Assembly (NCBI GenBank): GCA_017412605.1
Contig: JAFPWY010000011.1
Span: forward strand, 1-64,000
Direction: 5' to 3'
Length of the DNA stretch: 64,000 bases
From: Fibrobacter sp.
GTDB lineage: Bacteria; Fibrobacterota; Fibrobacteria; Fibrobacterales; Fibrobacteraceae
The notes below the pieces were generated by a model, which saw only the letters and a list, made by a program, of their open reading frames with translations, did no database searches and had not been told where the DNA came from. Made by a program: the position numbers and the translations under genes. Of the stretch, positions 1 to 64,000 are shown piece by piece; within the stretch, counting starts at the first letter, position 1, and each line of letters opens with the position of its first letter.

Positions 1-72
1 GCCGTGATCGACATGGCCGATGGTGCCGATGTTGCAGTGCGGTTTGCTTCTATCAAAGCGTGCTTTTGCCAT
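1..72 (-). CDS. tuf: Elongation factor Tu, N-terminal 24 codons (cut by window edge)
   Basis: The minus strand from 72 encodes [20 protein letters not shown] followed by VDHG. This is the invariant N-terminus of EF-Tu leading into the first GTPase motif (the P-loop begins at GHVDHG). EF-Tu delivers aminoacyl-tRNA to the ribosome as a GTP complex. The reading frame is open to base 1, so the gene continues outside the window and is not a pseudogene. A GGAG ribosome site lies about 7 nt upstream of the ATG (79-82 on the plus strand). The leader further upstream contains a 10-nt homopolymer tract. Confidence 0.97.
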
Positions 73-88
73 TGAATACTCCTTCTGT

Positions 89-98
89 GGGGGGGGGG
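89..98. repeat. Ten-base G/C homopolymer in the tuf leader
   Basis: A run of ten G on the plus strand (ten C in the tuf transcript) lies 17-26 nt upstream of the tuf start and just upstream of its ribosome site. Such tracts are prone to slippage in replication and in sequencing, so the true length may differ. Confidence 0.9.
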
Positions 99-315
99 TA
101 AAATTTTTGTAAGGTTATTGTAATAATAGACGTTTTTGGGGTTTGGACTGGCGGTGCTGGTTTAATTTGTTCCATAAAAGTGAAGTTGTCCTTGATTCGG
201 TTTGGACAAAGTTGTATAAAATGGCTTTTGGAAGAAGCTTTATTCTCCGATATTCCATACCGCGCGATTCTTTGTATGTCTGATGTATAAATAACGTATT
301 ACAATGAGTGAACAA
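99..315. other. Intergenic spacer between tuf and the APE operon end
   Basis: This AT-rich stretch probably carries the tuf promoter. I found no convincing gene in it. A short open frame exists on the minus strand (115-315), but it has no recognisable protein features and no evident ribosome site. No tRNA fold was seen. Confidence 0.5.
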
Positions 316-350
316 TAAAAAAGGAGGGGCGCTAGGCGCCGCCTCCTTAT
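316..350 (-). terminator. Rho-independent terminator of the APE operon
   Basis: Read on the minus strand, AAGGAG...CTCCTT forms a long GC-rich stem with an inner GGCGC/GCGCC-type helix, one bulge and a 3-nt loop. It is followed by a T-run and lies about 25 nt after the stop codon of the last APE gene. Confidence 0.88.
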
Positions 351-374
351 AGGCTGCAGGATTTTGGAATTGTC

Positions 375-1601
375 CTAAATCTTCTTGAATATGAGCGAGG
401 TGTTCACTCCGCCGAAGGCGAAGTTGTTGCTCATGATGTATTCCACGTCCATCTCGCGGCCGTTACCGGTGATGTAGTCGAGCGGGGCACAGGCCGGGTC
501 CACGTTGTTGAGGTTCAAGTTCGGGCTGAACCATCCCCTGCGCATCATGTGGATGCTTGTCCAGGCTTCGATGCCGCCGCAGGCTCCCAGCGTGTGGCCG
601 ATATAGCTCTTGAGACTGCTGATGGGAACGGCGCGTTTGCCCAGCGCATTGTAGGTGGCCCAGGTCTCGGCGTTGTCGCCCTGCGGAGTGGCCGTGCCGT
701 GGCCGTTCACATAGCCGATAGCTTCGGGCGAAATTCCCGCATCTTCGACGGCGAGCTCGAGGGCGCGCTGCATGGTCTCGGTCTTGGGCGAGGTGAGGTG
801 ATCCCCGTCGGTGTTTGTCGCGAAGCCGACGAGTTCAGCGTAGATCTTGGCGCCGCGGGCCTTGGCGTGTTCGTATTCCTCGAGGACGAGCGTGCCGCTG
901 CCTTCGCCGATGACGAGACCGTCTCTGTCGCGGTCGTAGCTGGCGGGGGTGAGCTTGGGCGTGTCGTTCTTGGTGGAGGTTGCGAACAGCGTGTCGAATA
1001 CGGCGGACTGGGTCGGGTTGAGCTCTTCGGCGCCGCCGGCGATCATCGCGTCTTGCATGCCGTATTTGATGTATTCGTAGGCCGTTCCAATGCTGATGCT
1101 GCCGGAGGTGCATGCCGTGTTGGACGTGTAGAGGCGTCCCGTGAGCCCGAAGTAAACCGCAATGTTCACGGCGCATGTCTGCGGCATGGACTTGATGTAG
1201 GTGGTCGCGGTAATCTTGGAGCAGTCATCGGTCACGAGCATCGAGAAAAAGTCCACGAGCGGGTAGACGCTGCCCATGCAAGATCCGTAGGCGACGCCTA
1301 CGCGGCCGGACTGCAAAAAGGCGGGATCCTGGTCGAGTCCGGAGTCTTTGAGGGCCCTGACGGCAGACGCTGTGGCGAGCAGGGCGACGCGGCCCATCCC
1401 GCGGATTTTTTTGCGAGGCAGGTCGGGGACTTCGAAATGGACCGGCGAGGCGAGCCGGGTATTCATTTGCGTGTAACGGTCCCAGTCATCCATGCGGACG
1501 ACCTTGTTTTCCAGTTTATGGAGGCTGTCGAATACCTCGTCGACTTCGCAGCCGAGAGCGGAAATGCAGGAACCTCCGGTAACGACGACTCTACGGGTCA
1601 T
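375..1601 (-). CDS. apeR: Aryl polyene beta-ketoacyl-ACP synthase (ApeR-like, FabF/FabB family)
   Basis: Thiolase-fold condensing enzyme of 408 residues, probably performing malonyl-ACP condensations during polyene elongation. The Cys-His-His triad is intact: C164 in NTACTSG, H301 in NGHGTA and H336 in SYIGHTLGACGG, with K331 nearby. The C-terminus has the usual NNFAFGGVN motif. An upstream in-frame extension is possible, but the ATG at 1601 overlaps the preceding gene's TGA (ATGA at 1598-1601) and starts the typical MTRRVVVTGG strand. It is the last gene of the operon and is followed by a terminator. A second, divergent ketosynthase is three genes upstream, as in proteobacterial APE loci where ApeO and ApeR have separate roles. 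Confidence 0.92.
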   Translation of the reverse strand: MTRRVVVTGGSCISALGCEVDEVFDSLHKLENKVVRMDDWDRYTQMNTRLASPVHFEVPDLPRKKIRGMGRVALLATASAVRALKDSGLDQDPAFLQSGRVGVAYGSCMGSVYPLVDFFSMLVTDDCSKITATTYIKSMPQTCAVNIAVYFGLTGRLYTSNTACTSGSISIGTAYEYIKYGMQDAMIAGGAEELNPTQSAVFDTLFATSTKNDTPKLTPASYDRDRDGLVIGEGSGTLVLEEYEHAKARGAKIYAELVGFATNTDGDHLTSPKTETMQRALELAVEDAGISPEAIGYVNGHGTATPQGDNAETWATYNALGKRAVPISSLKSYIGHTLGACGGIEAWTSIHMMRRGWFSPNLNLNNVDPACAPLDYITGNGREMDVEYIMSNNFAFGGVNTSLIFKKI

Positions 1602-2326
1602 GCGAGCCCCCCGTTGACGGAAATGACCTGGCGCGTGATGTAGGCTGCGCCTTCGGAGAGGAGGAAAACCACAGTGGCGGCGACTTCGGAAGGCTTGCCG
1701 ACGCGCTTCATGGGTACTGCCTGCAGGATGATGTCGAGCGGGGCTTCCTTGATCATCTCGGTTTCGATGACGCCGGGGGCGACGCTGTTGACGGTGATGT
1801 TGCGGCTTGCAAGTTCCGTGGCGAGAGCCTTGGTTGCGCCAATGATGCCTGCCTTCGATGCGCTGTAGTTCACCTGCCCGCGGTTGCCGATGACGCCGGA
1901 GACCGAGGAAATGGTGACGATGCGTCCGCACCGCTTGCGGCACATGGGCATGACGAGTGGGCGTACGACGTTGAAGAATCCGTTCAGGTTGGTGTCGAGC
2001 ACCTTGTCCCAGGATTCGTCGCTCATGCCGGCGAACGTCATGTCGGAACAGACGCCTGCGTTGGAGACGACACCGTAGTAGACCCCGTTTTCTTCGAGGT
2101 CCTTTTCGAGGACTTCCTTGCACTGCTCGCGGTTGCAGATGTCGAATTGCAGCGTGCGGATGCTGCCGCCGGCTGCCTTGACCTTTTCCACAAGGGCTTC
2201 GATGGCTGCCGTACCGCGGTTGTAGTGAGCTACCACGGTGTAGCCCGCTTCGGCCACGGCGAGTGCGATGGCGCTGCCGATGCCGCCGCTAGCTCCAGTG
2301 ATGAGAACCTGTTTCTTGTTGTCCAT
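1598..2326 (-). CDS. apeQ: 3-oxoacyl-ACP reductase of the APE pathway (ApeQ-like, FabG family)
   Basis: Short-chain dehydrogenase that would reduce beta-ketoacyl-ACP with NADPH. The cofactor loop GASGGIG is at residues 11-17, the NNAG-like VSNAG near 88-92, and the catalytic S141, Y154 and K158 lie in ISSVSG and YSASK. Length is 242 residues, usual for FabG. I start it at the ATG at 2326, preceded by AAGGGAA. A TTG further upstream (2356) would add ten Lys/Asn-rich residues unlike the family. The stop overlaps the downstream ketosynthase start. Confidence 0.92.
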   Translation of the reverse strand: MDNKKQVLITGASGGIGSAIALAVAEAGYTVVAHYNRGTAAIEALVEKVKAAGGSIRTLQFDICNREQCKEVLEKDLEENGVYYGVVSNAGVCSDMTFAGMSDESWDKVLDTNLNGFFNVVRPLVMPMCRKRCGRIVTISSVSGVIGNRGQVNYSASKAGIIGATKALATELASRNITVNSVAPGVIETEMIKEAPLDIILQAVPMKRVGKPSEVAATVVFLLSEGAAYITRQVISVNGGLA

Positions 2327-2352
2327 TGTTTTCCCTTTGTTTTCCTTAATTT

Positions 2353-2811
2353 TCAAGTACCGCTTTGGGGGTCGTCTACTTCAATCGTATTGATGACGGC
2401 TGTCGCGACGATGGTGTCGCCCAGGGTAATGTTCCCGTCGAAGGTGACAATGTTGTCCATTCGCATTGTCTGCCTGACAAAAATCTTGGCTGTGGAGTTT
2501 GCTGGGAACACGGGCTTGTTTGCGGTAAAGTTGTTCACGCTCATGATGAATCCGATTTTCGGTTCTTGGCCTTTTGTCTTGCCGTAGAGACCGGAGAGTG
2601 CGGAAATGCTCTGTGCCATGTATTCGAAACCGATCCAGACGGGGATGCCATCGATGTCCTTGTCGAAGAACATGCTGCCTGGCGCGATGTCCACCTCGGT
2701 ATGGATTTCGAGCTTGCCGAAATCGTAGTCGACAACCCTGTCGAGCAGGGACATCTTTCCGGAGTGTGGAACGATTTGCATGATGGATTCTTTTGTATTG
2801 AACTCTTCCAT
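2353..2811 (-). CDS. apeP: 3-hydroxyacyl-ACP dehydratase, hotdog fold (ApeP-like)
   Basis: Protein of 152 residues of the FabA/FabZ-like hotdog superfamily, ApeP type. The N-terminus has PHSGKMSLLDRV with H16 as the probable catalytic His, and the central helix IGFEYMAQSISALSG carries the acidic residue (E) typical of the family. It would remove water from 3-hydroxyacyl-ACP intermediates to make the conjugated double bonds. In studied APE systems ApeP works with ApeI, and an ApeI domain is encoded upstream in the fusion at 9777-12086. The ATG lies directly after the upstream stop (TAAAATG) with AAAAGG as ribosome site. Confidence 0.85.
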   Translation of the reverse strand: MEEFNTKESIMQIVPHSGKMSLLDRVVDYDFGKLEIHTEVDIAPGSMFFDKDIDGIPVWIGFEYMAQSISALSGLYGKTKGQEPKIGFIMSVNNFTANKPVFPANSTAKIFVRQTMRMDNIVTFDGNITLGDTIVATAVINTIEVDDPQSGT

Positions 2812-2812
2812 T

Positions 2813-3994
2813 TTAGACCTTTTCTACGATGAGCGAAACGTTGCAGCCGCCGAAGGCGAAGGAGTTGCTCTGGATGCGCCTGATGCCCTTGCAGGAGTCT
2901 CCCGGGCGTACGAGCCGGATTTCGGGGATTTCGGGATCGAATTCCCCGTCGTAAAGGTGGGCGGGCAGGAACCCCTCGGGGTTGGAATCGGAGAGAACCA
3001 GGCAGCAGAAGCCGAGTTCCAGGGCACCGGCCGCGCCGAGCGTGTGCCCGGTGAGCGCCTTGGTGGAACTGCAAGGGACGTTAGTCCCGAAAATCTTGTG
3101 CACGGCGGTTCCTTCCATGGAGTCGTTCAGGCGGGTGCCCGTTCCATGGAGGTTGATGTAGTCGATGTCGCTTGGCTTTAGGCAAGCGTCATCGAGCGCC
3201 TTCGCCATGGCGAGGCGTGCCCCTTCTCCGTCGGCTCTCGGAGCCGTGATGTGGTCGGCGTCGGCGCTTTCCCCGATGCCTGTAATCTTGAATTTTGCAT
3301 TTCCCGGTTCTTTGGTGACGACAAAGAATGCGGAGCCGTCGCCGAGCGTGATGCCTGCGCGGTTCTTGCTAAAGGGAATGGTCGGCGTTGCGGATACGGC
3401 GGAGAGCGAGTTGAATCCGAGGACGACCGCCAGCGAGGCGATGTCTACGCCACCGATGATGGCCGCATCGCAGTCACCTACGTATATGCTGTGCCTGGCC
3501 GTGGCGATGGCCGTCGCGCTTGACCCGCATGCCGTGGACTGCAGTGCGCAGGGGCCGTGAATGCCGAACTTGGACATGATGTATTCCAGCGGGAAGTCGG
3601 CCTTCTGTTTGCACAAGTTGTAACCTGCAGGGAATTCTCCGTTCTGTTTCTTGTAGCGCAGCGCATTAATCGAAATTTCGGAACCGTTGTCGCACGAACC
3701 GATAAATACGCCGACTCGGTCTGCGCCGTACTTGGCAACCGTCGCCTGCACACTTTGCTCGATGTCGCGCAGCGAAATTTCGGCGAGCCTGTTTACCCGT
3801 TCGTTGTAGTAGGGATTTTCAGGAGCGGGGAAATCCGTCGTGTCGATGTTCGCGACGCAGAAATGCTCTTCGCCGTGATCGAGCGTAGAGAAGTCTCCGC
3901 GCACGCCCTTGATGAGCTTGTCGAAAACCTGGGCCTTGTCGTGGCCGAGTACGGAGTGAAAACTAAAATCTTGTATGTAGAGCGGCTGGTTCAC
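2813..3994 (-). CDS. apeO: Aryl polyene beta-ketoacyl-ACP synthase (ApeO-like)
   Basis: Condensing enzyme of 393 residues with an intact triad: C156 in STACGSSA, H283 in NLHGTGT, H317 in KALTGHTLGAAGA, plus NSFAFGGCN near the C-terminus. The start is GTG at 3994, overlapping the TGA of the preceding lipoprotein gene (GTGA), so translation is probably coupled. In characterised APE pathways ApeO pairs with the non-catalytic chain-length factor ApeC, whose homologue is encoded divergently at 12727-13407. Confidence 0.9.
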   Translation of the reverse strand: MNQPLYIQDFSFHSVLGHDKAQVFDKLIKGVRGDFSTLDHGEEHFCVANIDTTDFPAPENPYYNERVNRLAEISLRDIEQSVQATVAKYGADRVGVFIGSCDNGSEISINALRYKKQNGEFPAGYNLCKQKADFPLEYIMSKFGIHGPCALQSTACGSSATAIATARHSIYVGDCDAAIIGGVDIASLAVVLGFNSLSAVSATPTIPFSKNRAGITLGDGSAFFVVTKEPGNAKFKITGIGESADADHITAPRADGEGARLAMAKALDDACLKPSDIDYINLHGTGTRLNDSMEGTAVHKIFGTNVPCSSTKALTGHTLGAAGALELGFCCLVLSDSNPEGFLPAHLYDGEFDPEIPEIRLVRPGDSCKGIRRIQSNSFAFGGCNVSLIVEKV

Positions 3995-4596
3995 TGGGCT
4001 TGTCCCCCGGTTACCGTGTAGCTGTAGTTACGCAATGAATTTTTCAGTTCGATGGTGTTCCCGACCTTCCGGATTGTGAGTATGTCCCTGTTCCCTTTGG
4101 AGAGCTTGCGGAGGGTGACGTCCCCTTCGGTTGTCTCGATCAGCGTGAAGCCATAGGATTCAAAGTGGGGCTTGAGAACGGCCATATCGTAGTAGCAAAG
4201 CTGAATATCGGCGATGATGTATTCCGCCTTGATTTTCCCCATGTCCATCATGCTGCTGTTGAAGCGGACGGAATCGCGCGAGCAAGTGATTTCGGCCAGC
4301 GTGTTGCCGAAAGAACTGAAGAGGACAACGTTCAGGAGCGAGTCGTTCAGGCGCATCCATGCGTCCATCGAGAAATCCTTGTCCCCGTATCGGCCGTCGA
4401 TATGCTGGGGGGCGTCCATGGAAATCCCGCTGCCGGAAACGTCGAGCAGGTGCACGAATGCATCGTCGGTATAGTAGACGGGTGTCGCGGAAAGCCCGTT
4501 CTTGCCACTGTGGCAACAGCACAGGATGAGGCTGAACGCTATGACGAGCGCCTGTCCCAAACCGTTTATGCTGTGATGATTGCCTTTGAAGTCCAT
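3991..4596 (-). CDS. DUF3261-type lipoprotein of the APE cluster
   Basis: Protein of 201 residues with a hydrophobic N-terminal segment ending in a Cys-rich lipobox-like LILCCC, so probably membrane-anchored in the envelope. The remainder matches the expected size and position of the DUF3261 lipoprotein that accompanies the MMPL exporter and LolA-like protein in APE loci, where it is thought to help move the aryl-polyene lipid to the outer membrane. The assignment leans on context. No Shine-Dalgarno is visible; instead TATCTTTA ends 5 nt before the ATG, suggesting an internal promoter. Confidence 0.7.
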   Translation of the reverse strand: MDFKGNHHSINGLGQALVIAFSLILCCCHSGKNGLSATPVYYTDDAFVHLLDVSGSGISMDAPQHIDGRYGDKDFSMDAWMRLNDSLLNVVLFSSFGNTLAEITCSRDSVRFNSSMMDMGKIKAEYIIADIQLCYYDMAVLKPHFESYGFTLIETTEGDVTLRKLSKGNRDILTIRKVGNTIELKNSLRNYSYTVTGGQAQ

Positions 4597-4601
4597 CGGA
4601 G

Positions 4602-4609
4602 TAAAGATA
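4602..4609 (-). promoter_or_regulatory. TAnnTTTG-like element 5 nt before the DUF3261 gene
   Basis: TATCTTTA on the minus strand, followed by ctccg and the ATG at 4596. It lies in the 27-nt gap after the MMPL gene, so it would be an internal operon promoter giving a nearly leaderless message. Confidence 0.4.
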
Positions 4610-4623
4610 GAAAAGTTGGCGGC

Positions 4624-6960
4624 TTATTTCCGTTTTTGAGTGAGTGGTGAAAGAAGGAAGCTGGTGAGCGTGCCAATGAATATCGAAAGCCCGAAGACAT
4701 ATACTGGCTGGAATTGGCTGAAAGAAAGCGATCCGAACGAAAGTATTGTCGTGGCAGCCGAAAGGGCGATGGCAAGTGCGGTCGTGCTGACGTGGCCCCC
4801 GCCCTCGCGGAAGAATAGCGAGTAGTCTATCCCGATGCCCAGGGTGAGGATGACGCCTGCGATGGCAAAGAAGTTGAAGTCGATACCGGCAAGGCCGAAA
4901 ACGCTTGCGACGGCAATGCCTGCGCATACGGGAATGCGGATAATCCTGAACGCCGTTTTCAGGTCGTACACGGGAATGAATATGGCGAACATGAGCAGGT
5001 TCGTGATGGCGACAAGGACAATCAGGATGCGCGAAATTTCCGTGAGCGAACGGCTGATTTCCGGTACCTTGTTCACGAAGTAGACTCCTTCGCAGCCGTT
5101 GGCGAGTCCAGGCAGCGCAGAGGCGTCGTTCACGTGGAGGGGGAGGACGGTGCTGTAGTAGGCTCCGTCGATTTCTCCAAGCCAAAGTGTCTGCAGGGCT
5201 GTCTGCCAGTCGGAGGGGAACGTGTCTTCGGGAGTGATTGGCCGGAAACTCTCCAGGCTTTTTTGGAATAGGGAATCGTTATCGAACTTCTGTGATTTCA
5301 AAAAGGTCGCCGCGTCTCCCTGCAGTGTCTGCTTGATAATTGCGAAACTTTCTTCTTGCCGTTTCTTTGACGGGACGAAGTAGCTTACAGCAAGATAGTT
5401 GCGGAAGACGGAATCCTTTTTCCCCTGTTCCATCTTGTGTATAAAGGATTCCTCTTTTTGCAGGACGTCTTCGGCGGATGCTCCCTTGACGATGTAATAG
5501 CTTCCGCTAGTGCCGAAGTCGATGACCTTGTTAGCAAGCGTCTCGGATTTCTTGAGCGAGTCGGAAACCGTGTAGAGGTTGTGCAAGTCGGTCTGGACGT
5601 TCAGGCGGATAAGACCCGGCACGGCGAGTGCGCAGAGCATAACAGGCAGGGCGATTTTCAGTGGTCGGCGAAGGCGGTAGTACCAGTCGTACATGTGCGA
5701 AAGCGATGCTGCCAGATGCGGGGCTCGTCCCGCACGTACATGGGTGGCTTTGGGGAACGCCTGGAAAAGGAATAACGTTGTGCACAGGGCGCTGGCAAGT
5801 CCGGTCGCGGAGAACAGGGCCATTTGCCTCAGGAGCGGGAACGGCGCCACGGAAAGCGCGATGTAGCCCAGTTCGGTTGTCATGAATCCGAGAAGGATTC
5901 CCTTGAGAATGCGCTTGCGGACTCCGTTGCCGTCGGGATTTTCGCTGGAAAATTTCCAGTCGGTGAAAAAGTGGATGGCATAGTCGATGCTGATGCCGAT
6001 GATGCTTGTCCCGAACACCAGCGTGAACATGTGGATTTCCCCGAAGAGGCTCCATGTGAGGGCGAGTGCGGACACAATTGCCATGAAGACGGAGGACAGC
6101 GTACTGGCGATGGGAATGGGGGTCCTGAATACGGCGATAAGGAGGACGAGCGCAAGGGTGATGGAAATGGCGGAAATCCAGGTGATTTCGGTCTGGGCGT
6201 TCTTGGAACTTTCGAAACTGTGGAACGGGACTCCCGACTTTGCAACGGAAATGCCTGGGTAGCGCATGTTGATGGAATCGATGGCTGCGTTGACACGCTC
6301 CAGGACATGTCCTTCGCTTGCGATTCCCTTTTCGTCGGGATGGACGCGGGCGCTCCAGAGAATGTACGTTTTGGCGGAATCGTTTGCGACGAGGCGCGAG
6401 TCCTTGATGGAAAGTTTGTTTGAAAGCAGGGGAGAGTACACTGTGAAACGGTCGAAGGCGCGGGCACCGAGTAGGTAGGGGTCTTCTTCGAGGTGCGAAA
6501 GGTCGCTGAGGCTGAAAGCGCCGTAAATGCGCTGGAGCGCTTCGTCGCGTGCGAACTGCGCCCCTGCCGTGCCAGTGAGAGCTTGTACGTAGTCATCGCC
6601 GAGCAGAGAGAACCGGTGACGGTAGGTGTAGTTGGCCGTTTCCTCAAGGGCGCCGTCGGAAATGGTGTAACGGACGGATTCCAATCGGGAGTCGTCCTTC
6701 AGCGTCGAGTCGAACCAGTCCGCCGCTTTGCGAGCGGTCTGGAAGTCCTCGTGGCCCACGAGGATGTTCAGCTGGTTCATCGTCTGCTCGCTCATCCGCT
6801 TCTCGGCTTCGCTCACGTCTTTGAGCGAACTTGCCGTAGGCAGGATGGAGTAGAGCGAGGTGTCGATATTCCAGGGGCGGGCACATAGCGCAAGCGCGAG
6901 CATGGCGATATGCACCATGCCCCAGACGGCGATACCTATGGGCTTGCTTTTATTTTTCAA
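4624..6960 (-). CDS. MMPL/RND-family exporter of the APE cluster
   Basis: Membrane protein of 778 residues with the architecture of an RND/MMPL exporter. One N-terminal transmembrane helix is followed by a large periplasmic loop, then five closely spaced helices (about residues 250-400), and the whole arrangement is repeated in the second half. It probably extracts or flips the lipid-linked aryl polyene, working with the LolA-like protein encoded just upstream. The start chosen is TTG at 6960, preceded by GAGG and AAGG inside the upstream gene, whose stop it overlaps. An ATG 14 codons later (6918) has no ribosome site and would cut into the first helix. Confidence 0.87.
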   Translation of the reverse strand: MKNKSKPIGIAVWGMVHIAMLALALCARPWNIDTSLYSILPTASSLKDVSEAEKRMSEQTMNQLNILVGHEDFQTARKAADWFDSTLKDDSRLESVRYTISDGALEETANYTYRHRFSLLGDDYVQALTGTAGAQFARDEALQRIYGAFSLSDLSHLEEDPYLLGARAFDRFTVYSPLLSNKLSIKDSRLVANDSAKTYILWSARVHPDEKGIASEGHVLERVNAAIDSINMRYPGISVAKSGVPFHSFESSKNAQTEITWISAISITLALVLLIAVFRTPIPIASTLSSVFMAIVSALALTWSLFGEIHMFTLVFGTSIIGISIDYAIHFFTDWKFSSENPDGNGVRKRILKGILLGFMTTELGYIALSVAPFPLLRQMALFSATGLASALCTTLFLFQAFPKATHVRAGRAPHLAASLSHMYDWYYRLRRPLKIALPVMLCALAVPGLIRLNVQTDLHNLYTVSDSLKKSETLANKVIDFGTSGSYYIVKGASAEDVLQKEESFIHKMEQGKKDSVFRNYLAVSYFVPSKKRQEESFAIIKQTLQGDAATFLKSQKFDNDSLFQKSLESFRPITPEDTFPSDWQTALQTLWLGEIDGAYYSTVLPLHVNDASALPGLANGCEGVYFVNKVPEISRSLTEISRILIVLVAITNLLMFAIFIPVYDLKTAFRIIRIPVCAGIAVASVFGLAGIDFNFFAIAGVILTLGIGIDYSLFFREGGGHVSTTALAIALSAATTILSFGSLSFSQFQPVYVFGLSIFIGTLTSFLLSPLTQKRK

Positions 6961-7612
6961 GGAGGGCCTTTTCCTCTGCAGTGAGCCCGCTGCCAGGCTT
7001 GGGGTTCGAAAGTTCGTACAGGAGGGGGCTTCCGCTCCCGTCTATAAGCTTTATTCGTTCCAACCAGGTCCCGCCGGTCAGTTCAATCGACTGGATTGCC
7101 TTTTTCACGGAGGCTTCCCTGGGGATGAGGCCTATGGTCCAGTTGCTGCCGCGTCGGTCAAAAAATATGTGGAAACCGGCCTGCAATTTGGACGTGCTGC
7201 CCGAAAAGATGGACTGAATCGCTTTTGCGATTTGTGCAAAGACAACGTTGTCCTTGGCGCTGATTTCGGAGTGGGATCCGTTCGCATTCTGCTGGACCAT
7301 GCGCGTCTCGGAAATGGCGAGTCGGCTGGCGAAGGGCTTTTCGGTGTCCCAGAGCACTCCCTTATCGTTTGCGATGACGAATTTTCCGACCGATACGAAT
7401 TCCCGGTTCAGCTGCGCGATGGTCTTTGTCTGCTTGAAATCCCCACGGACAACGGCATGCGCGGTCATGGGGGAGAATGTGCTGTCGATGGCCGTGGAAC
7501 CGCTATCCTTGAGGGGATGCTTCCAGATGTCGCCCCCTGCGGCGAAACTGTTTGCGGCAAACAACGTGAATGCACAGAGCAGGATGGCGGCTAATTTCAT
7601 CGGGACGGCCAT
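6950..7612 (-). CDS. LolA-like outer-membrane lipoprotein carrier of the APE cluster
   Basis: Protein of about 220 residues with a clear signal peptide (MKLAAILLCAFTLFAANSFA) and a LolA/LolB-like open-barrel length. APE loci consistently encode a LolA-type periplasmic chaperone next to the MMPL exporter, and it is inferred to carry the lipidic pigment across the periplasm. I chose the ATG at 7612 (AGG about 7 nt upstream); a second ATG at 7600 begins the signal peptide proper and is equally possible. Its last codons overlap the TTG start of the MMPL gene. Confidence 0.78.
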   Translation of the reverse strand: MAVPMKLAAILLCAFTLFAANSFAAGGDIWKHPLKDSGSTAIDSTFSPMTAHAVVRGDFKQTKTIAQLNREFVSVGKFVIANDKGVLWDTEKPFASRLAISETRMVQQNANGSHSEISAKDNVVFAQIAKAIQSIFSGSTSKLQAGFHIFFDRRGSNWTIGLIPREASVKKAIQSIELTGGTWLERIKLIDGSGSPLLYELSNPKPGSGLTAEEKALLEK

Positions 7613-7619
7613 GGTACAC

Positions 7620-8063
7620 CTATGCGTTGCCTTCGGCGAGCTTCTGCCGGTAGGCTTCGATTTTTTCGACGAGTTCCCTGGGGGAGACAAGATTTGTTTC
7701 GCGGGTCTTGATGTTGACCGCCATCTGCGTTGTTTCCGCCTTGGTGGTCACCTTGCCGGTTTCGATGTCGACGAAGGTGTACGTGAGGCGCAGCCCGAAT
7801 TCGTATTCGGTAATCCTCGCCGTGACCCGGACTTTTTGGCGGAACTGGAGCGGCCTTATGTACTTGACGTGAACGTCGACTACGGGCCAGCCGTAGCCAT
7901 CCTTTTCCATGTCGATGTAGGTGTAGCCGATTTTTTCAAGGAGCGCACAGCGGGCACGCTCCATAAAGTTTATGTAGTTCCCGTGCCACATGATTTGCAT
8001 CGGGTCGACTTCGTAGAAGGCGACTTCGATGTCGATGGATGTTTCGATAATGGGTTCGCTCAT
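7620..8063 (-). CDS. apeK: 4HBT-family acyl thioesterase (ApeK-like)
   Basis: Hotdog-fold thioesterase of 147 residues. The N-terminal EVDPMQIMWHGNYINFMERAR contains the YbgC/4HBT-type pattern with the catalytic Asp (VDP), followed by the conserved His-Gly-Asn-Tyr. It should hydrolyse acyl-ACP thioesters, either releasing product or clearing stalled chains. The start is the ATG at 8063, which overlaps the preceding gene's TGA (ATGA at 8060-8063). Confidence 0.85.
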   Translation of the reverse strand: MSEPIIETSIDIEVAFYEVDPMQIMWHGNYINFMERARCALLEKIGYTYIDMEKDGYGWPVVDVHVKYIRPLQFRQKVRVTARITEYEFGLRLTYTFVDIETGKVTTKAETTQMAVNIKTRETNLVSPRELVEKIEAYRQKLAEGNA

Positions 8064-9034
8064 GACTTTTGTTCCTTTTCTTCCCAAAAATCAAAAAAAT
8101 TGTACCACTGGTAGGGATGCTTCTTGCAGCTTTCCTCGACAAACGCTATGTATTCATCCATGAGCGCCTGGATTTTTTGTTTCCGGTCCTTGCGGCTGCC
8201 CGAAAATTCGGTTGTCGCCTTGCGAATCGTGAATTCGTACTTGGTGTTCAGACTGAAATTCTTGCAGCGGGTGCCTGCGCCGAAATAGATGGGGGCTCCG
8301 ATGATGCTAGCGAGAATGAACGCCCCTTCGGGAAATTCCGCCCAGTCGCCGAGAAACTGCTTGCGAACAGTGCGGTCGTGGTTCTTGGCGGAAATCCTGT
8401 CGCCGGCAATGACGATGAGGTACCCCTTGTCTATCTTGTCCTTAATCATGATGGCGGAATCAACGCCGATGTCGTTTGCGTTGATGATGTTGTCCATCAG
8501 TTCAGGGTTCAGCTTGCGCAACAGATCGTTGTATCTAGAGGAGTTGTCGATATCGACGATGGGGCAAATGCGCAGATCTTTTATCTTGGCGTCGTTGCCG
8601 CTATCTCCCAGGGACCGGAACATGTCCAGATTGCCGAGGTGCGAACTCAGGAGAATGGCTCCATGTCCGCTCGTGAGCTGTTTCCGGAGTTCTTCCCGTT
8701 CAGCATCTTTCGTGAGGTCGGATACGTTCAAGCGACCCATCCAGCTGAGCATCTTTTCGAGCATCTGCAGGACGAAACTGAAAATGTGCTTGTAGCAATC
8801 GATTGCGGTCGGCTTTTTCCGTCCGGTTGCCTTTGCCACCTTCTCGAGGTAGGTCATGGAATTCTTCCGGACCGGCTTTGCGCCGAGGAAAAAGAAGAAG
8901 CATATGGTTGCAGAGATAGCTACAATCAGGGGACGCGGCAGGTATTTGACCATGAGGAACATGAAGGTGAACGTCCATGACGTTCCCGACGAGACTTCCT
9001 TTTGGTCGTACCAGTTTGCCTGCGAATCAGCCAT
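8060..9034 (-). CDS. LpxL/HtrB-like lysophospholipid acyltransferase (C-terminal half of an ApeJ-type protein)
   Basis: Protein of 324 residues with an N-terminal membrane segment (about 20-50) and the LPLAT motif H132-LGNL-D137, the catalytic HX4D pair of lipid A late acyltransferases. Its likely role is to transfer the aryl-polyene acyl chain from ACP to a lipid or sugar head group at the inner membrane. In proteobacterial APE clusters this domain is fused to a family-2 glycosyltransferase in one ApeJ protein; here it is separate and overlaps the glycosyltransferase gene by 8 nt. Confidence 0.85.
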   Translation of the reverse strand: MADSQANWYDQKEVSSGTSWTFTFMFLMVKYLPRPLIVAISATICFFFFLGAKPVRKNSMTYLEKVAKATGRKKPTAIDCYKHIFSFVLQMLEKMLSWMGRLNVSDLTKDAEREELRKQLTSGHGAILLSSHLGNLDMFRSLGDSGNDAKIKDLRICPIVDIDNSSRYNDLLRKLNPELMDNIINANDIGVDSAIMIKDKIDKGYLIVIAGDRISAKNHDRTVRKQFLGDWAEFPEGAFILASIIGAPIYFGAGTRCKNFSLNTKYEFTIRKATTEFSGSRKDRKQKIQALMDEYIAFVEESCKKHPYQWYNFFDFWEEKEQKS

Positions 9035-9773
9035 TCTTCCTTTTTTTCCTTATGAGGAGGATGGGAAGGCGGAAGAGCATGCCGAAGAAGAGTTTGGTAT
9101 GCATCCACGAGATGGAAATGTTGTCCTTGACCATGCGGAAATTGGAAATGCCGTTTTCCGGGTACGTGACCTGGATCGGGTAAAAGTTCATCTCCATGCC
9201 TTTCCACTTGAGCCTTACGAGAATTTCGATGTCGAATCCCATGCGCAGGTTGGATAGCTTGCGGATGACGGGGAGCGTCTGCTTGATCGGATATACGCGG
9301 AACCCGCACATGGCATCGGGAATGTCGAAGGAGAGCGTCTCGATGGCAATCCAGAAGTTTGTTATCTTGCGCCCGTTCTCGCGGCTCTTGGGCACGGATG
9401 AGTCGTATTGAGGGAATCCCGAAATGAGGTTGCCGGGATGCTTCTTGGATGCCTTGATGAAAAATTCCAGTGCGTTCAGGTCGTGTTGCCCGTCGGCGTC
9501 AATCTGTACGGCATACGAGAAACCGGATTTTTGCGCGGCCTCGAACCCCATGGACACGGCATAACCCTTGCCGCCGTTTTTTTCGTAGGATACGAGCGTG
9601 ATGTCGGGATTTCTCGCGGCGATATCTTCGAGGACCTTCTTGGCTTCGGGCGTGTTTCCGTCGTCGACGATGAACACGTGGAGGCCTTTCCTGATGATGT
9701 CCTGGGCCACCGCCTCGACTGTGTTTTCGTGACGGTATACCGGGATGATGGCGCAATAGATAGAATCTTGCAT
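9027..9773 (-). CDS. Family 2 glycosyltransferase (N-terminal half of an ApeJ-type protein)
   Basis: GT-A fold protein of 248 residues with the nucleotide-binding FIVDDGN (34-40) and the metal-binding DADGQHD (92-98). A short hydrophobic and basic tail (LLIRKKRKNG) suggests membrane association. It may attach a sugar to the lipid scaffold that carries the polyene. The ATG at 9773 follows the upstream stop by 3 nt and the gene ends inside the acyltransferase start, so the two are probably translated as a coupled pair. Confidence 0.87.
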   Translation of the reverse strand: MQDSIYCAIIPVYRHENTVEAVAQDIIRKGLHVFIVDDGNTPEAKKVLEDIAARNPDITLVSYEKNGGKGYAVSMGFEAAQKSGFSYAVQIDADGQHDLNALEFFIKASKKHPGNLISGFPQYDSSVPKSRENGRKITNFWIAIETLSFDIPDAMCGFRVYPIKQTLPVIRKLSNLRMGFDIEILVRLKWKGMEMNFYPIQVTYPENGISNFRMVKDNISISWMHTKLFFGMLFRLPILLIRKKRKNG

Positions 9774-9776
9774 GGT

Positions 9777-12086
9777 CTACGCTTCCGCTCCGGTCTTGAC
9801 GCTGCCGCTTGAGTACTTCTTGCCTTCGCTACCGCTGAAACTGAATGCGATGCGTCCCGAGTCCTTGTCGTAGGAAAGCTCCAGGATGACCTTCGTATCC
9901 GGGAGGATTGGGCTTGTAAACTTTGTCCTCTGGATTTTCTGCATCGAGAGGGGCGCGTTTAGGTACTTGTGCGCAAGTTTCATGACGAAGTTTACTTGGA
10001 CTACGGCGGGGAGCAACTTGAAGGATTCAAAATGCCCGTTGAAAAAGTCGCTCGTTGCGGGAATTTCCATTTCGATGGTCGCCGCATTGTCCTGTACGTT
10101 CACGTTGAGAATCTTGTAGTTCGGGTCTTCCTGGCTGTCTTCGAAGAGGGCCTTGATGTCTGCGGTCTTGATTTTGCCCATGGCATCTTGCGGGAGCCTT
10201 TCGGGGAATCTCCAGCGCTTGGGGATGACGGTTGATTCGAGGTACTGCGAAAGGAAGTTCCTGAAGAACTTGTTCATCTCGAGTTTTGCGGCTCCCTTGA
10301 ATTTTTCCTTGCCGTCGAAGTTGAGGGCGATAGCCGCGGCGAGGTACTGGCGCTTGCCTGCCATGGCGATGACGCGTACGTCCTGCACCAGGCCCGTCTG
10401 GCGGAGGCGCATTTCGACTTCGGGGAGGGAAATGCGTTTTTCCTCGATCTTGACGATGGAATCGATGCGGCCAAGCAGCGTGAATCGTCCGTCATCTTCG
10501 AGCTTGATGAGGTCGGCAGTCGAGAATCCGCCCTCGTCGTAGATGTAGGGGGATTCCACGTGGAGGCAACCTTCCGCATTGAGCGTAATGACGTTGTGCG
10601 GGAACGGCTTGTAGAGGGGACCGTTTTTGCTCTGCCTGTGCGCCATGCAGCCGGTTTCGGTACTGCCGTAGATTTCGGTAGGCCAGTATTTGAGAATTTT
10701 TTCGGTTTCGGCGGCAGCGTCTTCGGGGAGCAGGCCACCTGCCGACAAGATAAACGGTGTTTCGGCAAAATCGACGGGCTCGTTTTTCCCGCCGGCGAGC
10801 CTTTTCAGGAAGGCGGGGCTTGCGACAATCACGAGCCTGTGCTCCTTGAGCGCACGCAGTTCTTCGGGGAACTCGACCGTATTCCTGCGGAACGGGACTC
10901 CGCTCATCAGCGCGAGCAGGAGCGAGAAGGTGAGACCGAAAATGTGGTGGTGGTTCACCGTGCGGACGACGAACGCGTGGTCGTACTTTTCAAGGAACTG
11001 GGTGGCGAATTCGTTCACTTCGTCTTCCAGTTGGATGAACTTCTTGGGAGATATCTTGGGCTTTCCCGTGGTTCCCGAAGTGTACATGTCCACGTCGGAT
11101 GTTTTCGGGTCGAACATGATCCACTTGCCGTCATCTTCGTGCTTGCCGAGAACGTCCTGGATCAGGACGGCACCTTCGGCGGGAAGGTCGGTAAGGAACG
11201 ATACGCCCTCGGTGCAGATTTCCTTGATGAATTCCTGCGTGCGGTTCGCGGAAATCTTTGCAGCCTTGCCTCCCTGCATCACGGCGACCAGTGCGACCAT
11301 GAAGTAGTAGCTGTCCTCGAAGTTCAGCAGCCATGCCTTTTCCTGCCTGGACTCGACTTCTTGGCGGACCCTGGACACGTCGGCCGTGAAGTCGGCCCAT
11401 GTCTTTATGTTGCGGTTGCCGTTGCCGTCGAAGGCGAATATGGAATTGGCGGCTCTTGTGTCGCGCTTGAAACTGGATATGTATTTATATTGGATCATTT
11501 TTTTTTGCACTTTTTTTCGAATAATAAATTCCCCTGAGAAAAGGAGTCCCATGAGGATGTAGGATAGCAGGCCGTTGTAGAGGGCCCATAGTTTGTCGGA
11601 GCCAAGGAAGCACGTGCACGCCGCAGCGGCTCCGTTAAAAATAAAAAACGCGCACCAGACGATTGTCACCTTGAGGCAATAGGGTTCTACAAATTGGCGC
11701 AGTGCCGATTTTTGCAGGGCCTTGTCGCCTATGCATGCCAGCTTGAAAACGAAACTGGGGCCAAGCGGCAGTGTCGATCCGAAAAGGACGAGGAGAGCGA
11801 TGCTTACGGCTACCGGGTAGAATTTCAGGGACAGGATGCTGTCTGTTACGCAGGCAAAGATGCCGCAGGCGAGGGCGAGGAAAAAGAGCATGCCGCTTTT
11901 TAGGGCTTGCTTCCAGCCCTTGCTGGCTGTCTTGAGGAGTGCGATGAGATTGAAGAAGGCGATGGCGAGCAAGGCGATGCTCAGAACCCTTGGGCGCAGC
12001 CCCCAAAAATAGAGACCGCAAAATACAAGCCCTGGGTATAGAACCGAAAGGGCGGCAAAGAGGACCTTTCCCGCCACGGTTCTCAT
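9777..12086 (-). CDS. ApeG-ApeH-ApeI fusion: membrane domain, aryl-acid:ACP ligase, dehydratase
   Basis: Protein of 769 residues that combines three functions usually encoded separately. Residues 1-200 are about six hydrophobic segments like the small COG4648 membrane protein ApeG. Residues 225-650 are an ANL-superfamily adenylating enzyme with YTSGTTGKPK (335-344), YGSTETG (473-479), GRIDSIVKIEEKRISLPEVE (539-558) and the C-terminal lysine of MGKIK (K640). Residues 665-769 are a hotdog dehydratase like ApeI, with FFNGHF (H685) and LLPAVVQ. It would activate the aryl starter acid at the membrane, load it on ACP and take part in dehydration. The ATG overlaps the ACP stop (ATGA at 12083-12086). 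No frameshift or internal stop is present, so the fusion is real unless the assembly is wrong. Confidence 0.88.
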   Translation of the reverse strand: MRTVAGKVLFAALSVLYPGLVFCGLYFWGLRPRVLSIALLAIAFFNLIALLKTASKGWKQALKSGMLFFLALACGIFACVTDSILSLKFYPVAVSIALLVLFGSTLPLGPSFVFKLACIGDKALQKSALRQFVEPYCLKVTIVWCAFFIFNGAAAACTCFLGSDKLWALYNGLLSYILMGLLFSGEFIIRKKVQKKMIQYKYISSFKRDTRAANSIFAFDGNGNRNIKTWADFTADVSRVRQEVESRQEKAWLLNFEDSYYFMVALVAVMQGGKAAKISANRTQEFIKEICTEGVSFLTDLPAEGAVLIQDVLGKHEDDGKWIMFDPKTSDVDMYTSGTTGKPKISPKKFIQLEDEVNEFATQFLEKYDHAFVVRTVNHHHIFGLTFSLLLALMSGVPFRRNTVEFPEELRALKEHRLVIVASPAFLKRLAGGKNEPVDFAETPFILSAGGLLPEDAAAETEKILKYWPTEIYGSTETGCMAHRQSKNGPLYKPFPHNVITLNAEGCLHVESPYIYDEGGFSTADLIKLEDDGRFTLLGRIDSIVKIEEKRISLPEVEMRLRQTGLVQDVRVIAMAGKRQYLAAAIALNFDGKEKFKGAAKLEMNKFFRNFLSQYLESTVIPKRWRFPERLPQDAMGKIKTADIKALFEDSQEDPNYKILNVNVQDNAATIEMEIPATSDFFNGHFESFKLLPAVVQVNFVMKLAHKYLNAPLSMQKIQRTKFTSPILPDTKVILELSYDKDSGRIAFSFSGSEGKKYSSGSVKTGAEA

Positions 12087-12343
12087 TTTTTCTCGCCCGA
12101 TTCCTGGATGAGGTCGTATATGGCGTCAACAACGTCCTGCAGCGTGCGCACGGACTTGAACACTTCGGGATCGATATTGCGCGGGAGCATGGACTTGAGT
12201 TTCACGATGAGGTCGACAGCGTCGATGGAATCGAGGTCGAGATCTTCGTAGAGACGTGCTTCGGGGACGACCTTGGAACTTTCCATGCCGAACTCACTGA
12301 TAAGCGCGTCTTGGAGTTTTTTCAGAATGTCTGACTTTTCCAT
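12083..12343 (-). CDS. apeF: Acyl carrier protein (ApeF-like)
   Basis: 86-residue ACP with the phosphopantetheine attachment motif DLDSIDAVDL (S39). It follows a first ACP gene by 1 nt, carries an AGGAAG ribosome site, and overlaps the ligase fusion. APE clusters use two distinct ACPs, one favouring the starter and one the growing chain; which is which cannot be told here. Confidence 0.92.
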   Translation of the reverse strand: MEKSDILKKLQDALISEFGMESSKVVPEARLYEDLDLDSIDAVDLIVKLKSMLPRNIDPEVFKSVRTLQDVVDAIYDLIQESGEKK

Positions 12344-12344
12344 A

Positions 12345-12614
12345 CTAGTCTTCCTGTTTGCTAGACGAAATGAATGCTGCCAAGGCGTTGACGGAGGCGA
12401 AATGCTTGCGCGTCTCGTCGTTCACGGCCTTGAAGGAAACCCCGAAATTCTCCTTGATTGCGAGACCGAGTTCCAGTGCGTCGATGGAGTCAAGGCCAAG
12501 GCCTTCGCCTTCACCGAAAAGCGGGGCGTCGTCGTCGATGTCGGCGGGCGTGACGTCTTCAAGTTCTAGCGCGCTGATGATGATGTTCTTTAATCTCGTG
12601 TTGAGGTCTTCCAT
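12345..12614 (-). CDS. apeE: Acyl carrier protein (ApeE-like), first gene of the APE operon
   Basis: 89-residue ACP with GLDSIDALEL (attachment serine S43) and the acidic, helical composition of the family. Ribosome site AAAAAGGG lies 4-5 nt upstream of the ATG at 12614. It is the promoter-proximal gene of the thirteen-gene minus-strand operon. Confidence 0.92.
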   Translation of the reverse strand: MEDLNTRLKNIIISALELEDVTPADIDDDAPLFGEGEGLGLDSIDALELGLAIKENFGVSFKAVNDETRKHFASVNALAAFISSSKQED

Positions 12615-12651
12615 AAATCCCTTTTTGTGTTATTTTTGCTTTTTTCCGAAC

Positions 12652-12659
12652 CAAATATA
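12652..12659 (-). promoter_or_regulatory. Probable core promoter of the APE operon (TATATTTG)
   Basis: TATATTTG on the minus strand matches the Bacteroidota-type -7 element TAnnTTTG. It would give a leader of roughly 30-35 nt ahead of the first ACP gene. A TTGACA (12667-12672, minus strand) is present but too close to serve as a normal -35 for it. Confidence 0.5.
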
Positions 12660-12684
12660 GAATAATTGTCAAATATTTTTAAAT

Positions 12685-12692
12685 TATATTTA
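12685..12692 (+). promoter_or_regulatory. Probable core promoter of the divergent apeC-apeD pair (TATATTTA)
   Basis: TATATTTA on the plus strand, about 34 nt before the apeC start, in the 112-bp AT-rich divergent region. The two opposing promoters lie close together, so a shared regulator could act on both. Confidence 0.4.
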
Positions 12693-12726
12693 CATACCAT
12701 TCTTTTGTTTTTTTTTGATTCTTGAA

Positions 12727-13407
12727 ATGTCCAGAATTATCCATATAAGCAAGTACAGTTTCTGGGCTCCAGGTTTGGAAACCGCCGAGGACTTGGCGGC
12801 TTTTGCGCGTGGGGATAAGGAAGTTTCCCGTATTTCCGCGGTTCCTGCCCTCCCGTTCGTGCCGATGCTCATGCGCCGCCGGCTTAGCGATGTCTCCAAG
12901 ATGGCTGTCTATGTGAACCATTTTGTGTCGGAAGGGCTTCCCGAGGCGAAAATCACGTTTGCCTCGGAATTCGGCGAGGTTCGGCAGCAATTGAAGATTT
13001 CTGAACACCTGATCGAGGCCGATACGGTATCGCCTGCGGCGTTCAGCCTCTCCGTGTTCAACGCCCCCGTCTCGTGCGCGACGATTGTCGAGAAAAACAT
13101 GGCCGGCTACTCCGCTGCCTATGCCGGGGCTGCATCCTTCCTGAATGGTCTCAAGGACTGCGCTGCCGCGCTTTCTACGGGTGAAGGCGACGAACGCATA
13201 TTCCTTTTCTCGGACGAACTGGTTCCCGAAACATACGCCTCCGTTGTCGAAGGCTATCCAAATGTGCCCTGCGCCATGGCTTTGCGGCTTTCGTCTGTCG
13301 CGCAGCCGGGCGGCATCGACCTGGATATCGGCGGAATTCCGGAAACGCGCTTTGCCGCCGAGCAGGCGCTCTGGCTGCTCAAGAAGATTCTCGTGGAGAA
13401 CGCATGA
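12727..13407 (+). CDS. apeC: Beta-ketoacyl synthase chain length factor (ApeC-like)
   Basis: 226-residue protein of the Ketoacyl-synt_2 type (PF13723-like): a thiolase-fold half lacking the catalytic cysteine region. Segments such as SFWAPG near the start and SLSVFNAPVSCATIVEKN are typical of APE chain length factors, which pair with the ApeO ketosynthase. The ATG at 12727 was chosen; a TTG four codons earlier is possible. Its stop overlaps the next start (ATGA at 13404-13407). In proteobacteria this gene heads the same operon as the ACPs, whereas here it is inverted. Confidence 0.83.
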   Translation: MSRIIHISKYSFWAPGLETAEDLAAFARGDKEVSRISAVPALPFVPMLMRRRLSDVSKMAVYVNHFVSEGLPEAKITFASEFGEVRQQLKISEHLIEADTVSPAAFSLSVFNAPVSCATIVEKNMAGYSAAYAGAASFLNGLKDCAAALSTGEGDERIFLFSDELVPETYASVVEGYPNVPCAMALRLSSVAQPGGIDLDIGGIPETRFAAEQALWLLKKILVENA

Positions 13408-14201
13408 TGTTCATCTTGCGGCGGATGGCCTACTGCTGGCGTGTGTTCATCAAGTTGATGACGTACTTCTGGTTTGGGCTGGGAAGCCTTTTCCTCGCGA
13501 CGGGCCTATTCCCCACGCTGCTCCTGCTGTCCGGCTTTTCCAGGGCGCGGTTCGGTCGACTTGCCCGGTTTTCTGTGCACTTGTCCCACAAGCTTGCGCT
13601 TGCGCATTTTGTCTATTTCGGCCTCGGGAAAATCCATGTGGAACACCGTGAAAGGCTGAAAGGGCTTAGGTCCAAGGTTATCGTGGCGAACCATCCGTCG
13701 ATTTTGGATGTGGTCATCCTGTTCTCGCTGATTCCCAATGCCGACTGCATCGTGAAGGGGAGCCTGGGCCAGAACCGCTTCATGAAGGGAATCGTCAACT
13801 CCATCTATATAGTGAATTCCAAGACGTTCGAGGACCAACTGGCCGAAACGGACAAGTCGCTCAAGCGGGGCAACTGCCTGATTATCTTTCCGGAGGGAAC
13901 GCGCTCTGCGCCGGGACAACGCTGGCAGTTCAAGAAGGGCGCCGCCCGGTTTGCCCTCCATTCCAAGTGCGATGTCGTCCCCATCTACATTGGCGGCAAC
14001 GACAAGATCGGACTGGGGAAACACGATTCCTTGTTGGAAGTGAATCCGACGGGACGGTATCGTTTCGCTCTAGATGTGCTGGAACCCATTCCTATCGAGA
14101 AATTCCTGGGGTATCCGCCGAGCCAGGCTGCGATTCTTTTGACGCAGGAAATGCAAAATGTGCTTGAATCCCGCCGCAATCAAGAAATTGCGGGTGCATA
14201 G
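13404..14201 (+). CDS. PlsC-like 1-acyl-glycerol-3-phosphate acyltransferase (ApeD-like)
   Basis: 265-residue membrane-associated acyltransferase with an N-terminal hydrophobic segment (about 20-45), the catalytic H97-PSIL-D102 (HX4D) and the phosphate-binding FPEGTRS at 162-168. It is the second APE-locus acyltransferase, beside the LpxL-like one. Its exact acceptor is not known; a lipid anchor for the polyene is the usual inference. It is translationally coupled to the chain length factor. Confidence 0.86.
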   Translation: MMFILRRMAYCWRVFIKLMTYFWFGLGSLFLATGLFPTLLLLSGFSRARFGRLARFSVHLSHKLALAHFVYFGLGKIHVEHRERLKGLRSKVIVANHPSILDVVILFSLIPNADCIVKGSLGQNRFMKGIVNSIYIVNSKTFEDQLAETDKSLKRGNCLIIFPEGTRSAPGQRWQFKKGAARFALHSKCDVVPIYIGGNDKIGLGKHDSLLEVNPTGRYRFALDVLEPIPIEKFLGYPPSQAAILLTQEMQNVLESRRNQEIAGA

Positions 14202-14242
14202 TACGGACAAATGTTGTTGAACGGCCTTTTGGGCGCATTGTT

Positions 14243-14272
14243 TTGACAATGGGAATGAATGAATGCTATATT
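14243..14272 (+). promoter_or_regulatory. Promoter with TTGACA and TATATT boxes
   Basis: TTGACA at 14243-14248, an 18-nt spacer, and TATATT at 14267-14272, ahead of the repeat lipoprotein gene whose ATG is at 14291. This is the clearest sigma-70-like promoter in the window. Confidence 0.6.
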
Positions 14273-14290
14273 GGGATAAAGAGGTATAAT

Positions 14291-14896
14291 ATGAGAAAGG
14301 GTTCTAGAATTTGTATTGTGCTCGCTGCGATGGTGACGTCGTTGCTTACCCTGTCTTCATGCGCTGGGTATGAATACAGTCAGGGGAGCGGCCCGATGTA
14401 TGGGCTTCCGAACTGCGCCAGTTTGCACATGAGAAATGCGACGTGGTATTACAACGATGCTTATGGCAACCGTGTCGATGTCGTTGGCCGTTGTTCCAAG
14501 GGGATGATGCACGGAAATTTTGAATACTCGGTAAACGGCGTTTTGGCGGCGAAGACCAAGTTTGTGCGGGACCAGGAACTCAAGACCGCCTGCTTCGTGG
14601 GTCGTAAGCACCGTTCCATGCTTTATGCTTGCATGAACGAGGCGACTGCGCAGACCGCAAATTACCAGCGTCAGGCAACCCCCGTTCAGCAGGGTAGGCC
14701 TGTTATGGTCCCGGTGCAGCCGGGTCAGACAGTCATGGTTCCGGTACAGCCGGGCCAGGCGGTTATGGTTCCTGTGCAGCCGGGCCAGACAGTTATTGTT
14801 CCGGCACAACAGCCGCAGTATGTTCCGGCACAACAGCAACAGTCTGTTCCGGTACAACAGCCACAACCGGCTCCGCAAAACCAGCCGACTCCGTAG
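14291..14896 (+). CDS. Lipoprotein with Pro/Gln-rich tandem-repeat tail
   Basis: 201-residue protein of unknown function. The N-terminus is a lipoprotein signal (MRKGSRICIVL... with lipobox LSSC). The middle part (about 30-125) is a small Cys-containing domain whose NGVLAAKTKF-like segment suggests a MORN-type beta-hairpin. The tail carries three 10-residue repeats, MVPVQPGQTV-like, followed by shorter Pro-Gln units. The start at 14291 has GAGG 7-10 nt upstream; an upstream in-frame ATG lies inside the promoter and is rejected. It may be surface-exposed or reach through the periplasm. There is no evidence that it belongs to pigment synthesis although it follows apeD. Confidence 0.75.
   Translation: MRKGSRICIVLAAMVTSLLTLSSCAGYEYSQGSGPMYGLPNCASLHMRNATWYYNDAYGNRVDVVGRCSKGMMHGNFEYSVNGVLAAKTKFVRDQELKTACFVGRKHRSMLYACMNEATAQTANYQRQATPVQQGRPVMVPVQPGQTVMVPVQPGQAVMVPVQPGQTVIVPAQQPQYVPAQQQQSVPVQQPQPAPQNQPTP
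14705..14794 (+). repeat. Three 30-bp in-frame tandem repeats
   Basis: Three 30-bp units encode near-identical 10-residue blocks of the type MVPVQPGQ(T/A)V, with shorter VPAQQ units after them. Most differences between units are at third codon positions. Confidence 0.8.
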
Positions 14897-15074
14897 TTTT
14901 TTTACTTGTTTTTTCCTTGTGTTTGTCAAAAACCTTCGGGTTTGTTGTCGCTCCTTTTCTCCTGTAATCGGAGGAAGGGCATAAACGCGAGCTTTTTTTT
15001 CCAATGGGTCCGTAATTTGCTCGAATTTTTTAAATTTGCGCCACATATTGTGGATTTTGTAACGCCTAATTCTG

Positions 15075-15082
15075 TATTTTGA
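15075..15082 (+). promoter_or_regulatory. TATTTTGA element 5 nt before the SprA-like gene
   Basis: TATTTTGA ends 5 nt before the TTG at 15088. A small inverted repeat (CCACA/TGTGG, 15041-15053) lies upstream. Confidence 0.35.
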
Positions 15083-15087
15083 GGTAG

Positions 15088-18000
15088 TTGATTTTTAGAA
15101 GACGGTTACATAGGGCTTTCTTGAATGGCCTTACGGGTGCGCTTATCGCAGCGGGTTTCGCCTTTGCTCAGGCGACGTCCGCATCTGATGCGCAGTCTTC
15201 GGATGCAGATTCGACGGAAAGACAGCCGGATCCGGCCGAAACGGAATGGCAGCCGACCCTCAACTACATTGCGCTCCCTCCGTCTGCGGCTCCGCTCGAC
15301 AACCTTTTGCCCTTTAACGGTGTCGGCGCCAACCCGGGCCTGATGAACACGAGCAAGGGCCGCGTGTTCAGCCACGATATCGACATTGCCACCCGTGAAC
15401 TTGATGTGAGCGAAAAGCGCGTGAATGGCGTTTCCCGCGACACGACGACACTCTGGACGGCGCACTATCCCGAACTGGCGGACTACGTCTCCGACATGTA
15501 CGATGTGGGTCGCCGGCGTCTGTGGCTGAACGGCCTTGTCGGCCAGGCGAATGACGGGTACGAGGCCCCGGAGACCGGTTCCGTTTTTGATATCACCATC
15601 CCGGTGAACATGCCTGCCTGGATGAGGGACTTCGGTCTCGACAAGCCGAAACTCATGCTGCAGGGTACCATGGATATCCGCCTCAAGGGCTATGGCGAGA
15701 AGGACGATGCGCCGGGAAGCGACAATACGAGTCTTTGGCCGTCTCCGTCTCTTTCGTACGACCCGAGCTTCATGGTGAAGGGAAAGATCGGTCCTTACAT
15801 CACGGTCGAAATCAACAACGTGGAAAGCGGCCTCGGGGTCAAGAACCAGGTCCGTGTGGTTTACGAGGAATCGTACAAGGACGAATTCGAGGACTACATC
15901 CTGCAGCGTGTAGAAGCCGGTACGACTTCCTTGACGCTTTCGGGTACGGAGTTGACGGGTTATTCGGAACAGCACCAGGGCCTGTTCGGTATCAAGGCTG
16001 ACTGGAAACTGGGCGACTGGCGCCTCACGACTATTGCTTCTCAGGACGGTGGAAGCCAGGAAGAGTATTCCATCAACGCTAGCGAGTCCACCACGGAATT
16101 CCAGGTGCTCGACAAGCAGTTCGTCGCCTACCGGTACTACTTCTTGACCTACAATGCGAGATCCAATTACATCAAGAATGTCATTACGGGTACGCCGCCA
16201 CCTAATTTCAAGGCCGACCACCTTAAGCTTTATAAGCGTATCACGACGAAGGGTGATAAAGGCGACAATGTTTTTGATAACCTGAAACTCGTTTACAAGA
16301 CTCCGGATGGCACGAAGGTCACGAAGGAAGTGACCCGCATGGTCGCTATTCCCAAGGAAGAGTACGACTTCGATAACAAGACGGGTATCTTGAAAATTTC
16401 CGGTGCAAATCGCAATACGGTGATTGCCGCGAGCTGGGATACCGACAGTACCGATCGTAAAGGGAGTACGGTCCGTGACGGTGATGAGGTCGTCCTTGTT
16501 CAGTGGGATGCCAATCTTGCGGAACTGAAGGATATCGACAAGTTGATGCTCAGGAACGTGTATTCCATAGGCATTTCCGATGCGAGCTCGAGCAACTTTG
16601 TGCTGCGCATGAAAAACAAGGCCGGCGTGACGAACTCCTTCCTGAAGGACCTTGGCGTGGCGGACTCGACTACCGGTGCGCCCCTTGTCAACGATGTTTC
16701 GATCTTCAAGAAAGACAACTCGGGAAGCTATACTGGCGAAATGTGGCTCCCCTGTAAGCGGATTTCCGAATACAAGGGCCCGAACGCAAAAGCGAAGGCT
16801 ACTGAAAACTGCCTTGAACCGTTGCGCAACATAGATTCGTCTGCTGCCATGGCTCAGCTCTACACGCTTCCGGTCTATAACCTAAACCGTTATGCTAGCC
16901 GGTTCTACTTCGAATCCGTCGGTAAGCGCCGCAATTCTACGATTAGCGTGCGTGATCCCAATTCCAGCTATTCTGTCAGTGCCGGTTCCTGTATGGACAT
17001 TTCTCCGGGTTCCGAAAAGCTGACTGCCGGTTCCACTGTGCTCGTCCGCGATGTGGACTACGAAGTCAACTATGAGCTGGGCCAGATTGAACTTTTGAGT
17101 GAACGCGCCCTGGATCCCAACAAGGAAATCAAGGTGACGTTCGAGTGCGAGCCGCTGTTCGAGATAGACAACAAGCTCTTGCTGGGTGCCCGTGCCGAGT
17201 TGCCGCTGGAACGCTACGGGTTTGGTGCCGGTTCCGTATTCGGCATTACCGCACTGTACAAGAGCCAGAGCACGACGGCCAGGACCCCGACGCTCGGCAA
17301 CGAACCGTTCCACAGCTTCCTCTGGGGCATGAACCTCCGCCTGCAGGACACCCTTTCTGCGCTTACGACGCTGGTCAACATGATTCCGTTTATCGAGACG
17401 CAGGCGATGTCCAACTGGCGTTTCGAGGCCGAATTTGCAAGTAGCCGCCACAATGCCAACACGAGCGAATCCAATGACGCCCTTGTCGAGGACTTTGAGT
17501 CGACGGCTTCCGGCCTGATGTATCCGCTGTCCAGGCTTTCCTGGTACCCGGCCTCTCCTCCGGGCGGTGTCGAAGGTACGCAGACCTATATTCCGAACCA
17601 GGACTACCGCCATAAGGGCGAATTCATCTGGCATAGCAACAGCACCGAGCTTTACAAGTATATCTACCCGAATGTGGGCAACTCCGACGTCGACAACCAG
17701 CACTTGACCGTGCTCAAGATGACGCTCCGTGCCAACGACAACCTCATGGGCAACTCCTGGGGCGGTATCATGCGCCCGAACAGCTCGTATTACCAGGATA
17801 TGAGCGACTTGAAGTACATCGAGATTGTTGCCCGTGGTAACGTGGGTTCTATCTATATTGATCTGGGCCTTGTCAGTGAAGACCTTTCCATCAACGGCGG
17901 TTCTCCGAATGGCCGTTACGACGGTGAAAATGATTTGGGAACGACCACCGCCCTCCACGACAAGGGTATAGACGGTGTTTCCGGTTCCGAAGAAGCCGAC

Positions 18001-21000
18001 TCCATGAAAACGTGGGTTTGCCGCGGTGCCGACGACTGTGATATCAAGTCGAATGAGATCGACGCCTCGACGGTGGATATTGCCCGCGACAATTATTCCG
18101 ACAAGTATGATGACGACAGCGATCCGCCGGTATTCATCAACGGTACGGAAGACAACTCCGGCGAGCGCAAGTACGATACCGAAGACATCAACCGTAACGG
18201 CTCTCTTGACCAGGATATCAGCTTCGTGCGTTACCGCATTGACCTGGCCGATACGACGTCGCCTCTGATCGACAACCTCAGGAATGGCTGGCGCAGGTGG
18301 CGCATTCCGCTGAGCCAGTACGATACCATTGTATCTGCGGTGAGCAGTAGCTACATGAACATTCTTTCCAGCGCCCAGTTTACCCGTGTGTGGTTGGGCA
18401 ACCTGAACCCTGGTGTCGCCGAATCCAAGGTGCAGATTGTCAGCTTGGGCGTTATGGGCAACGCCTGGGAAGAGACGACTGTCGCCGACCGCTACGTGAC
18501 CACGACTTCCGAAAACTCCCAGGTGGTGGAAGTGAATGGCGCCGAGACGATGGTGTCGGGAACGGTGGATTCGCGCGATACGAACTATCTCAAGGTTTCG
18601 ACTCTTAACAACCGCGAAAATTCCAATACCTATTTCAAGTCTCCCAATATCAAGACGGAACGCGATACCGATACGAACGCCCCGTTGAAAGAAACTGCAT
18701 TGAGGCTCGAGTACAAGGACATGAAGCCCGGCCAGGAAGTGGGCGTGACGCGCATTTTCGAAACGGACAGGAAGGACTTCTCCATGTACAAGTCCATCAA
18801 GATGGAAATCCATTACGAGAACAAGTCGGATGCATCCGCCGTGCCTATACGCTTCGCCTTGCAGTTCGGTGAAGGTTCGCTCGAGGGATCCAGCGACTAC
18901 TACGAATGGAGTTTCCGTCCTACCGCCTTGCAGAAGCCCTGCCCGGAACGTCCGCAGGATTGCCATGAAAGGAACTGGCTCGACAACGCGTTCTCCATGA
19001 ACGTCGCGGACTTCTCGCAGATGAAGCGTGGTCGTCGCCCGCCCTTCCTGGAACCGGTCGAGAAGGATCTTGGTGGCGATCGCGAAGAGCGCCTGCGCTT
19101 GGTCGGTAACCCCTCCATTACGAACGTTGACTGGATCCGCTTCGTCATCATCGCCGATTCCAGCGCCTCTCCCGAGGACCTCGAAGGTGAATTCTGGATT
19201 AACGACCTCCGTCTTTCCGACATGGATACGGAATGGGGCTATGCCGCACGTGTCGGTGGCCAGGTCGACTTCGCGGACTTCATCTCTATTTCTGGTGCCG
19301 TCCGCTACCAGGATGGTGACTTTGCGACGCTCTCCTCGTCAGGCGGTTCCCCGAAGCCCAAGCTTTCCGAGGCGGCAACCCAGCTCGACATTTCTGGCGA
19401 CATCAACTTTGCCCTGAACAAGTTCCTGAGCGACAGCATGGGTTTCCACATTCCCTTGAGCCTCGGCTATGCAAGCTCTACGAAGCGCCCGTACATGAAA
19501 CCTACGGACGACATGATTCTTGAAAAGAGCAGTTTCTCCGATATTACGGGCGATATGTTCAAGAACGACTTGAGCGTGACCTCGAAAAAGAAGGAACAGA
19601 AACTTCGCGATGAGGGCAAGTCCAAGGGTTATGAATCGTACACTCGCGACAAGACATTGGGCTTGAGCTATAGCAAGGATTACAAGGCCGACGAATCCGC
19701 CCTGTCCGAAGTGCTTTCGCAGGTGCTCTTGGAACGTCCGGCGTGGAGCTATTCGTACCGCGAATCGGAGGGCAGGGCGACAACGAGCGCTGACTCCACC
19801 TATTCTTACCATACGACCATTGAGTATAAGTTGGGTACGTTCAGCATGTTCAAGCTGACTCCGTTCGGTGGCCTTGCAAGGTATGGATGGGCGTCCGATT
19901 TCTCGAAGATTGAGTTTGAACCGTGGCCGCAGACGTTCGATCTTACGCTGTTCGACTTGAGCTATATTCGCTATGTGGACCAGGACCGCGATCCTGATTT
20001 CGTGGAACCGCAGGTGGACAAGGTGGTAACTTACACGACGGACCTGTCCCACAAATTGAACATGCGCTGGAACATTTTCAACTTCCTCTCTACGTCGTAC
20101 AGCATAAACGTCAAGCGTGATATGTATGGCGGTGGCGACCGTGAGGCGTTCGTCAAGGAGAACTTCTTCTCTCCGGATGATGGCGGCCTGTTCGCAAGTG
20201 ACGTGATTTTCGACTATGACCATACGGACCGCAAGGTGTTCGTCTCTAGAGACAGTACGGTGATTATCCCCTATGACACCATTCCGAAGACGGATGCCGA
20301 TGGAAAGCCCTTGGCTATCGATTTGCAGAACCCGGACAGCTACGAGATTCGTTACGATACCACGTCGTTCTATAAGGTCGACAGCGTGGGTTCCAGGGAA
20401 TTCGGCAAGTCCTATGGTATTTTGCGCAACGAACGTTCCAGGACGCAACAGTTCCGAGTGAACTTCAATCCGGCCATCATCCCGTTCATCCCGTTCACGA
20501 CGTCGTTCTCCTCGGATTTCAACCAGTTGAAGACGATTCCTGATAACTATACCTTCTATGATCCGACGAATATAGAGAAGAATTATTGGACCATATCCCA
20601 GACGAACCGCTTCGATTTCAACCCGACGTTCAGGATCCTTGATTTCGTAAAGTCCTTCGGCAAGGACAACATTGTCGCCCGGGGCATGGACAAGATCCGC
20701 TGGCGTGAAATCCGCTTTGGATGGAACGCGACGACCAACACGGTCGGCGAGAACTTTACGCTTGCCCAGTTGTACGAAGAACAGAAGGTGACTCCGTTCC
20801 AGTACTATCTCTATGGTCTTGGTATTGGCAACGGCTACCGCAACCGTGGATTGTGGAATATTGTATCGGGCGATATGGGTCTTGACCACCGCGACGACTA
20901 TAGGGACTTCGCGGAATACCGCAACCGCCATGTCGATACGCTTGTCTATCAGGGAAGTTTCCGCCACTCGGTCTCCCGTTCGTTCCAGACCGGGACCGGC

Positions 21001-21939
21001 ATCACGTTGCCCTTCTGGGATATCGGTGTGAACAGCGATCTGCAGTGGAAGCAGGACTTCGCCCAGTCGCGTGAATATCCGCTGTATCTCGACACGACAA
21101 CCGTCTGGCCGAAGATTGGTATCGGCATCAACGTGCCGAACTTCTCGCAGAGAATTTCGTTCCTGAACAGCTTCCGCAGCGTTTCTGCAAACAGCCGACT
21201 TGACTATACCTACATCACGACGGTTCGCCCGTTCCAGAGTGCCGAAGATTCCTGGAGCACGGAATGGAACTTCAACCCGCTTATCCGCCTGAGCTTCCTC
21301 ACGCAGAAGAACATCCGTATAGAGAATGCCGTTCGCCTGAGAATCCAGGATGTGGATCGCAGACCTAAGGAAGAAGTCATCGGAATCACGAGCTGGCCTG
21401 ACTCCTCCGCAAACGGTATCGACACGTCGAAGTATTTCTGGGAAACGCCGTGGATCCATACTTCGCTGTATAACGATTTTGATATCAATATCGGTGACGA
21501 TTTCTCGATTTCCTACCCGCTCAAGACGAAGCGCGGTTTCCAGTTGTGGAAATGGTATTTCAAGCTGGAAAACGATATCGACTTGAGACTCACTGCTGGT
21601 TACGACTACAAGAAGAGCATCCGCAAGCAGTACGATCCTGACCCGGATTACAACATGTGGAACGAGGACAGCGGTACCGACGGAGTCTTCAGGTCGTGGA
21701 AATTTGATGATTGGGAACCTGTGGCTTACAAGCCGAAGCTTTCGAAGACGGACCGTACCGTGCCTTCACGTACGCACGAATGGTTTGTCCGTCCGAGTGC
21801 CGGCTACCAGTTCAACAAGATTGCCTCCATGAGTTCCTACATCGAGTATAGGCAGATTCATGAAAAACTGGACGACGAAACGGCCCATATGCGCCAGATT
21901 CTCCAGTTCGAAATTGCCTTGATGCTCAGGTTCAACTAA
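15088..21939 (+). CDS. sprA: SprA/Sov-like giant outer-membrane protein (T9SS translocon)
   Basis: 2283-residue exported protein, about the length of Flavobacterium SprA, the beta-barrel pore of the type IX secretion system. After a short signal peptide (cleavage near AGFAFA) come family-typical segments: EINNVESGLGVKNQVRV-like text, a DFESTASGLMYPLSRLSW block near 805-825, repeated sugar-binding-like domains ending in GEFWINDLRLSDMDTEWG, and a long beta-rich C-terminal half that ends in FEIALMLRFN, a barrel-type terminal strand. The start is uncertain: a TTG at 15088 is the first possible codon, with a TAnnTTTG-like element 5 nt before it; a TTG at 15121 is an alternative, and the first ATG is about 90 codons in. 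Role: export of T9SS substrates, or gliding and adhesion as inferred from the family. Confidence 0.85.
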   Translation: MIFRRRLHRAFLNGLTGALIAAGFAFAQATSASDAQSSDADSTERQPDPAETEWQPTLNYIALPPSAAPLDNLLPFNGVGANPGLMNTSKGRVFSHDIDIATRELDVSEKRVNGVSRDTTTLWTAHYPELADYVSDMYDVGRRRLWLNGLVGQANDGYEAPETGSVFDITIPVNMPAWMRDFGLDKPKLMLQGTMDIRLKGYGEKDDAPGSDNTSLWPSPSLSYDPSFMVKGKIGPYITVEINNVESGLGVKNQVRVVYEESYKDEFEDYILQRVEAGTTSLTLSGTELTGYSEQHQGLFGIKADWKLGDWRLTTIASQDGGSQEEYSINASESTTEFQVLDKQFVAYRYYFLTYNARSNYIKNVITGTPPPNFKADHLKLYKRITTKGDKGDNVFDNLKLVYKTPDGTKVTKEVTRMVAIPKEEYDFDNKTGILKISGANRNTVIAASWDTDSTDRKGSTVRDGDEVVLVQWDANLAELKDIDKLMLRNVYSIGISDASSSNFVLRMKNKAGVTNSFLKDLGVADSTTGAPLVNDVSIFKKDNSGSYTGEMWLPCKRISEYKGPNAKAKATENCLEPLRNIDSSAAMAQLYTLPVYNLNRYASRFYFESVGKRRNSTISVRDPNSSYSVSAGSCMDISPGSEKLTAGSTVLVRDVDYEVNYELGQIELLSERALDPNKEIKVTFECEPLFEIDNKLLLGARAELPLERYGFGAGSVFGITALYKSQSTTARTPTLGNEPFHSFLWGMNLRLQDTLSALTTLVNMIPFIETQAMSNWRFEAEFASSRHNANTSESNDALVEDFESTASGLMYPLSRLSWYPASPPGGVEGTQTYIPNQDYRHKGEFIWHSNSTELYKYIYPNVGNSDVDNQHLTVLKMTLRANDNLMGNSWGGIMRPNSSYYQDMSDLKYIEIVARGNVGSIYIDLGLVSEDLSINGGSPNGRYDGENDLGTTTALHDKGIDGVSGSEEADSMKTWVCRGADDCDIKSNEIDASTVDIARDNYSDKYDDDSDPPVFINGTEDNSGERKYDTEDINRNGSLDQDISFVRYRIDLADTTSPLIDNLRNGWRRWRIPLSQYDTIVSAVSSSYMNILSSAQFTRVWLGNLNPGVAESKVQIVSLGVMGNAWEETTVADRYVTTTSENSQVVEVNGAETMVSGTVDSRDTNYLKVSTLNNRENSNTYFKSPNIKTERDTDTNAPLKETALRLEYKDMKPGQEVGVTRIFETDRKDFSMYKSIKMEIHYENKSDASAVPIRFALQFGEGSLEGSSDYYEWSFRPTALQKPCPERPQDCHERNWLDNAFSMNVADFSQMKRGRRPPFLEPVEKDLGGDREERLRLVGNPSITNVDWIRFVIIADSSASPEDLEGEFWINDLRLSDMDTEWGYAARVGGQVDFADFISISGAVRYQDGDFATLSSSGGSPKPKLSEAATQLDISGDINFALNKFLSDSMGFHIPLSLGYASSTKRPYMKPTDDMILEKSSFSDITGDMFKNDLSVTSKKKEQKLRDEGKSKGYESYTRDKTLGLSYSKDYKADESALSEVLSQVLLERPAWSYSYRESEGRATTSADSTYSYHTTIEYKLGTFSMFKLTPFGGLARYGWASDFSKIEFEPWPQTFDLTLFDLSYIRYVDQDRDPDFVEPQVDKVVTYTTDLSHKLNMRWNIFNFLSTSYSINVKRDMYGGGDREAFVKENFFSPDDGGLFASDVIFDYDHTDRKVFVSRDSTVIIPYDTIPKTDADGKPLAIDLQNPDSYEIRYDTTSFYKVDSVGSREFGKSYGILRNERSRTQQFRVNFNPAIIPFIPFTTSFSSDFNQLKTIPDNYTFYDPTNIEKNYWTISQTNRFDFNPTFRILDFVKSFGKDNIVARGMDKIRWREIRFGWNATTNTVGENFTLAQLYEEQKVTPFQYYLYGLGIGNGYRNRGLWNIVSGDMGLDHRDDYRDFAEYRNRHVDTLVYQGSFRHSVSRSFQTGTGITLPFWDIGVNSDLQWKQDFAQSREYPLYLDTTTVWPKIGIGINVPNFSQRISFLNSFRSVSANSRLDYTYITTVRPFQSAEDSWSTEWNFNPLIRLSFLTQKNIRIENAVRLRIQDVDRRPKEEVIGITSWPDSSANGIDTSKYFWETPWIHTSLYNDFDINIGDDFSISYPLKTKRGFQLWKWYFKLENDIDLRLTAGYDYKKSIRKQYDPDPDYNMWNEDSGTDGVFRSWKFDDWEPVAYKPKLSKTDRTVPSRTHEWFVRPSAGYQFNKIASMSSYIEYRQIHEKLDDETAHMRQILQFEIALMLRFN

Positions 21940-22041
21940 ATCTGAATATCCTCTTTCATGACGTTGTACGGGATTGTTTTACTTTTCCGGTAAAAAAATC
22001 CTATAATTATAGTGCGACGTCTTTGTGAAGGAGAATCTAAA

Positions 22042-23919
22042 ATGCATAGCGTTTCGGCCGGGGAATTCCTGTATCGTGTCCGCCAGTTTGTCCGGAACCG
22101 TTTCTTTGACCGGCTTGCGGAAGACGATTTCGGCGTGAGTCTCCCAATTCCCGATTGTGGGATTATCGACATGCCCGATGCCCACCTGTTCTACCCGATT
22201 TTCGATAACCATGTCGACATCTTCAAGGAAATCGACTGGCACCTGGACGTCTCGACGGGCAAGCAGTTTCCTTCGGTTTTCGCTAACGACATCGATGTCT
22301 TCAGTGGCCGTAACGGCAACGTGAAGTATGTGTGGGAAGTGAACCGCATGCAGTTCCTGCTGCACTTCGCCATTACATACGAGATGAGCAAGGATTTAAA
22401 GTATCTCGTGCTGTTCTGCCACTATCTCGCCACCTGGAGGGAGACGAACCCCTACATGCTCGGTGTGAACTGGTTCAGCAATATCGAAGTGAACCTGCGC
22501 CTGATCTGCTGGTTCTTCTGCTGGCGAACATTAGATGTAGACTACTTGCGTAAGCATGACAGCGCCATCGACGAGTTTATTGGCGATGTGTGGATGCCGA
22601 TTGTCTGCGAACATGCGGAGTATTCTTATCTCCATCCGTCGCTCTATTCTTCGGCGAACAGCCAGCTGGTGGTGGAGTATGTGGGACTTTTCTTGGCTAC
22701 GGTGGAATGGAAAATTCCGCACTGGTCGTCACGTCAGAAATATGCTATCAGCGGCTTGGAACGCGAAATTCTCAGGCAGAACACATCGGAAGGTGTGAAC
22801 CGCGAGGAATCTGCGGAATATGTACAGTTCGTAGGTGAGCTGTTCCTGATGGCCGCTATCGTGGGCAAGAGTGTCGGGATAGAGTTCTCGCCGTCTTACA
22901 ATGACCGCCTATACGCCATGGGGCGCTACATGAACGCTTTCCTGGACTCTCAGTTCAACAATCCCATGTATGGCGATATCGATGACGAGTATGTGCTGCG
23001 GACGGATGTCGACGGGCATTTCAACAACTTCAAGTCGCTGCTGGTATCGTTTGCGACGTATTTCGAGGATTCCTCCTTCAAGCGCGAAGGGCTAGCCTGG
23101 GACGAGAAGAATACCGTTCTGTTCGGCGTCGATGGTAAGAAGAAATTTGAATCGCTTCTGTGCGCTCCGGTCCAGGATGGGAACAGTTTCTTTGTGCAGA
23201 GCGGCCATTTCATCTTCAGGAAGGCTGTCCCTGCGGCCACTCCCGACGGAAAAGCCCGCGAGACATTTCTGCATTTCGATGCCGCTCCGCTTGGCTATCT
23301 GAGTGTTGCCGCACATGGCCATGCCGACGCCCTTTCGTTCGTGCTACATGTAGACGGGCATCCTGTCTTTGTCGATCCGGGTTCATTCTCCGACCATACG
23401 CATGCGGATCTTCGCCGCTACTTTGTGGGTACGATCGCCCATAACACGGTCTGCGTGAATGGCAAGAACCAGGCGGAGCAAGTCGGCCCGACGATGTGGC
23501 TGAACCATTACAGAGTGAATGTCGTTTCTAGCGACGAGGGGGCCGGCGAGGTGACCGCTTCGCATGACGGCTATGCTTCTGACGGTGTGATGCACACGCG
23601 CCAAGTCAAGTACGACCGCGACAAGGACGAGTTCGTCATCACGGATACACTGCAGTGCGCACATCCGGTTTCCTTGGAAATTCCGTTCCATCTGCATCCG
23701 GATGCGTCCGTGGACTTGCACGGTTCGACGGCTGAAGTCCTGGTTCCGGGATGCCGCCGCGTGACTGTCGAGCTGGACAAGAAACTGTCCTATGCTGTCC
23801 GCGAGGATGGCTGGTATTCGGAGCATTTTGCCAAGAAGACCCCGGCAAAGTTCCTTTATGCGAAGATTGAATGTTTCGGCGATGTCAAGTTCGAAACGAA
23901 GCTGCGCATCCGTGGATAA
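22042..23919 (+). CDS. Heparinase II/III-family protein
   Basis: 625-residue protein with the two-part layout of the family: an alpha-helical N-terminal domain (to about 330) and a beta-sandwich C-terminal domain with HGHADALSF...PVFVDPGSFSD and the downstream IAHNTVCVNGKNQ. Relatives are polysaccharide lyases or are encoded with capsule and exopolysaccharide genes. The ATG at 22042 has AAGGAG 8 nt upstream. No signal peptide is visible, so it appears cytoplasmic unless another route is used. The substrate cannot be deduced. A 7-bp perfect inverted repeat (GGATAAA/TTTATCC) surrounds its stop codon. Confidence 0.8.
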   Translation: MHSVSAGEFLYRVRQFVRNRFFDRLAEDDFGVSLPIPDCGIIDMPDAHLFYPIFDNHVDIFKEIDWHLDVSTGKQFPSVFANDIDVFSGRNGNVKYVWEVNRMQFLLHFAITYEMSKDLKYLVLFCHYLATWRETNPYMLGVNWFSNIEVNLRLICWFFCWRTLDVDYLRKHDSAIDEFIGDVWMPIVCEHAEYSYLHPSLYSSANSQLVVEYVGLFLATVEWKIPHWSSRQKYAISGLEREILRQNTSEGVNREESAEYVQFVGELFLMAAIVGKSVGIEFSPSYNDRLYAMGRYMNAFLDSQFNNPMYGDIDDEYVLRTDVDGHFNNFKSLLVSFATYFEDSSFKREGLAWDEKNTVLFGVDGKKKFESLLCAPVQDGNSFFVQSGHFIFRKAVPAATPDGKARETFLHFDAAPLGYLSVAAHGHADALSFVLHVDGHPVFVDPGSFSDHTHADLRRYFVGTIAHNTVCVNGKNQAEQVGPTMWLNHYRVNVVSSDEGAGEVTASHDGYASDGVMHTRQVKYDRDKDEFVITDTLQCAHPVSLEIPFHLHPDASVDLHGSTAEVLVPGCRRVTVELDKKLSYAVREDGWYSEHFAKKTPAKFLYAKIECFGDVKFETKLRIRG

Positions 23920-23938
23920 AGAAGTTTATCCTAAATAG

Positions 23939-24709
23939 CTACCGGACGATGCCGATGTTGGATTTCTTTACGAATCCGCGGATGGCATCTCCCAGACGAA
24001 TCTCTACGAAATTGCCCTGCTCCGAAAGCACTTCGAAACTTGTGCCTTCCGAAAGCGTATTGAGGGTCTGTGAACGGTCGTTCGGGGCGCTGGTGATGTC
24101 TGCGTCCTTCGCCGTGACGACTCCCGTGATTTCTGTTTCTGCGACGAACACTTTGTAGGCGGCGCTGGTGCCGATGATGCCGAATATGACCGTCACGGCG
24201 AACACGGCGCCCGTGCAAGCGTTCTTGGCGCGGTCGCCGTGAACGATGATTCGTAAGACGCAGACGAGCGCGATGAGCCAGAACAGGGCGAGCAGCGTGA
24301 ACAGCTGGGCCTTGAGCGACATTGCGTGGTGTGCCTTGAACAGTGCGGAAAGAATCGGGTTCTCTTCCTCGTCGTCCACCTTGTCCTTGGTCATGGCCTG
24401 GGCGTATTCCAGGTTGTGCTTGAAGTCGTCGTCGTTGGGGCGCAGCTTGAGTGCGACCTTGTAGTTGTAGATGGCAAGTCCGAGCTGCCCGTTGCGGAAA
24501 TAGGCGTTGCCCAGGTTGTAGGAAAGGTCCGCATTCTGGTAGCCGTTGTCGATGCAGTTCTGCCATTCGTCGATGGCCCTTTCGAATTCGCCTTCGTTGT
24601 AGGCCTTCGTCCCGGCTTCGATTCCGGCACAACCTGCATTCTCCGCAAAGCTGGCGACGGTACCGCCAATCAGTACGACCAATGCGAATAGAAAAGATTT
24701 CAACTTCAT
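23939..24709 (-). CDS. batE: BatE-like TPR/SH3 membrane protein
   Basis: 256-residue protein: signal peptide (MKLKSFLFALVVL...), one to two TPR units (about 35-105), two hydrophobic segments (about 140-195) and a bacterial SH3-like C-terminal domain. This is the layout of BatE of Bacteroides/Leptospira-type Bat (aerotolerance) operons. It is downstream of batD in the same direction, separated by about 120 bp of repeats. The start at 24709 was chosen because it begins the signal peptide; a longer frame upstream runs into the repeat. Confidence 0.77.
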   Translation of the reverse strand: MKLKSFLFALVVLIGGTVASFAENAGCAGIEAGTKAYNEGEFERAIDEWQNCIDNGYQNADLSYNLGNAYFRNGQLGLAIYNYKVALKLRPNDDDFKHNLEYAQAMTKDKVDDEEENPILSALFKAHHAMSLKAQLFTLLALFWLIALVCVLRIIVHGDRAKNACTGAVFAVTVIFGIIGTSAAYKVFVAETEITGVVTAKDADITSAPNDRSQTLNTLSEGTSFEVLSEQGNFVEIRLGDAIRGFVKKSNIGIVR

Positions 24710-24763
24710 GTTACTACGTTCCTTCCAAATACTAATTACATCTTCTGCCTGGCTCGAGAATGG

Positions 24764-24833
24764 CAATGAGCAGTGAGCGATGAGTTTGAATACCTTAAAT
24801 CTCATACCTCATAGCTCAACGCTCATTCCTCAT
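24764..24833. repeat. Imperfect inverted and direct repeats between batD and batE
   Basis: ATGAG/GAG units on one side (ATGAGCAGTGAGCGATGAG) face CTCAT/CTC units on the other (CTCATAGCTCAACGCTCAT), with a 16-25-nt spacer, so the RNA could fold into a long interrupted hairpin. The repeat begins exactly at the batD stop codon. Confidence 0.75.
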
Positions 24834-26638
24834 TTTCTGCTTCCCACTAATTCACACAGTTCTTCCACGCTCTTGAGCATGGACCCCTGCTCCTCGGGGC
24901 TGGGGCTCACCGGAGCAAAGCGTGCAAACGCACATTTTTCGAGCCACTTGTCAATCTTGTCGATGGCGCCCTCGTCGAGTCCGAGCTTTTCAAGTTCCAA
25001 CTTCATCTGGTCGCGGGTCATGCCCTTGAATTCCAGGTTGTTGATGTCGCTCAGGTAGTCGATAAGGCCTGCCTCGAGTGCCGCGTAGAACGCCTTGACG
25101 TCACCCTTCTGCATGGCGGTGTGCGCATCGGCGAACCTAGCCTTGAGCATCTTCTTGGCTTTGCTCTTGCGGACGAGTGCGGCATCGCTGCTGTGTTTGC
25201 GGTGACGGCGGATAATCCCTGCGGCAATCAGGTAGAACGGTATGGCCGCAGCAAAGAGAACCCAGAACAGGATGTCCCTGTGGGGCGTGGGGGATTCCTT
25301 CTTGCCCGAAACCTTGTGGATGAAGCGGATGTCGCTGCCGAGCGCTTCGATTTCCTGCTTCTGCACTGCCGTGGGGCGCGTTGCCGCCGGCATGAACGCC
25401 GCTTCGGCCGTGGCGTCGCCCTTCTCGACTTCGATGGTCCAGGGGCCGAGCGTTTCGGACTGGTATGCCCTCTTGGCCGGGTCGAACCATGAGTACGAAA
25501 TTTCGGGGATTTCGAACGAGCCTTTCTTCTTGGGGTAGAGGAAAATCTTGATGCTCTTGGTCGTCACGACCTTGCTGCCGGTAATCTTCTTGTCGATGCT
25601 GTTCTCGGGCGGCACGGAGCGGAAGTCGTCAAAGCTGGGCAGTTTCGGGTCGGTGATGGTACCGGGGGTGCCGTCGCCCTTGATGGTGATGGAAAGTGTG
25701 AGCGCTTCACCGACCTTCAGGTGGTCCTTGTCGAACTGGGCGTCAAAACTGTAGTTGCCGACCATTCCCGAGAAGTTGGCCGGGCGGCCTTCGGCGGGGA
25801 GGGGCTTCACGTTGATATTCACGACGGGGGTGGCGGCTTCGGTCTCGATGGATTCCTGCTTGACACTCCGGCTCGAGAACGACATGTTGCCCATCTGCTT
25901 CTTCTCTTCGACAACCTTGGGTTCGCCGCGCTTGGTGTACTTGAACTTGAATGGCGGAATCTGGAGGTTGCCGCTCTTGGTGGGGCTGAGCCAGGCGAAC
26001 TTCGCGCTGGCCTGCATTTCCCTGCGGGCGCCCTCGACCGGCTTGAATTCCATGTTGGAGAGGTCACTTCTGTGGACGATGAAGTCGCTGCCGGTGTTCA
26101 TGTCGGTGGCCTGGAGGTTCCCTTCGAAATGCTCGAAGGTGTGGAAGCCGAGGGTCACGTAGAACTGTTCGCCTTCGTAGATGCTCTTCTTGCTCGGGGT
26201 GAGGCTCACGGCCAGGGCGTCGTCGTTGTAGGAACGCTGCACGTTGACGGGGATGCTCCCGCTGACGGCCTGCCTTTCGCCGTTGATGGTCCAGAAAAGT
26301 TGGCCCACGTCAATCTGGCCGGTCCTTTTCGGGGCCTTAATCTTGAACGTGTAAATGCGCGCCTTGTAGGCCCTTCCGCCACCGCCGAAGAACGATTCGA
26401 ACATGTCATCAAAACCGGGACGGATGAGCTGGTCCGTACTGTCGAGGCCCATGAAGGTAAAGCCGTTTTTAGTCTCGATCTGGACGACTTCCCTGTTGGC
26501 CGGGAGTTCTTGCAAAGGGACGATAAACTGGAGACCGAACGTCTGCCCGGCCTCGATGCGTTCGCGGTCCACCTGGAGCGATGGCCGTGCCGCTGCGAAA
26601 GTTGCGAGGGCGAGGCAAGTAAGTAAAACGCGTTTCAT
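24830..26638 (-). CDS. batD: BatD-like protein
   Basis: 602-residue exported protein: signal peptide (MKRVLLTCLALATFAAARP), several beta-sandwich domains typical of BatD (about 20-420), a transmembrane helix (around 470-490) and a cytoplasmic helical tail. BatD proteins occur with vWA-domain BatA/BatB and TPR protein BatE in operons linked to stress or oxygen tolerance and envelope function. BatA, BatB and BatC genes are not adjacent here. No ribosome site is seen; TAAATTTT ends 5 nt before the ATG. Confidence 0.82.
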   Translation of the reverse strand: MKRVLLTCLALATFAAARPSLQVDRERIEAGQTFGLQFIVPLQELPANREVVQIETKNGFTFMGLDSTDQLIRPGFDDMFESFFGGGGRAYKARIYTFKIKAPKRTGQIDVGQLFWTINGERQAVSGSIPVNVQRSYNDDALAVSLTPSKKSIYEGEQFYVTLGFHTFEHFEGNLQATDMNTGSDFIVHRSDLSNMEFKPVEGARREMQASAKFAWLSPTKSGNLQIPPFKFKYTKRGEPKVVEEKKQMGNMSFSSRSVKQESIETEAATPVVNINVKPLPAEGRPANFSGMVGNYSFDAQFDKDHLKVGEALTLSITIKGDGTPGTITDPKLPSFDDFRSVPPENSIDKKITGSKVVTTKSIKIFLYPKKKGSFEIPEISYSWFDPAKRAYQSETLGPWTIEVEKGDATAEAAFMPAATRPTAVQKQEIEALGSDIRFIHKVSGKKESPTPHRDILFWVLFAAAIPFYLIAAGIIRRHRKHSSDAALVRKSKAKKMLKARFADAHTAMQKGDVKAFYAALEAGLIDYLSDINNLEFKGMTRDQMKLELEKLGLDEGAIDKIDKWLEKCAFARFAPVSPSPEEQGSMLKSVEELCELVGSRK

Positions 26639-26643
26639 GCCCT

Positions 26644-26651
26644 AAAATTTA
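26644..26651 (-). promoter_or_regulatory. TAnnTTTG-like element 5 nt before batD
   Basis: TAAATTTT on the minus strand, then agggc, then the ATG at 26638. It predicts an almost leaderless batD-batE message. Confidence 0.4.
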
Positions 26652-26802
26652 CCAATTTTCGCAGTGCGAAATGTAGCCGGGGGCGGGCAAATGGAGCCGT
26701 GGAATCTGTCGTCGGGGAGGAAACTTTCTAGGTAATGAAAAAAAAAGCATTTCTTATACACTTTTTTCCCTTGAAACGTTAGTAAAAAATTGTTAATATT
26801 GG

Positions 26803-26835
26803 CGCCGACAAAAGAAAACGGCGATAAAACGTCGG
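26803..26835 (+). promoter_or_regulatory. Leader with two mutually exclusive hairpins
   Basis: CGCCG (26803-26807) can pair with CGGCG (26819-26823), or CCGAC (26805-26809) with GTCGG (26831-26835); the two share bases. This lies 25-58 nt upstream of the small gene at 26861. Confidence 0.35.
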
Positions 26836-26860
26836 AAAACAAGGTTAAAAGGAGAATAAA

Positions 26861-26923
26861 ATGTACTGCATCCTCGCTGTCCTGCTGGTCAAGAGCTTCA
26901 AGAAGTACGCCAAGCACGCCTAA
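26861..26923 (+). CDS. 20-residue hydrophobic-basic peptide
   Basis: Reads MYCILAVLLVKSFKKYAKHA. The first half is hydrophobic and the second half strongly basic, which fits a small membrane-active or membrane-inserted peptide. AAAAGGAG lies 6-7 nt before the ATG, and a strong terminator follows 46 nt after the stop, so this is a self-contained transcription unit. No family is recognised. It could be a leader peptide, a type I toxin-like peptide or an antimicrobial-like peptide; the sequence does not decide. Confidence 0.5.
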   Translation: MYCILAVLLVKSFKKYAKHA

Positions 26924-26969
26924 TTGGCGAAATTGGCTAGATTTTTGGGATTCTTTGGAAAAGTTAAGC

Positions 26970-26999
26970 CCCCGGTTGTTCGACCGGGGTTGTTTTTTT
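26970..26999 (+). terminator. Terminator after the 20-residue peptide gene
   Basis: CCCCGGT/ACCGGGG, a 7-bp stem with a 6-nt loop, followed by TTGTTTTTTT. Confidence 0.85.
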
Positions 27000-27094
27000 G
27001 GGGTAAAAACGGCATTCCCCGTTGCCGATTCCATTTTTTTGCGTTATTATTATATAGATGACTGTTTTTACGGAAACAGGCGAAGGAGAAGAAA

Positions 27095-27220
27095 ATGGAA
27101 GAAAAGAAGGAATACGTTGCTCCCGAGATGAAGGTTGTGGACATGGAGTACCAGAGTATGCTGTGTGCCAGCATTTCTTGTCCGGGAGGAGAGGATTGCG
27201 ATGAGGGGCAATTCGGCTAG
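27095..27220 (+). CDS. 41-residue peptide with Cys-rich C-terminus (precursor-like)
   Basis: The sequence starts MEEKKEYVAPEMKVVDMEY and ends with CASISCPGGEDCDEGQFG: a charged N-terminal half with a YxxPE motif and a C-terminal half with three Cys (24, 29, 35). AAGGAG lies 6 nt before the ATG and a terminator follows. Similar short YxxPxxxVhEhE...LLCAS-type peptides are common as unannotated genes in Bacteroidota and resemble leader-plus-core precursors. No maturase gene is adjacent except mqnC, which is a menaquinone enzyme. The gene call is good; the function is unknown. Confidence 0.65.
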   Translation: MEEKKEYVAPEMKVVDMEYQSMLCASISCPGGEDCDEGQFG

Positions 27221-27253
27221 CCCGGTGTGCTTAAATTTTTTTAATCAAAAACA

Positions 27254-27278
27254 GCATCCCTTCGGGATGCATTTTTTT
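27254..27278. terminator. Bidirectional terminator between the Cys-rich peptide gene and mqnC
   Basis: GCATCCC-TTC-GGGATGC, a perfect 7-bp stem. The plus strand continues with TTTTTTT and the minus strand with TGTTTTTG, so it can end both converging transcripts. Confidence 0.88.
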
Positions 27279-27298
27279 GTGGCTCGGTCATCTCCATC

Positions 27299-27325
27299 GA
27301 CAAGCTTCGCTTGTCATGATCATGA
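27299..27325. repeat. Two adjacent palindromes after mqnC
   Basis: GACAAGC-TTC-GCTTGTC (27299-27315, perfect 7-bp stem) runs into the 12-bp palindrome TCATGATCATGA (27314-27325), just downstream of the mqnC stop. Confidence 0.7.
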
Positions 27326-27333
27326 CTCTCGCC

Positions 27334-28440
27334 TTAGTCAAAGTTTAAACTTCGCCGATACGGCGTAAACCCTGCATTTCGTATAAATTCTTCGGCGGCC
27401 TCGATGGTCGTGAGCCCGTGGTTCTGTAACACGTTTTCTTCTATCACGATGCTGTTGATGTCGTCGGCGCCGCTGTGCAGCCCGAGTTCGCCAAGCGATA
27501 GCCCCATGCCGAGCAGCGAGACTTCGATGTGCGGGATATTGTCGAGGTATAGGCGACTGAGCGCGAGCAGCTTGAGGTATTCGTCGCCGCGCACGTGCCG
27601 GATGGGGAACTTGTCCGTCTGCGGCTGGAATGTCCACACCACAAAACTCTTGAACCCTTGCGCGATGTCCTGCGTCTTGCGCACGTAATCCAGGTGCTCG
27701 ATGATTTCTTCGGGCGTCTCCACACTGCCGAATACGATGTTCGCACTGCCGGGGAGCCCTTTCTTGTGGCAGGCCGCGAGCGTGTCGCACCACTGCTGCG
27801 CGGGGAGCTTCTTGGGGCTCAACATTTGCCGCATGCGGTCGGAGAGAATCTCGGCGCCTGCGCCCGGCACGGAACTGAGCCCTGCTTCCTTAAAAATGTC
27901 GAGCAGTTTGTCCAGAGTAATGTTGTTGAATTCCGCGATGCGCACGAGTTCCACCGGCGAGAACCCGCGTACCTTCACGCCCATTTCTTGCGTGAGCATC
28001 TTGAGCACGTCGGTGTAGTAGGTGAGGGGAATGCCCTTGTTCACGCCCCCCTGCAAAAAAATCTGGTCGGCGCCTTTGGCCTTCGCTTCAATTGTCTTCT
28101 GCCGGATTTCGTCCAGGCTGAGCACGTAGGCTTCGGGGCTGTGGGCGGGCCTGCAAAAACTGCAAAAGCTGCACGTGACTTCGCAGACGTTCGTGTAGTT
28201 CACTATACGGAACGCCGTGTAGCCCACCTTGTTTTCAGGGTGCATGCGCCTGCGCACGGCATCGGCGGCTTCCGCGACTTCGGTCCACGGGGCATTTTTC
28301 AGCAGGTCGAGCGCTTCGGCGGGGGCTATGCGTTCCCCCTGCACAGATTTCAGCAAAATGGAATTCACGCAAACAAGATAATTCTTTTCTTGCCCGTTGT
28401 AAACTTCACGCCATGGATTTATTGTCCATGAAAAACGCAT
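27334..28440 (-). CDS. mqnC: Cyclic dehypoxanthine futalosine synthase (radical SAM)
   Basis: 368-residue radical SAM protein of the MqnC/CofH group. NYTNVCEVTCSFCSFCR holds the CxxxCxxC iron-sulfur cluster ligands; FLQGGVNKGIPLTYY and GFSPVEL follow as in MqnC. The enzyme cyclises dehypoxanthine futalosine in the futalosine route to menaquinone, needed for fumarate-based anaerobic respiration. Other mqn genes are not nearby. The residue after CSFCSF is Cys where MqnC more often has Tyr. The start is uncertain: the ATG at 28440 has no ribosome site and the first 20 residues are poorly family-like. Confidence 0.83.
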   Translation of the reverse strand: MRFSWTINPWREVYNGQEKNYLVCVNSILLKSVQGERIAPAEALDLLKNAPWTEVAEAADAVRRRMHPENKVGYTAFRIVNYTNVCEVTCSFCSFCRPAHSPEAYVLSLDEIRQKTIEAKAKGADQIFLQGGVNKGIPLTYYTDVLKMLTQEMGVKVRGFSPVELVRIAEFNNITLDKLLDIFKEAGLSSVPGAGAEILSDRMRQMLSPKKLPAQQWCDTLAACHKKGLPGSANIVFGSVETPEEIIEHLDYVRKTQDIAQGFKSFVVWTFQPQTDKFPIRHVRGDEYLKLLALSRLYLDNIPHIEVSLLGMGLSLGELGLHSGADDINSIVIEENVLQNHGLTTIEAAEEFIRNAGFTPYRRSLNFD

Positions 28441-28524
28441 AGGGGGGTGTGACGATTCGCACGTTATGAGAATATTTTCATAATGTCAATATGAGGAGTA
28501 TTGGCAATATGAGGATGTTTTGGT

Positions 28525-30069
28525 ATGAAAAGTACACTAGCAATAGCAGTGCCGCTCGTTTTCTCTGCTGCTCTCTCGGCAGTTGAGGCGAGCGCGTTTA
28601 CCGTAACCGGTAAGGTCAATGACGAAAGTGGCAAGGCAATCGAAAAGGCTTCGGTCACTCTTTTGGGCAAAGGCCTCCGTGCGGAAACCGATGCGACGGG
28701 TTCGTTTACCCTCCATCAAGACGAGGCCGTTCCAGGGACTCCGGGTGATTCCGGCCAGGTCCCGGGTGTCGGCCAGATTCCTGGCGATACGCAGTTCCCG
28801 GTAGAGGGCGGCGAAATCAATAGTCTTGCGGCATCGCGTTCCGTGGGTTTCCTTTCGGTGAATGGCGGAATTCTCTCGTTCTCGCAGAGCTCCGGCGTTC
28901 CTGTCCGTGTACAGGTCTTCGACATGGTGGGCAACCGCCTGCTCGACGAGACCCTGTACGGCACGGGAACGGTGGACATGAAGTCTTCCATTCAGGCCAA
29001 GGGAACATACTTTGCACGCGTCAGGGTCGGCAATGCGCAGCAGAATTTCCGCTTCAAGGCTGATGGCAGCTTCTCCGCCGTATTCGGCGAAAAGGCCCGC
29101 GCACGGGCTCTCCTCAAAGTGGGCGACAACGACGACCTTCGCGTAGTTGCGAATGGCTACGATACGCTCACGGTCCATTTGACCAATTTAGATACGAACT
29201 TGACGCTCGTCTTGAAAAAGCCTGCGCCGCCAGAACCGCAGTATGCTTACGGCTGGGGCTTAAAGAACGACCCCGTTCCCAGTAGCGGTTGCGGTAAAGA
29301 CACCAAGCTCGACTACAAGTACCGTGGTGACAAGCCCTACATCGAATTCAAATGGAGCAAGGGAACGCGCACCGTGCGCATCGATATCCCCAAAAGCTAC
29401 GACAAGAATAAACCGTACAAACTCATTTTCGGAATGCAGTGCATGGGCGGCTGGGCCGGTGGCGTGCAGGACGAAGGCTACTATGGTTTGAAAAAGTTCG
29501 ACAAGGATGAGACTGTCATCTTCGTCGCTCCTGAGGGCAACGGAAACCAGGCCCCGTGGGCTCAAGATGACTACACGCTTTTTGATGAACTTCTCGCTTA
29601 TCTCGAAGGCAACTTCTGCATTGATTCCAGCCGCGTATTCTCGACAGGCTTCAGCTACGGCTCCATGTTCTCTAACGGACTTTCGTGGAACCACCAGGAA
29701 GTGCTCCGTGCGGTGGCCGTGTACGAGACTGCCGAACGCAACATCTGGTTGCCGCAGCGCAAGCAGATGGGTATAGGTTGGATGGGCGTGCTCGGCTTGC
29801 AGGATGATCTCTGCCGCCCGGAAATGGGACGTGCCGCTCGCGACATTATCCTGGAACTCAACTCCGAAGGCGGCAAGGCCAAGAACGAAAAGGCTCAGGA
29901 ATATGGTGGAAACGGTCCGCATGTGTGCTACGACTACACGACCGTCGAGGAACGCTTCCCGGTTCGCTGGTGCACGCAGAATGGCGGCCATATCTGGGAC
30001 CACAAGGATCCGGGCCAGCAGCAGTCTTGGGTTCCTGAGACTACATGGGATTTCTTCAATAAGTTCTAA
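28525..30069 (+). CDS. Secreted CE1-type esterase with internal T9SS-tail-like domain
   Basis: 514-residue exported protein. It has a signal peptide (about 1-24), a carboxypeptidase-regulatory-like beta domain (26-64), a Gly/Pro-rich linker (68-95), a domain at about 107-190 with VQVFDMVGNRLLDETLYG and a GTYFARVRVGN motif, and then an alpha/beta-hydrolase esterase domain (about 255-514). The nucleophile is S377 in GFSYGS and the likely His is H489 in NGGHIWDH. The esterase part resembles CE1 feruloyl/acetyl-xylan esterases, which free hemicellulose side groups. The middle domain resembles Por-secretion C-terminal sorting domains but lies internally. The ATG at 28525 has GAGG about 10 nt upstream, within a direct repeat (AATATGAGGA twice). 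Confidence 0.82.
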   Translation: MKSTLAIAVPLVFSAALSAVEASAFTVTGKVNDESGKAIEKASVTLLGKGLRAETDATGSFTLHQDEAVPGTPGDSGQVPGVGQIPGDTQFPVEGGEINSLAASRSVGFLSVNGGILSFSQSSGVPVRVQVFDMVGNRLLDETLYGTGTVDMKSSIQAKGTYFARVRVGNAQQNFRFKADGSFSAVFGEKARARALLKVGDNDDLRVVANGYDTLTVHLTNLDTNLTLVLKKPAPPEPQYAYGWGLKNDPVPSSGCGKDTKLDYKYRGDKPYIEFKWSKGTRTVRIDIPKSYDKNKPYKLIFGMQCMGGWAGGVQDEGYYGLKKFDKDETVIFVAPEGNGNQAPWAQDDYTLFDELLAYLEGNFCIDSSRVFSTGFSYGSMFSNGLSWNHQEVLRAVAVYETAERNIWLPQRKQMGIGWMGVLGLQDDLCRPEMGRAARDIILELNSEGGKAKNEKAQEYGGNGPHVCYDYTTVEERFPVRWCTQNGGHIWDHKDPGQQQSWVPETTWDFFNKF

Positions 30070-30092
30070 ATAAAGATACTCCTCCAAAAACA

Positions 30093-30127
30093 AACACCTT
30101 TCCGCATTAACTGCGGGAAGGTGTTTT
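30093..30127. terminator. Bidirectional terminator between esterase and orphan gene
   Basis: AACACCTT-T-CCGCA/TGCGG-G-AAGGTGTT with a 5-nt loop, flanked by A/T runs on both sides. It serves two convergent genes. Confidence 0.88.
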
Positions 30128-30169
30128 AATTAAAGGCTCTCCGGTGTTGCCGGAGGTTGCCGGACTACT

Positions 30170-33100
30170 TTAGGCCAATATGGGGGCGGAAATCTTGAAT
30201 GCGGTTTTTTCGGTGCTGTCCTTGATAACAATGCTTATTTTGGAAATTCCGCTGTTCAGCTTGGGCAATTTCAGTATTTTGTAGCCTTGGTCAATGGGCG
30301 GTACCTTGATTGTATCCAGTTTTTTTGATGATATTGCTTGTTTTCCTGAATGTTGTTCGAGCCATATGGTGTAGTTTTCCCCAGTATCTAATGCGTTCAA
30401 CCAAGAAATCCTTACATCGAACGAGTCCGTGCAGCGTGTTTTTGCCATGAGGGTGTTCTTGAATTCCTCGAATTGCTTGTTCACCCTGGCGATGTTCACA
30501 CCGTCGCTTTCGCGGAATATGTCGGCACGGATGTTCATTTGGTCGATGAGAATCCTGAAGTACTCGCAATGGATGGAATCGGCTTTTGTCCCGTTTTTAT
30601 CTTCGCCCAGTTCAATAGAGGTGATGGGCGTGTAATAATGTTCCCACTTCTTATCGGGATCTATATTCACGGCGAAGGAATCGTTATAGACCCGTTTCTT
30701 GCCATCTCCTTCGTATGTCAGCTCTATTTCGAAGCGTTTGTCGTCGCGGTTCACTGCTTCTCCGTAAATGAACTCGGGCCTTGGAATACGGACCCTTGCG
30801 GTGAAGATGTACCATTTCCCTTCTTCGATGCCTAGCCTGTTTACATCGATCTTGAAAAGCTGGGTGCCCTTGCTAATCTTGTCGAACTTGATTTTGGCTT
30901 CCCAAATCTGGAATGGGGCGCTTTCCCCAAAGATTGTGACTCCCTCGGATTCTTCGAATGTGTAATATTTACGGTTGTTTTGCGGCTTAAAGAGCGTATC
31001 GAAGGGGTTGTCAATGTAATATGAAGGTGCCGTTTCGAAGAAGTCCTTTTCGGTGGTTATCTTGGGCTCTGTTTTTTTGGATGCGGCAATCCAGAATCCT
31101 GTTGCGTCCGCCTTGCGGATGACTCCCTTGGAAAAACAGATGTTCTTCTTGCCTATCTTGATGTTCAATTCCTTTTTCTGGCTTTTGGAGAAGAACCCTG
31201 TCTTCACGCACTTGCGGTTGTCAAATGTGAGGCGCCAAATCCTTTCCTGGCTGGTTTCGATTCCTGTCAAGATGAACGGATCGCATTCGTTGACGATGGG
31301 GGTGTCGAGTGTCTTGACGATTGGACGCTTGACGATGCTATTGAGTTCGTCCAGGATTTGCTGCGTGTCCTCGTAGCATGACCTGAAGTATGTTTGTTGC
31401 GGCTCCTTTGGATAGGAGCTGGTGAAGGCTGCCTTGATTTCGCTGTCATAGTGGAAATAGGCAATCATCTGTTCTGGCTGGCATAGCCAGGAATGGAATA
31501 GGGTGTCCTTATAGTACGTGGCTTTATCTAGGAGATCGTTGTGGATTTCTCTGTAATGCCGGCACGAGTAGAATGGCATGAAACCGTTCGGATTGTCATT
31601 CCGGGCTATTCGAATGTGGTTGATTTCATATTTAAAGAGAGTGAATGCGGAGTTGTCCTGTGCAAAACACCGGTAGTCGTCTAGATTGAATTTGCAGTGA
31701 CCTTCGCTCGCCTGGCCTCCGTATATCGAAGTGGAAGAACTCATTCCTTTGGGGAGTTTGATGCTCCCGCCCAAATAGGGCTCGAAGAACATGGCGTATG
31801 TCCCGTATTGTGAATGTCCCTTGGCGGCGACATGTGCGTAAAGGCTGTATTTTGCCTTGGGATTGTTTTTAAGGATGGGATCCATGACGTAGGTTTGCTG
31901 CAGTTCTGCAGTGTACTCTGTCATGACGCAGTCCCAGATGTTGATTTCACGTCTCTGGGCGAAATTTTCGTTAATCCAATATCCGAAAATGGGTCTTTGT
32001 GTAGGGAGGTTCCTCCAGAAAGAGTTGTTGACTGCGGATAGATAAATATCGTCTGTAATCTTGCCTTTGATATAGGGGGTGAATCCTCTGGATTCGAGCT
32101 TGGGCAAGATTTCGTTCTGGAAACGTTCGCTTTCGCAGACGCTGTCCCACATCTTTTTGCATTCCAAGTGTCCGTTTTTCTTATACAGGTCGATGTTGTA
32201 GAAATTCGGGCACCTCGATTCATCAGTGGAAGTGTCGGTTTTTTCATAAAAGTGCTCTAGACGGTGCCTTGTGCGGAGGAGCCAAGCCGTATTGTACAAT
32301 CTTTCCAGGTCGGAATAGATGTAATCGATTTCTATTCCGTATTGGTGAACCCCCGTGAAGATTTCGTTTAGGAGTTTTTGCACGGCGTGGCTGCCCGATG
32401 TCGGTCGCTTGTCGTTCTTGTCGTCCGGGTCGCCAAGATCCAGCCATTCGGAGAAGTATTTTTTCGCACGCTTAATCCGGTTGTTGTTCGAAATGAGATA
32501 ACGGATGAAGGGATGTTCTTTCTTTTTTTCTTCTTTTCCAGTATCGTAATTCTTGAGTTTTTCGACAAGGCCCTCGTCGAGTTCGCGTCCCGGCACTACC
32601 TTGGGGTTGTTGTAATGAATGGGCGAGTCGTAGAAAAGGAATCCTTCTCCGCTGAAGTTGTCCGTTGTGGAATTGTCTGCGGAACCGGAATAGATCATGG
32701 AGTAAAGGTAGTCGCGTGTCAAGCGAATTTCCTTGTTTTCGTAATCTACTTTTTTTGCCTCGGGACAAGTGGGGACAATTTTGAGTTCCTGAGCTTCAAA
32801 ACAGGCGCCACCTAGCAACTGCAGCAGGAAACCATCAACGGATATGCTCCTTTTGCCCTTGGGTTGGGCTAGAAGTCCTCTTGTAATCTGTTCCACGGCG
32901 TAAGATGTCGTCGTGGTGCTGATGGATGCGGGGGAGTTGTAGATTTGCGCAAGCCCGAAGTTGTCGAAGAGTCCTGGGTGGGTGTGGTGCTTTTGCGGAC
33001 GGGAAATCTTCTTTTCGATGAATTCGCTTTTGGCGAGATCGTTTGTTCTCCAAACAAATGAGTAGAAAGGTTTGCTGTTTCTGGGGTAAACCGGAACATT

Positions 33101-34084
33101 GATGTCGAATTTGAATATCTGGAGTTTTGATAGGGGAAGTTTTATTTTTTCGAGCAACCTATCGAGCAAAGTGAGAAGCGTTGTGCCTTTTTTTTGGTTG
33201 GTTTCTGTTTCCAGAAATTTCAATGCCTCAGTCAATGCATCTAGAGTATCCAACGTGATGAACAGACAGGGATGTTTTTGCAGGTCGTCGCCAGAGGTTC
33301 TTATTCTAGTGGACGGCTTTTCCCAGAAGTAAAGACCGGACAGGGTGTTGCCCTTGTGGTGAACTTCACCGAGCATAATTCTGGAATTGCGCAGGTAGTC
33401 GCCTTCGGTAAGCGCTTCAGCGGCAGGCTCTTCGTAGAAATAGGCGACGTCCGTGGGGTAGGTGTAGGCGGTGACGGAGGGTTCTTTCGTGCTCGATACG
33501 AACAGGTAGACCTTTTTTTCTTTTCTTCCTTTGAATACGCCGGGTGGAATTATTAATTCATGGGTGCCGTTTCCATTTTCGATTTCGCCGACGGTGAGGA
33601 AGGTTTGCAAAAAGAGAGTGTTTGTGTCAATGAAGGGGTCGGCACTGGCTTTGATGTAAGGATTGACTGCGTCGATTTCATTGTTGGCTTCTTTTTCGGA
33701 ATACCCATATTTTTTCAATTCGGTGAAAAAGCTTTCTTTAAGGCCGGTGGGGTCTCCGATGTCCGGGATGTCTTTTATGGAGATTCCTGCGAGAATTCTA
33801 TCGGGGTATTCTTTTTTTGTATCTTCGGTTGCTTCTACGTTAGAAATGACAACCTTGTGAATGTCCGGAGTGATTTCAAAGGAATAGATGTTGGAAGTAT
33901 ATGCGTTTGCTAGTGCAGAATAGATTGTGCCACCGCTTGATATCAAGACTTTGGCTCTTGATTTGGATTTTGTCAGAGAGCCTTGTTTAACGGATTTAAT
34001 TTCGTTAAAGTGAAGTATTTTTGTGGGCTTCTTCAGCAGCGTGCTGATAGAAAGGGCTTGTGTTTTTTTGGATGAGGCACTCAT
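30170..34084 (-). CDS. 1304-residue protein of unknown function
   Basis: I do not recognise the family. The start at 34084 has AAAGGAAG 6-8 nt upstream. There is no signal peptide or clear membrane segment. Composition is rich in Lys, Asn, Ile and Thr and the gene is visibly more AT-rich than its neighbours, which suggests recent acquisition. A central part (about 560-1000) with many aromatic residues, GYWINENFAQR and FGYW-like text reads like a TIM-barrel or hydrolase core, followed by SQERIWRLTF. The C-terminal 300 residues contain a beta-sandwich-like region (GKWYIFTARVRIP) and a final Ig-like strand pattern, as in carbohydrate-binding enzymes. This domain reading is a guess from texture. 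Terminators or promoters isolate the gene from both neighbours. Confidence 0.8.
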   Translation of the reverse strand: MSASSKKTQALSISTLLKKPTKILHFNEIKSVKQGSLTKSKSRAKVLISSGGTIYSALANAYTSNIYSFEITPDIHKVVISNVEATEDTKKEYPDRILAGISIKDIPDIGDPTGLKESFFTELKKYGYSEKEANNEIDAVNPYIKASADPFIDTNTLFLQTFLTVGEIENGNGTHELIIPPGVFKGRKEKKVYLFVSSTKEPSVTAYTYPTDVAYFYEEPAAEALTEGDYLRNSRIMLGEVHHKGNTLSGLYFWEKPSTRIRTSGDDLQKHPCLFITLDTLDALTEALKFLETETNQKKGTTLLTLLDRLLEKIKLPLSKLQIFKFDINVPVYPRNSKPFYSFVWRTNDLAKSEFIEKKISRPQKHHTHPGLFDNFGLAQIYNSPASISTTTTSYAVEQITRGLLAQPKGKRSISVDGFLLQLLGGACFEAQELKIVPTCPEAKKVDYENKEIRLTRDYLYSMIYSGSADNSTTDNFSGEGFLFYDSPIHYNNPKVVPGRELDEGLVEKLKNYDTGKEEKKKEHPFIRYLISNNNRIKRAKKYFSEWLDLGDPDDKNDKRPTSGSHAVQKLLNEIFTGVHQYGIEIDYIYSDLERLYNTAWLLRTRHRLEHFYEKTDTSTDESRCPNFYNIDLYKKNGHLECKKMWDSVCESERFQNEILPKLESRGFTPYIKGKITDDIYLSAVNNSFWRNLPTQRPIFGYWINENFAQRREINIWDCVMTEYTAELQQTYVMDPILKNNPKAKYSLYAHVAAKGHSQYGTYAMFFEPYLGGSIKLPKGMSSSTSIYGGQASEGHCKFNLDDYRCFAQDNSAFTLFKYEINHIRIARNDNPNGFMPFYSCRHYREIHNDLLDKATYYKDTLFHSWLCQPEQMIAYFHYDSEIKAAFTSSYPKEPQQTYFRSCYEDTQQILDELNSIVKRPIVKTLDTPIVNECDPFILTGIETSQERIWRLTFDNRKCVKTGFFSKSQKKELNIKIGKKNICFSKGVIRKADATGFWIAASKKTEPKITTEKDFFETAPSYYIDNPFDTLFKPQNNRKYYTFEESEGVTIFGESAPFQIWEAKIKFDKISKGTQLFKIDVNRLGIEEGKWYIFTARVRIPRPEFIYGEAVNRDDKRFEIELTYEGDGKKRVYNDSFAVNIDPDKKWEHYYTPITSIELGEDKNGTKADSIHCEYFRILIDQMNIRADIFRESDGVNIARVNKQFEEFKNTLMAKTRCTDSFDVRISWLNALDTGENYTIWLEQHSGKQAISSKKLDTIKVPPIDQGYKILKLPKLNSGISKISIVIKDSTEKTAFKISAPILA

Positions 34085-34399
34085 ATTTTCTTCCTTTGTT
34101 TGTGAATTTTTTATTTAATATAAAACAGAGTTATTTGAAAAATGCAATGTTGTGCGTATAATTTTGTTTACTATTTAACAAATAAACGAAGTTGCAATAG
34201 TTGAAAAACTTGTTTTGCGTTTCTTAGGAAAGAGGTTCGGGGACCGAGACTCCCGGCTCGGCTGGTTCCCTTTTATTTTTGTTTTTTTGCATATTTGCGT
34301 ATGGCAAAGGCTCTTGTGGCGATGCGGAACGATGCATTCGTGTTCTGCCGGTGTGGGGCGATTTAGCGCCTCTTTGGGTCTTTTTCTACATTTGGGATT
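34085..34399. other. Divergent intergenic region upstream of the orphan gene and the ModF-like gene
   Basis: The left half (34085-34200) is very AT-rich and probably carries the promoter of the orphan gene (TATATTAA on the minus strand). The right half contains an imperfect hairpin (around 34233-34266) followed by a T-run. I see no supported gene; a 70-codon open frame (34215-34427) overlaps the ModF start and looks non-coding. Confidence 0.5.
34387..34394 (+). promoter_or_regulatory. TACATTTG element 5 nt before the ModF-like gene
   Basis: Exact match to TAnnTTTG, then ggatt, then the ATG at 34400. No Shine-Dalgarno sequence is present. Confidence 0.5.
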
Positions 34400-35818
34400 A
34401 TGGAATTTAAACGTTTCGAGGCCCTGATAGAGATGTTCCCGCAGGTGCAGATTTTCAGCACTGAAGGCGAGGACTTGGATAGGGTCATTACTCATTTTTT
34501 GAACCAGCAGAAAAACGTCTCTACGATGTCGGAGGCGATGCAGCGGAAAATCCAGCATGCGCTCGCCCCGTTTTTCCAGCAGAGGTTCATCAGCCTGCAC
34601 GACGAAGAAGCTCCGTTGGTGCGGCACCTGCTTTTGAAAAAGAAGTTCTTCTTGCAGACGGACCGCTACATTGACGATATGGCGTGGCCGGAGACCGACC
34701 CCGAGAAATTGGACGAGGCGCTTTCGATTGCGGAACTTTCGCCGGAAATTCTCGACCGCAAACTGCTAAGCCTTTCGAACGGCGAACTGCGCCGCGTGTT
34801 GCTTGCGCGCATGTGGATGGAAAAACCGGAATGGATTTACTTCAACGACTTGTTCGGTGGACTCGACCCGGAATTTCGTAGCCACCTGGCATCGAGCGTG
34901 GTGGACTTGTCGAAACGCCCCGGCGTGAAACTTGCCGTGCGCCTTGCTCGCGAAGACGAACTGCTGCCCGAAATACCTGCGTTCGTTTATGCGGAAAAGA
35001 CCTTTACGCAGTATGCAGGAGAACTCCCGAGTGCCGCCGCGAAACCCAAGTACACGAAGGCGGAGTTGAAGGACTACGAGATTGTTGAGCTTAGACGAAA
35101 GACGATAGACGAAAGACGAAAGAGTGAGAATGCCGCTTTTCCTGATGACGCGGCGGGCGATATCCTCTTTGACCTTAAAAACGTCAACGTCCAATTCGGT
35201 GACACGACGGTGCTCAAGAACCTCAACTGGACGGTGCGCAAGGGCGAACACTGGGCAGTGATGGGCGAGAACGGTGCCGGCAAGAGTACGCTCCTCGGGA
35301 TGCTCACGGCCGACCATCCGCAAATCTACAAGAACGACATTACTTTGTTAGGAGAACGTCCGGGTCATGGCCTCAACATTTGGGACCACAAGGCGAAACT
35401 CGGGTTCTTCTCGCCGGAACTTGCGCTCCAGTATCGCGAAGACCTGGACCTTTCCGAGGTGCTTTGCACGGGCTTTACCGCGAACCTCTGCAAGGCGGAG
35501 AACACCACCTGGGAAGAACGTGCGAAGGCGAAGGAGTGGCTTGAATACCTTGGCTTTTCGGACGTGCATGCGCGCTTCCGCAACCTCTCGCCTATCGACA
35601 AGCGTGTTGTGCTCATGGCTCGAGCCGCTATTCGTCCGCCCGAGGTGCTGCTGCTCGACGAACCCACGCAGGGGCTCAAGGGCGAATATCGCGAGAAACT
35701 CTTTAACCTGCTGCAACTGCTTTCGACAGAGACGACCATTATCCTGGTGAGCCACTACGAAGAAGAATGGCCGCCTTGCATGACGCATCTGCTGAGAATG
35801 CCTAAGTTTTCGGGGTGA
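34400..35818 (+). CDS. ModF-like double ABC ATPase with degenerate first half
   Basis: 472-residue soluble ABC protein with two nucleotide-binding halves. The second half is complete: Walker A GENGAGKST (289-297), Walker B LLLDEPTQGL and the switch His in LVSHYEEEWPPCMTH, a C-terminus like that of ModF/PhrA. The first half keeps the signature LSNGE (125-129) but has no Walker A and a weakened Walker B (IYFND-LFGGLD), so only one ATP site can be canonical. ModF function is unclear in general. Residues about 229-244 (ELRRKTIDERRK) come from a short DNA repeat insert. Its TGA overlaps the GTG/ATG region of the next gene, so the three genes to 37238 form an operon. Confidence 0.72.
   Translation: MEFKRFEALIEMFPQVQIFSTEGEDLDRVITHFLNQQKNVSTMSEAMQRKIQHALAPFFQQRFISLHDEEAPLVRHLLLKKKFFLQTDRYIDDMAWPETDPEKLDEALSIAELSPEILDRKLLSLSNGELRRVLLARMWMEKPEWIYFNDLFGGLDPEFRSHLASSVVDLSKRPGVKLAVRLAREDELLPEIPAFVYAEKTFTQYAGELPSAAAKPKYTKAELKDYEIVELRRKTIDERRKSENAAFPDDAAGDILFDLKNVNVQFGDTTVLKNLNWTVRKGEHWAVMGENGAGKSTLLGMLTADHPQIYKNDITLLGERPGHGLNIWDHKAKLGFFSPELALQYREDLDLSEVLCTGFTANLCKAENTTWEERAKAKEWLEYLGFSDVHARFRNLSPIDKRVVLMARAAIRPPEVLLLDEPTQGLKGEYREKLFNLLQLLSTETTIILVSHYEEEWPPCMTHLLRMPKFSG
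35091..35128 (+). repeat. In-frame AGACGAAAG-type repeat insert
   Basis: Three to four copies of (T)AGACGAAAG/GACGATAG in tandem within the inter-domain linker of the ModF-like gene. The reading frame is kept. Confidence 0.75.
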
Positions 35819-35820
35819 TT

Positions 35821-36945
35821 ATGCAACTGAGTGAACAAAATATTCTAAGTGCCTTGCGTGCGGTCCAGGATCCGGACTTGCACAAGAACATCGTGGAACT
35901 GAACTTTGTTCAGAATCTGAAGATAGAGGGCGACAAGGTGAGCTTCGATCTTCGCCTCACAACTCCCGCCTGTCCGATTCGTGACCAGTTCAAGGACCAG
36001 TGCATCGCTATTGTCAAGAGCCTCGGCGCAAGTGAGGTGAACGTGACGTTTACGGCGCAGGGCCGCGTGGACGGCTCCAATGCGGCGACGCAGGCTCCGA
36101 AGGTCTCCTACATCGGCGAAGTGGCGCATGTGGTCGCGGTCGCAAGCGGCAAGGGCGGCGTGGGCAAGTCCACCGTGACGGCGAACCTCGCCATGGCCTT
36201 GAGCCTTTCTGGCGCCCGAGTGGGCATCCTCGACGCCGATATCTACGGCCCGAGCATGGGACTCATGTTCGGCATTGACCGCGCTCCCGAGGTCTTTGAC
36301 GACAATACGATTGCGCCTGTTGAGGCGAAGGGCGGCATCAGCATCGTCAGCATGTGCATGTTTGCCGACTCCGACAAGGCGACCATCTGGCGCGGACCGA
36401 TGGTATCGCAAATGATTCAGCACTTTATCCACCATGTGCGGTGGGGCAAGCTTGACTACCTGCTGGTGGACTTCCCTCCAGGAACGGGCGACATCCAGCT
36501 TACGCTCACGCAGAACTGCCCGATGGCCGGTGCCGTCGTGGTGACGACCCCGCAGGAGGTGGCTCTCGCCGACTGCCGCAAGGGGCTCGCGATGTTCGAT
36601 TCGGTGGGCGTACCCGTGGTGGGCGTGGTCGAGAACATGAGTTACTTCATTTGCGACCAGTGCGGCAAGCACCACAACATCTTCCGCGAAGGCGGCGGCG
36701 AACGCATCGCGAAGAGCTGGGGCGTGCCCTTGATTGCGAAGGTGCCGCTGGAACCTGCGGTGGCGGGCTGTGGTGACGAAGGAACCCCTGCGGTGCTCCG
36801 CTACCCGAACTCCGAATCGGCGAAGGCGTTCATGCAGGCGGCCGATGCCACGGTGCGCACGCTCTCGATGTTTGCATCCGAAGGTGATGGTGTGCTCAAG
36901 AGCTTCAACTACGAGTTTGAACAACTTCCGGTGGAGGACGCATGA
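35821..36945 (+). CDS. Mrp/ApbC-type iron-sulfur cluster carrier ATPase
   Basis: 374-residue protein. An N-terminal MIP18/DUF59 domain (1-85, with TTPACPI) precedes a Mrp-type P-loop ATPase: SGKGGVGKST at 109-118, DADIYGPS at 138-145 and the cluster-binding CDQCG (C278, C281). It is a scaffold or carrier for Fe-S clusters. The ATG at 35821 follows GGGGTG; a GTG two codons earlier overlaps the preceding stop. The next gene (DUF971) overlaps its end, a pairing often seen in bacteria. Confidence 0.92.
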   Translation: MQLSEQNILSALRAVQDPDLHKNIVELNFVQNLKIEGDKVSFDLRLTTPACPIRDQFKDQCIAIVKSLGASEVNVTFTAQGRVDGSNAATQAPKVSYIGEVAHVVAVASGKGGVGKSTVTANLAMALSLSGARVGILDADIYGPSMGLMFGIDRAPEVFDDNTIAPVEAKGGISIVSMCMFADSDKATIWRGPMVSQMIQHFIHHVRWGKLDYLLVDFPPGTGDIQLTLTQNCPMAGAVVVTTPQEVALADCRKGLAMFDSVGVPVVGVVENMSYFICDQCGKHHNIFREGGGERIAKSWGVPLIAKVPLEPAVAGCGDEGTPAVLRYPNSESAKAFMQAADATVRTLSMFASEGDGVLKSFNYEFEQLPVEDA

Positions 36946-37238
36946 TTCAGCCCAAGAAGATTTTCAGGACGAAGGACGGGAAACTCGGCTTTGAATGGAG
37001 CGATGGGACTCGCGGTACATGTGGCATTCGCGAACTTCGCCTCGCATGTCCCTGTGCGTTGTGCGTCGATGAGCATACGGGAGAGAAACTTTTGGACGAT
37101 TCCACAATTCCTGCGGACATAAAACTTACAAGGATTCAATCCATCGGTCGGTATGCAGCGGGACTCTCCTTTAGCGATGGTCACAATTCGGGAATTTACC
37201 CTTACGATAAACTGTTCAATTTGACGAAACGGGAGTAA
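36942..37238 (+). CDS. DUF971 family protein
   Basis: 98-residue protein of the DUF971 / gamma-butyrobetaine-hydroxylase N-terminal type, with RELRLACPCALCVDE and IGRYAAGLSFSDGHNSGIYPY. The Cys cluster CPCALC may bind metal or an Fe-S cluster. It overlaps the Mrp gene by 4 nt (ATGA), which supports a role in Fe-S assembly or delivery. Confidence 0.85.
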   Translation: MIQPKKIFRTKDGKLGFEWSDGTRGTCGIRELRLACPCALCVDEHTGEKLLDDSTIPADIKLTRIQSIGRYAAGLSFSDGHNSGIYPYDKLFNLTKRE

Positions 37239-37270
37239 AAAACCATATTTGTTTGACCGATGGTTTTTTT
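37236..37270 (+). terminator. Terminator after the Mrp-DUF971 operon
   Basis: AAAAACCAT/ATGGTTTTT stem with a 13-nt loop and a T-run, between DUF971 and the sigma factor. Confidence 0.7.
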
Positions 37271-37296
37271 CCTGAGGGATTGATAGGTGTGTGTCT

Positions 37297-38151
37297 ATGA
37301 GTGATTTTAACGAAGCGCTATACTTCCGGGATTTGAATAGGTATCCTACGCTGACTCCGCAGGAGGAATCGGCGTTGTTGAAGATCATCAAGACTGGAGA
37401 GACGGAAGAGATTCGCAAGTCCGCACTGCAGCGCCTTATCCGAGGCAATTTGCGTTTTGTGGTCAGCGTTGCGCGCAAGTACCAGGGCCGTGGCCTTTCC
37501 CTTTTGGATTTGATTAACGAAGGTAACCTTGGTCTTTTCAAGGCTGCCAAACGTTTTGATATGGACAAGGATGTCAAGTTCATCAGCTACGCCGTGTGGT
37601 GGATCCGTCAGTCCATCCAGAAGGCGTTGTTCGAACAGGTGGGCGCGGTCCGCATTCCGCCGAACAAGCTTGCCCTCGTGAACCGCTTCAAGCGCGCTTT
37701 GATGCAGAACGGCGGTGACTACGAAAAGACCATCGCGATGGAAGAATTTGCCCCGTACGAGAGGGATATCGTCGAGGTCATGGAAAAAATCGTCGACATT
37801 TCCTTGGACGCCCCGATCGGCGACGATGCCGGTGGTGGATCCAGCAGTGCGGATTCGGTGAGCACCCTCATGGACGTGCTCGGTTCCGACGGCAACCAGG
37901 ACGAGGACCTCGAGCGCGACGAGCGCCGCAAGCTCATCCAGGAGACGCTGTCGTCCTTGCCGCAGCGCGAAGAAGAAATCCTCCGCATGTTCTACGGCCT
38001 GGATACCATTGAGGACACGACTCTCAAGGATATCGGTGAAGACCTGAAACTCAGCCGCGAACGCGTGCGGCAAATCAAGAACAAGACCCTCCGCAAATTG
38101 CAGAAGAGCAAAGAGCATAAAGAAAAACTCGTGGACTTCCTGGAGCTGTAA
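37297..38151 (+). CDS. RpoD/SigA-type RNA polymerase sigma factor (short form)
   Basis: 284-residue sigma-70 protein with regions 1.2, 2 (NLRFVVSVARKYQGRGLSLLDLINEGNLGL and FISYAVWWIRQSIQKAL), 3 and 4 (LPQREEEILRMFYGLD, LSRERVRQIKNKTLRKL). It lacks region 1.1 and the long non-conserved region, like Bacteroidota primary sigma factors of about 290 residues. An acidic Gly/Ser linker (about 175-205) precedes region 4. It is probably the housekeeping sigma, which would fit the TAnnTTTG-like elements seen in the window, but a second RpoD may exist elsewhere. The ATG at 37297 was chosen over GTG at 37291. Confidence 0.85.
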   Translation: MSDFNEALYFRDLNRYPTLTPQEESALLKIIKTGETEEIRKSALQRLIRGNLRFVVSVARKYQGRGLSLLDLINEGNLGLFKAAKRFDMDKDVKFISYAVWWIRQSIQKALFEQVGAVRIPPNKLALVNRFKRALMQNGGDYEKTIAMEEFAPYERDIVEVMEKIVDISLDAPIGDDAGGGSSSADSVSTLMDVLGSDGNQDEDLERDERRKLIQETLSSLPQREEEILRMFYGLDTIEDTTLKDIGEDLKLSRERVRQIKNKTLRKLQKSKEHKEKLVDFLEL

Positions 38152-39869
38152 TGTCTACTCCGTCGGCATCTGCCCGAAAGGCTGCCTACTTATTTTTGGT
38201 TCTGTGTGTTGGCGCGGCAATCGCGTTTGTTGGCTATTACTTTTTCGACATGTACGGCCCGTCCAAGGTCACGGTCGAGGGGGTCCCCTTCGGGCTTCCC
38301 GCCGGTTCGTCCTTGATGCTGGGTGATACCCCGGATTTCCAGAAGGGCGTGTCTTCGCTCCCCGTCCAGACGCAGGCCGAACTGCGCCGGGCTACCGAAC
38401 TTTCCCGTTCCGGTTCGCTGAAAGCCGCCTACGACATCTACGAGGCTATCGTGATGTTGTTCCCCGACTGCATACCGGCGGTGTGGGGCGAGGCCAATAC
38501 TTTATTTGAAATGGACACCCTAACGGATGCCCAGCAGAGCCGCATGAACATGCTGGTCGCAAAAATCCAGGCGAATTTCCCCGGCTCGGGCGTGGCGGCC
38601 TATATGGATAGCCGCAAGGCCTACTCCGTTGGCAATACCAATGCTTCGCTGGAACTGGCCCGTATCGCTTGCGACAAGGCCCCGGCCTTGTACGAGGCTC
38701 GCCTTTGGTATGCCAAGTTGCTTGCCGAACATTCCCGTGTAAACGAGGCGTTCGCCGAGGCCCACACCGCCGTGAGCCTTTCGTTCGGCAAATCTTCCGA
38801 AGCCTTTGAGCTGCTTGCAAGCATGTACCATTCCCAGGGCATTTTGGACAGTTGCGCTTTGCTTGTGGACTATGCGCTATCGCAGTACCCGGTGAACGTC
38901 CGCCTGCTTTTGCTGAAAGGTTATTTGGAAGAATACAAGGGTCACTTCGATTCTGCCGAGAAGATTTACCAACGCATTCTGGCCATCCGTCCGGATTTCA
39001 ACCCGGCGCGGCTTGCCGCGGCGACCATCGGCGAAAAGCAGTCGCCTGTGGGCGGCATGGGTACCCAGTTGACCCCGCGTGACAGGGCCAAGGTCGCCTG
39101 CGACATTCTGGAACCTCTGGTGGAACGTTATCCCGAAAACCTCCCGCTGCGCGAGGCCCTTGGCCTTGCCTACCTCAACGGTCGCGATTTTGATTTGGCT
39201 CGCAACCAGTTCCAGGAAATCATGGCTCGCGATCCGGAATACCCCGATATCGCCCAGCGCATCCAAGAAACCAAGGTCAAGAAGCCGGTGGTGGTCGAGA
39301 CGAACAACGCCGGGCTCGCCAGTGATTTGAACCGCGCCGTCGACAGCCTCCGCCAGTCGATGGAACCCGCGACAACGCACGACTTCTCCACGATGCTCGG
39401 ACATTACCTTGTTCGTTATGGCGTGACTCCGCGCGAGTTCTTCAAGAAGTATTCCATCTCCAACTTCCGTCCCGTTGCAGACAACGTTTGGCAGGAGTCT
39501 TTCTATATCGCGCCGTACATGCATCGTTATACAGTCGTATTCGATTCCAAGAAGCAGTTCCGCGAGGTTCACGTGGTGGTGTACGATTCCTCGTCGGCAT
39601 CGAACCACTTGGGCGTTGCTCCAGAAGTCTACACGCGCCTGCTCAAGCAGAATTCCCGCATTTCGGGCATCGGCAACAGCACCGGCGAAACAGATTGCGG
39701 CGACGGAGTTGTCATGGATGCCGCCGTGTGGGAAACTCAGGACAACTTCGAAATCCTGGCCCGCTTCATCGGCAAGCCTGCCGAAGTCCGCATGGTCCGC
39801 TTTGACAAGAGCGCTCTCCCACCGGGCATCAAGCTCTGCGACTACGTCAAGTACCTGAACCAGTATTAG
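38151..39869 (+). CDS. Membrane-anchored TPR protein
   Basis: 572-residue protein with one N-terminal transmembrane helix (about 10-32) and TPR-like helical repeats from about 75 to 380, then a C-terminal alpha/beta domain (about 400-572) of unknown type containing HRYTVVFDSKKQFREVHVVVYD. It overlaps the sigma factor stop by one base (TAATG), so the two are cotranscribed. The repeats suggest a protein-interaction role in the periplasm or at the membrane. No specific function can be assigned. Confidence 0.75.
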   Translation: MSTPSASARKAAYLFLVLCVGAAIAFVGYYFFDMYGPSKVTVEGVPFGLPAGSSLMLGDTPDFQKGVSSLPVQTQAELRRATELSRSGSLKAAYDIYEAIVMLFPDCIPAVWGEANTLFEMDTLTDAQQSRMNMLVAKIQANFPGSGVAAYMDSRKAYSVGNTNASLELARIACDKAPALYEARLWYAKLLAEHSRVNEAFAEAHTAVSLSFGKSSEAFELLASMYHSQGILDSCALLVDYALSQYPVNVRLLLLKGYLEEYKGHFDSAEKIYQRILAIRPDFNPARLAAATIGEKQSPVGGMGTQLTPRDRAKVACDILEPLVERYPENLPLREALGLAYLNGRDFDLARNQFQEIMARDPEYPDIAQRIQETKVKKPVVVETNNAGLASDLNRAVDSLRQSMEPATTHDFSTMLGHYLVRYGVTPREFFKKYSISNFRPVADNVWQESFYIAPYMHRYTVVFDSKKQFREVHVVVYDSSSASNHLGVAPEVYTRLLKQNSRISGIGNSTGETDCGDGVVMDAAVWETQDNFEILARFIGKPAEVRMVRFDKSALPPGIKLCDYVKYLNQY

Positions 39870-39891
39870 GCTCGGGGGCCCGTAAGCGGGG

Positions 39892-42087
39892 CTATTCTTC
39901 TTCTACTGGGTATGTTTTCGTTACTGGACTGATATACTCGGCTTTCATGCAGCGGATCGGTCGAGGCGTGGTTCTTTCGTCGTCTATGATTTTGAAAGAC
40001 AGTTCCCTTTCGTTATATGCAGGTCCGTCTGGAACATTGAGGATTTCGCTGAAGCTTGCGACGTTATGATGGTAGCCGGTGCTGCTCCTGAGTTCCACGA
40101 TGTCGTCGGTGCTCCAATAGGTAGCATAATGATGATAATACGCCGGTTCCCCTCCGACTTGTCTCGAGCAGATTGTCTCTACTATTTTCCCGTATTCGCC
40201 ACTTTGCCTCATGCTGCTTTCGCAGGCCGCGTCCTTTTCGGTTCGGATGCTTGATTTGACCGTATCGCCTTGGTCGAGTACAAGGGATAATCCGTATGAA
40301 TCGCGCCCTGGGGTTGTTTGCGGATTGCCTGCTTCAAACAGGCTTCCGAGATTTTCTGTCGGATTCGGTGCGTTTGCAATGTACTCCCATTCTTTCCTCT
40401 TGGGAATGTGCCAGCCGTCCGGGCATATGCCGACTGAATCGGCGTCTATGGCATTGGTCCAAAACAGGGTGTCGTTTTCTAGCGGGATGTCCAGGGCTTC
40501 GGACCAGGTATAGCGACTCTTTCCACCATATCTCAGGTCTTCGGCCATCCAGAGATGGTCTCGGACTATGACTGCGCGGTATTTGTTCCCGTCGCGCTCA
40601 TCTGTAAAGGTGGTAAACCACCTGTGCTTTGACGCATCGCATTCAAAGGTGTACCCGCTGATGTCCCCTTTTTCCCCGTCTGTTTCGCAATAGCCCAGCT
40701 CGTCTTCGATGGGGGTGAAGAGCCTCCAGTATTCATATTCGCAGACGAATGATTGATATTGGTAGGATTTCGGAATATCCCATACGACTTTCCTAGTGTA
40801 GGTTGTCCAGCTTCTTTCTGCGTTGCATATTCCGATGGCGCTATCCGGCATAATCATTTCTCGCCATGTGGGATTATAGCAGGTGTATTTTTTGCTGTTC
40901 AGGGAAACAATCTGGCCGTTTTTCTCCGCATTGCATTCGGAGTATACGTCTTCCACTTTGGAGGGTCTCCATGTGTCTGAATAGCAGGTGAACGTGGAAT
41001 CAAGATAAGTTGTGATTGTCTTGCTGCCGTTGTTGGCGCATGGGGGCAGGGCGTCTTTCGATGTCCCGTGATACCATTGACATTCGTTGAGCCGATAATC
41101 GGGGCGCCTGCACTTGCAGACGAACGCGGTATCGTTGTATATTCCCTTGTTGATTTCGATGACGTCCCCGTTGTTCTCGTAGTCGGAGTTGCTCTCGTTG
41201 CATTCCCCATATTCGTGGTTGAGGTACTGTTGTGTGGTGGCGCGGTCCCAGTCCCTTCTTTCCGTGCAGATGTAGTAAACGCTGTCAAGCATATTTAATT
41301 CGCCTTTCCGGGCATCGTCGCATTGGCCAAAGGCGCCGAAAGCCGAATTGATGTCGCTAATGCAGCGTACGAACAGATACGAGACTTCCTTTTGGTACCC
41401 AATAAGATCTATACCGACATTGTTTTTATCGAAATAGAAGGCCATCCATTCAACATCATTTTTCGTTACAGAATCGGAACTTGTCCAGAAATATATGGAT
41501 ATGTCTTCATATTCTCCAAAAGACTCTCCGTTGTAACCTCTGCCTCCAGGCTGGACATTGAATCCGTAGACATCCCCGCCGTTTCCATCGCTTATCCATC
41601 CGGTCTTGGATTTGAGGGCCCAGGCCTCGTCGTAATTGAAGTTTTTACTGACAGATTTGATCAGTTCGCGCCATTCCGCTACCGAGGGCAGGTGCCATCC
41701 GTCGGGGCACGCCTTCTTCGCTTCTTTTAATAGGTAAGCGGTCCCGTAAGGCCTCTGGACCGTGGAATCTAGGCCCTTGGAATAATCCAGGTTTTCTGCC
41801 ATCCAGGTATGGCCATCGATGGTGACTGTCGAGTATGTCTTCCCGTCGCGTCGGTCCTTGAACGAGCCCTTCGACACTTCGACGGTAATGTCGTTTTTGC
41901 CCTTGTTTGTGCCGGACTTGTCTTTTGAACCGTTTTTGCTGTCTTTGCCGCTGTCCGTGTCGCTGATTTTTTCTTCGTCTTGGGATTCGGTGTCGGTGCC
42001 GCTTCCGGAGCATCCGTTAAAGTGGCATAGGGAAAGCGCGAACATCAGGATTGCGAGAATTCTTGTAAGACAGGGCCTTGTATACAT
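39892..42087 (-). CDS. FISUMP lipoprotein with two paralogous domains and Cys modules between
   Basis: 731-residue lipoprotein (signal with lipobox NGC near 25-27) of the Fibrobacter succinogenes major paralogous family. After an acidic Lys/Ser linker come two FISUMP domains (about 83-245 and 495-725), each with DGKTYSTVTIDGHTWMAENL-like text and CPDGWHLP. Between them lie five to six modules of 40-50 residues, each with paired Cys and a CYxPTWR-like motif. FISUMP proteins are thought to be surface adhesins or carbohydrate-interacting proteins, but this is not proven. No ribosome site is seen; TATTTTTT ends 4 nt before the ATG. Confidence 0.85.
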   Translation of the reverse strand: MYTRPCLTRILAILMFALSLCHFNGCSGSGTDTESQDEEKISDTDSGKDSKNGSKDKSGTNKGKNDITVEVSKGSFKDRRDGKTYSTVTIDGHTWMAENLDYSKGLDSTVQRPYGTAYLLKEAKKACPDGWHLPSVAEWRELIKSVSKNFNYDEAWALKSKTGWISDGNGGDVYGFNVQPGGRGYNGESFGEYEDISIYFWTSSDSVTKNDVEWMAFYFDKNNVGIDLIGYQKEVSYLFVRCISDINSAFGAFGQCDDARKGELNMLDSVYYICTERRDWDRATTQQYLNHEYGECNESNSDYENNGDVIEINKGIYNDTAFVCKCRRPDYRLNECQWYHGTSKDALPPCANNGSKTITTYLDSTFTCYSDTWRPSKVEDVYSECNAEKNGQIVSLNSKKYTCYNPTWREMIMPDSAIGICNAERSWTTYTRKVVWDIPKSYQYQSFVCEYEYWRLFTPIEDELGYCETDGEKGDISGYTFECDASKHRWFTTFTDERDGNKYRAVIVRDHLWMAEDLRYGGKSRYTWSEALDIPLENDTLFWTNAIDADSVGICPDGWHIPKRKEWEYIANAPNPTENLGSLFEAGNPQTTPGRDSYGLSLVLDQGDTVKSSIRTEKDAACESSMRQSGEYGKIVETICSRQVGGEPAYYHHYATYWSTDDIVELRSSTGYHHNVASFSEILNVPDGPAYNERELSFKIIDDERTTPRPIRCMKAEYISPVTKTYPVEEE

Positions 42088-42091
42088 GATT

Positions 42092-42099
42092 AAAAAATA
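42092..42099 (-). promoter_or_regulatory. TAnnTTTT element 4 nt before the FISUMP gene
   Basis: TATTTTTT on the minus strand, then aatc and the ATG at 42087. It is a weaker match than the others because the area is a poly-A/T run. Confidence 0.3.
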
Positions 42100-42177
42100 A
42101 AAAAAGTCGATGTTTCTAACACGGATGTATTCAACGCCATGCGATACCGATGAAGATATTCGATATTGAATAACTTA

Positions 42178-42200
42178 GGGGCCTCCGGCCCCTTTTTCGT
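42178..42200 (+). terminator. Terminator-like hairpin without an assigned gene
   Basis: GGGGCC-TCC-GGCCCC followed by TTTTT on the plus strand, in the divergent gap between the FISUMP and TPR genes. Only an insignificant 14-codon frame (42125-42169) precedes it. Confidence 0.65.
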
Positions 42201-42223
42201 TTCTTTTTCGCCTTACTTTTTTG

Positions 42224-42231
42224 TATCTTTG
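42224..42231 (+). promoter_or_regulatory. TATCTTTG element 4 nt before the TPR lipoprotein gene
   Basis: Exact TAnnTTTG match, then cgct and the ATG at 42236. No ribosome site is present. Confidence 0.5.
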
Positions 42232-42235
42232 CGCT

Positions 42236-44149
42236 ATGCATTTTTGTCGCTACATTGCGCTCGCTTTTATTGTCCTCCTGTTCGAGGGCTGTACCTGCTG
42301 CGCGTACTTGAACCACATGTTCAATGCGGAGCGTCTTTACGACGAGGCGACGGAGATGCGCACGGCCCGTCTGGACAGTGTCCCGGACGAGACTGCCTCT
42401 AAGCCCGGCAACGAGGAGCGCGCCAAGTACGACAAGATTATAGAGAAGGGCTCCCGTGTCCTCGAACGTTTCCCCAAGAACAAGAAGCGTACCGCCGAGG
42501 CCGTGTTCCTTATCGGTGAATCCTTCAGGCACAAGGGCGAGTTCGACAAGGCTATCGTCAAGTACGACGAGTACGAGCGCTACTTTGCCGATTACGACTC
42601 CATGCGTGCGGTCGAATACCAGAGGGCCTACTGCCTTTACCGCACCCAGGAATACAACCTGAGCCGCTTCGCGCTGGAACCGGTTGTCGCCTCCAAGAAC
42701 CATCCCTACTATTTCCAGGGCTTGAACCTGATGTCGCTCCTGGATGAGCAGTCCGAGTCCCCGGACCAGGCCATCGATGCGCTCGAGGCGCTGCTTGCCG
42801 ATACGGCGGGTACCCCCTTCATGCGCGGCAAGGCGCACTTCCGCTTGGCTGGGCTTTATTTCGGCAAGGAAAACTGGGACAAGGCCCGCGAACATTACCG
42901 GGCCAAGGAAATCGAGAACCTGAACGTACGCGAGAAGCAGATTGCTGCCGAAAATGCCGCGGAGTGCCTCGTCAACAAGCAGGAATATTTGGCCGCCGCC
43001 GACGAATACAAGGCGCTCTACAAAGAAGAAGAATACGAGAAAAAGAGGCCGGACTATCTGGTCCGCATAGGCGAAATCCTGCTATTGGCCAAGCGCTATC
43101 CCGATGCGATTATCGTGCTGAACAAGGTGAACAACGAATATGTGCGCTCCGTCCATGCCGCAAGGAGCTATTTCGCCCTGGGTGATTACGAGCAGTCCAT
43201 CACGCTGGACTATGCGCATGCGATGGTCTATTACGATAGCAGCTATATCTCCTATTCTGCGTCGGAATGGGCTCGCAAGAGCCGTGAGCGTCGCGACGCC
43301 CTGAAGCGCCTCATTGCGATGCGCCAGCAGAATGACGACGACCTTAAGAAGGATTCCATTCCCAACGTGAAGAATTTCTTCAATGCGGAATTCCAGATTG
43401 CGGAACTCTTCCTCTTCAAGCTTTCCGAGGTGGACAGCGCCGTCAAGCGCCTGAACAGCGTTATCGAAGGGGATGAGGATTCCCTGAAGGTCATGCGCGC
43501 CACGTATGCGAGGGCCTTCATTTACGATGAATTCAAGCATGACCCGGACTCGGCGGAAATCCTCTATAAGCAGATTATCGAGAAGTACCCGAATACGGAT
43601 TATGCGAAGCAGGCGCAGGTGAACCTTGGTATGCGCGTCACGATGCAGACCGACGAGGACAAGGCGAAGGAACGCTACCTGCAGGCCGAAAGCCTTTGGA
43701 CCGCGGCGACGGAGATGCCTGTAGACCAGATGGAACGTGTGGATTCCGCCTATCTTGCCGCATTTACCGCATTCGACAGCCTTTATCAGGAATACCCGCA
43801 AACGCAGTCCGGTATCCAGGCGCTGTACATGAAGGCCGTGTATTTCTCGATGACGCCGGACCGTAAGGATAGCGCTGCGGCCATCTACAGGCAGTTGCGC
43901 AAGGATCATGGTTCTACGCCGTGGGGCAAGGAAGCCGCCAAGATTTTAAATACGCGCCTGTCGCTGTCCGATGACGACATTAAGCGCCTCCGCCGCAGGG
44001 TGGAGCAGTCTGTTGAACATATTGATAAACTCTCCAAGCAGTACTACGAGTCCTTGAGCAAGAAGCCCGAAGAAAAGAAGGCCGAAGTCAAGAGCCAGGA
44101 AGACGAGGTGCTCGAGAATACGTACAATAGTATGTACGACTTCGAGTAG
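42236..44149 (+). CDS. TPR-repeat lipoprotein
   Basis: 637-residue protein with a lipoprotein signal (MHFCRYIALAFIVLLFEGC, lipidated C19) and an almost all-helical body of tetratricopeptide units such as AEAVFLIGESFRHKGEFDKAI and AEILYKQIIEKYPNTDYAKQ, ending in a charged Lys/Glu tail. The layout resembles outer-membrane TPR scaffolds (YbgF/BamD-like) but is longer, and no specific family is certain. rlpA follows by 12 nt, so a role near the cell wall or division site is possible. Confidence 0.8.
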   Translation: MHFCRYIALAFIVLLFEGCTCCAYLNHMFNAERLYDEATEMRTARLDSVPDETASKPGNEERAKYDKIIEKGSRVLERFPKNKKRTAEAVFLIGESFRHKGEFDKAIVKYDEYERYFADYDSMRAVEYQRAYCLYRTQEYNLSRFALEPVVASKNHPYYFQGLNLMSLLDEQSESPDQAIDALEALLADTAGTPFMRGKAHFRLAGLYFGKENWDKAREHYRAKEIENLNVREKQIAAENAAECLVNKQEYLAAADEYKALYKEEEYEKKRPDYLVRIGEILLLAKRYPDAIIVLNKVNNEYVRSVHAARSYFALGDYEQSITLDYAHAMVYYDSSYISYSASEWARKSRERRDALKRLIAMRQQNDDDLKKDSIPNVKNFFNAEFQIAELFLFKLSEVDSAVKRLNSVIEGDEDSLKVMRATYARAFIYDEFKHDPDSAEILYKQIIEKYPNTDYAKQAQVNLGMRVTMQTDEDKAKERYLQAESLWTAATEMPVDQMERVDSAYLAAFTAFDSLYQEYPQTQSGIQALYMKAVYFSMTPDRKDSAAAIYRQLRKDHGSTPWGKEAAKILNTRLSLSDDDIKRLRRRVEQSVEHIDKLSKQYYESLSKKPEEKKAEVKSQEDEVLENTYNSMYDFE

Positions 44150-44161
44150 GTTGGATTCGCG

Positions 44162-44650
44162 ATGCAGAGGAATACGTTCCAGAAAGAGGGGGTGGCTCCG
44201 CGCAGGTGGACCTGCATCACGTTGCTCGTGTGTTTCCTTGCATCTGCTTTTGTGTTCCCGGGATGTGCAGGGAGTGCAAGCATCGCCTCGCGTCCGGGCT
44301 ATGACAGGGGGTATTCTTCCTCCAAGCACCCGACATCCAAGAAAAAGGCTCCCGTGGGGACAAAGATTACCGGGAGCGCGAGCTATTATGGCAAGGGCTT
44401 TGACGGCAAGAAGACCGCAAGCGGAGAAATCTTCAACCAGAACGCCTATACCTGTGCGCACAAGTCGCTCCCGTTCGGGACAAAACTTAGGGTTACGCGC
44501 AAGAGCAACGGCAAGAGCGTCGTCGTGCGCGTGAACGACCGCGGCCCCTACGCCGGGAAGCGCATCCTCGACTTGAGTACGGCCGCCGGCAAGGAACTCG
44601 GGCTAGACAAGTCCGGCCACGCCGAGGTCGAGGCCGAAGTCATCGAATAA
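44162..44650 (+). CDS. rlpA: RlpA-like septal lytic transglycosylase / double-psi beta-barrel lipoprotein
   Basis: 162-residue lipoprotein (lipobox VFPGC, C35) with a double-psi beta-barrel: GSASYYGKGFDGKKTASGE, FGTKLRVTRKSNGKSVVVRVNDRGPY and RILDLSTAAGKELG. The VNDRGPY Asp and the Glu of SGE correspond to catalytic residues of RlpA, which cuts peptidoglycan lacking stem peptides. The C-terminal SPOR domain of E. coli RlpA is absent. It is in an operon with the TPR lipoprotein upstream. Confidence 0.9.
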   Translation: MQRNTFQKEGVAPRRWTCITLLVCFLASAFVFPGCAGSASIASRPGYDRGYSSSKHPTSKKKAPVGTKITGSASYYGKGFDGKKTASGEIFNQNAYTCAHKSLPFGTKLRVTRKSNGKSVVVRVNDRGPYAGKRILDLSTAAGKELGLDKSGHAEVEAEVIE

Positions 44651-44701
44651 AAAATTTTTCGGGAAAAGCCGGATTGTCACTTTTTGACATTCCGGCGTAT
44701 T

Positions 44702-44709
44702 TATATTTG
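44702..44709 (+). promoter_or_regulatory. TATATTTG promoter element of the small unknown gene
   Basis: Exact TAnnTTTG match with TTTTTGACA about 15 nt upstream; the leader would be about 50 nt. Confidence 0.45.
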
Positions 44710-44765
44710 GTGTTCAGAAGAGCACTTGCTTTTTGTGCTTGAAAAACAGCCCTCAAAAGGAACGT

Positions 44766-45026
44766 ATGGAAAAGGAAGGTAAAAAAATGAAGAAAAGAAC
44801 GAAGGAAACTCCTTTTGGAAATTCTGGCAGCGCAATTATGGCTCCGGTCGAGCCCAGCCTCTGGAATACGGGTTTTTCGGCATTCAAGCGGCGTATTGGC
44901 GAACAGCTGCAGCTGTGCGGTTTTTCGGACGGGGTTGTCGATGACGATACACTGCTGCCCTTTTACCGCATGGGCGAAAGCGAGACGTATGTGCTCGGGG
45001 CCCTCGGCTGTCCTGTCGGGATGTAG
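44766..45026 (+). CDS. Small protein of unknown function (86 residues)
   Basis: A Lys/Glu-rich N-terminus precedes a mixed region with LWNTGFSAFKRRIGEQLQLCGF and a C-terminal GALGCPVGM. Two ATGs are possible: 44766 with AAAAGGA upstream, and 44787 with GGAAGG upstream. It has its own promoter-like TATATTTG. It is convergent with prmC, 17 nt apart. No family is recognised. Confidence 0.55.
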   Translation: MEKEGKKMKKRTKETPFGNSGSAIMAPVEPSLWNTGFSAFKRRIGEQLQLCGFSDGVVDDDTLLPFYRMGESETYVLGALGCPVGM

Positions 45027-45043
45027 GGCCTGCCGCTGTTTCC

Positions 45044-45943
45044 CTATTTAGCCCTGTAGCTTACGAAGCGGACATTGCCGCAGTAGTCCTTGTGGATTCC
45101 CTCGAATTTGAGCCAGGGGTAGTTCCCGGCTTCGGCTTTTAGAAGTTCGGCCTGTTCCGAACCGATTTCGAGGAGAATGGGGGCGCCTGCGGAAAGCTTG
45201 TTTTCGGTCTGCTGGAGCAGTTTGCGCACGAGGTCCAGTCCGTCGGGGCCGCCGTAGAGGGCGAGTTCCGGGTCGTACTTGTCGACTTCGGGCTGGAGCT
45301 TGCCCTTTTCCCCGTCGGGGATGTAGGGGAGGTTCGCGATAAGGCAATCAATTTTTGCCGCAGCGTCGCCTGCGGCCGTTGCCACGGCATCGCCAGTCAC
45401 CGCATCCAGCAGGTCGCCCTGCGCAAATTGCAGGGCCTCGGCTCCGTCGAGCCCGTTGGCTTGCGCGTTCTCGCGGGCAAGCGAAAGGGCGTTGTCCGAG
45501 ATGTCCGTTGCGAGGACTTTCGCTCCGGCGATTTCCTTCGCGCAGGCGATGGAAATCGCGGCTGTTCCCGTGCCCACTTCGACGATGAACGGTGCTTCAG
45601 CGCCCTTCAGGCGCTCGATCGCCATGTCCACAATGGACTCGGTTTCTGGGCGCGGGATCAGCGCCCGCGGGTCGCACTTGATGATGTGCCCGCGGAAGCT
45701 CGTGTCGCCCACGATGTGTTGCAGCGGTTCGCGGTTCGCACGGCGTGCGACCAGCGGCCGGAGCGTGTCGAGTTCGGCTGCCGTCAGGGGTTTCTCGAAA
45801 TTCAGGTACAGGTCCATGCGGCTTTTCATGCCGAGACCGTGACTGATGATGTATTCCGCGTCCAGGCGCGCGTCGGGAACGCCCTTGCGTTCGAAGAAGG
45901 CCTTGGTACGGTTCAGAATTTCAAGTACGGTCATCTGCGGCAT
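45044..45943 (-). CDS. prmC: Peptide chain release factor N5-glutamine methyltransferase
   Basis: 299-residue SAM-dependent methyltransferase: an N-terminal helical domain with DAEYIISHGLGM, the SAM site VEVGTGTAAISIACA, and the substrate motif NLPYIP in place of the usual NPPY. It methylates the Gln of the GGQ motif of release factors, and fittingly lies directly downstream of prfA (8 nt apart). RIPRPETE-type text (ALIPRPETE) is present. Confidence 0.93.
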   Translation of the reverse strand: MPQMTVLEILNRTKAFFERKGVPDARLDAEYIISHGLGMKSRMDLYLNFEKPLTAAELDTLRPLVARRANREPLQHIVGDTSFRGHIIKCDPRALIPRPETESIVDMAIERLKGAEAPFIVEVGTGTAAISIACAKEIAGAKVLATDISDNALSLARENAQANGLDGAEALQFAQGDLLDAVTGDAVATAAGDAAAKIDCLIANLPYIPDGEKGKLQPEVDKYDPELALYGGPDGLDLVRKLLQQTENKLSAGAPILLEIGSEQAELLKAEAGNYPWLKFEGIHKDYCGNVRFVSYRAK

Positions 45944-45951
45944 TAGGTACC

Positions 45952-47019
45952 CTAAGCGTTAAACTTTCCGAGCTTTTCCTGGGCGTTTGCCATCTGGAGC
46001 CCGTTGATGATTTCGTCAAGGTCGCCAGTAATCACCTTGTCCAGGTTGTACAAGGTAAGGCCGATGCGGTGGTCGGTCACGCGGTTCTGCGGGAAGTTGT
46101 AGGTGCGGATTTTCGCGCTGCGGTCGCCGGTACCCACCAGCGCCTTGCGGCTTGCGGCCTCTTCCTTTTCCTTCTTCGCGATGACCGCGTCCAAAATCTT
46201 GGAACGCAGCATTTCCATGGCGTGCAATCTGTTCTGCAGCTGGCTGCGCTCGGTCTGGCAGCTCACCACCACGCCTGTCGGGATATGGGTGAGTCGCACG
46301 GCGGAGTCCGTCTTGTTGATGTACTGTCCGCCCGCGCCCGAGGAACGGTAGGTGTCCATGTGGATGTCGGCTTCGCGGATCTCCACGTCGACTTCCTCGG
46401 CTTCGGGGAGGATGGCGACCGTCGCCGCCGACGTGTGTACGCGTCCCTGCGCTTCGGTCTCGGGCACGCGCTGTACGCGGTGTACGCCGCTTTCGAACTT
46501 GAGCGTGCCGTACACGCTGTCGCCCTCGATGAACACGCGGATTTCCTTGTATCCGCCCACGGTGCCTTCGCTTGCATCCTGCACGGTCATCTTCCAGCCC
46601 ATGCGGCTGCAGTAGCCCTGGTACATGCGGAATAGGTCGCCCGCGAACAGGGCCGATTCGTCGCCGCCGGTACCGCCGCGGATTTCGAGCGTGGCGTTGC
46701 GGTAGTCCCACGGGTCCTTCGGGACCATCAAAATCTGCAGTTCGTCGGTCAGTTCGGGGAGAGCCTTTTCGATTGTCGCAAGTTCTGCTTTTGCCATCGC
46801 GACCATCTCGGGATCGGAATCCCCGAGCGCCATTTTCCATTCTTCCTGGTCGTTAAGCATCTGCAGGTATTCCTTGGCCTTCAAAACGGCTTTTTCGATA
46901 CCCTTGTACTGCTTGTGAATCTTGTTGTAACGGGCCTGGTCGGCCAAAACATCGGGATTCCCGAGCTCCGATTCCAGTTCTTCGTACTTTTCAATGAGTT
47001 TGCGCGCTTTGTCTTTCAT
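45952..47019 (-). CDS. prfA: Peptide chain release factor 1
   Basis: 355-residue class I release factor. [20 protein letters not shown] contains the PxT-type codon-recognition motif (PET), marking it as RF1 rather than RF2 (which has SPF). [17 protein letters not shown] contains the catalytic GGQ. RF1 reads UAA and UAG. A TAAATTTA element ends 5 nt before the ATG and no ribosome site is seen. It forms an operon with prmC. Confidence 0.95.
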
Positions 47020-47024
47020 CAGGC

Positions 47025-47032
47025 TAAATTTA
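47025..47032 (-). promoter_or_regulatory. TAnnTTTG-like element 5 nt before prfA
   Basis: TAAATTTA on the minus strand, then gcctg and the ATG at 47019. Confidence 0.45.
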
Positions 47033-47235
47033 GAATATTCTCGGTTTATTGCCTACTTAGATGTCGGTTTCTTGGGAAAATGCCAATGTTAATTTTGTTT
47101 TTACATTGTAAAGTGTTGTATATCATACATTTTTGCCTTTGAAGCGATATAAAAATTTTTTTGAAATCAGTTCTTGAGAAAATGATATATATTTAGCCTT
47201 TAGAGAATGAAAAAACTTTTTTATAGAGGTTTACT

Positions 47236-48333
47236 ATGAAAAAACTCATTGGTTTGCTGGCTTGCGGCTCTCTCTGCATGTTTGCCGCTTGCTCCTCTGG
47301 CGATGACGACAACTCTATTACTCCGATTGCTAATAATTCGACGAGTAATAATAATGGCACGCCGACAAAAGAGTCCTGCGAGGCTATGGGAATGGCTCTG
47401 AACTTTGACCAGGCTTCGGGCCAGCTTTACTGTGGTCCGGCAACGCAGTCTTCTCCTGACATGCAGACGGGCTTGTCCAGTTCCTCTTTCGATCCGTATG
47501 GAACTTCCCAGACCCCGACGACTCAGCCGGGCATTACTCCGGTGGCGCAGTCTTCTTCTTCTGTACTTAACATTGTCCCGTCGACGACCGTGAGCAGCAG
47601 CTCCGCGCCTGCCGCGACGACTACTACGCCGACGACTACTACGCCGACCACGACGACGCCGACGACTACTACGCCGACGACCACGACGCCTGCTGACGAA
47701 GATGATGGCTTGTTCAAGCTCGGTCTGTGGGACGGCTCTAAGGGCACGAACCAGGTCCCGACCGGCAACAAGGACGGTGGCTACTGGTACTCCTATACCG
47801 ATAGTGGCAACAAGGGTGCCTCTACGCTCGAATGGGATGCTACGGCTGTGCCTGGCTCTACCTACAGCGACGATGATCTTTCCCCGATCATTACTGAATG
47901 CGGTGGCCTTTGTGGCAAGTTCGACCTGGTTGCCGGCGCCAACGAAGACTGCGCTCCCTATGTAGCGGTTGCCTTCAACTATGGCAAGACCGACAAGACT
48001 GCGGCCGATGCTACCAGCAGCAAGGGTATTTGCGTCACTTACAAGTCCACCATGGCTATCGAAGTCGACATGGGCCTCGGTTCCAAGGACGGTACCTACG
48101 GTTATAACCTCCCGGCTATTGTCTTGCCGAAGAGCTCCACTTTGACCACCGTAGATGCCAAGTGGAGTGAATTCCAGCAGCAGTGGGAAGGTGCGAAGGA
48201 TCTCACGGGTCCGGAAGCTGCAGAAATGCTCGCTGCCATCAAGTTCCAGATCAAGGGCTCTGCCGTCGGTGAAGACGAAGGCACAGGCACCTTCCTGATC
48301 ACACAGGTCGGTGGCTGGGGCCAGTGCAAATAA
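47236..48333 (+). CDS. Lipoprotein with Thr-Pro linker and carbohydrate-binding-like domain (copy 1)
   Basis: 365-residue lipoprotein (MKKLIGLLACGSLCMFAAC, lipidated C19). A low-complexity region with five TTTTP units (about 130-155) links it to a C-terminal domain (about 158-365) with four conserved Cys, WYSYTDSGNKGASTLEW and a final GTFLITQVGGWGQC. The domain looks like a beta-jelly-roll of the CBM/galactose-binding type, but the family is not certain. The next gene is a close paralogue in the same orientation. Promoter-like TATATTTA lies about 48 nt upstream, and GAGG is 9-12 nt before the ATG. Confidence 0.82.
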   Translation: MKKLIGLLACGSLCMFAACSSGDDDNSITPIANNSTSNNNGTPTKESCEAMGMALNFDQASGQLYCGPATQSSPDMQTGLSSSSFDPYGTSQTPTTQPGITPVAQSSSSVLNIVPSTTVSSSSAPAATTTTPTTTTPTTTTPTTTTPTTTTPADEDDGLFKLGLWDGSKGTNQVPTGNKDGGYWYSYTDSGNKGASTLEWDATAVPGSTYSDDDLSPIITECGGLCGKFDLVAGANEDCAPYVAVAFNYGKTDKTAADATSSKGICVTYKSTMAIEVDMGLGSKDGTYGYNLPAIVLPKSSTLTTVDAKWSEFQQQWEGAKDLTGPEAAEMLAAIKFQIKGSAVGEDEGTGTFLITQVGGWGQCK

Positions 48334-48361
48334 GCCTTAGTCAAGGATAAATAATTGTAAA

Positions 48362-48388
48362 AAGGACACCTTTGGGGGTGTCTTTTTT
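48362..48388 (+). terminator. Terminator between the two paralogous lipoprotein genes
   Basis: GGACACC/GGTGTC stem with a 6-nt loop, then TTTTTT. The two copies are therefore separate transcription units. Confidence 0.82.
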
Positions 48389-48442
48389 ATAAAGATTTAT
48401 ATATTTACTCATCATTCAAAAAAAAACACTTTTGAGGTTCTT

Positions 48443-49462
48443 ATGAAAAAACTTATTGGTTTGCTGGCGACAAGTTCTCTGGTTATGCTTGCTGCTTGCT
48501 CTGACGATGAAAGCAGCTCTCCCGCCGCTCCGGTGGATAGCGGAAGCAGCACTCTGGTGACTCCGGAACTCTGCCAGTCCATGAGCATGGTATTCTATAC
48601 CGACCCGACCACGGGCGTGTCTGCCTGCATTTCGCCGGTGCAGTCCTCCAGCGATATGAATGGGACTTTGGGTCAGAGCTCTTCTTCGCTTGATGCCCTT
48701 CCGGCCCTCTCTTCCTCTTCTGATGCCGCACCGGTGGCTGCTTCCAGCAGCTCGCTTGCTCCGGCTCCGGCTTCTTCTTCTCCGGCTCCGACTTCCTCCG
48801 CTCCGGCAGCCGACGACACTCCGGCTGATGATGGCTTGTTCAAGATAGGTCTGTGGGATGGCTCTAAGGGCACAAACCAGGTCCCGACCGGCAACAAGGA
48901 CGGTGGCTACTGGTACTCCTATACCGATAAGGGTAACAAGGGTGCTTCTACGCTCGAATGGAGTGCTACCGCTGCGGTTGGCTCTACCTATAGCGACGAC
49001 GACCTTTCCCCGATCATTGCTGAATGCGGCGGCCTCTGTGGCAAGTTCAACCTGGTTGCCGGCAGCAACGAAGACTGCGCTCCCTATGTAGCGGTTGCCT
49101 TCAACTACGGCAAGACCGACAAGACTGCAGCCGATGCTACCAGCAGCAAGGGCATTTGCGTCACTTACAAGTCCACCATGGCTATCGAAGTCGACATGGG
49201 CCTCGGTTCCAAGGATGAATCCTACGGCTACAACCTCCCTGCCTATGTCCTGGATCCCGCAACAAGCTTGAAGACTGTTGATATCGCTTGGAGCGAATTC
49301 AAGCAGCAGTGGGACGGTGCGAAGGCTCTCTCCGGTCCGGAAGCTGCCGCAATGCTCGCTGCCATCAAGTTCCAGGTCAAGGGCTCTGCCGTCGGTGAAG
49401 ATGATGGCGAAGGCACCTTCCTGATTACGAAGGTCGGTGCTCCTGGCCAGTGCGGTGAATAA
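48443..49462 (+). CDS. Lipoprotein with Ser-rich linker and carbohydrate-binding-like domain (copy 2)
   Basis: 339-residue paralogue of the preceding gene, with the same signal (MKKLIGLL, lipidated C19) and an almost identical C-terminal domain (about 130-339). The linker differs completely: Ser/Ala/Pro-rich instead of TTTTP repeats. GAGG precedes the ATG by about 6 nt. Surface exposure and binding of plant polysaccharide are plausible but only inferred. Confidence 0.82.
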   Translation: MKKLIGLLATSSLVMLAACSDDESSSPAAPVDSGSSTLVTPELCQSMSMVFYTDPTTGVSACISPVQSSSDMNGTLGQSSSSLDALPALSSSSDAAPVAASSSSLAPAPASSSPAPTSSAPAADDTPADDGLFKIGLWDGSKGTNQVPTGNKDGGYWYSYTDKGNKGASTLEWSATAAVGSTYSDDDLSPIIAECGGLCGKFNLVAGSNEDCAPYVAVAFNYGKTDKTAADATSSKGICVTYKSTMAIEVDMGLGSKDESYGYNLPAYVLDPATSLKTVDIAWSEFKQQWDGAKALSGPEAAAMLAAIKFQVKGSAVGEDDGEGTFLITKVGAPGQCGE

Positions 49463-49486
49463 GTTCCTGCAGCGAATATAATGGAA

Positions 49487-49515
49487 TGGCGTCCTTTGGG
49501 GCGCCGTTTCTTTTT
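49487..49515 (+). terminator. Terminator after the second paralogous lipoprotein gene
   Basis: GGCGTCC-TTT-GGGGCGCC (one bulge) followed by GTTTCTTTTT. Confidence 0.65.
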
Positions 49516-49519
49516 ATAC

Positions 49520-49527
49520 TATGTTTG
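49520..49527 (+). promoter_or_regulatory. TATGTTTG promoter element of trmO
   Basis: Matches TAnnTTTG and would give a leader of about 25 nt ahead of the ATG at 49558. Confidence 0.4.
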
Positions 49528-49557
49528 TTCTGTCGGTAACTAACCCGGCCTAGAAAT

Positions 49558-50355
49558 ATGATCGTTGAACCGATTGGTTTTTTTTACGGCGATGCCGTCT
49601 ACAAGTACGACGCTCCGAGGCAGGGGCATCTGTTTGCGGGGCATCCCGGGCGTATCGAACTTGCGCGCGGCAAGAATTTCGAGACGGCACTCCGCGACCT
49701 CGAGGGGTTTGAAAGGCTCTGGGTGATTTTCCAGTTCCACGAGAATGAGGGCTGGAGGCCCACGACGCGCCCGCCGGTCCCCGCCGAGGGGCGTGATCGC
49801 GTGGGAACGTTTGCGAGCAGGAGCCCCTACCGGCCAAACCCGATAGGACTCAGCTGTGTGCGCCTTTTGCGCGTGGAAGGGCTCGTGCTGTATGTCGACG
49901 AGGCCGACCTGCTCAATGGCACTCCTGTACTCGACATCAAACCCTATATCCCGATGGCAGATGCATTCCCTGACGCGAAGGCGGGATGGGTCGACGAGCA
50001 GGTGGGCGACCTGTGGACGGTCGGTGCATCTGAGGAGTTTGCCACGCAAAACCGCTGGATCGCGGAGCGTAGTGACTTCGACCTGTTCAGCTTTGCGCAG
50101 GTTCAGCTTTCTCGCGGAAATTTCTCGAAGGACGTTTTCGACAGTTCTCGCCGCCGCCTGACCATTGACGAAAACACCCGCACGGGTGTGCTCGCTTACC
50201 GCACGTTCCGCATCCATTTCAACTATGACGAATCCGCCCGGAGCGTACTTTTGCAGCGCATCACGAGCGGCTACACTGCCGAAGATTTAAAAGAAGGTGC
50301 CGAAGACAAGTACGGCGACAAACAACTTCATAGGGAATTTGTTAGAAGGCAGTAG
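49558..50355 (+). CDS. trmO: tRNA (N6-threonylcarbamoyladenosine37-N6)-methyltransferase TrmO
   Basis: 265-residue TsaA/TrmO protein. The single-sheeted beta-barrel SAM-binding domain shows FASRSPYRPNPIGLSCVRL and LNGTPVLDIKPYIPMAD. It methylates t6A37 of tRNAs to m6t6A to help decoding. A C-terminal extension after about residue 150 is typical of bacterial TrmO. The 3' end overlaps the convergent NUDIX gene by 14 nt. Confidence 0.92.
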   Translation: MIVEPIGFFYGDAVYKYDAPRQGHLFAGHPGRIELARGKNFETALRDLEGFERLWVIFQFHENEGWRPTTRPPVPAEGRDRVGTFASRSPYRPNPIGLSCVRLLRVEGLVLYVDEADLLNGTPVLDIKPYIPMADAFPDAKAGWVDEQVGDLWTVGASEEFATQNRWIAERSDFDLFSFAQVQLSRGNFSKDVFDSSRRRLTIDENTRTGVLAYRTFRIHFNYDESARSVLLQRITSGYTAEDLKEGAEDKYGDKQLHREFVRRQ

Positions 50356-50944
50356 AAGTCCCTAGCTTGAACTTCAGATACCCCGCCATTTGCAGCGGAT
50401 GGTTAAAACTGCCGTCGGCCATTTTCTTTTGCAATTCCTCGTCACTCATTTCGCAGGACTCGATATCTTCGGTGCTGTCGAAGTGCGTGTCTCCGCCCTT
50501 GACGACGCCGTCGACAAAGACAACGTGGAATACGCCGCGATGCCTGTCCGGATTCACCGGATAAGCCCCAAGGTAGACCACTCCGTTCTTTTCCAATCCT
50601 TCGAACTTCGTTCCTTGCGCCTCGAACCTCGCGCCTCGAGCCTCTACCCCGTACCCGCATTCTTCCTGCAATTCTCTCAGTGCGGCCTGTTCGGGTGTTT
50701 CTCCTTTGTCTATAATCCCGGCAGGGAATTCCAGCGCAATCTTTCCGGAACCATGGCGGTACTGCTCTGTCATGACCCATTTGCCTTCGGCTGTGCGGGC
50801 AAGAATTAGCACCCAGTCGGGCTGCCATAGCGTATAGAAATCGTCGATAATCTTCCCGTTAGGGAGTTCGCATTTTTCCTTCGCGACCTTGAGCCAGGGT
50901 GCGTTTACCAGGTATTCCGAGTCAAGTAGTTTCCAGGGTTTCAT
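50342..50944 (-). CDS. NUDIX hydrolase, ADP-ribose pyrophosphatase type
   Basis: 200-residue protein with a perfect NUDIX box (G76 to Y98: GIIDKGETPEQAALRELQEE followed by CGY) and the ADPRase-like ALEFPAG just before it. It likely cleaves ADP-ribose or related nucleoside diphosphates. Residues 99-117 (EARGARFEAQGTKFEG region) are encoded by a short DNA repeat inserted right after the NUDIX box without breaking the frame. A TACATTCT element ends 5 nt before the ATG; no ribosome site. Confidence 0.88.
   Translation of the reverse strand: MKPWKLLDSEYLVNAPWLKVAKEKCELPNGKIIDDFYTLWQPDWVLILARTAEGKWVMTEQYRHGSGKIALEFPAGIIDKGETPEQAALRELQEECGYGVEARGARFEAQGTKFEGLEKNGVVYLGAYPVNPDRHRGVFHVVFVDGVVKGGDTHFDSTEDIESCEMSDEELQKKMADGSFNHPLQMAGYLKFKLGTSTAF
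50599..50648 (-). repeat. In-frame CTCGAACCTCGCG-type repeat insert
   Basis: Imperfect tandem units of about 10-14 bp (CCTCGAAC / CCTCGAGC / CTTCGAAC) inside the NUDIX gene. Confidence 0.7.
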
Positions 50945-50949
50945 AGAGG

Positions 50950-50957
50950 AGAATGTA
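50950..50957 (-). promoter_or_regulatory. TAnnTTTG-like element 5 nt before the NUDIX gene
   Basis: TACATTCT on the minus strand, then cctct and the ATG at 50944. Confidence 0.35.
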
Positions 50958-50962
50958 GTAAA

Positions 50963-50995
50963 TAAGGGACTAGAATCTAGGGATTAGTGGCTAGG
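50963..50995. repeat. CTAGAATCTAG-type repeat fragment
   Basis: GACTAGAATCTAGGGATTAGTGGCTAGG resembles, in reverse complement, the larger repeat at 52336-52478. It lies in the 257-bp divergent gap between the NUDIX and diguanylate cyclase genes, in which no gene was found. Confidence 0.6.
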
Positions 50996-51188
50996 GAGTG
51001 ATGACTTTGAGATTGTCCGCTATTTGTATTACGCAACTCGGCCCTAGAAACGTGAGCGTGGTCAAATCATGGCGAGTCCAAGGTGCCGAAATTTTCAAAT
51101 AAATTGGCTGTAATTTTTTTGAAGGTGACCCCAAACACATAGTTCGGGGAACTTAGGCTGGGTGTGGACATTTTTCAGGAAATAAGAG

Positions 51189-51196
51189 TATTTTAT
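51189..51196 (+). promoter_or_regulatory. TATTTTAT element 5 nt before the GGDEF gene
   Basis: TATTTTAT, then tcgtt, then the ATG at 51202. It is a weaker match to TAnnTTTG. Confidence 0.3.
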
Positions 51197-51201
51197 TCGT
51201 T

Positions 51202-52380
51202 ATGAGCGTGTTTGTTTTTTATGCAGAAGTCAGTGTCGGGTGCGCGTGCATCCTGATGCTTCTTTTGTATAGTATAAACAGGCTCCCGACTCCGCAACTG
51301 AAGTTCATGTTGTTCCACCGGCTGGTGCTTTGCCATATTGCCTATTTTGTGAGCGATGCTTGTTGGGCCTTGGTGAACGACAATGTCATTCCGAAAAACA
51401 CATTCACGGTTTTGGCTGTGAATTACTCCAATGCGATTATTGCGGCAATCCTATTTTACAGCTGCTTTATTTATGCAGAAATGAGTACGCGGCCCGAAAT
51501 GACTCGTATACAGATCCGCAAACTTCAGGCAAAGTTGCGAATCCCGATTTTCGTGGAAATGGCGCTGCTGTTCGTCTCGTTTTTGACAATGCCCGGATTC
51601 TGGCTTGACGAGAATCTGGAACCATGCGATCTCTACTACTTCATCCTTTCATTCATCCCGTTTGTGTATATCATGACGGTGACGTTCCGTTGCATTGCAC
51701 GCGGGCTTAGACCGGAAAATCGTTCGCACTTGAGAAAGTTTCTGGTTGTGGCCAGCTACACGCCGGGTTGTATTGTGGCGGCTGGTGCGCAGATCTTCTT
51801 CTCGATGACAACCCCGATTTTCTGCTTCTGGTGCACGATGATTATCTTGTTTGTGTATTTGAGCTCGCAGAACATGTTGATTTCGACGGACCCGCTGACT
51901 TCGCTCAACAACCGTAACCAGCTGCGGCGTTATCTGTACTTGCAGCGTGATCCGAAGAGTTCCTATGTGATTATGGTGGATGTGGACCACTTCAAACAGA
52001 TTAACGACACCTATGGGCATGTTGAGGGCGACCGGGCTCTCGTGCTTGTCTCGCAGGCGCTCAAGAAAGCGTGCAGCCGCCTGAAAATTTCGATATTCCT
52101 GTGTCGTTACGGTGGTGACGAGTTCATGCTGATTGCTCGGACAAAGAAGCCCGAAGATGTGATCAAGCTGATTCGCGAATGCCTGGATGAAGAAATCATG
52201 AACCGGAAAGGTTCGCAGACTTATAAGATCGAAGTGAGCATGGGCTATGCCCGTTGGAGTGGTCGCGTGGCAAGCTTTAAAGATAGTGTCGCCGCTGCGG
52301 ACCAGAAAATGTACGAAGACAAGCGCTCTGCTGTCCAGCCCCTAGAGCCCAGCTTTCAGCCTCTAGCCTCTAGATCCTAG
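51202..52380 (+). CDS. Membrane-bound diguanylate cyclase
   Basis: 392-residue protein with about seven N-terminal transmembrane helices (residues 1-225) and a C-terminal GGDEF domain with DPLTSLNNRNQLRRYL, the metal-binding VDHFKQINDTYGH and an exact GGDEF at 304-308. The usual inhibitory RxxD site just before GGDEF is absent. It should make cyclic di-GMP in response to an unknown signal. The last dozen residues (QPLEPSFQPLASRS) and the stop codon are written by a tandem repeat that continues downstream. Confidence 0.9.
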   Translation: MSVFVFYAEVSVGCACILMLLLYSINRLPTPQLKFMLFHRLVLCHIAYFVSDACWALVNDNVIPKNTFTVLAVNYSNAIIAAILFYSCFIYAEMSTRPEMTRIQIRKLQAKLRIPIFVEMALLFVSFLTMPGFWLDENLEPCDLYYFILSFIPFVYIMTVTFRCIARGLRPENRSHLRKFLVVASYTPGCIVAAGAQIFFSMTTPIFCFWCTMIILFVYLSSQNMLISTDPLTSLNNRNQLRRYLYLQRDPKSSYVIMVDVDHFKQINDTYGHVEGDRALVLVSQALKKACSRLKISIFLCRYGGDEFMLIARTKKPEDVIKLIRECLDEEIMNRKGSQTYKIEVSMGYARWSGRVASFKDSVAAADQKMYEDKRSAVQPLEPSFQPLASRS

Positions 52381-52478
52381 CCCAACCTCTAGTCTCTAGA
52401 TTCTAGCCCAGCCTCTAGCCTCTAGATCCTAGCCTCTAGATCCTAGCCTCTAGATCCTAGTCTCTAGATCCTAACCCC
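52336..52478. repeat. CCTCTAGATCCTAG-type tandem repeat between convergent genes
   Basis: Imperfect units of about 14 bp, best preserved at 52421-52475. The repeat encodes the C-terminus and stop of the diguanylate cyclase and reaches the stop codon of the MFS gene on the other strand. It contains many TAG triplets on both strands. Confidence 0.85.
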
Positions 52479-53677
52479 TATCCCTCTAATTTATTCTTCA
52501 GATAGTGCCTTGCGGTCCACGTGAAGTACAGAATGTCGGCGATGATGAGTGCTACGCCGCAGGTGAAAAAGACTTGCTTGTGCATGCCGAAGTGCGCCGC
52601 CATCGCGCCTCCCACCAAAATTCCCGCACCGATGCCGATATCCCACCCGCTCAGGTAGGTGCTGTTTGCTGTGCCGCGCTGGTCATGCCGGGCGAGGTTC
52701 ACGCACATGGTCTGGTAACCGGGGAAAATGAGCCCGAGGCTTGTCCCGATGAGGAATGCCGATACAAAGAACATAACGGGCGTGTGGCAGAAGGTCAGGA
52801 TAAAGTAGGCGGCTACGTTCAGCGTCATGCCGGTGCCGACGAGATGGATCAGGTAACCTTTGTCGATAAGGCGCCCGGTCATGATGCGGTTGAGAATCAG
52901 TCCTGCGGCAATCAGTGCATAGAACCAGCCCGATCCCCCGATGCCGAGTTCCTTGGCGTAAAGCGCAATGTAGTTCGTGACGGGACCATAGGCGAAGCCA
53001 ACGAAGATGAAGTTGATGAACTGCGGGACGGCTCGCGTGAGGAAGAACCGGTCAAGCGAAAGAGGCGCATGCGGCTTCTTTTCCTTGGGTGCGATTTTCA
53101 AGGTCTGCACCAGGATGAGCCCGATGATGCACAGGATAATCGAAATCACGAAAACGATGGTGTCGCCGAAGGCTTCGTACAGGAACATGCCTGTCATGGG
53201 GCCGGTGGCGAACGCAAGATTCACGCTGATGCCGAAATAACCAATCCCTTCACCGCGGCGGCTTGCGGGCAACGAGTCGATGGCGACCGTGTTGCTTGCC
53301 GTGGTGGAAATCCCGAAGAAGAGCCCGTGCGCAAAGCGGACTACGGCAAGGATGGCGATGATGCTTACCGCCTTGTATCCGACAAAGCATGCGGTAAATG
53401 CGAAGAACGTCCAGAAGTATAGAGGCTTGCGGCTGAGCGTGTCGACCAGGAATCCGGCGAAGGGCCTGCATGCGAGCGCTCCGATGGTGTAGAGCGAGAT
53501 GATGATGCCTGCTGTTGCATTGTCTGTCTGGAATTTTTCGATGATGTAGAGCGGGAGAATCGGCAACAGCTGGTAAAAACTGAAGAACAGTAAAAAGTTT
53601 GCTGCAGCGACTTTTACGAAGGTCGCTGTCCAAAGTTTTGGAAGTTGCGTATTCTCAGAATATGTCGAGTTCTCCAT
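52478..53677 (-). CDS. MFS transporter
   Basis: 399-residue major facilitator with 12 predicted helices. The loop 2-3 motif GFLVDTLSRKPLYFW corresponds to the MFS signature and RMTGRLIDKGY to its second-half counterpart. It resembles drug or sugar efflux MFS proteins (AraJ/YfcJ-like); the substrate cannot be told. The ATG at 53677 was chosen as the start of the family-like part; a longer frame adds eight residues. The end abuts the tandem repeat. Confidence 0.85.
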   Translation of the reverse strand: MENSTYSENTQLPKLWTATFVKVAAANFLLFFSFYQLLPILPLYIIEKFQTDNATAGIIISLYTIGALACRPFAGFLVDTLSRKPLYFWTFFAFTACFVGYKAVSIIAILAVVRFAHGLFFGISTTASNTVAIDSLPASRRGEGIGYFGISVNLAFATGPMTGMFLYEAFGDTIVFVISIILCIIGLILVQTLKIAPKEKKPHAPLSLDRFFLTRAVPQFINFIFVGFAYGPVTNYIALYAKELGIGGSGWFYALIAAGLILNRIMTGRLIDKGYLIHLVGTGMTLNVAAYFILTFCHTPVMFFVSAFLIGTSLGLIFPGYQTMCVNLARHDQRGTANSTYLSGWDIGIGAGILVGGAMAAHFGMHKQVFFTCGVALIIADILYFTWTARHYLKNKLEG

Positions 53678-53809
53678 CTTATACCTACAATTAACAAACA
53701 AAAATTAACAATTAACGTGCGTCCATAAATGGTGAGAAAAAATAATGGGTGGTCAAAAACTCAAATCACGTTTTTTCGACATTCATTTTTTTCGCAGGGC
53801 TTTTTTATT

Positions 53810-53817
53810 TATATTGT
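53810..53817 (+). promoter_or_regulatory. TATATTGT element 5 nt before the TIGR02171-type gene
   Basis: TATATTGT, then gtttt, then the ATG at 53823. No ribosome site is present. Confidence 0.4.
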
Positions 53818-53822
53818 GTTTT

Positions 53823-56585
53823 ATGAAGTTTCCCTCAAAGTTTGTTCTCTTGTGTGTGTTCGCCTTTTTGATGACGTCGTGTTCTGATGATTCTTCGAGC
53901 AGTTCTGCATCCACTCAAGACGGAATATTGGGAAATGACCGCATCCCGGGCATGGTGCATGTTCTTGCTAATGGAAAGAGCGTTGTTCTGGGGACGAATG
54001 AACCGACTGCAAAAGTGGATGAACGCCCGCAAATGCGTGTCGATTTTACTTATGATTATTCCATTTCCCGTCATGAAGTTCTCTGCAATGATTTTAACGA
54101 AGTGATGAAGGATGTTTCCGGACTGCAATTGGAATGTGCTCAGGATTCCATGCCCGCATCCAATGTGACCTTCTTTGACGTGGCGCTTTATGCGAATGCC
54201 ATGAGCAAAAAGATGGGGCTCGATTCCGCCTATGTTTTTTCGTCGGCGGAATTTGATGCCGGAAACCACTGCATGAACTTGAATGGTTTCTCCTTTAAGC
54301 CCGAGGCCGATGGCTTTAGGTTGCCGACCGAAGCTGAATGGGTGTTTGCCGCGGAACAGGTCTGGGATCCGGAAAAGGGCTGGAACTTCCTGAATTCGAA
54401 TTTTACCTTCCATAAGGTATGCACCTCTGCTGAAGATACCCAGTATCTCTGCGATATGGCTGGAAACATGTTGGAATGGGTAAATGATGGGCGCGTCCTG
54501 TATAACGATGGCGCAGTGACGAACTTTGTGGGTGGTGTCGTCAGCAGCAATACTACGGCGGGTGTTGTGAAGGGAGGCAGTTTCCGCAAGGCTCCCAATG
54601 AAATGTTTCTGTACAAGAGGGGCGACGATTATCCGATCCTTTATTCGAACAGGGCCGACTATGTTGGCTTCCGCCTTGCGTACGGCTCGATTCCTAATGC
54701 AACGTACCTTTCCGAGAATGGCGATGCTTCGTTAACTCCGATAACGGTTCTGGTCAGCGATGCCGAAATCAGGAGCCTTACGGAATCCTACAAAGCCAAG
54801 CTTGCTTTTAGAAACGAGGAATCCGGCAACCTGGTTTATGTAAGTTTCTCTTCGAAGGGCGCCAATGTTGTTGAAATCCCGGATACCATCGATGTCTACC
54901 ACCCGGAAATTTCTCCTGACGGGCAGCGGGTCGCCTTCTGTACGTCTTCGGAGGGGGAATCGGGACGTTCTTCCATTTATGTCCGCGATCTCGACGACTT
55001 CAATCACAACTTGGTAAAACTCGATGTTGAGGGCGGCGCTGCCATACCCAGGTGGAGGGTGAAACCCAATGGGGATACGGTAATTGTCTATGTGACATCT
55101 CCCTACAATAACGAAGGCGCACAGTTTGAACAGGAAAGCACCTGGGAGGTTCCCTTCGCTAACCGTAAGTTCGGCGTTCCGCAAAAGCTTTTCAACGGGG
55201 CGTATCACGGGGGTATATCCGACGACGACCGGCTGGCTGTTTCGGGGTCGACAAGGCTTCGCGCGCGCATCGTATCGGACCAGGCGCTAGGCAATGACGT
55301 TATCTGGTACGAGGGGGAACAGGCTTGCAATGCCTCGTTGTCGAAGGATGGTTCCAAGCGCACCTTGTTCCTTGATTTTGGTGGCAATGCCGGCCGTACC
55401 TTTGTCGGGACAAATTACAGGGTCCACGAGGAATTGCTGATTGCCGATAGCACCGGAAACTTGGTGCAGGCCGTACCGACCCTTTCGGGATTCCGATTTG
55501 ATCATAGCGAGTGGGCCGGCGGCGTATTGAAGGATTCCGCCAGCAACCTGGTTGTTGTGTCGCTGACCAATGTTAACGAGGCTCATGAATATATCGCGCT
55601 GGTGGACTTGAAGGACAATAGCGTCCATCTCCTTGTCCAGGGCGGCGACCTTTGGCAGCCGTGCCTGTGGGTCCGTCAGGAAAATGCTAGCCACCCGAAG
55701 CCTGTTGTCGACAAGGACAGTGCCGGCGCCTATTTCGAGTACGATGCTTCGAATCCGGTGGTGTTCTCGTCCGTGGAACTGGCGATGCACCTAAAGTCGT
55801 TCTGGAAATATAGTGGCGAAGTGGAGGCGGTCGCCTTTGGAAGCTCCATGGTATTGGATGCGGTTATCGAAAATGCCATGACGTCTTACTTTACCTTGAA
55901 CATGGGCGTGTCGTTGAGCGATATCCATCTTGCGGAATACCTGCTGAGACACTATGTCTTGCCGTACGCTCCCAAGATCAAGGTTGTTGTCGTGGAACTT
56001 TCCCCGGGACTGCTCTTCAGAAGCTTCGAGGAGAATGCCGGCTGGCTAATCGACCATTCGCCGGGAATGCTGTACGACCAGAATCATCTGACCGAGGAGA
56101 CGAAGAACGAGATTGCCGATTTCAGCTTGGACCAGGAATATCCAAGGGATTTGTTCTCGCAGCAATATCTCAAGAATACGTTCCTGTTGCCTCCGGGTGG
56201 TTGGAACTCGCCCGAAATAGCTGTTGATATTTCGATGATGACTTCGGATTTGCCGAATGTCCAGGCTGGCTTGGAAGCCTTCCGGTCCATCAAGCAATTG
56301 ACGGACTCCTGCGGCATCGCGCTTGTTGCCGTGATTACTCCGCGTAACCCTGCGTATAAAGATACGGAAGCCTTCGATATTTTTGGGCCCCCAAGGGACG
56401 TCGCTCACGAATTGATCCAGACCGTTGCCGACATGGGAATCCTAATCTTTGACGAAAACAAGGATGGCCTGCACGACTATACGGACGAAATGGCGGCCAA
56501 CTCGTATCACGTGAGTTACCTCGGCGCCATCCAGTTCTCCGAACGTCTGGATTCCTTGCTGAAGACTTTGCCTGTCAAGAATTAA
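53823..56585 (+). CDS. TIGR02171-type Fibrobacter lipoprotein: SUMF1-like, propeller-like and SGNH-like parts
   Basis: 920-residue lipoprotein (MKFPSKFVLLCVFAFLMTSC, lipidated C20). Residues about 60-310 resemble a formylglycine-generating-enzyme-like fold (SRHEVLCNDFNEV, GFRLPTEAEWVFAAE, CDMAGNMLEWVNDG, VVKGGSFR, VGFRL). Residues about 340-650 carry TolB/WD-like blades (YHPEISPDGQRVAF). Residues about 670-920 resemble an SGNH-type hydrolase (AFGSSMV as a possible first block; SYHVSYLGA as a possible last block with His). This matches the Fibrobacter TIGR02171 paralogous family in size and start. The substrate is unknown. Confidence 0.75.
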   Translation: MKFPSKFVLLCVFAFLMTSCSDDSSSSSASTQDGILGNDRIPGMVHVLANGKSVVLGTNEPTAKVDERPQMRVDFTYDYSISRHEVLCNDFNEVMKDVSGLQLECAQDSMPASNVTFFDVALYANAMSKKMGLDSAYVFSSAEFDAGNHCMNLNGFSFKPEADGFRLPTEAEWVFAAEQVWDPEKGWNFLNSNFTFHKVCTSAEDTQYLCDMAGNMLEWVNDGRVLYNDGAVTNFVGGVVSSNTTAGVVKGGSFRKAPNEMFLYKRGDDYPILYSNRADYVGFRLAYGSIPNATYLSENGDASLTPITVLVSDAEIRSLTESYKAKLAFRNEESGNLVYVSFSSKGANVVEIPDTIDVYHPEISPDGQRVAFCTSSEGESGRSSIYVRDLDDFNHNLVKLDVEGGAAIPRWRVKPNGDTVIVYVTSPYNNEGAQFEQESTWEVPFANRKFGVPQKLFNGAYHGGISDDDRLAVSGSTRLRARIVSDQALGNDVIWYEGEQACNASLSKDGSKRTLFLDFGGNAGRTFVGTNYRVHEELLIADSTGNLVQAVPTLSGFRFDHSEWAGGVLKDSASNLVVVSLTNVNEAHEYIALVDLKDNSVHLLVQGGDLWQPCLWVRQENASHPKPVVDKDSAGAYFEYDASNPVVFSSVELAMHLKSFWKYSGEVEAVAFGSSMVLDAVIENAMTSYFTLNMGVSLSDIHLAEYLLRHYVLPYAPKIKVVVVELSPGLLFRSFEENAGWLIDHSPGMLYDQNHLTEETKNEIADFSLDQEYPRDLFSQQYLKNTFLLPPGGWNSPEIAVDISMMTSDLPNVQAGLEAFRSIKQLTDSCGIALVAVITPRNPAYKDTEAFDIFGPPRDVAHELIQTVADMGILIFDENKDGLHDYTDEMAANSYHVSYLGAIQFSERLDSLLKTLPVKN

Positions 56586-56593
56586 TTCTTGGT

Positions 56594-57754
56594 TTATTTC
56601 TTTTCCAGCATCACGATCGTTTCGAGGTGCGGGGTACCGGGGAATAAATCGAGCGGCTGCACTTCGCGGACGCGGTAGCCGTAGCGTTCCCATTCCTTGA
56701 GTGAGGCGGGAATCTCGTCGGTGCCGCAGAACACGTGGGCCACGCGGACGGGCTTGCGCATGGCGAGCGCATGAATCACGCCGGGTTCGCAGCCTTTGCG
56801 TGGCGGGTCCAGCAGGATTTTTTCCGGTTCATTCGGGATGGGGCGCGGGAGCCTAGTTTGGACAAAGTCCTCGTCGATCTTGCCCGCGACAAAGCGGTAA
56901 TTTTTCTTGAGGTACTTGGCTGATGCCTTCGCGCTTTCGATGGAGAGCCCTTCCCATTCCACGCCGAGCACGGACTTGGCCGCTTCGCCGAGTGCAAAGC
57001 TGAACAGGCCGTAACCGCAGTACAAATCCAGGAAGTGGTCTTCCTTGGTGAGCGAGAGCATGCGGCTTGCTGCCTTGATGAGGTTGTGAATTTGGCTTTC
57101 GTTAATCTGGCTGAATCCCGTGACAGGGTACTTGAGGCTGAATTTCCCGAGGTTGAGGCTCAGTTCGCGCGGGCCGTAGAGCTGCTTGAAGTTGAGTCCG
57201 TCTGCCGGGCGCTTCGCTTCCAGGTAGTATGCGGATTCGGTGGTGTCCACGTAGGCGTGCGTCGCCGTCACGTGGAGGGGGGAATCCTTCAGCGCGTCCG
57301 AAATCAGCTTGAGCTTGCGCACGATGCTCGCGTCAATCTTCTTGATGTTGAAAATGACGATGCGGTACTTGTACGTGCCGCGGATGATAATCCAGTTGAG
57401 TGCGTAGGCGAGCGGCTTGTACGCAGGCGAAATCAATTTTTCAAAAAGGAAGTCGTAAATCTTGTTGTGCTCTTCGGGTTCGAGCATCGATTCCTGGCGG
57501 TCGAACTGGAGGTTGCCCGGTTCCATGAACACGCGGCGCTTGTTCGTGGTGCGGTAGCCTCGGGAGAGCGGGCTTGCGATTACCTTCTGCGGGTTGCCGG
57601 CGAGGCGGTTCACGTCCCAGAATTCTTGGATGGCGAGGTCCTTGACGCGGAGCTCGTCCTTGTAGTCGAGCATGGCGAGCGATTCTCCGTGGGCGGAATC
57701 GGCTTCGCGGGTGTAGTTCGGAATCTGGTGGGCGATGGCTTGTTCGAAGAACAT
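56594..57754 (-). CDS. TrmA/RlmD-family RNA (uracil-5-)-methyltransferase
   Basis: 386-residue class I SAM methyltransferase of the COG2265 type, without an N-terminal TRAM domain. Motifs: TGFSQINESQIHNLI, FLDLYCGYGLFSFALG (SAM site), ILLDPPRKGCEPGVI and FPGTPHLETIVML. The catalytic Cys is in VFCGTDEIPASL where the family normally has SCNPxTLxxDL. It probably makes m5U in tRNA or rRNA. GAGG precedes the ATG by about 6 nt and TACATTTG lies about 23 nt upstream. Confidence 0.8.
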   Translation of the reverse strand: MFFEQAIAHQIPNYTREADSAHGESLAMLDYKDELRVKDLAIQEFWDVNRLAGNPQKVIASPLSRGYRTTNKRRVFMEPGNLQFDRQESMLEPEEHNKIYDFLFEKLISPAYKPLAYALNWIIIRGTYKYRIVIFNIKKIDASIVRKLKLISDALKDSPLHVTATHAYVDTTESAYYLEAKRPADGLNFKQLYGPRELSLNLGKFSLKYPVTGFSQINESQIHNLIKAASRMLSLTKEDHFLDLYCGYGLFSFALGEAAKSVLGVEWEGLSIESAKASAKYLKKNYRFVAGKIDEDFVQTRLPRPIPNEPEKILLDPPRKGCEPGVIHALAMRKPVRVAHVFCGTDEIPASLKEWERYGYRVREVQPLDLFPGTPHLETIVMLEKK

Positions 57755-57793
57755 GTGAACCTCTTTTTCAGCCCCAAATGTAGAAAAACTGGA

Positions 57794-57822
57794 GTAAAAA
57801 AAGACCCCTCAAAGAGGGGTCT
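57794..57822 (-). terminator. Terminator of tRNA-Gly
   Basis: AGACCCCTC-AAA-GAGGGGTCT with a T-run on the minus strand, directly 3' of the tRNA. Confidence 0.88.
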
Positions 57823-57825
57823 AAG

Positions 57826-57897
57826 AGCGGCGGACCGGGATCGAACCGGCAACCATTAGCTTGGAAGGCTAAGGCTCTACCATTGAGCTACCGCCGC
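57826..57897 (-). tRNA. tRNA-Gly (anticodon TCC)
   Basis: The minus strand reads GCGGCGGTAGCTCAATGGTA at the 5' end; the anticodon loop is CTTCCAA (anticodon TCC), the T-arm is GGTTCGATCC, and the 7-bp acceptor GCGGCGG/CCGCCGC is perfect with discriminator T. CCA is not encoded. A strong terminator follows. Confidence 0.96.
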
Positions 57898-58020
57898 GAG
57901 CATGACCAATTATACAAAAATATGCCCGATTTTAAAGGGGTGCCTTGAAAGCTATTGGAGTTTTTTCGAAAAAATGCTATCTTTTGGCCCACGTTAACCA
58001 TTTTTCAGAGGTAGCTCAAC

Positions 58021-58647
58021 TTGGCGTTTCAAAATCCCCGCGACCGTCGCATGCCTAACAGGCCGAGCGATGGGACCCGTACCAACGAAGATATTCGTAT
58101 TTCCCCGATCCGTCTCGTGAAGGAAGATGGCGAAGCTGTCATCATCGAGACCAGCAAGGCTTTGCAGATGGCAAAAGACGCCGGACTGGACCTGGTGGAA
58201 GTCTCTCCCAACGCCAAGCCTCCTGTATGCCGAATCATCAACTACGGCAAGTACAAGTTCGAGCAACTGAAAAAGGCGAAGGCAGCCAAGGCAAAGCAGC
58301 ACGTGGTGAAGCTCAAGGAAATCAAGATGCACCCGAAGACTGCGACCAACGACTACCAGTACCGCATCAAGCAGGCCGGGGAATTCCTGCAAGATGGCAT
58401 GAAGGTCAAGCTTATTATGCAGTTCCGTGGGCGCGAGATGGCGCACATGGACTACGGCAAGCGCCTCATGGAACAGGCCAAGATCGACCTCGCTCCGTAT
58501 GGCGATTTGGAAATGGATTCGCGGGTGGAAGGCAATACGATGCTTTCTATCTACGGTCCGAAACGCGGTGCAGGTGCTGCTAAAAAGCAGGACCAGGCAC
58601 CAAAGCCCGTAACCGAGCCAAAGGCAGCAGGTGAGGCTTCAACTTAA
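58021..58647 (+). CDS. infC: Translation initiation factor IF-3 (TTG start)
   Basis: 208-residue IF-3: an N-domain with ALQMAKDAGLDLVEVSPNAKPPVC, and a C-domain with GMKVKLIMQFRGREM and LSIYGPKR. A Lys/Ala/Pro tail extends past the usual end. The start is TTG at 58021 with AGAGGT 8 nt upstream; the next ATG (58051) lacks a ribosome site and would remove residues. Unusual starts are typical of infC and allow IF-3 to limit its own translation. It is the first gene of the infC-rpmI-rplT operon. Confidence 0.94.
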   Translation: MAFQNPRDRRMPNRPSDGTRTNEDIRISPIRLVKEDGEAVIIETSKALQMAKDAGLDLVEVSPNAKPPVCRIINYGKYKFEQLKKAKAAKAKQHVVKLKEIKMHPKTATNDYQYRIKQAGEFLQDGMKVKLIMQFRGREMAHMDYGKRLMEQAKIDLAPYGDLEMDSRVEGNTMLSIYGPKRGAGAAKKQDQAPKPVTEPKAAGEAST

Positions 58648-58664
58648 TAACCGAAGAGGTAAAA

Positions 58665-58862
58665 ATGCCTAAGATGAAAACACATAGCGGTGCTAAGAAG
58701 CGCTTCCGCGTGACGGGTTCCGGCCACGTCAAGTTCAAGCGCGCTGGTATGCGCCACATTCTTGCCAAGATGACCACCAAGCGTAAGCGTACCCTCCGTA
58801 AGGGTGCCCTCGTCAAGAAGGTCGACATGTTCCACGTCAAGCGTCTGCTTGTCCAAGCATAA
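58665..58862 (+). CDS. rpmI: 50S ribosomal protein L35
   Basis: 65 residues, very basic, starting [20 protein letters not shown] as in all L35 proteins. GAGG lies 8 nt upstream. It sits between infC and rplT as usual. Confidence 0.97.
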
Positions 58863-58873
58863 GGAGTGTAAGA

Positions 58874-59224
58874 ATGCCACGCGCTAAAACCAGAGTTCCT
58901 TCCCGCGAACGCCGCAAAAAAATCCTCAAGGCCGCCAAGGGTTTCTATGGCCGTCGCAAGTCGAACCTTCGCCTTGCCATTGATGCCGTTGCCCACGCCG
59001 GTCAGTATGCCTACGCTCACCGCCGCGACAAGAAGGGTGACTTCCGCTCTCTGTGGATTGTCCGCCTCAATGCCGCTGTTCGTGAATTCGGCATCAGCTA
59101 CAGCCAGTTCATTTACAAGCTCTCCAAGGCTGGTATCAAGATGAACCGCAAGGTTCTCGCCGATATGGCCGTCGCCGACCCCGAGGCTTTCGCCAAGGTC
59201 GTGGAAGTTGTGAAGGCTGCCTAA
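58874..59224 (+). CDS. rplT: 50S ribosomal protein L20
   Basis: 116 residues with [16 protein letters not shown] and [20 protein letters not shown], an early rRNA-binding assembly protein. AAGGAG precedes the ATG. It is the last gene of the operon and is followed by a strong terminator. Confidence 0.97.
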
Positions 59225-59275
59225 TTTGGACGAAAGTTCAGGTTAGCTGTAACTGCATCTTAAACGCGAGAAATT

Positions 59276-59301
59276 GCACCCTGCTTTGCAGGGTGCTTTT
59301 T
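59276..59301 (+). terminator. Terminator after rplT
   Basis: GCACCCTGC-TTT-GCAGGGTGC, a perfect 9-bp stem, followed by TTTTTG. Confidence 0.92.
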
Positions 59302-59324
59302 GTTTAGGCTTCCGATTTCTTTCG

Positions 59325-60596
59325 TTAGAAAAAATCCGTGGACAGTTCTGTCTTCTTGCGGCCGGCCGGCTCGATGACGGCGGCGGAAAACTTCGCTGCC
59401 TTGAACAGGTTGCTCGTTGTCGCGACGACTTCGTCTTCGGTCATGGAGAGGATGGTCTTCTCGGATTGTTCCATGGTGCGGAATTCGCCGAGATGGAGCG
59501 TCTGCTCGGCCATGCGGATGACGCGCTTTTCGGGGCTGTCGGCTCCGAGGTACATGCTGCCGAGGATGTTCGCCTTGGTGCGCTCGAATTCGCCCTTCTT
59601 GAATCCGTGCTTCAAAAAGTTGCGGGTCTCCACGAGCGAGAGGTCTAGTGCCGTCTTGAGTTGGTGCGGATCGGTGGCCAACGACACCCCCCAGTCCACG
59701 CAGTCGCAGTAGATGTCGGCGGTGGAATACACGGAGTAGGCGAGGCCCTTGTCTTCGCGGATTTTCTGGAACAGGCGGCTGGCCATGCCTGCTCCCATTG
59801 CCACGTTGAAAAGCGAGAGCGCGCAGCGGGCACGGTCGTCCATCATGCTGCGGTCAAAGCTCAACCCCCAGAAGAGGTTGGATTGCGCAATGTCCTGTTT
59901 TTGCACGACCTTCACGCTGTTGTGCGCCTTGTAGGTGTCTGCCGGTGCTGCGCTGATTGTTTTCTTTTGTGTGAATTTTTCAGAACAAAGTTTTACAAGT
60001 TCTTTGTGGTCTACTTTGCCTGAGGCGCAGATAAGTAGCGGGATTTCGCTAATCACCTGTTCCCTGTACTTGAGCATCTGCTTGTGCGTAAGGGCCTTGA
60101 CCTGCTTGATGTTGCCCGTGATGGAATGTGCGATGCCGCAGCCCTTGAAGTGGATGGCGTTGAATACATCGCCCACGATTTCTTCGGGAATGTCATCGTA
60201 GCTGTGGATTTCCTCGATGATTACGCGGCGTTCCTTTTCCATCTCCTTCTTGTCCATGCGCGGGTGCATGAGCATGTCGGCGATAACGTCGACAGCGGTA
60301 GGGAGGTGGCTGCGTTCAATTTGTGCGTAAAAGCCCGTCTCTTGGCGAGTGGTGTAGGCTTCGAGATTTCCGCCGTGGTCTTCGATAGCGCGGGCGATTT
60401 CAAGTGCGGAGCGGTTCTCGGTTCCCTTGAACACGAGGTGCTCGTAAAAGTGGCTCAGCCCAAATTCATCTTTTGCTTCGTGGCGGCTCCCGCGCGGCAC
60501 CCATGCGCCGACGGCGACGGAATAGGCGTGCGGCATGTAGTCGGTCAGGATGGTGATGCCGTTGTCGAGGATGGTCTTTTTAACAATTTGTTTCAT
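59325..60596 (-). CDS. M16-family zinc peptidase
   Basis: 423-residue pitrilysin/processing-peptidase-like protein. The inverted zinc motif HFYEH (HxxEH) occurs in GLSHFYEHLVFKGTENRSA, and the distal Glu lies in RRVIIEEIHSYDDIPEE. The C-terminal half has the non-catalytic M16_C pattern (AMGAGMASRLFQKIREDKGLAYSVY). There is no signal peptide, so it is probably cytoplasmic and degrades peptides. The start codon has ACCT rather than a good ribosome site upstream. Confidence 0.92.
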   Translation of the reverse strand: MKQIVKKTILDNGITILTDYMPHAYSVAVGAWVPRGSRHEAKDEFGLSHFYEHLVFKGTENRSALEIARAIEDHGGNLEAYTTRQETGFYAQIERSHLPTAVDVIADMLMHPRMDKKEMEKERRVIIEEIHSYDDIPEEIVGDVFNAIHFKGCGIAHSITGNIKQVKALTHKQMLKYREQVISEIPLLICASGKVDHKELVKLCSEKFTQKKTISAAPADTYKAHNSVKVVQKQDIAQSNLFWGLSFDRSMMDDRARCALSLFNVAMGAGMASRLFQKIREDKGLAYSVYSTADIYCDCVDWGVSLATDPHQLKTALDLSLVETRNFLKHGFKKGEFERTKANILGSMYLGADSPEKRVIRMAEQTLHLGEFRTMEQSEKTILSMTEDEVVATTSNLFKAAKFSAAVIEPAGRKKTELSTDFF

Positions 60597-60617
60597 AGGT
60601 GCTAATTTCGCAGCGAT

Positions 60618-62162
60618 CTATTGCTTGATATTTTCGTCAATCCATTGAATTCGTTTGCGAATCCAATCTTTTAGGCCATCTACAGCGTCCTCGTATGTAT
60701 CGTAGGCGTGACGGTGGTAGACGTATTGGGTGCTTTTCAGAATGTCCCATCTTTTGAAATTGTTTTTCGCCGCATCTTGAAGAAATGCGCGTACTGAATC
60801 GGCGACATCTGTCGTTCTTGCAATTATATCCCTGTTCTCGTTCCAGAAATCGAGTCGGGACTGCTTGGCGATGGAATCCTTAAAAATATAAAAGTGCCTG
60901 TATCCGTTTTTAATGATCCATTCTTCGGGTTCGTTGTTGCTTTCGTTGCTATGGCTGCCAAAGGCGAGGTCAAAGTCCCATACAGGACCCATTATGACTG
61001 GACTACCCATGACCCTAACCATGTATAAACTTGAATAACCGGCTGCGTCTGGGTTCTTTGAAAATTCCTGCACCCAATAATGCTTGACGCATTCGCTGAT
61101 GTCAAGCCATTGAGCAATGTTGTTGTCCTCGTTTTCTTTGATCGATGTTAGATACGTTTCAAATTCTTCGATGTCGTCTCTGATTGCTGATAAAGTCTCG
61201 TTCGATGCATTCTTGGGGTAGTGAATATGAATAGGTTTTCCTGTTGAATTTGTTTGGATCGCGTGAGAATAGACCATTTGGTCGTTTTGTTTGTGGTTGT
61301 GCGCAACTTCTGCAATGTATGAATTGTTGTCCTTGGGAATGTTTACCCGGTTTGTTCCCACTTTGATGGTTTCTGAAAGTAGGTAAACGCCCAGGTATTC
61401 CTTGTTCAGGTACAATTCTGCAAACTCGCAGCGGGGCGCGTAGAATGCTCCTAGTTTTGACGACAGATGTAACATCAGGTAATTTTTCATCAGGGTCTTG
61501 TCTGCATAATTAGAGATGAGGGCCCAGTCTTTATCTTTGGGCATCCCAAGCAAGGCCTGCTTTTTGACGAATTCGATCTTGTAGCTCTTTTGGGGCATTT
61601 TCCAGGAGGTGTTTCCCCTGCCCCTAATGGTCAAATCCATTACGTTGCTTTCGGGCGCTTTTTCTCCCCATATCTGGAGCTTGGCTGGAATCTCCGTTTC
61701 ACGGTCTTCTATTGCACGGAAGTTCTCTGTTTCTATGACGATTCTTGGAATTCCGGCATAAGGGTATTCAGTGTCATCTAGGGAAAGGCCTGATGTCGTG
61801 TCTCTGGTTGTTGTTTGTGAATCGACAACGACGGTGTCAACGGTGTTGACTTGTGAATCGACAACGACGGTGTCAACGGTGTTGACTTGTGAATCGACAA
61901 CGGCGGTGTCAACGGTGTTGACTTGTGAATCGACAACGACGGTGTCAACGGTGTTGACTTGTGAGTCGGCAGCTACAGTGTCAACGGTGTTGACTTGTGA
62001 GTCGGCGGCTACAGTGTCGATGGGCAGGATGTCGGTGGACTGCTTGTCTGGATCGGCTATGCTGGAATCATCCTTGCTATCAAGAATGGTCGAATTGCTA
62101 CAACTGCAAACGAGTAGGAAGCATACTATGAAAAATCGCAAACAAACAGCCATGTGACGCAT
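60618..62162 (-). CDS. CotH-family lipoprotein with DTVxxDSQVNTV repeats
   Basis: 514-residue lipoprotein: the signal MRHMAVCLRFFIVCFLLVCSC provides a lipobox, then a spacer of six 12-residue repeats (DTVVVDSQVNTV-type) leads to a CotH kinase-like domain (about 140-514) with LTIRGRGNTSW, KSYKIEF, DWALISNYADKTLMKNYL, RCEFAELYLNKEYLGVYLL and GPVWDFDLAFG. CotH proteins are atypical protein kinases; in fibre-degrading bacteria they are common on the cell surface. I reject a longer upstream frame because it runs into the helicase gene. The start at 62162 lies 5 nt after TAATTTTG. Confidence 0.87.
   Translation of the reverse strand: MRHMAVCLRFFIVCFLLVCSCSNSTILDSKDDSSIADPDKQSTDILPIDTVAADSQVNTVDTVAADSQVNTVDTVVVDSQVNTVDTAVVDSQVNTVDTVVVDSQVNTVDTVVVDSQTTTRDTTSGLSLDDTEYPYAGIPRIVIETENFRAIEDRETEIPAKLQIWGEKAPESNVMDLTIRGRGNTSWKMPQKSYKIEFVKKQALLGMPKDKDWALISNYADKTLMKNYLMLHLSSKLGAFYAPRCEFAELYLNKEYLGVYLLSETIKVGTNRVNIPKDNNSYIAEVAHNHKQNDQMVYSHAIQTNSTGKPIHIHYPKNASNETLSAIRDDIEEFETYLTSIKENEDNNIAQWLDISECVKHYWVQEFSKNPDAAGYSSLYMVRVMGSPVIMGPVWDFDLAFGSHSNESNNEPEEWIIKNGYRHFYIFKDSIAKQSRLDFWNENRDIIARTTDVADSVRAFLQDAAKNNFKRWDILKSTQYVYHRHAYDTYEDAVDGLKDWIRKRIQWIDENIKQ
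61816..62020 (-). repeat. 36-bp coding minisatellite in the CotH gene
   Basis: Almost six units of 36 bp with period exactly 36 (starts near 61816, 61852, 61888, 61924, 61960 and 61996). The units differ mainly at two codons (VV/AA/AV), with central copies nearly identical. The frame is kept. Confidence 0.93.
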
Positions 62163-62167
62163 CTTTA

Positions 62168-62175
62168 CAAAATTA
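62168..62175 (-). promoter_or_regulatory. TAATTTTG element 5 nt before the CotH gene
   Basis: TAATTTTG on the minus strand overlaps the stop codon (TAA) of the upstream helicase gene, then taaag and the ATG at 62162. No ribosome site is seen. Confidence 0.35.
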
Positions 62176-64000
62176 CACTCTTCCGAAGCGGCGTGTTTTG
62201 CGGAAAGGCTTGTCACCTCTTTTATCACCGAATTTTTTGTCGCCGAACGCCTTTTCGCGGCGGGCCTTGCGGTTCTCGAAAGGCTTGTCCCCGTCGAACT
62301 TGCGGCCACGGCGTTCGCCGTCGCGATGGAAACTGCGGCTGGCGCGGGGCCTTGTGCCCGGCGCGGGGCCGCTGGGCGGCTCGTCGGTCATCAGGCGGAA
62401 GCGGGCTTCGTTCCCGCGGATGGTCATTCCCGACAGAATGTCGAGGACTTCCTGCGGCATGGTCTCGGGGAGTTCCACCGTGCTGAACTTGTCGAACAGC
62501 TTGATGCGCCCGATGTTGGAACTGCTGATATTGCCTTCGCCGGCGATGGCGCCCACGATGTCCTTTGGGGTCACGTGGTCTTTGCGGCCGACGCCCAGGT
62601 AATAGCGCAGGTAGCCTTCTTCGACACCGTTGGTGCCTTCTTTGCGTTCCTTGCGGAGGCGGCTCTTTTCTTCGCGGTCGAGCCCGAAGTTGTCGCCTTT
62701 GTCGCGGCCACCGCGTTCGCGCGGGGCGTCGAGCGGCTTGAGTTCCGGGAAGAGCGGCTGCTTCTTTTGCCATACCTTGATGACGGCGGCGGCGACATCT
62801 TCTGCTGTAATTTCGCGCACGGAACCGTCTTCGAGAGCGACTCCGTTTTCCATGTTGCAGCCTTCTGCGACCATGCTCTGCACGAGTTCCTTGAACTTGT
62901 CGAGTTCGCCGTAGCTGAGGACGCTCTTGATCTTTTCCTTGAACGCATTGACGCGCTTGGCGCTGATGACGTCTGCCGTGGGCAGCTCCATCGCTTCGAT
63001 AGGCTGGCGAGTCGCCTTCTCGATAATCTTGAGCATCCTCTTTTCGCGCGGCGTGATGAAGAGGATGGCGTTTCCGCTGCGGCCTGCGCGGCCCGTGCGT
63101 CCGATGCGGTGTACGTAGGATTCCGTGTCAAAGGGAATGTCGTAGTTCACCACGTGCGTGATGCGGTCCACGTCGATACCGCGGGCGGCCACGTCGGTCG
63201 CGACGACAATATCGAGTTTGCCCATCTTGAGGCGGTTGATGGTGCGTTCGCGCATGGACTGGGCGAGGTCGCCATTCAGCGGAGCCACGTTGAAACCGCG
63301 GCTTTCGAGTTTTTCGGCAAGTTCGGTGGTGTTCTGCTTGGTGCGTACGAAAATCAGCACGCCGTCAAAGTCTTCGCCTTCGAGCACGCGGGCGAGCGCT
63401 TCGAGCTTGTGCTCGTTTTTCACCAGCAGGTAGCGCTGGCGGATGTTCTCGACAGTGGTCGTCTTGCCTTCGATGCGGGCTTCTTCGTATTCGCCCAGGT
63501 GCTGGTCGATAATCTTCTTGACTTCCTTGGGCATGGTGGCGCTGAAGAGCGCGCGCTGGGCATCGTTGGGGATTTCCTTGAGGATGGTCTCCACGTCTTC
63601 CATGAATCCCATGTCGAGCATTTCGTCGGCTTCGTCGAGCACGATGGCCTTCACGCCCGAAAGCACGATGGAGCCGCGCTTGATGTGGTCAATGAGGCGG
63701 CCCGGGGTGGCGACCACAATGTTTGCCTGGCGCTTGAGGGCGCGGAGCTGCACGGCGATGTCTTGCCCACCGTAGACGGGGACCACGTGGACCTTCGGCA
63801 TCTTGACTGCGTACTGCTGGATCGCTTCGGCCACCTGGATAGCGAGTTCGCGGGTCGGGGTGAGCACAAGCATCGAGGTCTCGTGCCCGTTGAAACTGAG
63901 CCTCGAGAGGAGGGGAAGCGAGAATGCGGCGGTCTTTCCGGTGCCGGTCTGTGCCGTGCCGAGCAGGTTTGCCCCCTGCAAAAGTGCTGGGATAGCCTTC
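62173..64000 (-). CDS. DEAD-box RNA helicase (DeaD/CsdA-like), N-terminus outside the window
   Basis: The frame is open to the right edge: the first visible residues KAIPALLQG belong to the Q-motif region, then AQTGTGKTAA (motif I), PTREL, TPGR, VLDEADEM (DEAD), SATMP, ATDVAARGID and HRIGRTGRAGR. The C-terminal part has a DbpA-type RNA-binding domain (about 75 residues, GEGNISSSNIGRIKLFDKFSTVELP) and a basic Arg/Lys/Gly tail with KFGDK-type units. It unwinds structured RNA, likely in ribosome assembly or cold adaptation. The gene is incomplete because of the window edge. Confidence 0.94.
   Translation of the reverse strand, partial: KAIPALLQGANLLGTAQTGTGKTAAFSLPLLSRLSFNGHETSMLVLTPTRELAIQVAEAIQQYAVKMPKVHVVPVYGGQDIAVQLRALKRQANIVVATPGRLIDHIKRGSIVLSGVKAIVLDEADEMLDMGFMEDVETILKEIPNDAQRALFSATMPKEVKKIIDQHLGEYEEARIEGKTTTVENIRQRYLLVKNEHKLEALARVLEGEDFDGVLIFVRTKQNTTELAEKLESRGFNVAPLNGDLAQSMRERTINRLKMGKLDIVVATDVAARGIDVDRITHVVNYDIPFDTESYVHRIGRTGRAGRSGNAILFITPREKRMLKIIEKATRQPIEAMELPTADVISAKRVNAFKEKIKSVLSYGELDKFKELVQSMVAEGCNMENGVALEDGSVREITAEDVAAAVIKVWQKKQPLFPELKPLDAPRERGGRDKGDNFGLDREEKSRLRKERKEGTNGVEEGYLRYYLGVGRKDHVTPKDIVGAIAGEGNISSSNIGRIKLFDKFSTVELPETMPQEVLDILSGMTIRGNEARFRLMTDEPPSGPAPGTRPRASRSFHRDGERRGRKFDGDKPFENRKARREKAFGDKKFGDKRGDKPFRKTRRFGRV

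Follow-up and report, generated by a model that had tools for sequence, protein, structure and literature searches.

One open reading frame in an aryl polyene (APE) cluster of Fibrobacter sp. (family Fibrobacteraceae) was confirmed to encode three Ape proteins as a single chain of 769 aa, in which the membrane protein ApeG is followed by the acyl-ACP ligase ApeH and the hotdog dehydratase ApeI. The frame lies in a stretch of 64,000 nucleotides (contig JAFPWY010000011.1), all of which was analyzed and is referred to here as the window. The fusion is a real and conserved variant of a known pathway and was correctly recognized in a preliminary description of this DNA; the main consequence, namely, its bearing on ApeG, the least understood of the Ape proteins, was missed there. 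We regard it as probable that the protein constitutes a membrane-docked module for APE priming and dehydration.

Domain architecture and gene cluster

The frame starts with an ATG and is continuous over the 769 residues that the preliminary description had placed at positions 9777 to 12086; the strand, which had been left out, is minus. The motif positions given there were exact (YTSGTTGKPK at residues 335 to 344, YGSTETG at 473 to 479, and FFNGHF at 681 to 686). A Pfam search of the protein returned an AMP-binding domain at residues 334 to 483, above the cut-off, and the ApeI-like domain PF22818 at residues 667 to 750 (32.2 bits against a curated cut-off of 28.5), which confirms the expected hotdog region at the C terminus. 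The N-terminal 200 residues were without a Pfam match. In BLAST comparisons with Escherichia coli CFT073, the N terminus was 33% identical to ApeG over 194 aa (E value of 1e-25), residues 197 to 651 were 32% identical to ApeH (2e-63), and residues 672 to 764 were 35% identical to ApeI (2e-15). Together with the Pfam domains, these matches bore out the identity of the three parts and the assignment to the APE pathway. Essentially no linker has been added between the parts. The ApeF stop codon overlaps the start codon of the fusion (ATGA). An internal start at Met197 was ruled out; this Met is not conserved. A model of the full-length fusion reached a pLDDT of 77 and a pTM of 0.50, being unreliable at residues 248 to 404 and weak between the domains. 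The features of the fusion and of its surroundings are as follows:

9777..12086, minus: ApeG-ApeH-ApeI fusion, one open frame of 769 aa with an ATG start (Pfam; BLAST against E. coli ApeG, ApeH and ApeI)
11496..12086, minus: ApeG domain, residues 1-197 (BLAST against E. coli ApeG; AlphaFold model; loop charges)
10137..11489, minus: ApeH domain, residues ~200-650, ANL acyl-ACP ligase (Pfam AMP-binding; motif residues)
9780..10124, minus: ApeI hotdog dehydratase half, residues ~655-769, with His685 (PF22818; 6qsr chain A)
12345..12614, minus: ApeE acyl carrier protein (56% to E. coli ApeE)
12083..12343, minus: ApeF acyl carrier protein (49% to E. coli ApeF)
9027..9773, minus: glycosyltransferase half of ApeJ as its own gene (45% to the N-terminal half of E. 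coli ApeJ; PF00535)
8060..9034, minus: acyltransferase half of ApeJ as its own gene (31% to the C-terminal half of E. coli ApeJ; PF03279)
7620..8087, minus: ApeK thioesterase (4HBT_2; gene order)
6950..7690, minus: ApeL, LolA-like (PF03548; NCBIfam LolA2_flexi below its cut-off)
4624..6960, minus: ApeM, MMPL/RND transporter (PF03176)
3991..4596, minus: ApeN, DUF3261 (PF11659)
2813..3994, minus: ApeO ketosynthase (36% to E. coli ApeO)
2353..2811, minus: ApeP, partner dehydratase half (PF22817; 6qsr chain B; alignment with 10 relatives and E. coli)
1598..2356, minus: ApeQ ketoreductase (FabG-type)
375..1601, minus: ApeR ketosynthase, start set at the ATG at 1601 (ketoacyl-synthase domains; translation, synteny)
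12715..13407, plus: ApeC chain length factor (PF13723; 30% to E. coli ApeC)
13404..14201, plus: ApeD acyltransferase (PF01553)

With two ACPs, the ApeH ligase, a ketosynthase with a chain length factor, a ketoreductase, two dehydratase halves, and an MMPL exporter accompanied by LolA-like and DUF3261 proteins, the gene content points to a near-complete APE cluster, the lipid product of which is putative. ApeE and ApeF are encoded upstream of the fusion on the same strand, and the split ApeJ is followed downstream by ApeK, -L, -M, -N, -O, -P, -Q and -R. No counterparts of E. coli ApeA and ApeB were identified in the window cluster. ApeC and ApeD head the cluster in E. coli; here, both lie on the opposite strand, divergent from the main operon. 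ApeJ, a single gene in E. coli, is divided into two in the window, a trend opposite to that of the G-H-I fusion. A gene for a 2,283-aa SprA-type protein (15088-21939, plus strand; N-terminal domain PF14349) adjoins the cluster; proteins of this family are associated with type 9 secretion and with gliding.

Conservation and origin of the fusion

A search for the same three-domain order found it in a single stop-free frame in 48 of the 151 genomes of our phylum sample (counted from the tables), at 87% down to 44% identity to the window protein, and related joins were found in Verrucomicrobiota. The domain borders were checked for a stop or frameshift, and none was found. An A-rich stretch near the G/H border could be taken as a sign of a sequencing or assembly artifact; however, the frame is open in these 48 genomes and a conserved internal start at Met197 is absent. 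The conservation refutes this explanation, to which we assign a negligible probability.

The surroundings of the fusion were likewise conserved. The ACP pair lay beside it in all 35 loci checked, the glycosyltransferase in 34 of these and the acyltransferase in 33, the exceptions being loci whose sequence stops shortly past the fusion or right where the acyltransferase match would fall. The J-K-L-M-N-O-P-Q-R genes were mostly located downstream in the ten genomes examined. The fusion is general among Fibrobacteraceae genomes that carry the APE cluster and not peculiar to the window genome. It is not obligatory in the family, as ApeG is truncated and apart from H-I in two genomes (G107 and G128). 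Both are placed inside the fused clade on the tree, and their separate ApeG may thus reflect a later split. Another genome carries, in addition to a copy that is 87% identical, a second fusion copy (L046, G096:C41) of 52% identity in which the ApeG part is gone or decayed; this suggests that one APE cluster was replaced by another.

To place the fusion in a wider context, 79 loci outside the phylum were collected with an ApeG profile (mainly Pseudomonadota; the sample did not extend to Bacteroidota and Alphaproteobacteria). ApeG was free in all 79, and by our own count ApeH and ApeI were joined in 31. An ApeH-ApeI didomain has already been published for Acinetobacter baumannii (PMC8041823). 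In the E. coli-type class, 369 genomes yielded no unbroken G-to-I match; in the three cases where a match was interrupted by a stop, the genes turned out to be separate. Inside the phylum, a class-level relative (G059) has a free G and a joined H-I, and G and H are separate in an outer family. The triple fusion is real but did not arise de novo: since the H-I join is published and recurs in the outside loci, the new step in Fibrobacteraceae is the joining of ApeG to ApeH. In the open-access literature, to which the search was confined (subscription papers lay outside it), no report of this join was found.

Joins of G and H were also observed in a second phylum. In the Verrucomicrobiota loci L132 to L135, the last 100 to 130 residues of ApeG are in frame with an ApeH without its first ~128 residues, followed by ApeI, and these fusions adjoin ApeE/ApeF-like ACPs. 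In L143, G and H are joined and ApeI is separate; other Ape genes were not detected in its surroundings with the queries used. The G-joined state required five changes on the ligase-core tree, in which long branches are present. Constraining the Fibrobacteraceae and Verrucomicrobiota joins to one clade cost 47.6 log units (AU test, P of 0.028), and a single origin is disfavored with moderate support. Several other arrangements were recorded. An ApeH starting at the P-loop (~128 residues short) is found in the Verrucomicrobiota loci L132-L136, L138, L144 and L148 and is thus shared by several genomes. ApeG is directly followed by ApeI, with no ApeH between them, in L064 and L125, and an 888-aa frame in L157 (G850) contains two ApeH-like ligase domains in tandem and adjoins an ApeG-like gene.

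The fusion could be neutral: overlapping, translationally coupled genes would have lost a stop, and the parts would act as they do when separate, with neither docking nor channeling. The E. coli genes offer a ready starting point, as G and H overlap by ATGA and H and I by 14 bases, and where operon genes overlap to begin with, a fusion can become fixed by drift; the near absence of an added linker and the separate G in two genomes of the family fit as well. However, fusions occur in two phyla and have been kept in 48 genomes at identities down to about 44%, and the verrucomicrobial forms retain the membrane part even though their ApeH has lost the first 128 residues. We therefore consider a neutral fusion unlikely.

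Ligase, starter unit and dehydratase

The fused enzymes are presumably active. All ApeH motifs are intact (P-loop, A5, A7/A8, and the A10 lysine, Lys638), and the ligase motif residues were invariant over 11 family members. In characterized systems, ApeH puts 4-hydroxybenzoate on ApeE (PMC8253772, PMC8776678). Neither a chorismate lyase nor an aromatic ammonia-lyase was found for the window genome, PF00221, PF04345 and PF01947 having zero matches in the whole genome. The aromatic starter in this genome is therefore uncertain, with plant-derived phenolic acids as one possible source. In many ape clusters (among them L184, L188-L190, L192 and L193), other Fibrobacteraceae included, an aromatic amino acid ammonia-lyase gene (PF00221) lies between the acyltransferase and ApeK; in the window, it is absent at this place (8060-8087).

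FabZ enzymes carry out catalysis with a His and a Glu. The catalytic His (His685 in the fusion) was kept in every ApeI aligned. The position 14 residues past it is acidic in most ApeI sequences, Asn in the window protein, and occupied by many other residues elsewhere. ApeP is the reciprocal case, with the Glu kept and the His absent in the window, in ten other Fibrobacteraceae and in E. coli. The best PDB match of the window ApeI was chain A of 6qsr (E value of 1e-11) and that of ApeP was chain B of the same structure, the source species of which is Xenorhabdus doucetiae. According to PMC8041823, ApeI and ApeP pair into a heterodimer that has a single active site. The complementary His and Glu and the matches to the two chains of 6qsr thus provide good support for the earlier proposal that the fused ApeI should recruit free ApeP (2353-2811), and a plain homodimer should not work. 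The accompanying idea that the fusion enforces a 1:1 stoichiometry is weak, since each chain is primed once and dehydrated in every extension cycle. The proposed tethering of starter loading and dehydration to the membrane is probably right.

ApeG and the proposed role of the fusion

The ApeG part was recognized by its similarity to E. coli ApeG and by its position between ApeF and ApeH. Its AlphaFold model is confident (pLDDT of 90) and contains six membrane helices, in support of the six-helix domain proposed before. Counting of Lys and Arg residues in the loops gave 13 on the proposed inside, where both termini are located, versus 1 outside. A topology with both N and C termini inside is thus predicted, which should put ApeH-ApeI on the cytoplasmic side, together with ATP and the ACPs.

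Several comparisons related ApeG to the YciB/IspA (IspZ) septation family. The Pfam model IspA (PF04279) was matched weakly by 14 of 41 ApeG sequences (best E value of 1.7e-5), and NCBIfam models of septation protein A match ApeG sequences too. A profile-profile comparison of ApeG with 21 YciB proteins yielded a probability of 96% and an E value of 1.9e-9, whereas reversed, shuffled and block-shuffled controls gave E values of 0.0004 or worse. This match was reproduced by both halves of the ApeG set; the alignment spans about 104 columns at ~15% identity and has a shared W..FF pattern. At the Pfam cut-off, PF04279 was not matched by the window ApeG or its genome, and no solved relative emerged when the ApeG model was searched with Foldseek (best E value of 0.48). 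On the basis of these profiles, ApeG is a distant relative of the YciB/IspA family and not a member proper. We know of no role of YciB as a biosynthetic dock.

A different role has been published: from its COG4648 label, ApeG was proposed to be a pyrophosphatase driving export (PMC8253772). ApeG would then power the export of the APE lipid via ApeM by hydrolysis of ATP or pyrophosphate, and the fusion would be an accident of operon order. ApeG is indeed usually encoded directly upstream of ApeH, so that loss of a stop codon would fuse the two by chance. However, ApeF and ApeJ remained unfused despite the same operon order, and the G-H joins appear to have arisen more than once and were retained over most of a family. 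Furthermore, the conserved acidic metal-binding or nucleotide-binding residues expected of a COG4648 "pyrophosphatase" were not found in ApeG: E186 was the only invariant acidic residue over the 41 sequences, no nucleotide-binding motif stood out among them, and the protein is kin to YciB/IspA, not to a hydrolase. An export role that leaves the fusion to chance therefore seems to us quite improbable. The relationship to YciB, the lack of hydrolase-like residues and the repeated fusion to ApeH argue for ApeG most likely being a membrane dock for the synthase, rather than a source of energy for export.

In the membrane-docked module that we propose, the YciB-like six-helix ApeG would reside in the inner membrane and have two cytoplasmic ends, and its last helix would run straight into the ligase. 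ApeH would adenylate the aromatic starter and load it onto ApeE. The ApeI half and free ApeP would form one dehydratase active site, to which the fusion would contribute His685 and ApeP the Glu; the dehydratase would work in each extension cycle beside the membrane. The polyene would later be attached to a lipid (ApeD and ApeJ) and exported (ApeM, ApeL and ApeN), and ApeG would serve to keep the cytoplasmic synthase on the membrane and not to energize export.

The natural fusions kept in two phyla tie ApeG to starter loading and dehydration and suggest that it works with pigment synthesis, not export. In a wider reading of the Rosetta Stone type, they would expose a general membrane-bound complex in which ApeG is a YciB-related membrane scaffold on which the soluble type II polyketide machinery of every APE bacterium is docked; this would contradict the export-energy role, and we put it forward tentatively, as a generalization with somewhat less than an even chance of being correct. 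The YciB kinship is the first family-level clue to ApeG. The value of the fusion is that the role of ApeG becomes testable: as a single-chain tool, one gene together with ApeP could be used to test whether polyenes are synthesized at the membrane.

Known systems share parts of this arrangement. As expected from the preliminary description, E. coli CFT073 has ApeG, ApeH and ApeI (c1198, c1197 and c1196) in the same order, between two ACPs and ApeJ; there, the three are separate, overlapping genes and ApeJ is a single gene instead of two. The A. baumannii protein (PMC8041823) also has a ligase followed by a C-terminal ApeI that pairs with free ApeP, but it represents the H-I join only, to which the Fibrobacteraceae have added the N-terminal ApeG domain. 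The ApeI/ApeP pair of 6qsr has complementary catalytic residues, as in the window, although its ApeI is a separate chain of 119 aa. The Verrucomicrobiota fusions (L132-L135) likewise have the ApeG membrane part in frame with the ligase and ApeI but differ in their partial ApeG, in their shortened ApeH and in being set apart on the ligase-core tree.
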